Shown one piece after another: positions 1 through 64,000 of a stretch of DNA of 64,000 nucleotides; the stretch's first letter is position 1, and each line of letters opens with the position of its first letter. The DNA lies in assembly GCF_000002425.4 (NCBI RefSeq), contig NC_037270.1, positions 8,728,494 through 8,792,493 on the forward strand. The letters run 5' to 3'. The notes under the pieces are model-generated. The model saw nothing but the letters and a program-made list of their open reading frames with translations, did no database searches and had not been told where the DNA came from. The DNA is from Physcomitrium patens (taxonomy: Eukaryota > Streptophyta > Bryopsida > Funariales > Funariaceae). A program made the translations under genes and the position numbers.

Positions 1-198
1 GATGTTGGGAAGGTGAGGCCTCGATCATCTGCAATCGACCTTCAATCGTCGCTAATTTTACAGCGGAATGGGAACTAAACCTTGTATTTTTTGAGTAAAT
101 CTCTTAGCTTGATGCACACTTCATGTGGCTGATCATGAGGCTATTTGTGGATTCACCGATTGGAGTAGGGCACTGTGGATGGTCAACTCCTATCTTGA

Positions 199-501
199 CT
201 ATGGCCACCTTATGAAGCTCAAGGTCAATCTAAAGCATTCAAAAGAACAACGAAGCTTTCAATTCAAGAAACCAAATTTGGTGGCTCACGATCTTCCTGT
301 GCAGGTACATGGGGGTACAAATTCTTCGCGAGAGGCTTGGCTCTGAAGCCGGGGTTTAATTCCACTACTATTGTGGAGTACCCCACAACGCATCAGAGTA
401 TGAGGTTTAGCCTTCCCGGGAACACCAAGCGTCAAGTAATGCGGGCTCCACAAGTCAGGATGAATCAGTTGAATGTGAGTTCGATCAACACCCAGATCTG
501 A
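199..501 (+). CDS. Possible terminal coding exon, product unrecognised
   Basis: An open frame without its own ATG runs from 199 to a TGA at 499-501. From about residue 37 it reads like real protein (TWGYKFFARGLALKPGF and onward to a C-terminal NVSSINTQI), with balanced composition and higher GC than the DNA around it. A polypyrimidine stretch ending in GCAG at 301-304 could be a splice acceptor; the frame would then enter from an upstream exon. Positions 1-11, followed by GTGAGG, could be the end of an earlier exon of the same gene coming from outside the window. I recognise no family. It could equally be a chance open frame in a 5' or 3' untranslated region. Confidence 0.3.
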   Translation, partial: LWPPYEAQGQSKAFKRTTKLSIQETKFGGSRSSCAGTWGYKFFARGLALKPGFNSTTIVEYPTTHQSMRFSLPGNTKRQVMRAPQVRMNQLNVSSINTQI

Positions 502-2773
502 CCACATATTATGTAAAAAACATGTCGTTGGTGAACACAATGCACAATGCGTCAGATCCTTGGGTATTCAACCATTGAGGCCCATGGGTGTGACTACAAT
601 TTCACCTTCGAGGGTAGCAAGTTTTTGAAGTATTTCCCCCACTTAAGTTTCAGGAGAGGTAACTAGATATTTGTAATCATCTCCATTATGGAAATGAATT
701 CATCCCTCGGGTTGCGTTACTGGAGTTGCTAAATCTAGTGATTTCCGGAGTATTCATGCACTATTTCAGCATCAACTCAGTCACTAACTTTCATACAGAA
801 GTGCACAATGAACTTCTGAACAAAGACTAACACCTACACACTTCGAGGATTAGGCATGTGAATAGTGATCCAAAAGCAAAACCCATCACCAGACCCCATT
901 GGGGAAAATGCAAAAGCCAACACGACGACGTAATTAGCCACGACGTCAATCGTGATGCTCTCCTAAAACTAGACTTCCTGCTATGGGCACTAGCACACTG
1001 GAACATACGAGATATAGGTGCATCATCTGGAAGACCACTAGGACATGCGAAAATTCTTCGTTCGCAGCCGCTGATTACTCGATTGCCGGAGTCAAGGCAT
1101 GGATATGGCCTGACCGGGTCCTATGCGGCCCCAACCAACCCATAAGAACTAATCCTTAGGATCCAGATTCTGCGACGAAAACATAAACAAAGCTGGGCTA
1201 TGGAGCAGTGGCCGATAAGAGTTGACTTCATAGTATCAATTTTTCTATCAGAAGCAGAATCAGTCTGCAAGATTCGTATCCTTCTCACACTTGTGAAGCT
1301 CGCTTAGAAAATTGTTCTCCTTATCTTCTGCATGCCCTCCAAAAATTGCTCAGCATATTGTGGACATTAAGAAGGAACTGAGACGGATTGTAGTACAGTG
1401 TGTGCAACTAATAATAAATTGCTCAAATGTTCACGGTGTTGAGCTTTGTGTACTGTTCTATACGTGATATGGAAGCAAATTCTTGCACAGCTCAATGGAT
1501 AGAACATTTTTAAATATAAACTTTTATAAGTGGAGTTTGAAATAGAAATTCATGGCTTTCAATAGGTTTATAACAAGGTATTAAATTAACTTGGAGACTT
1601 TAGATGTGTCTATACACATTTTATGTAAAAACTCTGTGATACGAATATGAGTTGAAATGCTTTTATTAGTTACCTAGCTGAATATGAGCAATTGAGTAAC
1701 CTATTTAATTTAATTTAATTTTTTTATGTTCGTATCTTGAGTTTTTTTTCTGATCTATATGTGTATCAAAAGCTTTATATATAGAGAGAGTGATTTGATA
1801 AGGAATGTCCACATTAATGTGATTCCTTAAGTAATATTTGTTGCACATAAAGTATGCAGTATTATTTTTTGATTTAAAACCATCAGAACATACAATTTGT
1901 ATCTTGATTTTTTGTGTCTTTTCAGAATTTTCATGGCTAATACATAACAAATTTAAAATATAAAAAGAAAAAGTCACATAAATCTTGTAACTACTTAAAA
2001 ACATCAAACTCAAACATTATTTGAAACAGGTAATGCACCTAGAATCTGGGATTGTAGGGTTGTTTGAAATTAAATGAAAACAATGTGAGTCACGTCTTGC
2101 ACATGTAAGTGATTGAAACGTCCAAAGAATCTGCATGTATGCTAAAAAAACTGTCATTGTTGACTAGTATCAGAATAAGGAATGTCAAATTATATAAAAA
2201 AAAATAAATGCTCAACTTCTAAAACACTTCACCTTCCAAACATTGGACTTTACATAGTGGACCATTGGACTTTTCACTACACATGTGCAAACATAACACT
2301 TAAAATAGTAGGCTAAATCTTTTCAATACACCATTGCTCACTTATCCACCACCCAGAACCTAAGCCCTACACTGAGATGGATCGTCATGAGCTGGAAGTG
2401 TGGAGGTATCAGGAACCAAACAATGTCATGGGAGGCAACAGCTCGAAGACCATTGTCAGAGGAGTTCAAGCATGCAGAGGTACATAGCAGGGCCCCAATG
2501 GCGACGTTTATTCTGCTCGGTATTGGCTTTGATAACTATGCTTGTGAAACGGGCACCAACGCTGTGTGCATGAAAGAGCCCATCAAACATTTCGTCAAGT
2601 CTTTTCAAGTAAAACATACATGCTTAGATCGTCAACCATCACATTCGTATTGCAAGTTCATATCCACTAACCTCTGCTATTGTAAATGTCTACGAAGGGA
2701 CTACTTTCACCCACACCACTTCAAGCTCATCTGCTCCACAACCGGCGCTTCAGTTCACCGTCCACATCAAATC
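502..2773. other. Spacer, no supported gene
   Basis: Positions 502-1500 have mixed composition, with short frames that resemble no known protein; this may be the 3' untranslated region of the gene ending at 501. From about 1500 to 2350 the DNA becomes AT-rich with many homopolymer runs. Positions 2350-2773 probably hold the 3' untranslated region of the minus-strand gene ending at 2774. I see no RNA gene or mobile element. Confidence 0.5.
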
Positions 2774-3942
2774 TCAACAGTTCTTGCATACGTCGCCGTG
2801 TTTGCAACGCTTCACCTCAAAAATGGTAGCCTCGTTTCCTGATGTCATCACATAATCAAGGATGACACGAGAGGCCTGAAAGACAACAAGAAATCAGTTT
2901 AAGATTAGAGTACATTGAAGCACACCAAAATCATCAGCGAACGATGTGAAGATAACAAAAATAAACAAATAATAAATATGAAAAACTTTATCAATGCCCC
3001 AGTAGATACTCGTCAACGATAGCCAATTTCCTACAGATGGTTAACATTTTTCAATCCTGCAAAGAGAAGCCAAATCTGAAGAGGTTGTATCCACCTTGTC
3101 CTTGCTGCCAAGGCTGTATGTCTCCACAAGGCTTTGTAAATACTTGTCATGCTGCAATTCACACCCTCATGCGTGTCAGCAGTTGGTAAAAACACGATAT
3201 TCTATCCAAGAACATGATGTGGTAAAGACACGATAAAGACATTTTTGGTCTGAATATTCCCCAAAATTTAACTTAACAAACTTACCACATCGTCGATTTC
3301 TTGACTGCTCTCAACAAGATCCTCGTTATCAGCAATTATGCTCGGCACCTAATATCACCATAAAAAATAAAAATAGGTTACTTATTTTCTTCACCGTGTT
3401 ACTGTGTTTTTCGAAGCCAGGTCATTTCAACTGCAGTCACAGAAAGACTAGCTCAGAATTTTACATCTCTGAAATTACTCTAAAATGTTCATAGAAGACA
3501 AAGGAATCGTTACGAGGCCTACTACCAATATCTGGTAAAACGGAGAAATATTCCAACCTTAGCAAAAACGGCTGCATCCTCACCAGCTTGTTTAGTATAA
3601 GTGAAGCAGATGCGGAGGGCTTTACCTGTCGATCAAAAGGACAGGAAACATTTGAGCCTCGCCATTGCAATAGTTAGTAGTTTGCATGAGGGGATAACTT
3701 CAATCGTTTGTGCTCATTGTAGTTACATAAATCGTGCGATTGTACTTCTAGCACACCCCAGCGTGCAAAGAGATAGAATGAGTAGCCATTATTCAAATGA
3801 CGATTTGAGGAGGTCATGCAGAGATTAGTGCAGGAAATGACAATGTACCCGCGGATGGCAAATTGTACTTCTTCACCATCTCTTCCAGCCAGGCAAGCTG
3901 TTTCTTTTCCAAATGAAGAGACAGTGTCACCTTTTGAGCCAT
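2774..3942 (-). CDS. Small two-module protein with C-terminal Cys/His cluster, five coding exons
   Basis: The coding exons, read on the minus strand, are 3942-3849, 3625-3558, 3348-3286, 3151-3095 and 2875-2774. All four introns are GT-AG, and the phases agree throughout to give 127 residues. The start is the first ATG after an acceptor-like TACAG at 3951-3947. Residues 16-55 (LAWLEEMVKKYNLP through AVFAKV) align without gaps to residues 77-116 (DKYLQSLVETYSLG through IFEVK), with about 12 of 40 identical. Both modules are split by an intron at nearly the same place, before the K-A-x-R segment, so an internal duplication is likely. A short acidic linker encoded by one exon joins them. The C-terminus RCKHGDVCKNC has three Cys and one His that could bind a metal. 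No signal peptide or membrane segment is visible. The N-terminal strand-then-helix pattern (KVTLSLHLEKKQLAWL) recalls ribbon-helix-helix proteins, but that is only a resemblance. I do not know its function. Confidence 0.75.
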
Positions 3943-4773
3943 TGCACCTGTATCCAGAGCAACCAGAGGAATTAACTAAAACCCTAAAATTATACCTCCA
4001 CAGGCAAAGAACATATCCCAATCATGAAAAGAACACATACCCACGTCTTCTTTGAAACACACACCTGTGCCACAAACTCCATGACCCCGACTATTCAACA
4101 CCCTGTCCTCTAGTAATTCGTGACGAGAAGCTCACTATGCAGCTCAGAATACCCAAAAGCACCCATAGACCCAAATCGACAAAATTTTGTCACAGATTTC
4201 CCTGACAATTACAAGTCAGAAACACGCAAATCTCACAATCGACAAACCTCTATCCACTCGGAAATCGATTCCTGCGCACAAACTCTAAAGCAACCTACCA
4301 ATTCCGTATACATCAACAACCTAGGAAACCCCAGTGCTCATCTCAGCAGCAATTACAATCCAGCCCACTTGATTACACAACTTCGTCAGCTTACGATTGC
4401 ATAAATCTCAAACAAGAGTCTCAAAACATGATTCCTGGCCTTGAAAGAAAACAACCACCAAGTGCAGAAGATGCGATCCTGAAACTATTCCGAACCAAAT
4501 CAACTTCGGACAAGAAGACCCACACAAGCTTATTGATGAGATGGAAGAGGGGAGCAGATGAGCACTTGCCTTGCACGATGGATTCCAACGTGAAGGATTA
4601 CCGGAGGAATTGCACAACACAAACCAATTGTGGGCACAACTCTGCGATGTGAGCAGTCACTGGTGCAGCCCAGGTCTACAAGCACTATGCCGCGAGCGGC
4701 GTCACACTTTCTACTTATACCTTTTTTTTGAGTTTCCTGTGCATGTTTGTGTGGTTTGTTTTTGTTTTGTTTT
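3943..4773 (-). promoter_or_regulatory. Probable leader and promoter of the small two-module gene
   Basis: The acceptor-like TACAG just before the ATG at 3942, and a donor-like GTAAGC on the minus strand at 4394, suggest an intron in the 5' untranslated region. The segment 4395-4700 would then be leader and proximal promoter; it is clearly richer in GC and CpG than the repeats around it. Frames on either strand here resemble no protein. A copia LTR begins at 4774. Confidence 0.35.
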
Positions 4774-5028
4774 TGTTGAGAATGTTTAGAAAGAGTAATA
4801 CTAAGTAATACACACACAAGAGTAGTAGTTGTAAGTCATACACACAAGACGGTTTCTAAAGAAAGAGAGCTTCTTATCTAAAAATCTATTGATGTGGTTG
4901 TGTCTAGTATACAAGAAGAGAAAGGGGAGAGGATTCTCCACTAGACTTTAAATACTGTAGCTATGGTATTTACTGTAGTCTATAGTAAATATTATGGAGA
5001 GCACTAATTACATTTAATGATCTCAACA
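4774..5028 (-). repeat. 3' LTR of copia fossil 1
   Basis: The 255-bp repeat starts TGTTGAG and ends CTCAACA. It is matched over its length by 14432-14702 with scattered differences. Confidence 0.85.
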
Positions 5029-5238
5029 CTCCTCCTCGCTCATCATAATATTTACATAATATAAAATTTGTATAGAATTATGATCTATACTTTTTTGTGA
5101 TCTTGCAAGATCAATAATTGTTGCCTCATTAAAACCTTATCTAGGAAAACCTTATTGTATTTAAGGACAAAACCATAGATGAAGGAAAAAGAATACAACA
5201 ACATTTTCTTTAATTATTTAAAGAGCTCATTAACTTTC

Positions 5239-7830
5239 TTATTCAAGAAAAGCAAGTCGCCGCATACAAATGCCATAAGTAAGTCGACGATGGTTGCACA
5301 ATGGGAGAGCTTTGGTGAAGAGATCACCAAGGTTATTTGTAGATTCAATTTTCTTAATTATAAGTGCTTGATTAGTAATCAAGTCATAGGTATAACTAAA
5401 ATACTTTAGATCAATATGCTTTGTCTTGTTGCCTTTAATGAAACCAACTTGCATTTGTGCAATATAAGCACTATTATCTTCATGTAAGATAGTTGGAGAA
5501 TCATCATATGAAAATCCACATATTGTTTGAATGAATTTATCAATTGATCACAACCAAATACATTCTCGAGATGCTTCATGTAAGGCAATAATTTTTGCAT
5601 GGTTGGATGAAGTTGTAGTTATTGTTTGTTTCACTGATTTCCATGATATTGCAACTCCATGTCTTAAAAATACATATCCTGATTGAAATTTAGTTGTTGC
5701 AGTATTAGATTTATATCCTTTATCACAATATCCAACCAACTTTGGATGTGCAGATTGTGTGTAGTATAATCCCAAGTCTTCAGTATCTTTTAAATAATGT
5801 AATAAATGTTTGATGTCATTCCAATGTTGTAGTGTTGGACGTATACTATGACTTGTAAGAACACTAACTACAAATGCAATAGCTAGTCTTGTAGATGTAG
5901 CTAAATACAAAAGTGTTTGAACCGCTGCGAGGTATGGATATTGTTCTTCCAATATTTCCTCCTCCTCCTTGCATGGATGGTATGGATCATAACCATCACG
6001 ACCATGTCCAACCATTGGTGTGGACAATGGATAAGCATCAATCATATTAAATCTTCGCAAGATTCGTCTAATATACATTAGTTGGTAGAGAAAAATACTA
6101 CCATTTGTTAGATGCATAATCTGAAGACCAATGTAGAAAGTTGTTTTTCCTAACATTTTCATATCAAATTCACGTATAAATAAGTTAATAGCTGTAACAC
6201 ATGCAGATGTAGTTTCCACTAGTTAAGATCATCAACATATATAGCGATGATCACAAAACTAGTTTTATCTCATTTGATAAATAAACAAGAAATTAGTGGA
6301 TTACTTACAAAATTATTTGTAATTAAATAATCTCAAAGACGTTGATACCACATGCATCCAGATTGTTTTAAACCATACAAGGCCTTACATAATTTAATAC
6401 CACCATATTGTCTTGGAGCAAGTCGATTTGAAGTTCTTATTTCTAACTCAAGTGGAACTTTCATATAAATATTTATATCAAAAGAATCATATAGATATGC
6501 AGTTACTACATCCATCAGATGCATCTCAAGGGTGGCATGAACTATCATTCTAATAATATGTCAAAATGTAATTGAATCCATGATTGGAGAATGTATGGAT
6601 TCATAATCAATGCCAAATCTTTGAGTAAATCCTTGAGTAATAAGACAAGCTATATAGCAGGTTATTTGACCTTGAGCATCTCGCTTGCATATTAATACCA
6701 TATTATATCCCACAAGGCGAGATGTAAGAGTGTCTATAATTGGACCAAAGACTTTCTTCTTATGCAAAGAGGCATACTCCTCCTGAATAGCAGTTTTCCA
6801 TTTTGACCAATCAGAGCAACATATCGCCTCCTCAATGGTTTGAAGTTTAAGATCATCTTCCTTGCAAGAAAGGGCTTCTATAATCATATATGCAAATGAT
6901 TCATTTACCATAATAGATGGTCTATCCCAAATATCATGTGTAGCACAATACAAAATAGATAATTCTTTACTTAATTTGTTCTTATTCCTTCCAATTCGAA
7001 GATTGTTTTTCATAGGAATTGAAGGTACATTATGCATGGATATATCAACATGAATTGGTAGTCCCACAAGATGAGTGGCAATTTCTTGAGAAATAATACC
7101 ACGATTAATCAATTTTATAGCTTTCTTCTTACGTAGTTGCTTATCTTGTCCACAAGTTCTTTTATTTGTTGTTGTTATAACTTGAGGTATTGTAGTCAAT
7201 GGCACTGCATTCTTAGCAAGTGCATTTTGAGCCTCATTAATAGGAACTCTTGTAATTCTAAATGCATCATTGAAGCCATCAGGTATTTTATCTGCGATCT
7301 GTTTTAGATGCAAAATCTTAGCAACTTTAGTTTCTGCCAAAGATGTCCTAGGATTAAGATTCATTGTAAATATTTTTGATGCTTCAAATATGAGTAATTT
7401 AATTCTTTGTTGATTGGATACTCCTCCTTAAAAAGTTGAGAATTTATTTTCTTCAAAATGGCAATTTTACAAACATGCACGTAATAATGTGTCAGTTGAT
7501 GGATCAACAATATGAATAATGCTTAGTGAATCAAAACCAACATATACGCCTTCTTATCAATGAGCTTGAAGGGTACGCCCTTGAGGTTCTGGTATTGGAA
7601 TCCAAGCACGGCAACCAAATACTCATAAGTGAGGTATATTTGGAACACAATCCAAAATGAGCTCATGTAGTGAAACAATTTCAAGAGAAGAAGGGTGAAG
7701 GCATATTAATGCTGTAGCATGTAAAATTGCATGATTCCACACAGATGAAGATAAATTTGTATGAAGGAGGAGTGACTAATTTCTTATTTTCTTGGAACAT
7801 TTTAATAATTTTTTTTTTTTTATTTATTTT
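5239..7830 (-). pseudogene. Copia pol remnant: integrase end, reverse transcriptase, RNase H
   Basis: On the minus strand, 7830-7380 resembles the integrase C-terminal region (VYVGFDS and a following CHFEE). Positions 7364-6333 cover the linker and the first reverse transcriptase motifs, and 6219-5548 the second half of reverse transcriptase (KTTFYIGLQIMHLTNGSIFL) into RNase H (SNHAKIIALHEA). Positions 5454-5239 carry the RNase H tail. The order is that of Ty1/copia (integrase before reverse transcriptase). It is a broken fossil. Confidence 0.85.
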
Positions 7831-7910
7831 TTTAGAAGAGATTGTAGATTAAGGTAGTAGAATAGTAGTAGAACGGTGTTAGGGACATATTCTTTAGAAC
7901 TTTTTAGAGA

Positions 7911-8149
7911 GAAGTTTCTAGAACCTTCTAGAAAACAAGCCTCTGGAACCTTCTAGAAGAGAAGCCTCTGGAACCTTTTAGAGAGAAGTTTCTAGAAGCT
8001 TCTAGAAAGGAATCCCCTGGAACTTTTTAGAAGCTTCTTAGTTAATAAAAGTAGCTCGAGAAGTTTCTAAAACCTTCTAAAAAGGAAGCCTCTGGAACCT
8101 TCTAGAAGCTTCCTAGTTAATAGAAGTAGCTCGAGAAGCTTCCTAAGTA
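7911..8149 (+). promoter_or_regulatory. Array of heat-shock elements in the LTR U3
   Basis: Heat-shock factors bind alternating GAA and TTC units spaced two bases apart. Five such units in perfect register start at 7911, 7916, 7921, 7926 and 7931. Another five start at 7985, 7990, 7995, 8000 and 8005, and a three-unit site starts at 7946. Further partial sites continue toward the TATA box at 8154. The array arises from tandem copies of a short unit centred on the palindrome TTCTAGAA. The 3' LTR has the same arrangement with a different copy number (about 13651-13850). Heat-inducible transcription is inferred from these motifs. Confidence 0.8.
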
Positions 8150-8153
8150 GGAG

Positions 8154-8196
8154 TATATATAGGGATCGAGGCTGAAGAGTTCTTCAGTCTCGACAA
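8154..8196 (+). promoter_or_regulatory. LTR core promoter with putative self-primer sequence
   Basis: A TATA box (TATATATA) occupies 8154-8161. Thirty-two bases after its first T begins AGTCTCGACAA (8186-8196), which pairs at 10 of 11 positions with TTGTCAAGACT at 8324-8334. A 28-base imperfect palindrome at 8166-8193, with arms TCGAGGCTGAAGA and TCTTCAGTCTCGA, overlaps it. Confidence 0.7.
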
Positions 8197-8323
8197 CACA
8201 TCTCTTGGAGTTCTAGCTCACCTTTCTGGTGTTGTTCTTGTACTCATCTGTTTAATCTAGTTCTGCCACTTCTTCTTGAACTTCTTGTTAGATTTCAAGT
8301 CTGTATTTTGTGTCCGTGACAGT

Positions 8324-8334
8324 TTGTCAAGACT
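8324..8334 (+). other. Putative self-priming primer-binding site of chromovirus 1
   Basis: TTGTCAAGACT begins two bases after the 5' LTR, where a primer-binding site must lie. It matches no tRNA end I recognise, but it is complementary to the predicted first bases of the element's own transcript. A short initiator-tRNA-like TATCAGAGC appears only 27 bases after the LTR. Confidence 0.65.
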
Positions 8335-8601
8335 ACACTAACTTGAGATATCAGAGCTAGTTCTTTCTTAGTAGAGTGTAGATTACCCCTCTACTTGAAG
8401 GTATACTAGCATTTTTTAGAGGTTGCGGATTACCCTCCTCTAAACTGATACTTCTTCTGTTACAATATTGGAGTCTTATTCTTCTTGGAGAGAGTGGATT
8501 ACCCCTCTTCTTGAAATTCTTAAGGCGTTTTATAGGTTGTGGATTACCCTCCTATAAACCAATATTGCCTCTTATAGGGTCATTTTTGTCCTTCTTTTAG
8601 A

Positions 8602-9620
8602 ATGGCCGGAGGTCAAGACATTAGTATGACAGAAAGTTCGGAGTCTAAGTTAGATGCTATTATGAATGCCCTCGCTACGTTATCACAAAGAACTGCAGAG
8701 ATTGAAGGAGTGGTGGCAAGGCTTCATAATGATGGAGTATCTGGGATAGTACAATCTAAACTACACCAGCCTCAAATTTCGGCACTTGGAGAAACAACTT
8801 TACCTCAAGTTCGATAAGAACCACTAGTTCTACAACATAAGGAGCCTCGAGTTAGCCTTCCAGATAAGTTTGATGGAACACGTTCCAAGTTTCGAGGATT
8901 TGTCAATCAAATTAGGTTGATAACAGTTTTACAGCCCGAACGATATCCAATGGAGGAATCATGTGTTGGGCTTGTTGGAACCTTACTTACGGGTCAAGCT
9001 CTATCATGGTTTGCTCCTTTGTTTGAGAAATGATCATCCATATTAAACAACTTCGAAACCTTTTTGGAAGCATTTGCGGAAGCATTTGGTAAACACGATA
9101 AGGTTCGATGGGCTACAACAAAGATCCGGTCGCTACGATAAGGAATGCGTTCTACATCAGTCTATGCTTCGGGTTTCAGGCAATTAGTATGCGACATGAA
9201 TTGGGATGAAGAAGCGTTGATGAGTCAATTCTATTGGGATTTAAGAGATGATGTGAAGGATTTGCTGTTAACTCTTCCTGATCCACGAACGCTCAATGAA
9301 GCCATTAGCCAAGCTGTGAAGTGCAATAATCGCCTATTCCAACGTTGCCAAGACCAACGTTCAAGACAACATACAATTCGCCATGCTCCAACTATGTCGG
9401 CAAGCAAGGTGAATTCGCATTCAGAGGTGGAAGACATACAAATTGATGCGGTACGTATCAAATCTCTTACTATAGAAGAAAAAAAGTGACGTATGGAGGA
9501 AAATTTATGCTTGTATTGTGGTGGAGAAGGCCACAAAGTCGAAAACTGCCCCAAAAAGCAAAATCGAGGCATAGTCAAGACTAGGGGAGTATTTGTTCAG
9601 GAAAACGAGGATGCCCAGCC
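8602..9620 (+). pseudogene. gag region of chromovirus 1
   Basis: The region encodes capsid-like protein starting MAGGQDISMTESSESKLD. Retrotransposon gag motifs follow (LPDKFDGTRSKFRGF), then a zinc knuckle CLYCGGEGHKVENCP at about 9508-9552. It is broken. The related gag in chromovirus 2 begins MAEHLEMKSAMAQMQ. Confidence 0.8.
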
Positions 9621-9632
9621 ACAGTAGGAACC

Positions 9633-12600
9633 GTGTGGCTGGACAATGAAATATCCCAACAACAATCAGGTTCCTTTCTTTCTGCCCAACCTGCACTTTG
9701 TTTTACAATCCTTCTGTTTATCGGCCCTCAAAAACTGAGAACCTTAGCACTACTAGACTCAGGAGCATCTGCTTGTTTTTTAGACGAAGAATTTGCAAAG
9801 CATCATAAGATCCCTTTAGTACAAAAATCAAAACCTGTTCATGTTGAGGTCATAGATGGGCGACCTTTATTGTCTGGTAGCATCACCCATGAATCAAAAC
9901 CTATAGAAGTAACGTTTAAAGACCATAGTAGTCATATTATTTTTAATATTATTAGAACCCCATCAAATCCTATTATTCTTGGTCTTTCTTGGTTGAAAAA
10001 ACATAATCCATTGATAGATTGGAGGTTGCGGAAGATGACTTTTCCTACAAAACCACCCAAAAAAAAACCTAGTAAAAAACCTCGAAAAAAGAAATCCTTA
10101 TTCATTGGAGCAAGAGCGTTTATAAGATCATCTAAGGAAGGTATTCCATTTGTCATTTATGCAGCTCCAACTAGCGAGGAGAAGATCTCAACAGCAAGTA
10201 TACCGGAGCAATATAAAGATTTTGAAGACGTGTTTCAAAAGAAGAACGTCGACATACTACCGGAACAACGACCATATGATTGTGCCATAGACTTGCAAGA
10301 AGGAGCACAACCACCTTTTGGCCCAATCTACAATCTATCGCAAACGGAGTTGGCAGAGTTACGAAAGTACATCGACGAGAATCTAGCCAAGAACTTCATT
10401 CGTCATTCAAAATCATCAGCTGGAGCACCCATCTTATTTGTGAAGAAGAAAGATGGATCATTACGGATGTGTGTGGACTATCGAGGCCTCAACAAGGTAA
10501 CAAAGAAAAATTGTTATCCATTACCCTTGATTTCTAGTCTCTTAGAACAACTTGGACGTGCAAAAATCTTTACAAAAATTGATCTAAGGGGAGCTTATAA
10601 TCTCGTACGAATCAAGGAAGGAGATGAGTGGAAGACAACATTCCATACAAGGTATGGTCATTTCGAATATAATGTCATGCCTTTTGGTCTTACCAATGCT
10701 CCAACGGTTTTCCAACATATGATGAATGACATCTTTTGAGAACACCTCGACGATTTTGTTGTCATCTACTTGGACGATATTCTAATATTTTCTAAAAACG
10801 AGGAAGAGCATGAGGAGCATGTTCGTTTGGTCTTGGAGAAATTACGCAAGCGAGGACTATATGCCAAATTAGAAAAGTATTTATTTCACCAGACGGAGAT
10901 GGAATTTTTGGGGTTCATTGCGACTACAGAAGGTTTGAAGATGGACCCCAAGAAAGTAGAAGCAATCATGACTTGGGAGGTTCCGAAGACGGTTAGAGAC
11001 GTACAATGCTTTCTTGGTTTTGCTAACTTCTATCGGATCTTCATCAAGAATTATTCTCAAGTTGCTGCTCTTTTCACTCGATTAACATGCAAAAATAAGT
11101 TGGAATGGAGACCTTTGGCGGAGAAGGCGTTTCAAGATTTGAAGACAGCATTTACTACAGCTCCAATTTTGGTACATCCAGACTTTACAAAGGCCTTCTA
11201 TTTAGAAACTGATGCTTCAGATTTTGCTTTGGGAGTTGTGCTTTCACAAATGAGTGAAGATAAGAAGCTCTATCTAGTTGCATTCTATTCTCGGAAGTTC
11301 TCTGCTGCTGAAATCAATTATGAGATCCACGATAAGGAACTTCTTGCTATAGTAGATTCTTTTGAAGAATGGCGTCACTTTCTTGAAGGAGCTGCACATC
11401 CAGTAACCGTATATACGGATCACAAGAATTTGGAGTATTTCATGACGGCTCGAGTTTTAAATTGGCATCAAGCTCGGTGGAATATGTCGCTATCTAGATT
11501 TGATTTTGTTATCACTTATCGACTTGGAAGGCAGCAAGGACTATCCGATGCTTTATCAAGAAGATCGTATCTTGCACCAAAGGCTAGAGAAGCAGCGTTT
11601 GATCAACAATGTACAACGTTATTGAAGCCAGAGAGATTTTAACTTTGTGCTACTAGTATATCATTTGATGCTGACTTCCTAAACCAGGTACGTGCTATGA
11701 CCATTAAAGATTCAGTAGCCATTGATATCAAGCAACATACCAATGACGACAAGTTCAAGGTGGAGGGAGATCTTTTATACTTTGAAGAGCGATTGTACAT
11801 TCCTAAAGGACTAGCACGACTCCGAGTTCTTCAATCTCGCCATGATTTTCCAGCTGCGGGATATTTTGGATTCAAAAAGACCTTGGAGCTTATTTCCCGA
11901 GATTTTTGGTGGCCCCAAATGTGGAAGGATGTGAAAGATTTTGTCCTCTCTTATAACATCTGTTCAAGATCTAAGAATCCTCGGCATCGCCCTTATGGAC
12001 TTCTACAGCCATTGCCAATTCCACGTCGACCATGGTCTTCAATTTCTATGGACTTCATCACGGACTTGCCATCATCAAACTCATTTGACAGCATCTTTGT
12101 CGTGGTAGATCGGCTTACAAAGATGGCACACTTTGTTCCTTATAAGAAGACATCATCTAGTGAAGTCACAGCAAGACTCTTTCTCGATAATGTGTATCGA
12201 TATCATGGACTACCAGATGATATCATATCAGATCGAGGTACCCAGTTCGTGTCAAAGTTTTGGAGATCTCTCTTTGGGATATTGAAGGTGGATATCAAGC
12301 TTTCTTCAGCTTTTCATCCTCAAACTGATGGCCAAACGGAACGGGTGAACCAAGTCTTGGAGCAGTACTTATGATGCAGCATCAACTATCAGCAAGACGA
12401 TTGGACTGCATATCTATCACTAGCCGAGTTTGCATATAACAACACCCTCCATGCGTCGACTCAACAAACACCATTCTTTTCCAACTATGGGTATCATCCG
12501 AAGCTTGATTTATTGAGTCCGTCAACAAATAACAATCCAGGAGCTGAAGGATTTGTGAAGCAACTATCAGAGCTTCAAACTATATTGAAGCTTCAATTAC

Positions 12601-13103
12601 AATCCGCTCAAGAATCCTATAAGACGTCTGCAGATAGATTTCGGAATCCAGCACCTACTTTCAAAGTTGGAGACAAAGCCTGACTTCTTCGACGAAATAT
12701 CAAGACCAAGCGACCATGTGATAAGTTGGACTATCAAAGATTGGGACCATTTATCATCCAGAAGCAAATTAATCCAGTGGCATACCGGCTGGAGTTACCG
12801 GCTTCTATGAAGGTACATCCAGTCTTTCATGTTTCTCTGTTGGAACCTTATCAAGAGTCATCTTTTCTTGGAAGAGTGCAATGTCCGCCACCTAGTATTG
12901 AAATCGAGAACCACGAAGAATACGAGGTTGAAAAGGTATTGGATTCACGGCGAAGGTGGGGAAAGTTAGAGTATCTTGTTCATTGGTGCGGCTATGATAT
13001 TAATGAGCGAACGTGGGAGCCAGCTGAAAATCTTGCAAATGCGCTACAAAAGGTACAGGAGTTTCATCAACGATATCCCGATAAACCTAAATCAATTCCA
13101 TGA
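9633..13103 (+). pseudogene. pol region of chromovirus 1: PR, RT, RNase H, IN, chromodomain
   Basis: The aspartic protease motif LLDSGAS lies at about 9750. Reverse transcriptase spans about 10200-10900, with LPFGLTNAP-type and YLDDILIF motifs. RNase H (ETDASDFALGVVLS) is at about 11206. Integrase has an HHCC finger at about 11840-11970 and a core with MDFITDL and SDRGTQF at 12049-12250. The C-terminal chromodomain ([20 protein letters not shown], then [13 protein letters not shown]) covers about 12920-13080. RNase H precedes integrase, as in Ty3/gypsy, and the chromodomain places it among chromoviruses. The region is interrupted at a few places and is treated as a fossil. Confidence 0.9.
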
Positions 13104-13348
13104 TAGCTTCTTTCTGAAGCTTGTTCTTCCAACAATATAAGAAAAGAGGAGAGCACCAGCAAAATTCATAGTTGATGTAGTTATTTTCTCCAAGATAGAT
13201 CGTAGTTTGGTCTTTTGATATGGATAGCCAAGAGATAGATACTATGCCTGTCAGAGTATCGCAACCGAATAGCTCACGAAGGTGATCCCGAGATGAAGAA
13301 CTACATGTACCACGATGACCACAGAAGATACGGAGTAACCGATCACTG

Positions 13349-13567
13349 GTGATCGTATTTGAGATTGAGCCTGCTTACGATGGTCAACCAGAAGGCGTGT
13401 TTGCAGGACAATTTCACAATGAGGACATGGAAGTTCATGCTTGGTCAGAAGTCGAAGGCGTGGGCCACTACCGTTGGCTTCAAGGGTCGATGAACCACTT
13501 GCCTCGTGAACAACAGTTGGAGTTCATAGCAGAAGTTATGCGACGAATCTTCATTTTCTTGCGTTGA
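13349..13567 (+). CDS. Extra frame of chromovirus 1 between chromodomain and 3' LTR
   Basis: This 72-residue frame follows the pol region. Its second half, containing HYRWLQGSMNHLPREQQ and a basic, hydrophobic tail, recurs in the same place in chromoviruses 2, 3 and 5 of this window. That similarity across diverged copies argues for a real protein segment. It matches no envelope or other retroelement domain that I recognise. Confidence 0.5.
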   Translation: MIVFEIEPAYDGQPEGVFAGQFHNEDMEVHAWSEVEGVGHYRWLQGSMNHLPREQQLEFIAEVMRRIFIFLR

Positions 13568-13620
13568 TACTGATCAACAACATTGCTTCTCAGAGACCTC
13601 GAAGCTAAAGGAGGGGATGA

Positions 13621-14040
13621 TGTTAGGGACATATTCCTTAGAACTTTCTAGAGAGAAGTTTCTAGAACCTTCTAGAAAACAAGCCTCTGGAACCTTCTAG
13701 AAGAGAAGCCTCTGGAACCTTTTAGAGAGAAGTTTCTAGAAGCTTCTAGAAAGGAAGTCTCTGGAACCTTCTAGAAGAGAAGTTTCTAGAAGCTTCTAGA
13801 AAGGAATTCCCTAGAACTTTCTAGAAGCTTCCTAGTTAATAGAAGTAGCTCGAGAAGCTTCCTAAGTAGAAGTATATATAGGGATCGAGGCTGAAGAGTT
13901 CTTCAGTCTCGACAACACATCTCTTGGAGTTCTAGCTCACCTTTCTGGTGTTGTTCTTGTACTCATCTGTTTAATCTAGTTCTGCCACTTCTTCTTGAAC
14001 TTCTTGTTAGATTTTAAGTCTGTATTTTGTGTCCGTGACA
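13621..14040 (+). repeat. 3' LTR of chromovirus 1
   Basis: The 420-bp partner of 7877-8321 is almost identical to it after the TATA box (13873-13880). It differs upstream mainly in the number of heat-shock-element units. The self-primer sequence lies at 13905-13915. Confidence 0.95.
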
Positions 14041-14045
14041 AACGG

Positions 14046-14431
14046 TGGCAGCAAGTAGTGATGGGCGGCATCAATAGGGCGGTAGAGTGGTAGTGGCAGC
14101 AAGGCGCGACAGCGGCAATAGGGTGGCAGCGGCGGCAGCTTGGTAGCAACTTGGCGATAGTTTGGCAGCAGCTCAATGGTTGTTTAGCGACAGGCAGGAG
14201 GCGCAATAGAGAATAAGCTGAGGTGAAGCTGGGCTGGATCAAGTATTCTAAGCAAGCATGGCAGAGAGTGGAACAAGTGCTCTAAGCAAGCAGCTAATGT
14301 GTGATGAGCTAGCAAGAACAACAGTAAGATCATGAAGCAAACACTTAGCAAGAGTAACATTAGGTTTGAAGAGTCAAGACTAGAGCAAAGAAAATTGTGA
14401 CAGTGTATAAAAGAGAATCATGCTGATAATA
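14046..14431 (-). other. GC-rich leader remnant of copia fossil 1
   Basis: Repeated GGCAGC and GGCGGC-like units (14041-14200) lie between the chromovirus and the 5' LTR of copia 1. They stand out sharply from the AT-rich surroundings. No frame here resembles a protein. Confidence 0.4.
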
Positions 14432-14702
14432 TGTTGAGAATGTTTAGAAAGATACAAGAGTAATAGTAAGTAATATACACATACAAGAGTAGTAGTAAGT
14501 CATACACACAAGAGGGTTTTTAAGGAGAGAGAGCTCTATACATAAAAATCTATTGATCAGGTTGTGTCTTGTATACAGGAAGAGAAAGGGAAGAGGATAA
14601 ATAATACTTCTCCATTAGACTCTAAATACTGTAGCTATAGTATTTAGAGTAGTCTACAATAAATATTTTGGAGAGCGTCGGCTACATTTAATGATCTCAA
14701 AA
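14432..14702 (-). repeat. 5' LTR of copia fossil 1
   Basis: This partner of the 4774-5028 repeat starts TGTTGAGAATG, and its inner and outer ends are consistent with a minus-strand element. A TATCAG stretch directly inside it resembles the usual initiator-tRNA primer site. Confidence 0.8.
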
Positions 14703-15339
14703 AATTTTGTTTTTATTTTTTTTTATTTTATTATCGATTGGGATGCTTTTTTTTTTACCAAGGTTGTATTTTTAATGAAATCCTTGCACAAAGCTGTACA
14801 TGACAGCAAACTAAATGGAAAAAAAAAATATGTATATATATTATTTTAACCCAATCAAGATTAAATGTTATTGGCAAAGGCTTCTAATTCTATGGATGTA
14901 GGAAAATACATATATATATATAAATTGAATATATATTTTTATATATATATATATAAAAATTGAAACATCTTGTGCTCGTCAAAGCAATTAGAAGACTTTT
15001 TATCTCTTTGTCATTTAACTAAGCTTTCTCATTAAATAAAATACATATTATTTTATTTATTTTCTTATCCTATTTCACCGCACACTTAAAAGCCATGTCC
15101 ATCCTAGCTATGTCCATCCTTATAAAAACACCTCCACTATCACATCTCCATCCTTCTTCCCAGTCCTTGATCTAGTCCTCAACCTCATCCTCTGTCAACC
15201 CATGTCCTTAGTTCCATCCTTCGTCCCCAATCTCCCATTCCCATCTTGGTTTGCAATTGCCTCCATCCTAACTATGGAGTCTCAGAAAGCCTTGAGTTCT
15301 AAGAGTTCCTATGTACTCTTCCTCACAATCAATCAAAAG

Positions 15340-15375
<36 letters not shown>

Positions 15376-15769
15376 GAATAATTTTATTTATTTATGTTGA
15401 TTTAACTTATCTATTTAGACAAGTCAATATTTATGTTAGAGATTTTATTAATGATGATTAAATATTAAATCATATGATAACTTCAATATACATCTAGTTT
15501 TGAAATCAGAATAAGTAATAGTTTTATGTAAAAATATGTTTAATTTTTATAAAATTATAAAATAAATGTTTATTTGAAATAACTATTCATGTTAATTTTT
15601 ATAAATATATAATGTAAAAAGAAATTAAAGTACATATTTATATTTTTATATAAGCTGCCACATATTATACTTACTTAATAATAGAAACTTTAAAAACTCG
15701 AATAAGTATATTGCTAGTATTATAATTTAATATATCAAAATCATATTAAATTTATGTAATACTATAATA

Positions 15770-15807
<38 letters not shown>
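14703..15807. other. AT-rich spacer with TA microsatellites
   Basis: TA runs lie near 14910-14955, 15341-15371 and 15775-15803. A C-rich stretch at 15070-15290 (CCATCC-like units) has no supported frame. No gene or RNA is recognised. Confidence 0.6.
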
Positions 15808-16110
15808 ACATTCTATAGAACCTCTAAAAACGTATTCACTTTGTATGATACGCATCTTAACTTACAAGACAAGTTTTCTATTTGAGATATACTATCAATT
15901 ATCATCAAGATGATTGAACAAGTCTTTTTCCATTGATAGTATTTGCATACAATAATTTGGTATATTTTGCTATTCAAAAAACAACCTTTTTTTGCCAATT
16001 ATGGTTATCATCTACAACTTGATACTTTTGACTTTTCAAAATTTGATAATCTTATAACAAAAGATTTGAAAAATCTTTTGTTAGAACTACATACTGAAAC
16101 AGAACTAGAG

Positions 16111-16597
16111 TATTTCAAAAACCCAAGATCCTTCTAATCCACAATAACATAAAGCCTCATCACAAAATAGAACAAAACAGACAAGAACAAAATTGAACGA
16201 AATTAAATAGAATATGACATGAAAGACAAAAGTGAGAAAATCGAAATATAACAAAACAAAAGTGAACAGTAAGATGTAAAACCAAATTTTACTGAGAGAA
16301 AGGGTCCAAAATCATGTTTGACCAGATATCCTAATAGGCCCTAACCAATCCTATTTATATCTTATCTTATCACCTTGGACTTTTTAGAATGTTCTTAGGT
16401 GGTAGATCCCACCTAAATAACCACCTTAAACTTTTCTTTTAGAAGGTTCTATGGTAGATCTTATTTAAATAACTTTCCTAAATTCTTTCTAGAATGTCCT
16501 AAAATCGGTCCTACCTAGTCCACTAACCTAACTCCAATTCTATAAATTTCTATGGTTTTAATTATCTATATAATTATCTTATATATATCCTATTACA
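16111..16597 (-). repeat. 3' LTR of gypsy 4
   Basis: It is similar over its length to 37963-38448, sharing for instance the segments around CCTATTTATATCTTATC and ATTCTTAGGTGGTAG. A purine-rich tract on the minus strand touches its inner side. Confidence 0.75.
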
Positions 16598-17445
16598 ATT
16601 AATTTTCTTCCACTAATGCAAAACGTCCTGGTTTTACTCTCGATGGTATTTCCAAAATATCTCTTAGTAATGAGTGAAGTTTTGTGCAGATTCCAACATT
16701 GCATCATGAATATGATAACCTTTCTAAAGTACTTTGTATTAAAATTGTGGATGTCCACTACCACGATGAAGGTAGCAATGCTCCAAAATATTGTCCACTT
16801 CATATTCTTCTTAGTCATCAATTACAACTAGTAGTATTGGTAGTTGATGTCGATTCGGAAAGTATTTTGACTCGATATGAAATTTCTTTAGTTACAAAAT
16901 ATAGAAGACTAAATGGATTCAAATATGTCACGAAAGCTCAAGGTAGTATGCGATACCAAAAATCACTGTAGAAACATCAAAAGGTCCAAGCTATCAAGAT
17001 GTGTCATGGACATACACATGTAAATCAATAACTACTTATATGATTTAGATAATAGTACGTAAAAGTAAGTCAATTCTATAATATCTTCTATAAAAGCTTC
17101 CTAGAAGCTTCATAGACATTGCTTTGACTTTATAAGTGTCTTTAATTAATTTTTTAGGTTAAAAATGTAGTCAACAAGTTAGCCATGTGTCACACATGTT
17201 GATAGTTTGAAGAACAAGCTTATTATGTGGTCCACACATAGAAAACTTGTCTTCTAAGCTAAGGCATGTGTCTTATAAAGTCAATACATATTAGAGGTCC
17301 TATAGAACATTACCAAATAGCTCTTAGTTAGATAGTATATATATATAGTCAAAAGTGAATCTCTCTTCACTCTTGTCAATTTCTTTTTTTTTTCTAGTCT
17401 AATTTCAAGAGACTCAAGTTTTCTTGTCTTTTCACAATAAATCGT

Positions 17446-18701
17446 TGTCGGGGTAGAAAGAATTTGCTTCAAGAAAATGATGGGCTTCTGGTTGTCACTA
17501 ATCATTCAATCAAGCTTCAAAATAAGGAAAGCCCTAAGTTTACATATAATTTTTTTTTTTAGCAATTATACCAAATATACAAGCCTCAAGTAACCAACAA
17601 CATCCAAAATATGATAAATCCTTTAAAACCTTGTATATTCTTATGTAAAAAATTGTCAAAACTTCAACAATTCATATCTCCTAATCCGACCGTCCAAACA
17701 AACTCAAATTTTACTTGAGATACTGATATATTCTTATTAATTTTTTTAACAAATTTCAACCGCAAATTTATTGCGGATCTTGAGATATCTTGAAAATCCT
17801 AACACTCGCTTCAAATCCTTATCCTTATCCTTATACATCTATGTGCAATTTTCTTTATATCTCACAAAATATAAGCTCAAATGCCACAAAATTTATATGT
17901 ATAGCTTCTTAACACAAAATGTTAAATTTTCCAAAAATTTAAAGTCAAAAATTTATTCAAAAACTCAAGTTATGGCTCCAACCATTACTATAAACAAAAC
18001 CACTTACTTACTATCTTTGATTTGGAAGTGTCACCTTCAATTCCTTATAATTCCTTCACATAAACTCTAAAAGTAATAATTCTTTTATAAAAAATGTAGG
18101 ATTTAAAATCGCCGTTCCATTCACACCTTTCAATCTTCAAAAGCTATTCTACAACTCCTCGTATCTTCAAAAGAGTAATGGTATATCTTAAATTAATACC
18201 TTAACTTCAAATAGCTATAACGTCTTCACCCTAACTCCAAATCTTCTAATTTTTATACACAAATTGTATTCCAAATCCTAAGCTTTACAAACCTAGCTTT
18301 TAATCTCTCAATACTTTCTTTGAAGTCACCAAAACCTTTGTTAAGGTCGCGGGCAGCCTTCTTAAAGCCCATTGGGCATGGTATTCGACCAATAGGAATG
18401 AAGTTCTCTATTCCTTGCCTTCATTTGACCATGCCTTGCTTTCATCTCTCCCAATTAGCCTCCTACTATTTTCATCCTTAGGCTTCTACCTTCTCCCAAG
18501 GCTTCATACTAAAAATTTAGGTCTTATATATATATATTTTTTTTAATGTCAAAATCAAAACAAGTAAAGAAACAAAGTAAAGTTTCTTATACTAACTCTT
18601 TTTAATTTAATCTATTAGCCACTCTAACACACATCTAGATTTATTAACATATAATATGTTTTAACTAATTTTTACATATTGTAAGCATTTATAGTACAAC
18701 A
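17446..18701 (+). repeat. LTR-like repeat A (1.26 kb) inside the 5' LTR of chromovirus 3
   Basis: It starts TGTCGGGGTAG and ends TACAACA. It is related over its full length to repeat B (inverted, 21973-23255) and repeat C (24832-32480). TG...CA-type ends and no coding capacity suggest solo LTRs. Flanking 4-bp sites TCGT/CTGT may be a decayed target duplication. Confidence 0.65.
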
Positions 18702-21700
18702 CTGTTCTATTTTTTTTTTAATATATATACTTCTTTATTTCTATTTTGTCACTTTTTCTTTGATACGGATTTCATTGGTTTATACATCATCTTCCAGTTC
18801 ATATCTTTGACAGTTTGACAAGAGTACACTTACAATATAAGAGCTTTGTCTTAATTTAATTAAGAGTAGATTACCTCTTTTTCAAGATAAGACATAAGCA
18901 TATTAGAAGTTGTAGATTATCTTTTTCTAAATTTATATTTTTTTTAGTATTTTCTTTATCCTCAAGCCCTTTCTTCTATTTATCTTGAATAGTATTAGAT
19001 ATTTTTTTGAGTATTATTATGGCAGAGCTTGTTGAAATGAAGAGTGCAATGGTACAAATGCAAGAGTAATTGAGAGAGTTGATGCTTGCGATGCATCAAT
19101 TTAGCTTACCACTATAAAGATCAACAAGAATGGCAAGAAATGAGGATATAGAGATGATTAGAGCTACTTCAACATTTTCACCAAATCATGTCCTTCTACT
19201 CACGATGGAACATCCTTCAAGTGTTAGAGAACCAAGAATTGATTTGTCCGAGAAGTTTGATGGTAAAAGATTCAAATTTTGAAGATTTATTAATCAAGTA
19301 TAACTTATGATTGAACTTCAACCTCAAAGCTATATATTTTAAGGATCACAAGTTAGATTTAATAGTACACTTCTTTCATGTTTAACACTAACATCTAAGA
19401 GCTTTCTTGCATGCTGCAAAAAAATGATCATCTTTTGTCATTTACGCCACACCTATTTCTAATGATGCGAAGACTTCAAGTAGCATTCCAAGCCAATATC
19501 AAGAGTTTTAAGATGTATTTGAGAAGAAGAATATAGATACTATTTTAGAATATTATTCCTATGACTGTTCAATTGACCTTCAAAATAGAGCACAACAACC
19601 ATTTGGACCAATCTATAATTTATGACAAAATAAATTAATTGAACTCAATGAATATATTAAAGAGAATCTAGGCAATAATTAAATATGCCATTCCAAATTA
19701 CCAACAAGAGCTTTAATCTTATTTGTGAAGAAAAAAGATGGATCATTGCAAATGTGTATTGATTATCGAAGATTCAACAAGATCACCATTAAGAATAAGT
19801 ATCTTTTACGTTTAATATCTGGACTTCTTGATCAATTGAATCAAGATATGATCTATACAAAAATAGATCTTTGAGGATCATACAATCTAGTATATATTAA
19901 AGAAGGAAGTGAATAGAAGACTGTGTTTCAAATTAGGTATGGAAATTTTGAATACAATATCATACCTTTTGGACTTATAAATACATTGGTAGCTTTTCAA
20001 CATTTAATGAATGGTGTCTTTTGAGAGTTTTTGGATGGTTTTTTTTTTCTATTATTTGGATGATATCTTAGTCTATTCTAAGAATACAAATAAATATGAA
20101 TTTTATATTTGTTGTGTATTACAAAAATTAAAAGATGTATGATTCTATGCCAAGTTATAAAAGTATGTATTCTACACTACTTAAGTCGACTTCTTAGGAT
20201 ACATCATTTGAAATGATGGACTTATGATGGATCTTAAGAAAGTTCAAACTATTATGGATTGAAAGATTCTAAAAATGTTAAGAGATGTTTAATGCTTTTT
20301 GGACTATGCCAACTATTATCAGATCTTCATCAAAGACTTTTCTCGAATTGCAGCCTCACTTACACGTTTAACTTGCAAAGATAAACTTGAGTGGAGTAAA
20401 GAAGCTTAAGCATCTTTCAAAGCTTTCAAGTCATCTTTTATTTTTGCACTAATCTTGTATCGCGTTGATTTTTTTAAGGCATTTTTTATGGAAACAAATG
20501 CATTAAACTTTGCTTTGAGTGCTATATTATCACAAATGGAAACAGATAATAAATTTCACCTAGTAGCTTTTCATTCCAAAAAAATTTTAGCAGCTAAGAT
20601 TAACTATGAAATCTACGACAAACAACTTCTTATAATCGTGGATTCATTTCAAAAATAGCATCATCATCTAGAAGGGACTTCTGATCTAGTCACCATATGT
20701 ACGAGCCATAAGAATTTCAAGTATTTCATGTCAACACAAGTTTTGAATCGTTGCCAAGCCCATTGGAGGATGTATTTATCAAGATTTGATTTCAAGATCA
20801 CATATCAACTTACAAAACAACAAGATTTATGAGACTCCCTTTCTAGACGTTCTTATGTTGCACCAAAAGAAGAAAATATCTCTTTTGATTAACAAAAAAG
20901 AATTTTCTTGAAGCCAGAGCATTTTTATCTTTGAATAATGAAATCAATATTGACTATTGATTCAACCCTTATGAAACATATCCAATCAAGTATGTCTTTT
21001 GATCCTCTTATTGACAATATCAAGAATCCTTCTTCTAAGCCCTAAGATACTTCTAAGTTTGAGTACAAAAATAACCTACTCTATTTTGAAGATCAATTAT
21101 ATGTTTGAAAAAAAGAAGCACAATTACGAGTTCTTCAAGCATGTCACAACTTTCCAACAGTAGAACATTTTAGATACAATAAGACTTTAGAACTTATATC
21201 TAAATAGTTTTGGTGGCCACAAATGTGAAAAGGTGTAAAAGACTTTGTTCAATCATGCGATGTTTGTTTAAGATGAAAAACTTCCCATCATCGATCTTAC
21301 AGAATTCTTCAACCATTATTCATTCCAGAACAACCATGGTCTTCTGTTTCTATAGAATTCATCATAGATCTTCTAATCTCAGGTTCTTGTGACTCTATAT
21401 TCGTGATAATAGATCATTTTACCAAGATGACATATTTTGTATCATGTACAAAATCTATCACATATAAAGAAATAGTTAAACTCTTTCTTAACAATATCTA
21501 TCGCTATCATGGATTATCCAAGGATATTATATTTGATAGGAGAACTTATTTTGTATCAAGATTTTAGTAGACTCTTTTCAAGATTCTAAAAATAGATATA
21601 AAACTATCTTTTGTATTCCATCTTCAAACTGATGGACAAATAGAGCATGTTAATCAAGTTTTGGAGTAGTATTTAAGATATACCATTAACTATCAATAAA

Positions 21701-21972
21701 ATGATTGAACAACTCTTTTGCCATTGGCAAAGTTTGCTTATAATAATACAGTACATTCTTTTACAAAACAAACACCTTTTTTTTGCCAATTATGGTTATC
21801 ATCCATGATTTGATACTTTTGATTTCTTAGAAGCTAATAATCTTTCAAGAGAAGATTTAGTAAATAATTTGTCAAAGTTATATGCAACAATGAAGGCACA
21901 GTTAAAAGAAGCTCAAGAACAACAAAAGATCAATATAGATGTCCATAAAAAATAACAACTATTATTCCACGT

Positions 21973-23111
21973 TGTCATACTATAATTGCTTATAATATCT
22001 AAAAATTATTTTGGACATATAATATGTTGATAAGTCTTGGTATATGTTAGAATGGTTAATAGATTAATTTAAAGAGAGTTGATATAAAAAACTTTATTTA
22101 AAGTTTTATCTATTTTGATTATAGGATTTAAAAAAATTATAAGACTTAAATATTTAGTATGAAGCCTTGAGAGGGAATTAGAACTTAAAGATGAAATTCT
22201 TAACTAGTAGGAGGCTTATTGGGAGGGATGAAAATAAGACATGGTTGGATGTAGGCAAGGAATGGAAATCTTCATTCCTATAGGTCGAAGGCCATGCCTA
22301 ATGGGCTTTAAGGAAGCTACCCGAGGCCTTATTAAGGATTAGGATTTATCTTTTGAAGTCACTTGAGCTTTAGAGGCTAAGGTCAGCAAGTTCAGGTTTT
22401 TAGGTATGGATTGGATGCAAATTTTGTATGATTTGGAGTTTTTATGAAGGAGTTATTGGTGCTCAAAATTAAGATCTTTATTTCATACCTATTGTCACAC
22501 TTTGGGACATAATATACGTTTACAAAGAGAAAAAAAGGATCGGCAACTAGAATTGGAGATAACACTTCTTTAACTACACTTTTAATATATTTTTTAATGA
22601 ATTTGGAGTTTGAATGAAGAAGTTATAGAAAGTTAAAGTCAGCACATTCAAATCAAAGGTAGTAAGTAAGTGATTTTGTTCATAGTAATGGTTGGAGCCA
22701 TATCTTGAGTTTTTAGATGAATTTTTAGCTCAAATCTTTTAAAAAAGATAGATTATTGTGTTAAGAAGTTATATATATAAATTTTGTAGCATTTGAGTAC
22801 TTATTTTGTGAGATATAAAGAAAATTACTTATAAGTATATAAAACTAAGGTTTGAAGCTACTGTTAGGATTTTAGTGATATCTTAAGTTTCGTAATGAAT
22901 TTGTGATTGAAATTTTTTGTAATAGTTTTTAGAAGTATATTATTACTTCATGTAAAATTTAAGTTTGATTGAATAGTTCAATTGAAAGATATGAGTTTTT
23001 GAAGTTCAAGAATAATACTCCATAAGGATATTTAAGGATTTAGAGGTTTTATCATATTTTGGATGTTTTTGAGAACTTAAGACTTATATATTTGGTTTAA
23101 TTTTTATTAAA

Positions 23112-23164
<53 letters not shown>

Positions 23165-23255
23165 CTTGGTCTTTCTTATTTCAAGACTTGATTGAGCAAT
23201 TAGTGGCAACCAATAACCTATTCCTTTCTTGAGACAAACTCTCTCTACCCCGACA
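21973..23255 (-). repeat. LTR-like repeat B (1.28 kb) inside the integrase part of chromovirus 3
   Basis: An inverted copy of the A/C family, starting TGTCATAC and ending CCCCGACA on the plus strand. It is flanked by ACGT and ATGT, a likely 4-bp target duplication. A long TA run (about 23114-23160) lies within it. Confidence 0.65.
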
Positions 23256-25840
23256 ATGTGGGTGATAAGGTATAGTTACTTTGTTGCAATATCAAGACTA
23301 TTCATCTTTGTAATAACTTGGACTATTGTAGGCTTAGACCATTTTCTATTTCTACACAAGTCAATTTAGTTTCATATTGTTTATACCTATCGGAGTCAAT
23401 AAAAATCCATCTAGTATTCCACATGTCTCTTCTTGAACCATACAAGACAGTGGATATACCAATAATAAGATATGTACCACTTGAAAGAAGTTATGAAGGC
23501 CTCAACAATGATCAAATAACAAGGTCATTTTTCTGCCCTGATATGGGATACTATCGATGGTTGAGAAGGCCTATCAACTATCTTCAAGAAAGCAAAGATC
23601 GGAGTATGTGACAAATATAATTTGTCGTATCTTAGATTTCTTCAATATATGAAGACTGCTCTTCATAGAACTCATTCCTAGAATGAGGGAGAATGTCATG
23701 AACATACATATATAAACCAATAATTACTTATATGATTTAGATAATAGTAGATAAAAGAGGTTAATTCCATAATATCTTCTATAGAAGCTTTTTAGAAACT
23801 TCATAGACACTATTTTGACTTTATAGATGTCTTTAGTTGACTTTTTAGATTAGAAACATAGTCAATAAGTTGGCCATGTACCATATATATTAATAGCTTG
23901 AAGAACAAGATAACTATGTGGTCTTTTGGCAAAACCTTGTCTTTTGGCAATAAGCCATTCCAGTTTTTTTTTAATATACGTACTTTTTTATTTCTATTTT
24001 GTCACTTTTTCTTTGATACGGATTTCATTGGTTTATGCATCATCTTCTAATTCATGTTCTTGAAAAGGTGCTAGTTTATGAATTTGAATTGATCTAATAA
24101 GTGACAAATTGGCATTTGAGATTAACACTTAATCACCCTCCCAAAAGGTCTTGTGTTGCTGATGGTTATCTATATACTACTTCTTTCGATTTCTGAATAG
24201 TAAAGAGGTAATGTCATGCCTTTTGTAAGGCTATTGTAAGCCGTTATATAAATTCCTATGTTGTTAGATTGTTGGTGTCGATGGGACAATGGAGAGTTGT
24301 TAACATAATTAGATGTTGAATAGTATTAAAAAAAAAATGGTGAATGACTTGTACTTGCTTAAATACTACCTTTGTAAGCAAACTCCAAGGGCGTGAAGTA
24401 TTGATTCTAATCATTATGATGAATCACTACAAATGCCTATACCATATCCTCTAAAGTTTGATTTGCATGCTCTGTTTGCCTATCTATTTGGAGATGGAAG
24501 ATTGTAGACATTCCAAGTCCTGTACCTAATAGCTTAAATAAGGCTTATCAAAAACTTCTTAAGAATCATGGATCTCAATCTAAAATGAAGACACAAGATA
24601 ATCCATGGTGATAAAAGATAGTATCAAAGAAGACTCATGCAAGCATTACAATATCGATATCCAAGCAGATTGCACCCAAATAAAGTTGCTTCAAGAATTG
24701 ATCTACAAAGACGACAACCGCAATATGATTATGACGCATCTATAGCAAACACATAATGAGATCCATAGTCACCTACTTCCAATATACTGTAAGCAGCATA
24801 ATTGGCTGCAATAGTCTAGGAGATGCTGTATTGTTGAGATCGAAAGAATTTACCTTAAGAAAATATTGGGCTTCTGGCTGCTACTAAATGCTCAATCAAA
24901 TCTAAGATATTAAATTTTTGAGTTTATATATATAATATTTTTCCTTTTAGGACAATTACATCAAAACATAAGCCTAAGTACAAAAACAAATCCAAATATA
25001 TGATAAAATATCTTAAAACTTTATATATCCTTATGGAATTTTTTTTCTGAACTTCAATAATTCATATCTCACAATTTAACCATTCAAATAAATTAAAATT
25101 TTATAAGAAGTACTAATATACTTTCAATAACTATTAAAACAAATTTTAACTACAAATTTATTACGGATCTTAAGATATTACTAAAATCCTAATAATAGCT
25201 TCAAATCCTTACTTACATACACTTGCATTCAATTTTCTTAATATCTCATAAACTGAATATTCAAATACTATAAAACTTTTATCTATAGCTTTTTAATCTA
25301 ATAACACATACTTATAGAAATTTTTAGCTAAAAATTCATTCAAAACTCAAGATATGGCTCTAATCATTACTATCAACAAAACAACTCACTTACTATCTTT
25401 GAATTACATGTTTTGTTTTTAACACCTTATAACTCCTTCATCTAGATTTAGAACTCATCAAACAATATATGAAAAGTATAGTCAAGAAAGTGTTCTCTCC
25501 AATCCCAATTGTCAATTCTTTGTTGCTCTCCATAACCATATGTTATGCCTCAAAGAATGATAGTAGATATGAAATTGACACCTTAATTTTGAGTGCCTAT
25601 AATTCCTTCATAGAAATTCTAAATCACACAAAATTTGCACTTGAATCATATTCAAAAATCTAAACTTTTTGACTTTAGCCTCCAAAGCTCAAATGACCTT
25701 GGAAGAAAAATCCTAATTCCTAATAAGGCCTCAGGCAACCTCCTGGAAGTCCATTGGACATGACATTCAATCAATAGGGATGAAGATCTTTACCTCTTAC
25801 TTTCATCGAATCATACCTTACTTTCATTCTTCTCAATAAG

Positions 25841-26401
25841 TGTCAAGGACAAGAACTCGATGAAAAAACAATTTAGACAAGTGAACCTTCACTCAAAGAG
25901 AGGTAACAAAATATATATAAACAAGTATATATATTGAAATAGAAACTGGAATGGCTATTGCCAAAAGACAAGAAAACTAGAGACCCTTGAAACTAGATTG
26001 GAAGCAAGAAAGGAGTTGACAAGAGTGAAGAAGCCTTCACTCTTGTCTCTATATATACTATCTAACTAGGGGCTACGTGGCGACATTCTATAGGACCTCC
26101 AATATGTGTTGATTTTGTAGGACACATGCCTTGACTTACAAGGTAAGTTTTTCTACGTGTGGGCCACATAGTTAGCTTGATCTTCAAGCTAACAACATGT
26201 GTGGCACATGGCCAACTTGTTGACCACATTTCTAATCCAAAAAGTCAATTAAAGACACCTATGAAGTCAAAGCAGCGTCTAAGAAGCTTTTAAGAAGCTT
26301 CCATATTAAATATTATAGAATTAACTAACTTTTACCTACTTTTACTTACTTCTACCTATTTATATATGTAATTATTAGCTTACATGATTATGGTCGTGAC
26401 A
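25841..26401 (-). repeat. 3' LTR of chromovirus 2
   Basis: This 561-bp partner of 31676-32235 is close to it in sequence. Its self-primer sequence is at 26026-26016 on the minus strand. Confidence 0.9.
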
Positions 26402-26443
26402 TTACCCCTCCCTTCTAGAGACGAGTTCCACGAGGAGTGGTCA

Positions 26444-26794
26444 TCATATGTTGAGAAAATCTATGATGCGACGAATTGTATTTGCTACATACTTTGATCT
26501 TTGTTCTCTTCGAAGATGATTGTTAGGACCTCTTAACCATCGGTAGTGTTCCATACCAGGGCGGGAAGACGACCCAGTTATTTGATCATTGTTGAGGCCT
26601 TCATAACTTCTTTCGAATAGAATATTTGGAACACCATCAGGAGTTGTTCCTATCTCTAGCAAAATCACCAAACATCGGGAGTCCCTTCTCAAATCGTGAT
26701 ACCAAACGCGTTGTATCTCGCCATCTATTCGAGGAAGAACATGTCGTTCTTGAAGATCTTCATCTCGATTACATCGTCTTGAAGGTTGTGACAA
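26444..26794 (-). CDS. Extra frame of chromovirus 2 between chromodomain and 3' LTR
   Basis: This uninterrupted 116-residue frame is rich in Arg and Asp. Its C-terminal part (EHYRWLRGPNNHLRREQR, then a segment ending IRRIIDFLNI) matches the corresponding frame in chromovirus 1 and remnants in 3 and 5. A segment SYEGLNNDQIT is shared with chromovirus 3. It has no signal peptide or membrane segment, so it does not look like an envelope protein. Confidence 0.55.
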   Translation of the reverse strand: MSQPSRRCNRDEDLQERHVLPRIDGEIQRVWYHDLRRDSRCLVILLEIGTTPDGVPNILFERSYEGLNNDQITGSSSRPGMEHYRWLRGPNNHLRREQRSKYVANTIRRIIDFLNI

Positions 26795-26999
26795 TCATAA
26801 TGTCTCATCCGGCAGATCAACAAATGAAGGTTCTTGAGTTGAATCCGCTGGTTGTTGGTTCTCTATCTCTTGAGCATCACTACTACAACGAAGCTACGAA
26901 CAAGAATTGAAAGTAGATTGTGATCTTGCCTAGATGTTGTTTCTTTTATAAAGAAGGTTTTCATCTTGATTTTGATGGATGTCGTCGATGAAAAGCCTC

Positions 27000-29900
27000 C
27001 ACCGCCTTCGCTGCATTTACAAAATTTTTTATTGGCTTCCATGTGCGTTCACTAATACCATATCCGTGCCAATGGACAAGATATTCTAATTTATTTCAGC
27101 GTCGCCTTGAATCTAGGACTTCTTCTACTTCAAACTCTTCATTATTGTCCACTTCTATAGGAGGAAGTGGAGCTTATCGTCTTCTTGGTATGTCCATTGT
27201 CTTGTTTGGTTTAAGAAGAGACACGTGGAATACTGGATGGATTTTCATTGATTCCGGTAGATGTAAAGGATATGCAACTGGATTGATTTGTGCAGAAATA
27301 GAAAATGGTCCCAACCTTCGATAGTCCAACTTGTCACAAGGACGAGTGGTCTTGATATTGCGATGAAGTAGCCATACCTTATCACCCAAGATGAATGATG
27401 GTTGTTCCTTTTGATAGACATCCGCATTGATCTTTTGTTGTTCTTGAGCATCTTTTAACTGCGCCTTCATCGTTGCATGTAGCTCTGATAAATGAATTGC
27501 CAAAACTTTCGCAACAAGATTATCAACTTTTGAAAAGTCAAAAGTATCAAGTCGTGGATGATAACCATAATTAGCAAAAAAAGGTGTTTGTTTTGTAGAA
27601 GAATGTACCGTCTTATTATAAGCAAACTCTGCCAATGGCAAAAGAGTTGTCCAATCATTTTGTTGGTAATTAATGGTACATCTTAAATATTACTCCAAAA
27701 CTTGATTAACATGCTCCATTTGTCCATCAGTTTGAGGATGGAATGCGGAAGATAGTTTTATATCCACTTTAAGAATCTTGAAAAGAGTTTGCCAAAATCT
27801 TGATACAAATTGAGTTCTCCTATCTGATATAATATCCTTGGATAATCGATGATAGCAATAGATATTGTCAAGAAAGAGCTTAGCTGTTTCTTCACCTGTG
27901 ATAGATTTTGTATATGGTATAAAATGTGCCATCTTGGTAAAACGATCTACTATCACGAATATAGAGTCATAAGAATCTGAGATTAGAAGATCCGTGATGA
28001 AGTCTATAGAAACAGAAGACCATGGTTGGTCTGGAATGGATAATGGCTGAAGAAGTCCAAAAGGTTGATGACGAGGAGTTTTTGATCTTGAGCAAACATC
28101 ACATGATTGTACAAAATCTTTAACTGCTTTCCACATTTGAGGCCACCAAAAATCCCTAGATATCAGCTCCAAAGTCTTATTATATCTAAAATGTCCTGCT
28201 GCTGGGAAGTCGTGACGAGCTTGAAGAATACGTAAATGTGCTTCGCCTTCTGGAACATATAGGCATCCTTCGAAATAGAATAGATTGTTCTTAAATTCAA
28301 ATTTAGATAGATCATGAGATTTAGAAGAATTGTTCTTGATATCATGAACAAGAGGGTCTAAAGACATACTTAACTGGACTTGCTTAAGAAAAGTTAAATC
28401 AACAGTCAATGTTGATTTTATTGCTCGAAGATGAAATTGCTCCGGCTTCAAGAGAACCGTTCTTTGTTGCTCAAAAGCTGCATCTCCTTCTTTTGGTACA
28501 AGATAAGAACGTCTAGATAAGGTATTGGATAAACCTTGTTGTTTTCTTGGCCGATAAGTGATGATGAACTCAAATCTTGATAAAGACATGCTCCAACGAG
28601 CTTGGCGATGATTTAATATGCGTGCTAACATAAAATATTCGAGGTTCTTGTGATCTGTATACACAATGACTGGACTAGAAGCACCTTCTAGATAATGATG
28701 CCATTCTTGAAAAGAATCCACAATTACAACAAGTTCTTTGTCGTAGATTTCATAATTGATTTCTGCTGCTGAGAATTTTCTTGAATGAAAGGCTATTGGA
28801 TGAAGTTTGTCATCTGTTCCCATTTGTGATAAAACCGCACCCAGAGCAAAGTCCGATACATCTGTTTTCATAAAGAATGCTTTGAAAAAATCAAAACGAT
28901 ACAAGATTGATGCAGAAACAAACGCTTTCTTTAAAGATTCAAAAGCAACTTCCGCTTCTTGATTCCATTGGAGTTTGTCTTTACAAGTCAAATGTATAAG
29001 TGGAGCTGCAATTCGAGAGAAGTCTTTGATGAAGATCCGATAGTAGTTGGCAAATCCTAAAAAACATTAGACATCTCTAACCATTTTTGGGATCTTTCAA
29101 TCTATAATAGTTTGAACTTTCTTAAGATCCATCATAAGTTCATCATTTGAAATGATGTAACCTAAGAAATCGACTTAAGTAGTGTAGAATACACACTTTT
29201 TTTATCTTGGCATAGAGTCCTGCATCTCTTAATTTTTGTAACACACGACTAACATGAAGTTCATATTCTTCTAAATTCTTAAAATAGAACAAGATGTCTT
29301 CTACATAACAGACCACAAAATCGTCCAAAAACTCTCGAAAAACATCATTCATTAGATGTTGAAAACCTACTGGTGCATTTGTAAGTCCAAAAGGCATGAC
29401 GTTGTATTCAAAATGTCCATACCTAGTTCGAAACGTAGTCTTCCATTCATCTCCTTCTTTCATGCGTATTAGATTGTATGCTCTCCGAAGATCTATTTTT
29501 TTATAGATCTTAGCTTGATTCAGCTGATCAAGAAGTCTAGATATTAAAGGTAGTGGATACCTGTTTTTGATGGTAATCTTTTTGAGTCCTCAATAATCAA
29601 CACACATCTGCAATGATCCATCTTTTTTCTTCACAAATAGAATTGGAGCTCCTGTTGGAGATTTAGAATGGCGTATGAAATTCTTGGCTAGATTTTCTTC
29701 AATATACTCCTTGAGTTCAGCCAACTCATTTTGTGATAAACTATAGATTGGTCCAAATGGAGGTTGTGCTCCTTCTTGAAGGTCGATTGAGCAATCATAG
29801 GGACGATATTCCGGGAGTGTATCCACATTTTTTTTTTCAAATACATCTTGAAATTCTTAATATTGGCTTGGAATGCTACTTGAAGTCTTTTCACCAGTAG

Positions 29901-30450
29901 AAACGGGTGTAGCATAAATAATGTATGATGATTCTTTCATAGTAGCATGCAAAAAAGCTTTTGTACCTATAAATGCGGGTTTAATTGAACTGGACTTATG
30001 ACTCTCTACTTGATTAACTACACTATTAGTTATACTTTTAGAAAAAGTAAGAGTTCGAGAAATCCAGTCTATTTGAGGGTTGTATTTTTCTAATCACGAT
30101 AAACCTAAAATGAATGGATTAAAAAGAGATCTAATAATATTAAATACTACAAAACTATAATGACTATTGATTATTACTTCTATAGGAAGGGTTTTGTGAG
30201 TAATATCTCCAGAAGACAATGGACGACTATCTATGACTTCTACATGAACAGGTTTAGTTTCCTTTACTAAAAATATGCTATGTCTTTTAGTAAATTCTTC
30301 ATCTAAAAAATACGCTGAGGCTCTTGAATCTAACAAGGAAGAGACTTTGTAATGTTTAGGTCCTAAAATAACATTTAATGTAAAACAAGGAGAGGGCTCT
30401 GAGGAGAAAATAGGACCTTTACTAGATCTTGTGCAAGGTTCCAGCCGCAT
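27000..30450 (-). pseudogene. pol region of chromovirus 2: PR, RT, RNase H, IN, chromodomain
   Basis: Protease is near 30330 (FLDEEFTKRHS). Reverse transcriptase shows [10 protein letters not shown], and RNase H shows DVSDFALGAVLSQM at about 28855. The integrase finger contains FWWPQMWKAVKDFVQSCDVC, and the core shows SIDFITDL. The integrase end ([15 protein letters not shown]) leads into a chromodomain (EVEEVLDSRRR, LVHWHGYGISERTW). It is a fossil with several breaks. Confidence 0.9.
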
Positions 30451-30529
30451 GGTTCCTATTGTAGCTGGACAAACTCGTTTTCTGACATATTGTCTTCTTT
30501 CACAGCCATACTCCTCATTTTGTGATGGC

Positions 30530-31463
30530 ATTGTTTCTTTGGACAATGTTGAGTAGTGTGCTTTGATTCTCCACAATATAAACATAATCCTTCTTGACGA
30601 TGACGAGTCTTTTCTTATTCAGTAAGAGGTTTGAAACGTACTACATCAATTTGCATATCCTCTACTTCCGAATGTATGTGTTGAAGAGGTGTTGGTATTG
30701 CCATTGAATTATAGTAATATTGAGGTCCACTTGTACGGTTCTCAGATCGAAATTCAAAAAGGCAATTGTCACACTTCACAGCAAAGTCAATTGCTTGACT
30801 CAATGTTTGAGGATCAGGTAAGTTGAGCATTAATTTTTTTACCTCATATTGTAATCTGTAGAGAAATTGGCTAATAAGTGCAGCATCATCCCACTTGATA
30901 TCAGTTGCACGTTGTCAAAATTATGAAGCATATAACGTTACTGATCGATTGTCTTGTCGTAAAATACGGATCTTATTGGTTGCAACATGAATTACATCAT
31001 GTTCTCCATATATGGATCGAAACTCCGCCAAAAAAGCCTCTAGATTATCCAATATTGGATCTTGTCGTTCAAGAAAAGATGAAAATCACGATAGTGCTGA
31101 ACCTAAAAGAAGCGTACCAATGAATCTAACTTGTGATCTTAGAGTTGGATAGCTTTGGGGTTGAAGTTCAATTACAAGTTACACTTGATTGATAAATCCT
31201 CAAAACTTGGATCTGGTGCCATCAAACTTCTCGAATAGCGCAATTCTTGGTTCTCTAACATTTGAAGGGCGTTCCACCATAAGAGAAAGGACATGGTTTG
31301 GTGCAGATGTTGAAGCAACTCCAACCATTTCTATATCTTCACTTACTGCCAATCTAGTTGTTCCTTGTGGTGGTAAATAGAGTTGATGCATCAAAAGCAT
31401 TAACTCCCTCAATTGCTCTTGCATTTGTGCCATTGCACTCTTCATTTCGAGATGTTCTGCCAT
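30530..31463 (-). pseudogene. gag region of chromovirus 2
   Basis: It begins MAEHLEMKSAMAQMQEQLRE, then a capsid-like FEKFDGTRSKF motif and a zinc knuckle CLYCGESKHTTQHC near its end. It is related to the gag of chromovirus 1 and shares the same start with chromovirus 3. It is broken. Confidence 0.8.
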
Positions 31464-31662
31464 GATAACACTTAGAAGACAGAAGATGTCTAATATCGCT
31501 CAAGAGAAATAGAAGAAAGGACTTGACGACAAAGAAAATGATAAGGACAATATCAATTTAGAAGAAGGTAATCCGCAACTTCTAATATGCTTGTATCTTA
31601 TCAAGAAAAAGGGATAATCTACTCTTAATCAAGATTGGACAAAGCTCTGATATTGTAGGTGT

Positions 31663-31673
31663 ACTCTTGTCAA
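31663..31673 (-). other. Putative self-priming primer-binding site of chromovirus 2
   Basis: TTGACAAGAGT starts exactly two bases after the 5' LTR. It is perfectly complementary to ACTCTTGTCAA at the predicted transcript start (31860-31850). A TATCAGAGC motif follows 23 bases after the LTR. Confidence 0.7.
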
Positions 31674-31675
31674 TT

Positions 31676-32235
31676 TGTCAAGGACAAGAAATCGATGAAA
31701 AAACAATTCAGACAAGTGAGCCTTTACTCAAAGAGAGGTAACAAAATATATATAAACAAGTATTTATATTGAAATAGAAATGGAATGGCTATTGCCAAAA
31801 GACAAGAAAACTAGAGACCCTTGAAACTAGACTAGAAGCAAGAAAGGAGTTGACAAGAGTGAAGAAGCCTTCACTCTTGTCTCTATATATACTATCTAAC
31901 TAGGGGCTACGTGGCAACATTCTATAGGACCTCCAATATGTATTGACTTTGTAGGACACATGCTTTGACTTACAAGGCAAGTTTTTCTATGTGTGGGCCA
32001 TATAGTTAGCTTGATCTTCAAGCTAACAATATGTGTGGCACATGGCCAACTTGTTGACCACGTTTCTAATCCAAAAAGTCAATTAAAGACACCTATGAAG
32101 TCAAATCAGTCTCTAAGAAGCTTCTAAGAAGCTTCCATATTAAATATTATAGAATTAACTTACTTTTACCTACTTTTACTTATTTCTACTTATTCGTATA
32201 TGTAATTATTAGCTTACATGATTATGGCCGTGACA
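31676..32235 (-). repeat. 5' LTR of chromovirus 2
   Basis: The 560-bp LTR on the minus strand begins TGTCACGGCCATAATC and ends CTTGACA. The TATA box is at 31891-31884. Thirty-one bases later ACTCTTGTCAA (31860-31850) starts, within a 13-bp perfect stem hairpin whose upstream arm reads GACAAGAGTGAAG. Confidence 0.9.
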
Positions 32236-33606
32236 ATAAGTCTCCTAATAGTTTATATTTTCATCTTTAGATTTCAACCTTCTTTTAAGTTTTATACTAA
32301 ATATCTAAATCTTATATAATATAAATATTATAATCAAAATAGATAAACTTCCAAAAAAAGTTTCTTATATCAACTCTTTTTAAATTTACTTATTAACCAG
32401 TCTAATCCACATCAAGACTTACAAACATTATATATTTTTTAAATTAATTTTTATATACTATAAGCAACTATAATATGACAGCGTTGTGTATTTTATTATG
32501 TTGACATAAATCACAAGAGTATACAAAGGCTCAAGCATCACGATCCAAACCTACCTAAAACCATATCCTTGAGATTGGTTCTAAAGTCTTCTCTCATCCT
32601 AGATGTCTAAATATTGGGATTTCATATTCTTCTTGAAGCATGCACATCTGGAATTTAGCATTGTTAGATATATAAATTCGCTTCTTGAAACAAAGCAAGC
32701 CAGTACTAAGAGTGTAATCTTAAAATTGTATATAGCCCACCTTCAGCCAATCACTAACCATCTTGAAATAAGCATCCTGATACACTGCTTCTTTCTATTT
32801 TGCCTCTTTGGTTAAATCTATAATGACACTACTAATGGTAGCAACTTTTGCTTTGTCTCCCAAATTGTCCTTCAAGTCTAGATTTTGTGATAAGTTGTCT
32901 AGCACAGTATGTTGTCTCCCTTCCTTATACTTAAGCTGGATATTAAAAAGGTGCAACTATTCTTTTCAATGATAATAGTACAATTTTATATTTTTCAAAT
33001 GTAAATCATGTAGCAAGGATCGACGGTCAATCCAAATAACCATTGGCTTCTTCAATAGATAGTGTCGTCACACCTTTGTGGTATGTATAATTGCTAATTA
33101 TTCTTGATCACGTGCAAAGTAATTGCGCTTTGGCCTTCTAAACTTGTGTGATATATATGCCACATGTTGAAGTCTCCTACCAAAGTTTTGTTGAGGGACC
33201 GCTCTAATAGGAAAGTTAATAATATTAATGTCAAGTATACAAAGAAGATTAGGATTATATGATTGTAATATTAGAAGAATAAAGTGTGTCTCTTTCAACT
33301 TATTAAAGGCATTTTGCTACTCTAGTTTATATTCAAATGAAGCATCCTTCTCTAATAGCTTTGTCAATGAGACAACAATGTGTTCAAATCACCAAACAAA
33401 ATGGCAATAATATCTAACAACTTTAGAAGTTGGCCAATCTTCCAGTGCTTTCACCTTATCTTGATCCATGTGCATACCTTTGGAAGACATCACATGCTCC
33501 AAAAAGGTAACTTCTGACTTCCAAAGTTTACATTTTAATTGCTTACAATAGAAGCGACTATCTAGTAGCCAATACAACACTTCTTGTAGGTGTTGTTCAT
33601 GCTTTT

Positions 33607-35821
33607 TGTGAACTCAAATAAACCTCCACTAGTTGGAAGTTTGTTTTAGTTCATAAAAAGTGACTTGACTAGGTGAATTTAAAAGTAAGGCCATTATTCA
33701 AATTTTAATCCAATCATTAGTTGTTATTGTCATAACACCAAGTTATTAATCAAATCTTCTAATTATTATTCACATTCACAATGATAATTCACTCATTAAA
33801 CTTCATGCAAAATAATTCCTTCTTTTAATTCTAATTATATAATTTATTTTTAAATAAATATTTTTTTCTTTTCTTTCTTTTTTATTAGGTTTTTTATTTT
33901 ATTTTATTTTTATTTATTATTTTATTTATTATTATTATTTTTAAATATATAAATTATTACTTCTCAAATAATTGGTGGTAAGAGTAATTAATTAAGTTAT
34001 TATTATTAATCCATAGTAAAGGTAAAATCTTAAGTAAAAATTAAAAGTTTAAGTTTTAACAAATTGAAAATAAAAAATAAAGTTATCGATTAAGTAAAAA
34101 GTAAAAATTAAAAAGTAAAAGTTAAAAGTAATAAGTTAAAATTAAAGTTCAAAGTTTACATATAGAAGTTACGAGTTACTGTAAAAATAAAGGAAAAAAT
34201 AAAAACTAAGAGGGATGAAGAAAAGGCACCTTAATAACGACCAAGAATTTAGGGCAGCAACTCCCTTCTACTCCAAAATTCGCCAACCATTCTTATCAGC
34301 TTCAATTCTGATGATTTTTGCTTGGTTGGAAACCTAACTTAGAGACGCTTCTGCTCTAAGAAACTGTGTGGCAATCCAATACCCAAGGCATGCGCAATGC
34401 TCCTTCAAAGTTGAATAACTGAGACCGCCACGGCAGCTTACCACCCTTCACTCCAAAATGCTCCAAAAATTTGGATCTGCTTCAAACGTAATTAAACTTA
34501 TGCCATTGGAAGCTTAACTTGTATGTGCTCTTATTCTTAAAATTTCAGAATGCTTTAAGTAAAGGGCACTGAGAAATGTCTTTTCAAAGACTGGTGACCC
34601 AAACTGCCAAGGCAGCCAACCCCCTTGCACTCAAAAATTCACAAAAATTTGTTTTAGCTCCAAATTGAGCAAGCTTGAGCTCGTTGGAAATCTGACAGTA
34701 AGAGGTATGTGCTAAAAAAAACTCACTACAAAAATTAAAAGGACCAAAGACTGATTGGAAAAAATCTGAAGCCCTTCAAACCCACTTAACTATGGAAGTA
34801 TTTGGAAACCACTAATTCTAAGGGAGTGCCTTCTAAACCACAACAAGCACCACCCACAACACAAAATCTATGATCACACATTCACAAGGTGCACAATGAG
34901 CATTAGGATCCAAAATGAAATTGGAATTAGGGTTTTAGGCCAAGATTTGGCATCGCTTTGCCTTTCATCAAAAAAGAGAGAGAGAGGACTTGGAAAAACA
35001 AGCCACTCTTATACTATTGTGGGAGGGTGGCCACATCTCCACCCTTGATCTCTAAGATCCCTAATGTAGATCTATGGCCTTCATTCATCCAAGCTAATCC
35101 TGTCACTAAGACTGATGGCTCTTGTAAGTGGTCAAAAAAACATTTTTTTGTAAATCTAACTTCACCATTGTGTTTAAAACACCTTTCTATGCTAAGATTA
35201 ACTACTCATCTGTGCCAATCCACATTCATATGCAATTTTTATGAACTTTTTACCTCCAAGAGTTTTGGCAATTATTGAGAATTCCTTCAAAAATGATATC
35301 TTCATGGCTCCACTTATAATTTGGTGGAGAGGTGCTGATCTTGTTTTCTTCACTCCATGAGGCAAATCCAATGCCGCCATTGCATTTGGAAGGCTTTCAT
35401 TAATTAGAAAAGCCATCTTGTTGCTTGAATTTGTTGAATGAAGAGAAAAACATTAAATTGCCCTTGCTAATTTTTACTAGAATCCTTTTTAGAAACTTAT
35501 GATTTTAATTCACTCTAAATCTTATGAGATGATTGTAAGTGAATTCATAGGCTTTTAATCAATTCTTATAGAAATGACTATAATTTCTAAATTACTAAAA
35601 TTAATTAACTTACTATTCTAATTTTCTAAAGTCTATGATTTTGGTCCTAATTAATCCAATTTAAAGAATTAGATTAAGATTTGTACCATTAAAGGTTATA
35701 ATCCTCAAAATTCTACAAAACTAGATTTTAATTATATAAAACATGATCTAACTTATTCAATTATTACAAAATACGAGAAAAAATATAAAATTTAATCTTG
35801 AAACATAATCTGGGACTCACA
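33607..35821 (-). repeat. Solo LTR X (2.2 kb) inside gypsy 4
   Basis: It starts TGTGAACTC and ends GACTCACA on the plus strand, flanked by a perfect 5-bp duplication CTTTT at 33602-33606 and 35822-35826. It has no coding domains and splits the reverse transcriptase part of gypsy 4, so it is a solo LTR. Three diverged modules spaced about 178 bp apart start near 34253, 34431 and 34609, each with a CACTCCAAAAT-like core. A strand-asymmetric A-rich tract of AAAGTTAA-like units covers about 34020-34190. A related copy lies inverted at 61618 onward. Confidence 0.85.
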
Positions 35822-37962
35822 CTTTTCAAAGATTTTATTATATATAAGGATATCATCAATGAAGCCAATTACATACTTATCCAAAAAATCTTGAAACAAT
35901 TTTTTTTATCTAATCTATGAAAGAGATTGGACCATTGATTAGGCCAAAAGATAAAATTAGCTATTTGAAATATCTATAGTGTATACAAAATATCATCTTT
36001 TTCACATCCTCTCTTGCAATAAGTATTTATCAATAGCTACTCCAAAGATCCAATTTATTAAAGATGATTGTATCTGAAAGTTGATCAAGAAGATTATCCA
36101 AGTATAGAAGTAGATATGTATTTTTGATAGTCTACTTATTAAGGCCTTGATAGTCGATGCTAAGACCAAATCCACCATCTTTCTTGGGTGCAAAAAGTAT
36201 AGATGCTTCCTATAGTGATGTACTTTCTCAAATGAGGCCTTTCTCCAAAAGTTCATCTGATGTTTTTTGTAGTTCTTTAAGTTCTTTTGATATCAGGCGA
36301 TAAATTGATGAACTTATTATTTTGGCTCCAAGCAATAGTTCTATTTGAAAGAAGGAACCTTAATCAAGAGGTACGCCACTAGGTAGGTCAATTAAAAAGA
36401 CATCATGATATTTTCTTATGAGTTGCTCTATCCATTCTATTCTTTTAGCTATCTTTCCTACTATTGATACTAGATTTGGAACCACCATATATACTGGTTG
36501 CTCATATTATATTTGCTTCTTCATAAGAGTCATTTCTATAAGTAAGTCTTTGATTGTAGTTTGCCTTTCCTCTTTACTTGATGTAGAGATGCAAAGAGTC
36601 ATCTTGCATCCTCTACGTTTAAAAAAAAATTCCTTGCTATCAAATCAACTTGCTTATTTTCCATCTTTAGCTATAGTATACCAAGGATAACATCATACTT
36701 TATCTCTATCACCTTGAATCTTTCTTTCTTAAGACATAAATGTCTGTCAATCTCAAGGTTTTTTCTTCACATGTCTCACTCAATACGTTCTCTTGATCAT
36801 CTGCAAGATATATACTTTCTCCCTTAATTATCTTAGTTTTAATTCTAAATTGGTCAACAATTTCAGTTGAGATGTAATTTTCTATAGAGCCACAATCTAC
36901 AAGCACTCAATATGATTGTCCTCTTAGTAGTCCTATTGGATGCATTAGTTGGCTGTTTTTATAGTTGTCAAAGAAACAATAGCTATTCCTAATATTGGCC
37001 CTTGGTACCTTTATTGGAAAGTCCCATTTTCTTGCTTTGTCTCATTTTTGACTTCATGAGTTTTGAGATTGTAAACTTACCTTGTCTTGTTGGTGCTTGA
37101 ATTTTGATATTTTGGATAACCTCCAATTTGATGGTGTGGCTCCCTACAATAGAAACACAATCCTTTTTGCATGTTTTAGGATTGCCTCTTTGAATGTTTG
37201 TAGATCCTTTAGCTTCACCTCTCATTGAACTTCAGGTTTCAAACCTCGTAGGAATTGATCCATCATCTCTGCCTTTGAAATATCACCAATTTAGAAATAT
37301 AGGAACTTGAATTGAAAGACATAATCTTGCAATGACCTAGTTTGTGTAAAATTTATCAATTGATCGCATGCTATCTTTTCCGCATTGATAGGCCAAAATT
37401 GATTTCTAAACTTGGTCTTAAATTCCTCTCAATCACAAAATCCACCTTGAATTTCATAGATTTGAACTTAATGTTGCTACCAAATAGCTGCCACATCTCT
37501 CAAATAGCTGATTACATATATAATTCCTTCAATTGTATTTGCTCTAGATAGTTGGAGGTATTGTCGCATATTAAAGAGCCATTGACATACATCTTCTTGT
37601 TTTCAAGTCTTAGAGTATGTATTATGCTTACTCAATTTCAACCTAGTACATGTTGACTCTTTTGTCTTCAAGGCTTTTATTTGTCTTTGCAAACTAGCTA
37701 TTTAGCCAAAGAGATGTTATATTTGAGCTTCCATCTGGAATTCCTCTGCCATACCTTCCATGTTGAAATTTTTCTACTAGATTCTAATATTGTACTGTCT
37801 TTTCACCTCCTAATTGACTTTTGAAGAGTAGCTCATGGTAGCTTCAATACAGTACCTAATATGACTACAGTAATTGACCTTCCACTAGATGATGACTATT
37901 TACATACTACCAAAAGTAAATAGTCTAACACTTACTTTGGTACTAATAAAATAGGACTAAAC

Positions 37963-38448
37963 TATCTTCAAAATCTAAGATCCTTCAAATCTACAACAAC
38001 ATAAAGCCTCATTACAAAATAAGACAAAAAAAACCATAATAAAATTGAATAGAACTAAACAGAATAAGACATAAAAGACAAAATTAAGCAAATAGAAATA
38101 GAACAAAATTGAACTGAATAAAAAGATGCAAAACCAAATTTTACTAAGAGAAAGAGTCTAAAGCCATACTTAACCAGATGCCCCAAAAGAACCTGGCTAG
38201 TCCTATTTATATCTTATCCTACTATCCTAGACTTTCTAAAATATTCTTAGGTAGTAGGCTCTGCCTAAATAACTGTCTTAAATTTCTTTTCTAAAAGGTT
38301 CCATGGTAGACTCCACCTAAATAATTGCCCTAAATTCTTTTTAGAATATTCTATGGTAGATCTTATCTAATTCACTAACCTAATTCCAATTCTAAAAACT
38401 TCCATGGTTTTAACTATCTATATAATTATTTTATCTATATCCTATTAC
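37963..38448 (-). repeat. 5' LTR of gypsy 4
   Basis: This partner of 16111-16597 lies beside the gag end of the element. Confidence 0.75.
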
Positions 38449-39046
38449 TTATATAATATGAAGGCATAGATAAAAAAATAATTATAATAAAAAATAATTA
38501 ATATGGATGCTTATCGCAAAGAAAAACTATAATTTAATATATGTGATAATATATGGCTACTTTATTGTAATATCAAGACTACTCGTCCTTGTGACAAGTT
38601 GGAATATTGTAGGCTTGGACCTTTTCCTATTAGTGAAGAAGTCAATCATGTTGCTTATTGATTAAATCTATTGGAGTTTATGAAGATCCATCTTATATTC
38701 CATGTATCTATTTTTGAACCAAATAAGTCAATGAATATCTCAAAAAGAAGACAAATGCCACTTCCTTCCATAGAAGTGGATAATAATGAAGATTTTTAAA
38801 TAGAAGAAGTGTTAGATTCAAGGTAATACCAAAATAAGTTAAAATATCTTGTTTATTAGTATAGATATGATATTAGTAAATACACATAGGAGTCAATAAA
38901 GAATCTTATAAATATAATAAAAAACATCAAGATTTTTATTGACAACATCTATCAAAATCAAAGTGAAGAAAAATATATCTTTATTATAAAAGAAAAAAGA
39001 TCTAGGAAAGATAGCATTTTATCTTCTATTCTTGTTTGATACTTCT

Positions 39047-39431
39047 TGAAAAAACACAATAAGCAAGACACAAGTAAGTAGAAATCAGCAAGGTTAGTTA
39101 CAAGAGAAGTGAGGAATGAGATGCCTCTCACTTCCAATACCTTTTACTTATAGGTAAAGGTTACATCTATTTTGGCTAATATTCATCTTACTTTCATCCA
39201 ACTAAATCCTAGGTTCCTCTTAACCTAGCCCCCACTTTAAATCCTAGCCACTTCTTATAACCCTAGCCACCACTTTAAACCCTAGCTGCTACCTATAACC
39301 TTAGCTGCCACTTAAAATCCTAGCGGCCACCTTGATAACTTTCCTTCATCCTTTTGCTGCCCTTTGACCATTAACAATTTATCTAAGATAATATCTTTTA
39401 TCTTCTAACTTATCCTCCATTTATTTTAATA
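39047..39431 (-). repeat. 3' LTR of copia fossil 2
   Basis: The 385-bp LTR is rich in CCTAGCCACC-like tandem units (39220-39330), which also occur in the 44012-44396 partner. Confidence 0.85.
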
Positions 39432-39442
39432 CTCCCACTTTG

Positions 39443-42400
39443 CTATTGGTCAAAGGCTAATAAACCTAATCCCTTTGTCAATTTGTAATGTCTATCCTTC
39501 ACCAATACTTTTGTGAGTAAATCAGCAAGCATGTCTTCTGTTGCACAATACTTCATGTCAATTACTCCCATCTCAATCTTCTCCCTTATGAAGTAATGTT
39601 GAATGTCAATGCGCTTTATCCTTAAATGATGCTTTGGATTCTTGGTAAAAGCAAGACATCTTTGATTGCCACACTTCATTGCAGTTGCTTCCAATTACAC
39701 GAGTCCAATGTCTTCTAAAACTTGTCTTAGTCATATTGCCTCAATTGCACCATGACTTATTGCCATGTATTCTGCCTCCATTATAGACCTTGCAATTGTT
39801 AGTTGTCTCTTACAATTCCATGAAATTACTCCCACTCCAACAAAGAATACATATCCTATTGTTGATCTTCTATCATTTGCATCTCCAGTCCAATCTACAT
39901 CACAATATCCATGCAATGTAATACTATTACCTTCGAGACTTAATTTGAAGTTCAAAGTGCCTTTTAAGTACCTCAAGATTTTTTTAATGGTTGCCCAATG
40001 AATTGGTCCAGCCTTTGATATGTGTTGACTCACAACACTCACCGCATATGCAAGATCCACCCTTGTACCAACCATTGCATATATAAGTAAGTCTATTGTT
40101 GCCTTGTATAGAACATCTTTCATTTTTTCTTCAACTTCAGCAAATTCCTCATCAGTGAGCTTCATCAACTTCAAATTTGCCTCCAAAGGTGTTCTAATGG
40201 ACTTGCACTCTTCCATGTTGAACCATTTCAACACTTCTTCAATGTACTTTTTTTGACTCAATGTAATGATCTTCTTAGCTCGATCTCTCACAAATTCCAC
40301 TCCTAAGCAATAGTGGAGCTCTTTCAAATCACTCATTTCAAATTCTTTTGCTAACTTTGCCTTCAATCAATCTATCTTTTTCAAAATATTGGTCAAAATG
40401 ATCAAATCATCAACATAAGGAATAACAATTAGCAAGAAGGCTTTTAATTGCATCACATACATGGAATGATCACCTTCACTCTTCACAAATCCTTCATTCA
40501 CAAAAAAGGTGTCGATACATTGGTACCATGCCCTTGATGATTGCTTAAGCCCATACAAGGATTTCTTCAACTTACACGCAAGGTGTTGTTTGCCTTCTTC
40601 AACAAATCCTTGAGGTTGATCCATGTAGATGTCTTCTTTCAATTCTCCATTCAAGAAAGCTGTCTTCACATTCATTTGGTACATCTCCAAGTCCATTGCT
40701 GCCTCAATTACCAGAATGATTCTAATAGTGGTGAATTTGGCCACAGAAGCAAATGTCTCATTGAAATCAACACCAGCAACTTGTAAGCAGCCTTTGGCAA
40801 CCAATCTTGCCTTATACTTCATAATATTGCCTATTGCATCCCTTTTGGTTCTAAATACCCACTTACAACCAATTGAAGCTCGATTTGGTGGAAGTTGAAT
40901 CAATTCCCATGTTCCATTGTCCATGAGTGATTTGTATTCTTCTTCCATGACATTCTCCTACTTCATAGCATCCGTGGAATTCATTATATCACATAAACTC
41001 AATGGATCAACGAGAAGTGCAATATTGACATGTTCTTTACTTACTTGAGGAAAAATATGGTCCTTCTACCATTCACCATGTTGTTTTCTATCTCTCAAAG
41101 GATATCTCCTTTCATTTGAAGAAGACTCAACTTATTGTACTCCATGGTTACCTCCAACCTTCTTTTCTTTTGAAGATTGTCTTTTCTCACTCAAAGTTTC
41201 ATAATCTCCATCACCATCATCATCAACATCTTCATGCTCTTCATTGCTGGTCTTAGCAATTGTAGAGGCCTTCTTCTCCACCTTCTTTGCTTCTTCATCT
41301 TCATTTCCACCTTTACAACCATCATTGTCTTTGTCTACTTCCTTCTTTGCTAAATTTGAAGATGTGTCCACAAACACACCATTACTCCCACTTGGATACA
41401 TCTCCAAGTGCTCACAAGCACTCTTGTGCTCCAAAAACTCAACATCACGGCTTTTGATGATCTTTTTAGTCTCCAAACACATGAGCCTATAAGCCTTTGT
41501 ACCTTCATAATATCCAACAAACACACATTTTGTATCTTTTGCATCAAATTTTGATCTCATACAATTTGATATCTTTGCATATGCTATGTATCCAAAGGTC
41601 TTCATGTGAGAAATACAAGGTTTTTTCCTACTCCAAGCTTCTTCCGGCATCATTCATGTAAGTGCACTTCTAGGACACCTATTTTTTGTGTGTACTGCAT
41701 TCACCACTACTTCTACCCAAAATTCATGTCCAAGGTGTTGTGCATGAAGCATACTCCTTGCCATCTCTACAATGGTCCGATTTACTCTTTCAATAATTCC
41801 ATTTTATTGTGGAGTGTAAAGAATGGAGGTTTGTCTTGCAATACCATGTAATTTTAAAAAATCATTGAATTACTTTGACATATACTCACTTCCATTGTCT
41901 GTATGTAATACCTTGATTTTGCATATACATTGCTTCTCCACAAATGCCTTAAACTCCTTAAACCTTATGAAATACTCACTCTTTGCTTTGAGGATAAAAA
42001 TCTATACTTTCTTTGAAAAATCATCAATGAATGTGACAAAATACCTTGTACCTTCTATTGATCGCATCCTCAAAGGTCCACAAACATCAGAATGAACAAT
42101 CTCTAATAACTTGGTTGCACATGTTGCAAGTGCAATTGGAAATGAGGCCCTTTATTGTTTGCCTTGAATACAACCTTCAAAAGAAAGTATCATAGCATTG
42201 TGGCTTATATGACCAAGATCTAAGCCACTTACCATGGATTGGAGCTCCTTCATACTCTTGACATTCAAATGACTAAGGCATCGATGCCAAATATCAAACT
42301 TGTCTTCATCTTGAAGAAATTCAACAAATGTTGTCACTTCAACTTCATTCACCTTCTTACACTTGATGAAGTAGAGGTTGCCATCTCTAAAGCCCTTTAA

Positions 42401-43526
42401 AGAATGATCTCTTTTCAATGTCTTTACAAAACATCCATTCTAATCAAATTACACTTTACAACCATGTGAAACAAGTTTATTCATCGAGAGGAGGTTTTTC
42501 TTCATCTTTGGCACATGTAAGACGTTCTTCAATCTGATCTCTTGGTTTGGCCTTTCACAACAATCTCTATAACAATAGAGCCCATTCCAATAGCTTATAC
42601 TATGCCATTGTCTCCCATGAGGATATTTGCTATTGAAATCTCTTCATAAGTATCAAATGAACACTTGTATGGAATCATGTGCTTGGTGGCACCGGAATCA
42701 ATGATCCACTTGGACATGGCAGCCATGGAAGTGCCTTCACTTGCCATGAATGTATAATCATCACCTCCATATTCATCACGAGCATTATTTGTACTTTCTC
42801 TATCTCTTTTCTTAGCCTTGTAGCAATTTGGAACAAAGTGACCTAGTTTTCTACAAATGAAGCAAATTCTTACATTATCATGTTGATTAGGATGATTTCC
42901 CTTGCCTTGCCTTGAAAAGAGAGCCAAATCTTCACTTTGGGGCTCTTTTTCTTTTCTCTTGGTCACTTCATGGGCGAGTCTTGTCGTCACATAATCCATT
43001 GCGAGTTCTTTTACTTTGATGGATTCCAATGCCATAATGAGGTAGTTGTAGAACTCGAGAAGGCTCATAAGCAAGGTCATGATAATATCACTCTCTTCTA
43101 AAGGCTTGTCAATAATAGCAAGTTGATGATCAAGGGCCTTTACCTTGTTGATATGAGCCATGAGGTCTTCACCTTCTTCCATCTTACAAGTGAAGAATTT
43201 CCTCCTTGTAAAGATGATATTAGACAAGTTCTTGCTCTCATATATGTTGCAAAGAGTCTTCTATGCTTCTGCTGGTCCTTTGCAAGAGATGATGTGAAAA
43301 AAGTTGGCTTCATCCAAATTAGTGGCAATCATGCCAAAAGCCTTCTTGTGAAGTCCTTCCTCTCTTTAGCATCAGCATGCGTGCTTGGAGGCTCTTCACT
43401 TTCATCTACAATGTTCCAAAGGTCCAAAGATTCCAACAAAAGCTCCATTTTGACCTTCCAATGGTAGAAATTGTCACCTCTAAACTTCTCAATCACTCTC
43501 AAACCTTCACCCTCACTTGAAGCCAT
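39443..43526 (-). pseudogene. gag-pol region of copia fossil 2
   Basis: The gag start is MASSEGEGLRVIEKFRGDNF; the order gag, protease, integrase, reverse transcriptase, RNase H is that of Ty1/copia. The frame is broken at several places, but long stretches remain readable (42595-43227, 40367-40948, 39731-40366). Confidence 0.9.
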
Positions 43527-44011
43527 GTCTTAGAAGAGGTCTATCAAAAAATATCAAGAAAAAAAGTCTCTATGTGCTTAAAATCACTAAAACAATTTTG
43601 TACTAGTAAAATCTCAAAATGCCCTCTTGTGAATAAATGAATGTTTTTTCACTCCAAACACTCTCAAATCAACTTTTGAAGCTTCTAACAAGTATGTGAA
43701 CTCCAATCAACCTCACTATCTAGTTCTTCAACTCATAAAACTAACTTTCTCACCACAAAATCAAAGACACTATCAAGGTCTTTGTATAAGGTCTTAATCA
43801 CTCAATCCTAAGAGTTAAGAACCTTCAAACTGATATAAGAGATCTATAAGGCCCAAATCAGAACCTCCACAAGTCAAAATACCAGATTAGATCATATAAT
43901 CTCTAATATTAGTAAACACCATAAGATCTATTCCACACAAGAATAACAACCAGCAAATGACTTCAATTTACTTGAATAGCATAATAAAGTATATGTAGGC
44001 CCATAAGCTAT

Positions 44012-44396
44012 TGAAGAAACACAATAAGCAAAATACAAGTAAGTAGAAATCAGCAAGGTTAGACACAAGAGAAGTGGGAAATGAGATGCCTCTCACTTCC
44101 AACACCTTTTACTTATAGGTAGAGATTATGTCCATTTTGGCTAATATTCATCTTACTTTCATCCAATTGAACCCTAAATTCTTCTTAATATAGCCACAAA
44201 TTTAAATCCTAGCCACCACCTATAATCTTAGCCACCACCTATAACCCTAGTTGCCACTTTAAATCCTAGTCGCCTCTTAAAATCCTAGCCGCCACCTTGG
44301 TAACTTTCCTTCATCCTTTTGCTACCCTTTGACCATTATCAACTTATCTAAGATAATATCTTTTACCTTCTATCTTATCCTCCATTTACTTTAACA
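44012..44396 (-). repeat. 5' LTR of copia fossil 2
   Basis: This partner of 39047-39431 starts TGAAGAAACAC and ends TTTAACA on the plus strand. Confidence 0.85.
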
Positions 44397-44890
44397 GTAC
44401 TTTTATACATTTATGACGTTAAATAGATGGAGAATCAATAACTAGCAGATTCAACTCAAGAGCTACCACTTGTTGATTAATCGAACAAAATAATGTGATT
44501 GTTACAACTTTTAAGACAGTGTAATTGAGATGAAGATCCTTAAGAACAACAGGTCTTTCTTTGAATATATGGCAAAATACAACATATTTGATAGTACAAC
44601 CTTGGAAGAGATTTCCAATATTTGGTGATTTTATTAGAGGTTGGAACAATTCTTGATAGTATTCTAAATATTTTATTTGAAGAAAATTACAAAAGCATTA
44701 ACATCAATGAAATAATAGAGTTGTCTTTTTACCTTGGTATAAAACACTATTGATGGCTAAGAGAACCTATCAACCATCTTTGAAAAGAACAAAGATTAGA
44801 GTATATGACAAATACAATTCGCCACATCTTCGATTTCTTCAACATATGATGATTGCTCTTACTAGAACTCGTCTTTAGAAGGAGAGGTAA

Positions 44891-45417
44891 TATCATAGAC
44901 ATATATATTTACTCTAATATTTACCTATATGATTAAATAGAAGTAAGTAAAAGTAGATTTATTTTATAATATTTTTTAGAGAAGCTTTTTAGAAGCTTTA
45001 TAGACATTGTTTTACTTTACATGTATTTGTAGTTGATTGATAGGTTAGAAAATTAGTCAACAGGTAACCACATGTTAATAGCTTGTAAAATAAGCTAACT
45101 ATATGGTGTACATATAGAATACTTGCCTTACAAGTTAAGATACATGTCTTCCAAAGTCAACATATTTTGAAGGTCCTATATGATATCGCTACATAATTCC
45201 TAGTTAAGAGTATATATGGAGGCAAGAATGAAGCCTTCTTGACTCTTGTCAATGCTTTTTTAGTCTTTAGTCTTGTTTTAAGACTTTCTAGTTTTTTTAT
45301 TTTTGGCAATAATCATTATAGTTTAATACTATACCATCTTTGAGTGATTTTTTAGTTCTTTTGAATAACACAATAGTATATTGAGGATTTCTTTCTTTAA
45401 AATTTGTGACTTTGACA
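44891..45417 (+). repeat. 3' LTR of chromovirus 5
   Basis: It is related to the LTRs of chromoviruses 2 and 3 across its length and preceded by a purine-rich tract (AGAAGGAGAGGTAA). The self-primer sequence ACTCTTGTCAA is still intact at 45242-45252. Confidence 0.8.
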
Positions 45418-46000
45418 TTGTAGCAGGTCCATCTATAAGTCAAAATCACATATATTGTAGCATGTTGCATAGCACTTCAATTCAAGAGTAGTGCCTCAAC
45501 TATGCAAGAGAGCATGGTAGCTTTTTAGTGGTCAATTTCTTCTATGAAGCTAGATTGTAGTAGCACTTCCATTTTAGAATAGATGAATTCCATGCTATCT
45601 TCAAAGACAAAATTAAAAGTTGTTCCAAATACATTGATGAAAGATCATGTTGCCAACCTTGTCATCAAGAACCAAAATATTGTGATCAAATTGTTGTCGT
45701 GTTTATTGATTTTGAGTGTGTCGGATACGAAGAAACTCGTGATAACATTGTTGAAAACTCCGATAGATTCAATTTTTTGGGGGAAGCAACGTCCCTTGAT
45801 CCTACCCACTAACTGGTTAGCAAGACTAGTAGAGGAAGGCTATCGCTTTCTACACCCCCACACTTGTGTCAAGTGGTAGGATTCACATTATACCACTCCA
45901 CCAATCACAACCTTCCACGTATTTTGGATGTACACATAGCAATATTAGGTGTGCTTGTAACATCAATTTATATATATGTACACAAGTGAACAAGGCCCAA

Positions 46001-46035
<35 letters not shown>

Positions 46036-46380
46036 CCTTTCACTGCTTCTGTGATCTATTGCAATACCCAAGACGTGAGAATCTACCAAATTTACTTCAA
46101 ATGCAAGCATTCCACATCATCCCTGAGACAGAATCCACACTAACGAATGAACGAATTCTCTCGGATGGATGATCGCATTCGTGAATGAATGAGCACAGAA
46201 CTGAGTAATATTTATTTTTCATCCAGAAAGCTACGTGGACAAAGTTTGACCAGTTCCACAGGCTGTCGGTTGAAATACACTTTTCTGTTGGCGACATCTC
46301 CGCCATGACAATGACACCTGGCGGTGACGTCAGCCAATCGGAGAGCATCCTGCGAAGTGTACTGTAGTCCACGAGGGCAG
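45418..46380. other. Spacer between the nest and the AP2-like gene
   Basis: Positions 45583-45879 hold a short frame ending LVEEGYRFLHPHTCVKW, which reads like protein but matches nothing I know. A TA microsatellite lies at about 46003-46031. From about 46050 the DNA turns richer in GC and CpG, marking the promoter side of the AP2-like gene. Confidence 0.4.
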
Positions 46381-47330
46381 TGACGCTCCTGGCCCCTTTA
46401 AACGCGGTTTGCGGTGGTGCATGGTGGCGGTGGGGTCGGGAAGCTGTGGGTGGCTCTCCCACGGAGAGAGATGATCTGCACCGCACCATGTACAGACTCC
46501 CCAAATTGGAAGTATTTGTGGGAGTGTCTGTAAGGAGGGGAGTATTGTCTACGAGGAGGGGTGTGGGGTCCACGAAGTCAAACTGTCTGCAGCGTCGTCA
46601 CAGCTCTTGCTTAGGGGACTGCCTGTGCACCTTCGTCCTTTAGAACTGCCTTTGTGCCTTCTGTACGATCAGTTTCGTCACCTCTTCTTCCCCTCTCACG
46701 CTTCACTTGTTATAGTTCGTGGGTCTTACAGGATCGTCCCCGACGGTTTCACTTGCTGTTTGAAAGGATAATTAGGTTGGAAGTCGCGCTTCGTGACTGG
46801 TCGGTATATGGAATACGGGAAGATTGCGTTTTTGAATGAGCGAGTTTATGTTGGGGGTTGGATGTGGAGGCGAGAGGGGCGTGGCGGTGCTGGTGTAGAA
46901 GAGCAGGAAGGTCTAGTTCACGTTGAGCTAGGATTGATTACGGAGTGGGGCATTTTGTTTTGAACTTGGAAAGTGGGGGGAGAGAGTGAGAGAGAGCGTG
47001 TGTGTGTGTATTGAAGCCATAAATTGGAGTTTGAGATCCGCGGAGATTTTTGGCGAGGTGAAGTCTCAATTGGGTTGCATTCTGTTTTGCATTTGGAATG
47101 GATTTTCTACAGCGGGAATGATCAGTTCAATCAGATTCTTGTTCTTGTAGCTGCCAGACACATTAGATTTTTCACAATTTGTTGAAGCAATAGTGGATGA
47201 CATGAATTACATTCGAGTAGCTAGCTTCATTTGAACAATGTCTTCAATGTCAAATGTACTGATATTGTTTTCCACTACAATTTTTCAGGAAAGGCGATCG
47301 ATTTTTAAGGGTGAAACTCAATTTTTAACT
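46381..47330 (+). promoter_or_regulatory. CpG-rich promoter and leader of the AP2-like gene
   Basis: This segment is the most CpG-rich in the middle of the window and lies directly upstream of the AP2-like start codon. A CTACAATTTTTCAG acceptor at 47275-47288 suggests an intron in the 5' untranslated region. GA and GT runs lie at 46980-47010. The exact transcript start cannot be read. Confidence 0.5.
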
Positions 47331-48696
47331 ATGGCACCAACCCAGACACCCATGTAAGTATTGCTCCATACCATCTCATGCCTAATTTCGATGTGAGTGT
47401 GAGCGAAGTGTTGAGCTCGGGAATGCTTGGTCGGAAAGGGCGCTTGCAAATTCAGAAAAAACTTACAAGAGTGACTTTGTGTTCTGTGTATGCAGGCTAT
47501 TTGCCATCGAATACAAAGGCGTAAAGCGGCAAATTAAGCCTTGCGGCATACGCGAACCAAAGGGTCGAGTGAGGGGTTACAGAGTAGAGATACGGCCGCC
47601 TGGCTCATCAGACAAGATCTGGGTTGGGACGTTCGACTCCCCGGACAAAGCCATGCGGGCCTATGACCTATCTCTTCACCTCATCGGGAAGGACCCCTAC
47701 TACTACTTGTACCCCGAGAAATACCTTCCTACGCGCCCCTTTTTGAGGCCGTCAAAGGACTTTGTTCAAAGCCAAGCTAGGAAATACTCGAACATGATTT
47801 CCAACCTCAAGATAAATCCGGAATGCTTAATTCCATTAGAAAGGAATTTATCGCATTCGAACAAGTCCAGCACTAGGCGGGTGCGAACACCCTCGGGGTT
47901 GGGTGCCCCAGAGGTAGAAAGTACCGCTACGAGCGTGTCTCGGGAGGATTCGAAGTTCGTCGACATGGAGTCAATGTTAGTGCCGCTCGATTCTGCCAAA
48001 AAGATGACGCCGGCCGCTGTGGAGATCGTGGATGGGCTTTTACAAGATCTGGGACGTCCTGGAGCACTGTTTGATCGAACGTTGAAATACTCTGCCCCTC
48101 CCTTGGCTTTCACAGAAGACAAAGAGGTTGACATGGATGCGGTGGAGTCGCCCGCATATCATGGGGGATTAACCAACTCCAAGGAGTTGGTTGATGAAAA
48201 ATACCAAATTCGTGTGATCCCACCCATTGAGACAGATAACGAATTCTGTTTTCAAAACTATTCCACAACACCACCGAAGTCTCCACAGGACTTGTTTCCA
48301 TCATTCACTAGTTTCGATTCGTTCAACGAGGACTGCGGCGGCGGTAGATCATCGTTGAGAATGTGGTCCTCGAAAAGGAAGTACATGGAATTAGAGTGTG
48401 ATGGTGCAGGTGAGGAGTTTGACAGATTCGGTGCACTGCGGAAGCTTCTCCTTGCAGATGATACAAGCACAGCACACGTCCCTGTTACTGCAGGGGACGA
48501 TGATGTGATGGATTGCACAAGTGGACCATTTACAAACTTGAGTGGGAGGCTCAAGATTGCACAGATGGAAATGGAACTTCTGAAGCTGGTCTCTGTTGAA
48601 GAAAATGCCATCCCAACCGGGATAGCCAGGAACTCGATGGACACAGACATGATGGAAGAAATGGAAGAATCCTGGCTTTCAAGTTTATTCAGTTAA
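47331..48696 (+). CDS. Divergent AP2/ERF-domain transcription factor
   Basis: A 407-residue protein from exons 47331-47353 and 47496-48696, joined by a GT-AG intron (GTAAGT donor, TGCAG acceptor). The short first exon gives MAPTQTPM, then the frame enters the AP2 domain at about residue 14. The domain keeps the YKGVK start, the GYRVEIRPP strand, WVGTFDSPDKAMRAYD and a final YLYPEKY. It differs from typical ERFs by an extra KPCGIREPKGRVRG segment and by lacking the usual WGKWVAEIR core. Such domains bind GC-rich promoter motifs in the nucleus. The rest is mostly disordered and acidic. The C-terminal MEEMEESWLSSLFS, acidic with bulky hydrophobic residues, could be an activation motif. Similarity to AP2/ERF is clear to me; the subfamily is not. 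Copia fossil 3 begins 66 bases past the stop. Confidence 0.85.
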
Positions 48697-48908
48697 ACTG
48701 GAAGACCAGTACCTGTGTCAGGAGAGAAGGTTTTCGTCTTACATCTTCTACTTGGAGTCCTATGTTACGACACAACACAATCGAGTCATCAAACTTGTCA
48801 GCACACCATTACATTAGACGAGACACACCTACTTGGTACAAGTAGCTATAGCACTTAAATCATGAAACAGCACATCTGTATACTATATAAACCACTGTGT
48901 AATCTCTC

Positions 48909-49313
48909 ATGGATAAGGTAGAAATGCTATTAGTCCGCTCCAAGCTCAGGAGCGTGGTTGATGGTTCAGAAATCGCTCTTGTTGATAGCGATGTTGCTGG
49001 TCTGGCTGGCCGGAAATTGAAGGATTCCAAGGCACGCTTAGACATTTTTCTCCATTGCCAAGAAAAGCAGTTTATCCTGTTTGTTTTGCTAAAATCCCTT
49101 ACTACCTCAAAAGCAGAATGGAAAAAACTTAAACAACTCTACCAACGCTCAAACACAGAATCTCATATAAATTTGTACAACCAATTAAGTCATTTGATCG
49201 TGTCCAATATTGAAGACGTTGTTGGCTTTTTTGAAAATTGTCAATCAATTTTGCAAGCAGCCGTTATTATAGGCTGTAAATTTGATGATAAACAAGTCAT
49301 GTTACTTCTCTAG
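48909..49313 (+). pseudogene. gag remnant of copia fossil 3
   Basis: This 134-residue frame has the copia gag layout (KSLTTSKAEWKKLKQLYQR, then NLYNQLSHL and a LPDSW-like motif just beyond). The first third still contains many CpG sites, unlike the rest of the element. Confidence 0.75.
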
Positions 49314-50039
49314 GCACTACCAGATTCATGGAGTGCCTTTGTTATCACACAAGGTGGCATAGTCTACCTCACTTTTTAAAACTCATTTCAAATAAACTTC
49401 AACAACATGCCATAAACAGTTCTAAAATTGATTCCAATAAAACAAGTGCTTTTTACATTAAAGAAAATTTCGTCAAAACCATCATCAAGCAAAACACAAA
49501 GGTTTCATGAAAGTAATTCATCAATAAATCATAAACCTTTCAACCGGTCCAAACAACATATTATTTCACCTATTATTTGTCATTATTGCAAGAAAGCAAG
49601 CCATGAAGTCCTTGAATGTAGAACAAAAATACAACACAAAGGAACTCAAAAGTTGCATGTCACTACTTTTATAGCTAATGATACATTTTATCTATTTTCA
49701 GCAATAATTTCTACACCATCCATCTCAAAATTGTAATATTTAGATTCACATGTAAGTTAGCATATGTTACTAATCTAAACTTTGTTCTAAGATTAATAAG
49801 TTCTTCTTGATCCAAAAACCATTCTATTTTGGTAATAACAACAATTATAAAGTTTTTCGTTTTTGCTCAATACTTCCAAAACTTAATTCAAATCAATCCT
49901 CATTCTTCAAATATGTCCTTTGTTTATCTTGTCTTTCCAAAAAAATTATTTTTAATAGCCTAAAATATCAGTAAAGCAACTATAATCTTTATTTATGATG
50001 AGTGCCTTTTTAATACCATTTTACCAAAATCTTAACAAA

Positions 50040-50640
50040 TCATGATTGTTTGAATTCAAAAAGATATATATGTATATATTTGAATGGTTTAATTGAATTC
50101 AAATATCATATTGAATGGTTTAATTGAATAAGATATATACATGTATTTGAATATATTTAAATATATTCAAATATCATATTGAATGTAACATTAAATATAT
50201 TATTATACATATATATTTTTAATATGTTATTCAATATGTTACATTCAATATGATATTTGAATATATTTAAATATATTCAATATGATATTTGAATATATTC
50301 AATGTTATATTCAATATGATATTTGAATATATTCAATGTTATATTCAATATGATATTTGAATATATTCAATGTTATATTCAATATGATATTTGAATATAT
50401 TCAATATTACATTCAATATGATATTTGAATATATTCAATATTACATTCAATATGATATTTGAATATATTCAAATATATTTAAATAATTTACTATTGAATA
50501 TAACATTCAAATATATTTGAATTTACTATTTAATACAACATTAAAATATATTTGAATTTACTATTTAATATAACATTAAAAATATATTTGAATTTACTAT
50601 TTAATATAACATTCAAATATACAAGTTCAATGTCTAAATA
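50040..50640. repeat. AT-only tandem and palindromic array
   Basis: Seven units of about 34 bp start at 50251, 50283, 50317, 50351, 50385, 50419 and 50453. Each contains the perfect 14-base palindrome TTGAATATATTCAA. A second array of similar length follows, in which ATTTACTATTTAATA-like units recur to about 50625. The block could fold into long hairpins. It lies in the body of copia fossil 3. Confidence 0.75.
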
Positions 50641-52599
50641 TTCAAAGCTATTAATTTCTTTTTCAATGCATAAATCTTAAGTAAAATATAAATTAACCAA
50701 ATACTATGGCAAAAATATTTTTTTCGATGTTTTATTCATATAAATTACTACTTCTACCTCTATTTTGAAGCTCTCTCTAGCCAAAAAGCCTCTCAATGGT
50801 GTTAAGCCATTAAAACCATGTATATTTTTTTAATTAATAACAACACCTAGATTTTAGTTGATTAATCTTAAAAAAAGAAAATATGGATTCTAAATAGTTA
50901 TTATATTTCAAATATAACTCCTATAGAACTTGAGACAAATGTACAGCTTATCTTGCAATCTAAGGCTTCTTATAACAAGTACATTTATATTCTTCAAAAA
51001 CTTATTGTCTTATCATTAAAATGACATCTCTTAACAATTTATTTGCCTTCATTTTACTTCATGAGTATTATATCTACAAAATAGATGTAACCAATGTTTT
51101 TTTTTAATGGCATCTTTTATGAAGAGATTTATATTTCTCAACCTGAAGATTTTGTGTTCTCTTAGAATGAATATGAAATGTGCAAAGTCCAAAAGTTCTT
51201 ATATAGACTTAAAGAAGCACTACAGGTATGATATGATTTCTTTGATAATTTCTTCTTCAATCAAGGTTTTCAATGCTTATCCAATATTAATGCACACCTC
51301 AATTATTTTTTATTTTTATTCTTATTCCTTGGTCTTTACATTGTCAATATTATCCTAATCTTTGTTGTCTTATAATATCTCTAGGCATATAAAGTTGTCA
51401 TTGCATAAAAATTCTCTATGATCTAATAAAAATTGTATTGATTATATTTTAGGAATTAAAATTTTTCTAATTCTAAAAATAAGACTTTTATTTTCTTTTA
51501 AAAAAAATATATCTCTAATATATTATGTAAGATTAATATAATTCCATAAAAACCTAATTCAATGCATTCTCACTTTCAAGTTGAGAATCTTATTCTTGAA
51601 GAAGCTTTTGCAATGGTATTAATATATTGTATTCAAGTATTTGATAATTTATAGTATTTATTTACTTGCACCAAATTTGAACTAATTTTTTATATAAACT
51701 ACTTTACATAATTTATAGCCAATCCAGGATGTCTTTATGATATTGCATTTTAATATATGTTTTGTCACATCCAACAAATATACAATTGAAATCTTAAAAA
51801 TAAAAGTTTATCTACTTTTGACTTAAAACATAGTATAGATATAACAATGCAAATTGAATACAGAATGTTGACACAAGAAGTTCACCATTTGGCTACATTT
51901 TTTTAATTTAATATGCTTTATTTTCTTGGCAAAACAAGAAGCAATCTATTATTGCTATTACAATTGCTAAAGTTGAATACTTTGTTGTTGCTATAACAAC
52001 AAAAAACTACTTTGGCTTTAAATCTTATTCTCTAAATTTGGCTGTTGAGTCAATTTTTTTAATATTATATACTATGATAATTAATCTTGCATTGTTCTTG
52101 CAAAAAATCTTAGATTCTATAAGAAATCAAAATATATTAATATTAAATATCATTTTTTTAAAAAAAACGATTATAAGCTTATAAAACTAGAATTTCCTTG
52201 AATTACTAAGATATGGGCTGACATCTTAATTAAGTTCCTATCAAAATCAAAAATAATACATGTGCATTAAGTCATGGTCTCATCAAATTTCATCAATTAA
52301 TTTTTCTCACTTGATCAAGAGAGAAGTACTAATATCTAATCAACTTCATTAAAAGTTATTAAATTACTGATTTTAGTAGTTTAAATGTACTTCAACTTTC
52401 ACATCTTTTTTATTTAATTGAAAGAATGTTACAATACAAGACAAGCTGAGTTATCAAACTAGTCAATTAGCACAACATATAGTCATACCATTACATTATA
52501 TGAGACACACTTCTTGAGCACCAATAGTTATAGCACTTAAATTATGATATGATACATTTGTATATTATATAATTCAATGTAAAAATTCTCATGAGTTTT

Positions 52600-53130
52600 T
52601 ATCAAGGGCATAAATCTTCAAGAAAGAAATCCTCAATACACTCTTGTGTCACTCAAAAAGACTAAGAAATCAATCAAAGATGGTAATATATTGAAATAGA
52701 AAGTCAAAGAAAAGAAGACTAAAAAGTCTTGAAATAAGACTAAGGATTAAAAAGATGTTGACAAGAGTGAAGAAGGCTTCACTCTTGTCTCCATATATAC
52801 TCTCTAATTAGGAGCTATGTGTCAATATTCTATAGGATGTGCAAAAAGTATTGACTTTGCTAAACACATGTCTTAACTTATAAGGTAAGTTTTTTATATG
52901 TATGCCACACATTTAACTTGTTCCACAATCTATTAACATGTATGATATGTGGCTAACTTATTGACCAAGTTTCTAACCTATCAATTAATTACAAATACAT
53001 ATAAAATCAAAGCAACATCTTTAAAGCTTCTAAGAAGTTTTCTAGAAGATATTATGAAATTAATCTACTTTTATCTATTTCTACTTAATCATATAGGTAA
53101 TTATTAGAGTAAATATGAATATTTGTGATA
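52600..53130 (-). repeat. Isolated chromovirus LTR (family 2/3/5)
   Basis: A full-length, decayed copy in minus orientation without adjacent internal sequence, probably a solo LTR. The self-primer sequence is intact at 52768-52758 on the minus strand. No exact target duplication is left. Confidence 0.7.
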
Positions 53131-55185
53131 ATTATATATATATATATATGTATATATATATCTTAAGTCTAAGTCTTTATAATATATAATAGCTTTTTAT
53201 TACTTAAATCATGCAATATAAGAAAAAAGACAATCAATAATTTTTTTTTATTTTTTTTTATTTTTTTCAAAATATGCATCTAATAATGTAATTCTAATAT
53301 ATTATTTATAAAAATCCCTAACTTAGATAAGTTAAGCTTAAAAGAATTGGAAATAATTACACTTTTATAATTAAATTAGTTTTATAGGATGAGATAATAA
53401 TAATTTATGAATCATAGCAATATCAATATATGTGTATTAATTCATGTGTTATATATATAGTTTTAGTAATGCTATTATAATTTTTGCTACTACGACCCTT
53501 ATAAGTCCTACTAATAGATTTTAATTGGTGGAATTATTAGAAGTATATTTTTGAATTATTTAATTATAAAAATATTAGAATTAGATAATTTTTTTGATTA
53601 TTTATATATTTATTATAATTTAGATGGATTTAAAAATCACAAGAGTCTTATTAAAAATAAATATAATAATAGAATCTTAATTAATCTTTAAAGCAACTAT
53701 TCTAGTTGATAAAATATTTTTTCTTATTATTAAATATTAATGTTTAATTATTAAAACCAATGTTATATTAGTCTTCTATTTATATGTATTACTTATAAAA
53801 AAATTATAAATATTAATTAATAGTTGAAAGAAGAATGAATAAGATTATCGTATCTTTTTAATTATTTATATAAAAAATAGGATTTATAGTTGATTTAAAT
53901 TTATATTATTACTATAAAAATTTACTAAGATAATAAAATATAATTATAAATTATTTTCATTATTAAAAAAGTAATATATTAATTTTTAGAATTTATTTTT
54001 AAAAATTAAAGAAATTTTAGAGTAATTTTTAAAAATTTGATAAAAATAAATTTTATTACTTTGAAAGCCATTATGAAGATATAGATCAAGATAATAAAAG
54101 TCATAGTAGGCTTTTAGACTAACTAAGTGTTTATCAAATACTTTGGTGAAGTTAACTTACAACCACAATCCATTTAATATGTATTTTTAGTTTTTTTTAT
54201 CCCAATCAAAAAACTATTACTATTTCTAATATATTTTATTTATTTGAAATTATAAATAAATTCTTTTTAATTCAAATAAAATATTAAAATAAGTTGTGGT
54301 GACAATAGCAAAAATTTGATGGCATTAGAAATAATAAATAAATATATATATATATATATATTAAAATGCATACATGAAGGAAATTACAATGCTTTTTTTG
54401 TCCAATCTGTACACATAAGTTCTACACAACCTACAAAATTTGTTGTCAAGCTAATATTAATATAACAAAATGACTTAACAAATCATGACTTATTTTCAAT
54501 GATGCAAGTTTCTATCAAGTAAACCGTCCTGCCATGAGCACATAATTTACATTATTCTAACCTGATGAAACGAATTGAGGCTATGCAACTCACATCACAC
54601 AATAATGTGCTTTGGTACCATTGGTTCACAATTCAAGAGCCCACTCAAAAGCAAGTTTCAGCACAGACATGATAGAGCAAGTTTCAAATTTATTGTAAGA
54701 AAACCACATTTTTCCTTCTTCCCCAAAGTTGATAAATTTTCAAAAGCATTATTTACAGATCAATAACTTATAACTCTCTAAAAGAATCCTCCCAGAAATT
54801 CTTTCAGCTTAAGTGGGCTTCTCCAAAAAAGAGTCAAACCTCCTATCAAGTGTCAAGACTTGTGTAGTACTATTAAATCAAATACCACGAAGCCTCCACC
54901 CGAGTTTGATATAAAAAGATGATACCAAATCAAACACCACTCGTGACGACAAGAATATATGAGTAGCAGATTGAGTGATCCACATACATCACCTCAGAAA
55001 ATCTCTTATAGAACCATCGTTCAATCGGGTACAATCGAACGGGGCTTCTGTTGCAGCTTTGTCACATCAGCAACTAGTGGTTTATTGCTAACTATCACAT
55101 AAGCTTAATAGCACAAAGAGGCTACCCAAAATTACATGGATCAATCATCCCACGACAAATTGCATGTAGAAAAACTTCAACATGT
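53131..55185. other. AT-rich spacer and probable PEX11 3' region
   Basis: Positions 53131-54480 are very AT-rich, with TA runs at 53136-53160 and 54343-54361 and no readable frame. From about 54490 GC rises; 54490-55185 likely includes the 3' untranslated region of PEX11, which is read leftward. No other gene is supported. Confidence 0.5.
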
Positions 55186-58107
55186 TCAGACCTCCTTGGC
55201 CTTAACTGGTGGAGGTGGTACCAACTGTGGAGAAGAAAATTCATGCCAGATGTGTCAGTCTAAATAAATATACTTGATATATTCATTACCTATAACAGTG
55301 ACAAAAATAAAGAGAAATATATCCTCTTGAAAAGCGAAAATCACTTGGTAATGCATGTCCATGATGAAAAAGAATAAATAATCAACATATGGCCAGGTGA
55401 TGCATCTCACAAATGACAACATGAAATGCTGGCGCAATACTACTGAGCATAATGTCAATGCGAGTAAAGCTTAGAAACTAACTAGTGAACACAAGCACCT
55501 AAAGAATTTAAATGAACTTGCATTGCACAAACAGTTTATGATTCTCTTATTATTGGAGAGAACTGACTAAGGTTTCAATAGATTAGTTTGCTTTACATAC
55601 TAATTCATACAAATAATCCCGCTTTACGAAAGTACCTGGTAGCATGATATTACTGAGGTGATGAAACCCAGGCCCCCAGTAACGCGCGGTGTGATGGTCT
55701 TGGGAGCCAGCTGAAGCAGCCCCACAGCAACCACAATGTCCATGCCTGACTTGATTAAGTTTAATGATCTTACCCTAGACTTCTTCAAGTTTTCTTTTCG
55801 CTGTTCCCTCTGCAAAAAAATATGACCTCAGCAATAATGCTAAAAAAATAGAATAATCAAAATTTCGAATCTCATTTCTGGAAAACAATTTGAACTTATT
55901 TGCTGTAGTGCCAACAAAATGCTGCACTTCAAAATCTGAATTTTTTTACATTTATCTTAAACCCTGTCCCGGAAAATACGCCAAACAACTTGTTTCACAT
56001 CTTCTTTCTAAGTAGAGGTGAAGATGGAGAAGACCATTTTAATGAGCAAAAACCAAAACTTGCATGTCAACTTCATGTCAAGGCTACTGTCCTAAATCAT
56101 GGCAGCTAAGTAACATCGACCGATTAAAAGCTCTTGACATTATGGTATAGCTGAACACTTTGTCTAAAAACCCACATGATTACTTCAGCAAATCAAAAAA
56201 AACCACCATGGCTGTCTTCATGCCACGATCCTTGAATATATATGGGCTAATTATAAAATTAGGAAACCATACGCTTATACACTTATAATAAATCTAAGGA
56301 AACGATAAGCTTACCAGTTTCATTTCTTCAATGCTGGGGGAACCTTGTGCCTTTTTCAACTCATTCTCTACCTTCTTCGTGGTGGATCCTAAACGAGTAA
56401 TTTCTGCAACCTGAAGCCAGAAATCTTGTGATGTGATTGGATTGCAAGCACTTCAAATCGATGAAATAATCTTGAAATTTTCTAAATTGCACCAAAGAGA
56501 AGCATGAAACTATCCGACGCATAAATATTTTTGTCCGTCGACATGATGCTTTCTGTTACTGATAAGAGTAAAAATTCCTGCCGGTCTTGTAGCCATGCGA
56601 TCAACACTGGCAGCGTCGAAGTGGAAAAATAAAAAATTAAGTATTCTCTCGACCTAGGTAATTGGAGAACGTTCTGATAAGCAACTGACCTCAACAAGGG
56701 TTGTGCAGCAAGTGCCTGCCAACCAACAAAAGAGAGAAATCCTGGAGATGAGGTTCAGGCGTTCCGTATCCTGCACTACCAGACAACATGATAAGCAGTT
56801 ATGCTACAAACCATCATACGAGTCCAAGACGAGACTGAATAGTGTTAAGTAAACAAGGACAAACCATACCTTGTAAATGCCAGTTCTTCCAGCCCACACA
56901 ATTTGATCAAGGAACAAGAAGGTTCCGACCAACGCATTTTTCGCCTGACCAATTTTCAATGCAAAAAAAGTCAATCATTATTAACGCAAAAAACTAGTGA
57001 CTGCCTCTAATACTATAAACAAACTTCGTATCAGAAAAAACTTGATGAGATCGACTACACGATTTTTGAAATCATTAAAAATTTCTCAAACCATAAAATT
57101 AACCACTACAACAAGAATTGAACGCACAACACTATTATTGCATTATGAAAACTTGCCTTGCCAAGGAGTACAATCGGCAATGGTGTTGCTTTCGGTGGTG
57201 GAGCAAGAAGCGCATTCAACTCATTCAAAGTCTGTGAAGATGGCAACCAAAGCACATGCTCTGAATCAATGCCTATAAGATAATTAAACCCTGGCATCCT
57301 CCGCAGTTGATTTTGTTACCAAAAACACTTGTGTAGCTGACCCAGAGTTCTTGTCCGCAAAATATTCATTCTAAAGAAACGAATCCGTTCCCCCCCAAAA
57401 AATAAACCCAGAGCATCACAGTAATCAAAGCTTCCCTGCTTACAAACCTTCTACACTTGTAAATTGCAACCACTCGCAACTATGGTGTCACTTTACATGA
57501 TACAAGCATTTGTCCGCCATCCTCACACATCTACTAATAGTAATCACTACGTTGTTTCCTAGACTTCAGTGAAGACATTCATGCGTTTTTTCCTTTCCTA
57601 TCACTCAATTACTTGACAAAGCAATCTCTAGTCGTTTCTAACACCATCAATACATAAGAATCTCTTTTCCAATATTCCATCACTAACTCCAAACAATTAC
57701 AGTGTGTACATTTCCTGATCCTCAAAAGCAAGATACTCAGCAGCTGCACTTAGAAACATATTGCCCCGAAAAAGCAGCCATTATAACAACAACAACAACA
57801 AAATAATAAATAAAATAAGAAACTGCAGAAATTATCAAAAAACCGTCATCACGGCGCACAAAACCGGAATTCCGCCATGGATCCTGGTCTATTTCGCAAA
57901 GACTCATGAACGCACCTTAGCTAGACGGAAAACCTTACGCGCCAAGCTAGTAGTCTTGTCGACCTGCTGCGCAACCCCAGGCTCGCCCGCGCTAATGAAC
58001 TTGGAGCCATACTGGATCGCGCGACAAATTTTGTCCCGTGCCTCAGCCTTATTAAGATACATCACCAGGAAGGCGATCTCTGATCGGGCCACATCGAGTG
58101 TCGCCAT
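55186..58107 (-). CDS. PEX11: Peroxisomal membrane protein PEX11
   Basis: Seven coding exons, read on the minus strand: 58107-57916, 57231-57157, 56944-56870, 56770-56690, 56410-56315, 55809-55636 and 55224-55186. All junctions are in phase 0, giving 243 residues, the usual size for plant PEX11. PEX11 proteins sit in the peroxisome membrane and drive its elongation and division. Family hallmarks are MATLDVARSEIAFLVMYLNK at the start, RDKICRAIQYGSKF, the FLFLDQIVWAGRTGIYK segment, RISLFCWLAGTCCTTLVE, and a hydrophobic stretch near MDIVVAVGLLQLAP. The C-terminus VKAKEV is lysine-containing, as in several plant members. Intron 2 has a GC donor in the good context AAG|GCAAGT; the others are GT-AG. 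The frame is open far upstream of the chosen ATG, but only this start gives the family N-terminus. It resembles the plant C/D/E type, but I cannot fix the isoform. Confidence 0.95.
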
Positions 58108-58760
58108 GACTCTAGGCTCTCTCTCGCAACTCTCCAAACTCCCCTCTCTCCTCTCCTCCACGCCAACAATCTCACTCCCCTCCTCCTCCGCACATGAACC
58201 ACACGCTCCACTTCCCAGTGCTCGCTCCACCGAATGACGTGAAGTCAGTCGCTGTTCTCTCACAGAAGCATCTACAGACCCGCTCGCAATCGGTGCGCTG
58301 ATTAGAAACAAACAAAAATTCCTCGTGACCATGAAATCTGTAAAGAAATTCGGCAAATGTCTCGGCATCAGCTGCACCAGGCCTCTCCGTTGCATTGGAC
58401 CGCATCTACGGCTACGATCCTTTCCATGGAGTGATCCAATGGTGAATGTTGTTTCACTGTTCATCCGTACGATGACAACCGTCACGTTGGATGTCAAGTT
58501 GCCATGAACGAAGCCACTCGGTGGGAACTTAATCGGGAACGTACAGTTGGTGGATCCGTTCGCCGGTCGTTGGGTTCGAGAGAGGAGGCTTGTGCCCCCT
58601 GATTTTCCTGACCGTTGAGCGGTGGAGGTGGTCGGGAAACGGTGCAACTCCCTCTGAAGGATAACAGCGTGGCGCGTGCGTCATCGTAGGATGGATGATA
58701 GTTCTATTTTTGGAATTTAGACGTCATTCATCGAACTAGCTCCGAGCATGGTCATATTTG
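58108..58760 (-). promoter_or_regulatory. PEX11 leader and promoter region
   Basis: CpG-containing, GC-richer DNA directly upstream of the PEX11 start, with a CT-rich stretch on the plus strand at 58120-58190. Frames here are open on the minus strand in continuity with PEX11 but resemble no protein. AT-rich repeat DNA starts beyond about 58760. Confidence 0.45.
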
Positions 58761-60491
58761 ATGTTGAACAAACTTTGTCTGAATAAATTTTGGAATGTTT
58801 TTTTGATATCAAAATTTGCATAACTTAAGTGATTAAACTAAAATTATTTCAAATCTATACTGTCTATATATGTACATATATATATATATATATATATATT
58901 TAAACAGTTTAAAAATACACGGTACAGGGACAATGATTTAACGGTTAAGCTCATCATAACAATTTTCATTGATATTTGATAAAATAATTATTTAAAAATT
59001 TAATCCGTAACCTATTTATGAAGTTGATTTATGAAATCAAATAAATACAAAATAATTTAATTAAGAGGATGTAAAAACAATTTTTATTAAAATGTACTAA
59101 CACAAGGATGAAAATAACCACTATCCCAAATCCTTGTCCCAGTCCTTACACTTGTTTATTTATATTGGTAGTATTAATCCTAGGATGTTAAATTTATGAA
59201 ATTTAATAAAATTTAATTTTGAAAAAATAATATCTAATAAAAACCTATATTTTCAACCAAATTGGTGTTAATTTTTTTTCTTTTTTACTGAGAATATATT
59301 GATCTTTTAAGAGATTTATTTCAGTTGATGATACATGTAAAACTATCTAATTAAAAATAATAAGAAAAGAAAAAAAACATTGTGACATTTTATGGCTAAA
59401 AAATAAATAGTAAATTTTATTTAATAAATAATTTTTATTGTTGTAATTATATATAATTTAAGAAATAAAGAAAAAAACCAATAAATTAATTAATAGTCAA
59501 TAGATAGTCTTATTTAACATCTATAGACAAAATAATAAATGCTTTTTTTATTCATTTGACCAATTAAAACAATCAAATTATTTATAAATAGTTATAAAAT
59601 TAAATTTTACTACAAAATAAGTATATTTAATTTTAAAGTAATTATATTTAATTAAAAAAACACATTTCATTCTAAAGTAATTAAAATTAATCACAAAAAT
59701 GATTATATTTAATTAAATTTTTTATTTTTAAATATTTTTTGATTAACTCTATATTTCTAAGTATTAATTGTTTGGTGCAAGTTGAAAAATATCAAGCCAT
59801 ATCTTGATTCAAACAATTATGAGGAGTGCAAAAGATTTAATTTCTTATTTTATTGGTAAGTTTGAGCATCTTTTGACACAAAAATTTTGAATTTTTTTAA
59901 TAACCTCCTCTTGGAAATGGATCTTAGAAAAACTTCAAAGACAAATAATTTTAATACCATGTAGAAAAAAACTGCATTCAACTTCATATCTTCATTTAAA
60001 CTTATTTTTCTAAGTATAAAGCCAATTTAAAGATATTTTTGTATTCCGACCAATAAAGAGATTTTAAGATTAAGGCCTTTGATATTTTTATCTAAGTATA
60101 AAATATTCTTTAGATCAAATACGAGTATAATATCACTCAATGTTTTTTAAGAATTAATTATGAATAAAAAGCTGCAAAGATGAACTTAAATCTGGTATCG
60201 AATCTATAAAAATTTATATCTATTAAAGACAATGCTAAAACAATCTTGACATAATTTCTTAAAAATATAAATTATGCTGTAATCATTTCTGATCTTCATT
60301 CAATAAATTCTGATTTATGATGTAGTTAAAAAAAATTAAAAATTAAAAATAGAAATTTAATTAAAAAATTAAAATAAAATAAAAAATAAAAAATCTATAA
60401 ATAAATTCATCTTCAAATATACTAAAAATATAATATTAATAATTTAGATATTTTACTACAAAAGTCTCAAGACCTTGGAATGTATTAATTA

Positions 60492-60530
<39 letters not shown>

Positions 60531-61617
60531 TATTAAATTAAAAGAAAAAAATTAAGACTTATTCTTTAAAATATATTAAAAAATTATAATTTTAATTATA
60601 TTCATGGTAAAAACTTTGAATGAAATAAAATACACACATACATACATACATCTATATATATATATATATATATAGATAGATAATTACATATACACTTATT
60701 GATTATATAATTATAATAATTATATAATCAATAATTATAATAAAAATAATAATTTTAAGTCTTTATATGAAATGAAAATCTACTTGTGTATACATATAGA
60801 TATACCATATTTAAATCATAATCTTATAAATAATGTAATATTTTATAATTTACTAATGATCTAAAAATAATCTTAGTATTGTCAAATATTATTAAGTAAT
60901 TAAAAAGTATTTATCAAAGGATATTAAATAACTAACATATATTTATATATCTATATATAGATATATAAATATATCATACTAATAGAAATCCATGCCATTG
61001 GCCATAATTTTTTTTATAAAAGTCTAATTTTTCATTGCTTAATTAAAAATTAACTAATATTAAAGAAATCTTAATCAAAAAAAGAAAAAAAGAAAAAAAA
61101 TCCATGCATAATGATAGAATTATATATATTTTTAGTGTAATTTTAAAAAATTATTTATTTTTAATTTTAATTATTTAAATAATTAAGTTAAAAGAACTTT
61201 AAGATGAATTAAATTTACAATAGAGTTTTTATCTTTATAACTTTTAAGATATATGGTCTTGATTATATTCAAAGAAGTGCATTGCTAAAGGAAAACATAG
61301 AATTGTCTATATACAAATACAATGGTTTTAAGATCTATCCCTATACAATTCAACAATTTTTTTGATATATGATGATGGTCATTTCAAATCTTACTTATAT
61401 TAAAAATTATCTTTGCTGCAACTTGAATGGAATCTTTACAAATGATCAATATAATGTAATTTGTAGAAATAAAGGCAATTGTCTCTTGTAATCTTTAGAT
61501 AATAGTTTTGCTTTTATAACTCAATGAGCCAATTGTTCCATGATCAAGTATAATTTATTGCAAGGTCTTTCATGTAGAGTAATATTTTATAACAACATAA
61601 TATAATAATTGACCTTC
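58761..61617. other. AT-rich spacer
   Basis: No gene is seen. TA runs lie at about 58876-58900, 60497-60530 and 60655-60675. Positions 59760-60320 and 61240-61560 have slightly more complex sequence that could be very old retroelement remains, but I cannot name a domain. Confidence 0.5.
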
Positions 61618-63570
61618 TGTGAGCTCTTAATTATATTCTAAAATTTAATTTTTTGTTATTTTTCTATTTTATGATAATTAAACATGTTAGATTATGATTT
61701 ATATAAGTGGAATTTAGTTTTATAGAATTTTTAGGATTACAACCCGTGATGGTATAAATTATAGCCTAATTCCTTAAATTATGTTAATTAGGACTAAAGT
61801 GATAAGAGTTAGAAAATTAGAATAGCAACTTAGTTAGTTTAATAATTTAGAGGTTGTTAGTCATTACTATAAGGGTTGACTAAAAGCCTATGAGTGCACC
61901 TATAATCATTCACATGATTTAGGAGTTGGAATTATAATTCTCTAAAAGATTTAGAGAAATTAGCAATGATAATTTTGGATTTTCCTCCAAAATTCGACAA
62001 ATTCAAGCGGCATGGTGGTTCTTCTGCTTAATGGGAGTCTTTTTAATGCAATGGTGGCACCAGATTTACCTAATGGAGTGAAGAAAATAAGATCAACAAC
62101 CTCTCCTTCAAATTACAAGAGAAGCAATGAAATTCTCATTTTGAAGAATTTCACAAAAATTGCCAAGATCCTTGTAAGTAAAAACTTCCAAGAAAATTAT
62201 AATTGAGCATGGATTGAGGCATGTGAGTAGTCGATCTTAGCTTAAAAAGGTGTTTTGAACACAATAGTGAAGTTAGATTTACAAAAAAATTGCTTTCTTG
62301 ACCACTTACAAGAGCCATCAGCCTTGATAATGAGATTGGCTCTTGGATGAATGAAGGCCGTAGATCTAGATTAGGGATCTTAAAAATCAAGGGTAGAGAG
62401 GTAGCCACCCTACTACGAGCCTCCACTCAATTGTATAAGAGAGGCTTGGTTTTCCAAGCCCTCTGTCTCTCTCCTCTTTTGAATGAAGGAGGGAGCCATG
62501 CCAAAGTTTGGCAAAAACCCTAATCTTAATTTTATTTAGATTTCAATTCTAATTGTGAATCTTGTGATTGTGTATTTATGGATTTTGCATTGTGATTGTG
62601 TATTTATGGATTTTGCATTGTGGAGGATGGTTATTAAGTTTTAAAATATGTTTCATTGAGGTAGATATCCCCTCGGCCTTTCAAATATCCTAAGGGTGTC
62701 CAAGGCCTCGGATTTTCTTCAATCAGTTACTCAATTTCTATTTTTTCAATTTTAGATTTTAAGTAGTTGTAGATTTTGTTGTGAGCTTTTCAACAAGATA
62801 AGACTTGCTTGATTTGGAGTAAGAAAGAATTTTTGGTGAATTTTTGAGTTTGAGGGAGTCGATTGCCTTTGCAGTTTGAATCAATTGAGTTTGGAAAGGC
62901 ATTTCTCAGTGCCTGGTGATTGGATTTATTTGAAATTTTGACAGCATCAAGATTTATAAGCTGCGCTTTGAAAGGCATAAGTTTTGGTGAATTTTAGGAC
63001 AATTTGAATTTTTAGTGAATTTCTAAGTGAAGAGGGTTGGTCACCGCAGTAGTTTGGATCACTCAACTTCAAAGGAGGAATTCTCACGATTAGTTCATTA
63101 GACTGCAATGAAAATTGTTGGATCAAAAGCGTCTTCAAGTCAGCCTTGCAACAAGCTAAGAATCATTCAAATTGAAGCCAATTACAAATTTTGGAAAATT
63201 TTGGAGTAGAAGGGGGTCTCTGCCTTCAATCCTTAAGTGTTGTCAAGATACCTTCGCTTTCACCTCTCTCACTTTATTTTTACTATTGTCTTCACAGTGA
63301 CTTGTAAGCTCCACATATCACTTTTTGGCTAAGAAATTTTAAGTTTAACTTTTAAACTTTAATATTCTCACTTTAACTTTTAACTTTAATTTTTAACTTT
63401 TAACTTTTAAACTGAACTTTTAATCTTAACTTTTAACTTACTTTTTTTACTTAACCTTTTAATTTTAAATTTTAATTTAACCTTTTAATCTTAATTTTTA
63501 ACTTTGATTTTTTTAACTTAACTTATAACTTTGCTTTTAATTCAAACTTAAGTTTTTATTCTTATGATCA
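61618..63570 (+). repeat. Copy Y of the 2.2-kb LTR family
   Basis: It starts TGTGAGCTC and is related, in inverted orientation, to solo LTR X (33607-35821) over nearly its whole length. It keeps the three modules (near 62830, 63000 and 63180) and the AACTTTTAA-like tract (63340-63560). The right end is not recognised; it may lie past 63570 or have been lost. Whether it is a solo LTR or part of an element leaving the window cannot be told. Confidence 0.7.
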
Positions 63571-64000
63571 ATTAATAGTAATAACTTAGTTAATCATTTT
63601 TATTGTGTTTGCACAGTAAATTTTATTTAACATGTTAATTTAATGTTGGTAACCATTGCTTAGAAGGCCTAAAACTAATTGAATTTTTAATATAAAGATT
63701 TAAATCAATCTAACAATTACCCAATTGGGAGCTCTCCAATTCTACCTCTTCGACTTGTTGTGTAGCATAGGTTTCATCAAGTGGTGAAATTTGGCCTCAC
63801 ACCTTCACTTCTATACTAAATGGTGGCAATCCAAATAGACTTAAGCTATTCAAATACTTAGTTGGATAATAATTACTATTATTAGTATTATCTTTTATAA
63901 CTATTATATTTGAGCTAAGATAAATATGTGAAACTTCAAAATAAATTCTTTATAATATAGATGTTTAGATCATCAACATCATAATTTTGTTCAAATAAAA
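63571..64000. other. Right edge, unresolved
   Basis: AT-rich sequence follows copy Y. The first 50-100 bases still resemble the start of LTR X; the rest shows no gene or recognised repeat. Confidence 0.4.

Follow-up and report, generated by a model that had tools for sequence, protein, structure and literature searches.

How do the chromoviruses of a moss begin reverse transcription? The question is raised by a 64,000-nucleotide stretch of the Physcomitrium patens genome (contig NC_037270.1, positions 8,728,494 to 8,792,493; hereafter the window), in which an initial annotation described three Ty3/gypsy elements, chromoviruses 1 to 3 (c1–c3), whose presumed first RNA bases are complementary to a site just past the 5′ LTR. 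From this it was proposed that the lineage primes reverse transcription with its own mRNA, in place of the tRNA that plant Ty3/gypsy elements normally use.

Priming of this kind is known from the yeast element Tf1, in which the first 11 bases pair with the element's own site, RNase H cuts between bases 11 and 12 (PMC7175516), and a three-duplex structure is required (PMC10085805). For plants, Neumann 2019 (PMC6317226) predicted self-priming for most Tcn1-clade elements of moss and clubmoss and also for the TAR copia elements and, in the part of that study available to us, for no other plant chromovirus group. As far as the accessible text of each report goes, Novikova 2010 (PMC2864245) found neither tRNA priming nor self-priming for SM-Tcn1, a Tcn1-clade element of Selaginella, and Novikov 2012 (PMC3350952) described Tcn1-like elements of Physcomitrella with a classical-type chromodomain. 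Here we describe in the moss elements and their relatives a primer/site complementarity with a fixed offset, a near-constant TATA spacing and matched two-sided changes between families. We put the probability at roughly 0.86 that Ty3/gypsy chromoviruses of the c1–c3 type prime with the 5′ end of their own RNA and not with a tRNA; the 3′ copy of the primer would be hidden in a hairpin.

Results

Three chromoviruses in the window

c1 occupies positions 7877 to 14040 of the plus strand and is flanked by the target duplication AACGG (7872–7876 and 14041–14045); its 5′ LTR (7877–8321; 445 bp, TG...CA) and 3′ LTR (13621–14040) were delimited by LTR–LTR alignment and by the flanks. c2 lies on the minus strand, from 32235 to 25841, with the target duplication CTTAT and with LTRs delimited in the same way (5′ LTR, 31676–32235; 3′ LTR, 25841–26401). 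The 5′ LTR of c3 (plus strand) is split into two parts, 17002–17440 and 18705–18812, by an insertion of ~1.26 kb (17441–18704). c1 and c2 are diverged, with 67% nucleotide identity across 3.7 kb. Their pol pieces, taken together, contain protease, RT, RNase H (PF17917/PF17919) and integrase domains. The C-terminal integrase piece of c1 (12684–13100, plus strand) carries a Tf2-type SH3 domain and a chromodomain of family PF00385 (E 5e-17), which was also found in c2 (E 9.5e-9), these being the two elements scanned. All three elements likely belong to the Tcn1 clade.

The insertion in the c3 LTR is a member of a repeat that is also present at 21978–23126, 24831–25840 and 32256–32497, and c2 seems to have inserted into another copy of this repeat, since matching stretches abut both of its ends. 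One cellular gene was identified in the window, a PEX11 peroxisome gene (55.6–58.1 kb, minus strand). Its protein, spliced by hand, matches a P. patens peroxin at 98%; the next best match was at 87%, and another P. patens protein followed at 84%. We had considered a fungal host, since self-priming is routine in fungi, and rejected it because this gene assigns the window to Physcomitrium.

The predicted RNA 5′ end is complementary to a site beside the LTR

The TATA box of c1 (8154–8161, plus strand) begins 32 bases upstream of an 11-base segment (8186–8196; AGTCTCGACAA), the predicted self-primer, which pairs at 10 of 11 positions with a predicted primer-binding site (8324–8334; TTGTCAAGACT) located 2 bases past the LTR. 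The corresponding segment of c2 (31850–31860, minus strand; ACTCTTGTCAA) follows the TATA start by 31 bases and pairs 11/11 with 31663–31673. In c3, 17369–17379 pairs 11/11 with 18815–18825 (plus strand); primer and site are 1.4 kb apart in this element because the insertion splits its 5′ LTR, and the distance from TATA to primer is 33 or less (the TATA run is long). The same 11 bases persist in two old LTRs, at 45242–45252 (plus strand) and 52758–52768 (minus strand). The strings and positions in the three elements and the two old LTRs, together with the TATA distances of c1 and c2, had been given in the initial annotation, and each was reproduced when rechecked or remeasured. The offset of 2 bases also stands: it is counted from the true LTR ends, since target duplications, read by eye, flank c1 and c2, and both pairing and offset are indeed kept despite the divergence of these two elements.

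The sole unpaired primer/site position of c1 is a C·A at 8191, where the primer contains a CpG. Such a mismatch would be expected if a methylated CpG had decayed in that copy; its relative L001 (see below) pairs at every position.

We estimated the contribution of chance with 3000 dinucleotide shuffles of each LTR. At an offset of 2, at least 10/11 positions paired in 40 (c1), 36 (c2) and 48 (c3) of the shuffles, and all 11 in 2, 0 and 3, respectively. With any offset from 0 to 5 allowed, the counts rose to 141, 160 and 172 (~5%) for at least 10/11, and to 6, 5 and 7 for 11/11. Because shuffles reach 10/11 fairly often, the pairing in any one element is only mildly surprising. The recurrence of place, offset and start-site spacing across elements is not due to chance, with c2 and c3 counted as close relatives and not as independent cases.

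Primer and site change together between families

A scan of genome contigs yielded seven loci related to the window elements (L001–L007), all in bacterial records; they are apparently eukaryotic retrotransposons that contaminate bacterial MAG and genome records. Two scans of viral contigs found no relatives. The near relative of c1, L001, sits in a cyanobacterial MAG (isolate AVDCRST_MAG81).

L001 shares 91% identity with c1 across the RT/RNase H piece and has the same primer; L003, with 52% identity in that piece, has a different one (AAGGCGAACAA). In both loci the site pairs 11/11 and begins 2 bases past ...GACA, and the primer lies 32 bases after the TATA start. Shuffling produced 11/11 in 0/3000 cases for each locus and at least 10/11 in 9 (L001) and 1 (L003). 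Over c1, c2, c3, L001 and L003, 54 of 55 pair cells are Watson–Crick, the exception being the C·A of c1. The offset is 2 bases in all five and in L002 as well, and the TATA spacing is 32 in c1, L001, L003 and one L002 LTR, and 31 in c2. The L003 primer differs from the window primers at 6–7 of 11 positions, each difference matched by a change in the site, and altogether seven of the 11 primer positions (2–8) vary between families with the partners changed on both sides.

The remaining loci were less regular. Within its own 5′ LTR, L002 has no matching site for its primer, the best match being 7/11 and off the start site; 9/11 was reached with its other LTR. None of the four loci L004–L007, inspected by eye and on contigs that may lack the 5′ LTR, has a primer/site match in the context of a TATA box and the end of an LTR; inverted 10–12-mers in three of them and two 9/11 matches all lie outside that setting.

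In a phylogeny based on the RT/RNase H piece, c1 joined L001 (100/98), c2 was placed nearby and a fern protein (Adiantum) next (93/86), and L002 and L003 formed the sister branch, with a support of 94/97 for all of these together; the values of 93/86 and 94/97 are just under the tool's starred level, and the reference rows were fern and fungal. Fungal rows fell outside. Among the 120 matches listed per search, the named eukaryotes were fungi and one fern. L002 and L003 come from one MAG recorded as 'uncultured Trichormus'. The fern Azolla has Trichormus as its cyanobiont, and our guess is that Azolla hosts these two elements.

Self-priming probably accounts for the pairing

Read from sequence, the pairing is best explained by self-priming, as the initial annotation proposed, and this interpretation is well supported: pairing, offset and start spacing hold in c1–c3, L001 and L003, and no tRNA 3′ end fits the site better. 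The TATA spacing of 31–32 predicts that transcription starts with the first primer base, an A (8186 in c1, 31860 in c2). The 11-base site 2 bases past the 5′ LTR would then pair with the predicted RNA bases 1–11, RNase H would cut the RNA after base 11, presumably as in yeast Tf1, and the freed 11-base piece would be extended by reverse transcription.

We folded the RNA freely from the predicted start for c1, c2, L001 and L003; c3 was left out because the insertion separates its R region from the site. Bases 1–11 paired with the site at 0.55–0.99 per base in c2, 0.61–1.0 in L001 and 0.59–1.0 in L003. The c1 primer did not pair with its site in the free fold (probability about 0.001), and forcing the pairing cost just 0.4 kcal/mol (−67.4 vs −67.0). 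As for the pretzel flanking duplexes of Tf1, those of c1 and c2 were no better than shuffles in three of four tests (shuffles as good, of 300: 16 for c1 downstream, 296 for c1 upstream, 86 for c2 upstream and 165 for c2 downstream), the c1 downstream exception being weak. The free fold of L003 contained an 8-bp duplex between bases 17–24 and the sequence just upstream of the site.

A hairpin across the predicted start site

The predicted start lies within a hairpin of up to 13 bp. Positions −4 to +9 make up the 3′ arm, and the 5′ arm belongs to U3. In c1 (8165–8194, plus strand) it consists of a U3 arm (8165–8177), a loop (8178–8181) and an R arm (8182–8194), with 11 Watson–Crick pairs and one G·U of 13; in c2 (31852–31881, minus strand) all 13 positions pair around a 4-base loop. 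Six of nine LTR copies have at least 12/13 positions paired, with G·U allowed: those of c1, c2, L001, L003, the old LTR at 52.7 kb (13/13) and one L002 LTR. The hairpin is decayed in c3 (10/13 pairs), the old LTR at 45.2 kb (10 pairs and one G·U of 13) and the other L002 LTR. When the hairpin region was shuffled, 12/13 was reached in 1 (c1), 7 (c2) and 0 (L003) of 2000 cases. Folding z was −5.55 in c2, −4.35 in c1, −6.63 in the 52.7 kb LTR, −2.19 in c3 and −1.29 in the 45.2 kb LTR. Between families, both hairpin arms change letters in step, and the U3 arm, the primer and the binding site change together. With the window copies only, the count of two-sided changes in the hairpin was reached by 191/500 shuffles and the covariation score by 4/500.

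We also tried a lax 9-mer search for a hairpin combined with a downstream match. It returned 1208 matches on the plus strand of the window, those listed being mostly AT and heat-shock-element repeats, and was uninformative.

What could the hairpin do? Should the RNA begin at the primer A, its 5′ end would be without the U3 arm, and the hairpin would be restricted to the 3′ end. With its terminal repeats, the RNA would contain the primer twice: the 3′ copy, which keeps the upstream U3 arm, would fold into the hairpin, and the 5′ copy, which has no U3 arm, would be left free for the binding site. Computed energies in c1, c2, L001 and L003 are −19 to −21 kcal/mol for the hairpin vs −10 to −16 for primer:site; by these values the hairpin is the more stable of the two in all four, and it should be favoured wherever the RNA includes the U3 arm. 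In the c3 copy (−6.4 vs −14.4), masking would fail because the hairpin is weaker there than primer:site. On this thermodynamic argument, we infer that the hairpin masks the spare 3′ copy of the primer. A fuller version, which we offer tentatively and at a little below even odds, is an RNA with two states, in which the 3′ primer would be locked in the U3/R hairpin with the U3 arm as a decoy site, and arm, primer and site would form one three-strand unit evolving across moss and, probably, fern elements.

The strongest competitor accepts self-priming and gives the hairpin some other role, such as placing the 3′ processing site or aiding strand transfer. HTLV-1 provides a precedent, since its RNA hairpins across U3/R act in 3′ end formation, and the restriction of the hairpin to the 3′ RNA copy, should transcription begin at the primer, speaks for such a role too. 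By itself, however, it gives no reason for the U3 arm to resemble the primer-binding site, as it does because it is complementary to the primer, whereas masking gives one. The present data do not separate the two; we regard another role as somewhat doubtful, though a serious candidate.

A second alternative would make the primer/site match a by-product, the palindrome serving as DNA to which an initiator-binding protein attaches, with chance or common descent behind the downstream match. The palindrome does span the predicted start, and, as noted, about one shuffled LTR in 20 attains at least 10/11 at offsets 0–5. A protein site would be expected to keep its letters, however, whereas the primers turn over (AGTCTCGACAA, ACTCTTGTCAA, AAGGCGAACAA) and the U3 arm, the R arm and the distant site remain complementary through that turnover, which makes this account very improbable.

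To return to masking, we met no self-primed element described as having a hairpin across its start site in the accessible text of the Tf1/sushi and Tcn1 literature, in which early Tf1-group work is only partly covered. Chromoviruses are said in the available part of PMC3601003 to prime by a '5′ hairpin', a term that we take to denote the primer:site pairing.

A structured module follows the binding site

Directly past the binding site lies a three-way junction whose two hairpins have GGAUUACC-like loop letters. This leader RNA module occurs once each in c2 (31542–31656, minus strand), c3 (18832–18946, plus strand) and L001, and twice in c1 (copy a, 8345–8459; copy b, 8462–8573; plus strand). 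Folding z was −3.67 and −2.57 for copies a and b of c1, −3.30 for c2 and −1.73 for c3. An alignment of these four copies has 24 pairs, with 96.9% of cells paired and six pairs changed on both sides; the two-sided changes and the covariation score were each reached by 0/500 shuffles, and the count of further pair types by 49/500. These results are flattered, since the four copies being scored are also the ones from which the structure was built. One of the slid controls had four pairs changed on both sides. A model built from the four modules found the L001 copy (307–418, E 2.6e-22) and had no match in the six other loci (L002–L007); a further candidate in the window, at 33515–33647, was dismissed as not credible (E 0.056). 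A comparison of the window with Rfam gave no match at or above a family's gathering score. Packaging and dimerisation are natural guesses for the role of the module, and we met no covarying three-way junction after the primer site in the accessible literature on self-primed elements.

The module also bears on the possibility that a tRNA primes these elements after all, probably initiator tRNA-Met as in most plant chromoviruses. In favour of a tRNA, the motif TATCAGAGC, which we take to match the 3′ part of initiator tRNA-Met, occurs 24–28 bases past the LTR of c2 and c1. It is not at an offset of 0–5, however; it forms one side of the stem that closes the leader module, and its partner strand changes with it, and c3 carries TATAAGAGC in its place, so that we rejected priming through this motif and assign it to the stem. 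Moreover, a tRNA-type site starts with TGG because mature tRNAs end in CCA, and as TGG does not occur within 30 bases past the LTR in any of c1, c2 and c3 (3/3), no CCA-ending tRNA can pair there; priming by a tRNA is thus highly unlikely.

Discussion

Self-priming in the moss elements is not new in kind. The initial annotation had presented it as a departure for plants; the reading is supported, and its novelty is smaller, since self-priming had already been predicted in 2019 for Tcn1-clade elements of mosses and clubmosses (PMC6317226). As far as the available part of that study goes, the earlier plant prediction rested on sequence matches, whereas start spacing, offset and two-sided changes across diverged families enter here as well. 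To this we add a covariation across families in which offset and spacing stay fixed, a hairpin at the start site and a leader module.

c1–c3 resemble Tf1 of fission yeast and the other Tf1/sushi chromoviruses (with Tj1, Tosmo and Tcn1 of Cryptococcus) in that the first 11 RNA bases, predicted in our case, match a site past the 5′ LTR (PMC7175516, PMC10085805, PMC4600332); c1 and c2 share the chromodomain integrase with them, and c1 the Tf2-type SH3 domain. Compared with what the accessible parts of these reports describe, the moss elements add the start-site hairpin and the three-way-junction module. With the Tcn1 elements of mosses and clubmosses (PMC6317226, PMC3350952) they share the host group, the predicted self-priming and a classical-type chromodomain (PF00385 in c1 and c2); relative to the available account of the prediction by clade (PMC6317226), the hairpin, the start spacing and the three-strand covariation are added. 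They are unlike SM-Tcn1, for which the part of the report available to us gives no detected self-priming (PMC2864245). Vendrell-Mir 2020 (PMC7466625) reported the P. patens gypsy families RLG1, RLG2 and RLG3, of which RLG1 has a chromodomain integrase and, by that account, 5092 complete copies, against 529 copies of RLG2; these share host and gypsy type with c1–c3, which were not matched to a named family.

Elements with self-priming are expected to face the problem of keeping the spare 3′ primer off the binding site, and the hairpin is a candidate answer. If the two-state reading is true, only the true 5′ RNA end could prime, and the two identical RNA ends of the element would be distinguished. 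If L002 and L003 are indeed from Azolla, the mechanism would extend to ferns. P. patens is a moss in which transcript ends can be mapped.

The LTRs of c1 carry dense heat-shock-element arrays: the 5′ LTR contains 9 three-unit elements and the 3′ LTR 13, where shuffled letters would give about 0.01. The window has 24 such elements altogether, and these two LTRs account for 22 of them. We presume GAAnnTTCnnGAA or its mirror to be a three-unit heat-shock element. In the accessible part of Vendrell-Mir 2020 (PMC7466625), heat is reported to induce RLG2 strongly and to repress RLG1.

A copia element of the window (39046–44394, minus strand) has TTATGGGCCTAC at 43995–44006, just past an LTR whose end was taken from the repeat alignment. 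This sequence presumably fits a half initiator-tRNA-Met primer. In the available part of Neumann 2019 (PMC6317226), Bryco is among several copia groups described as using such a primer type.
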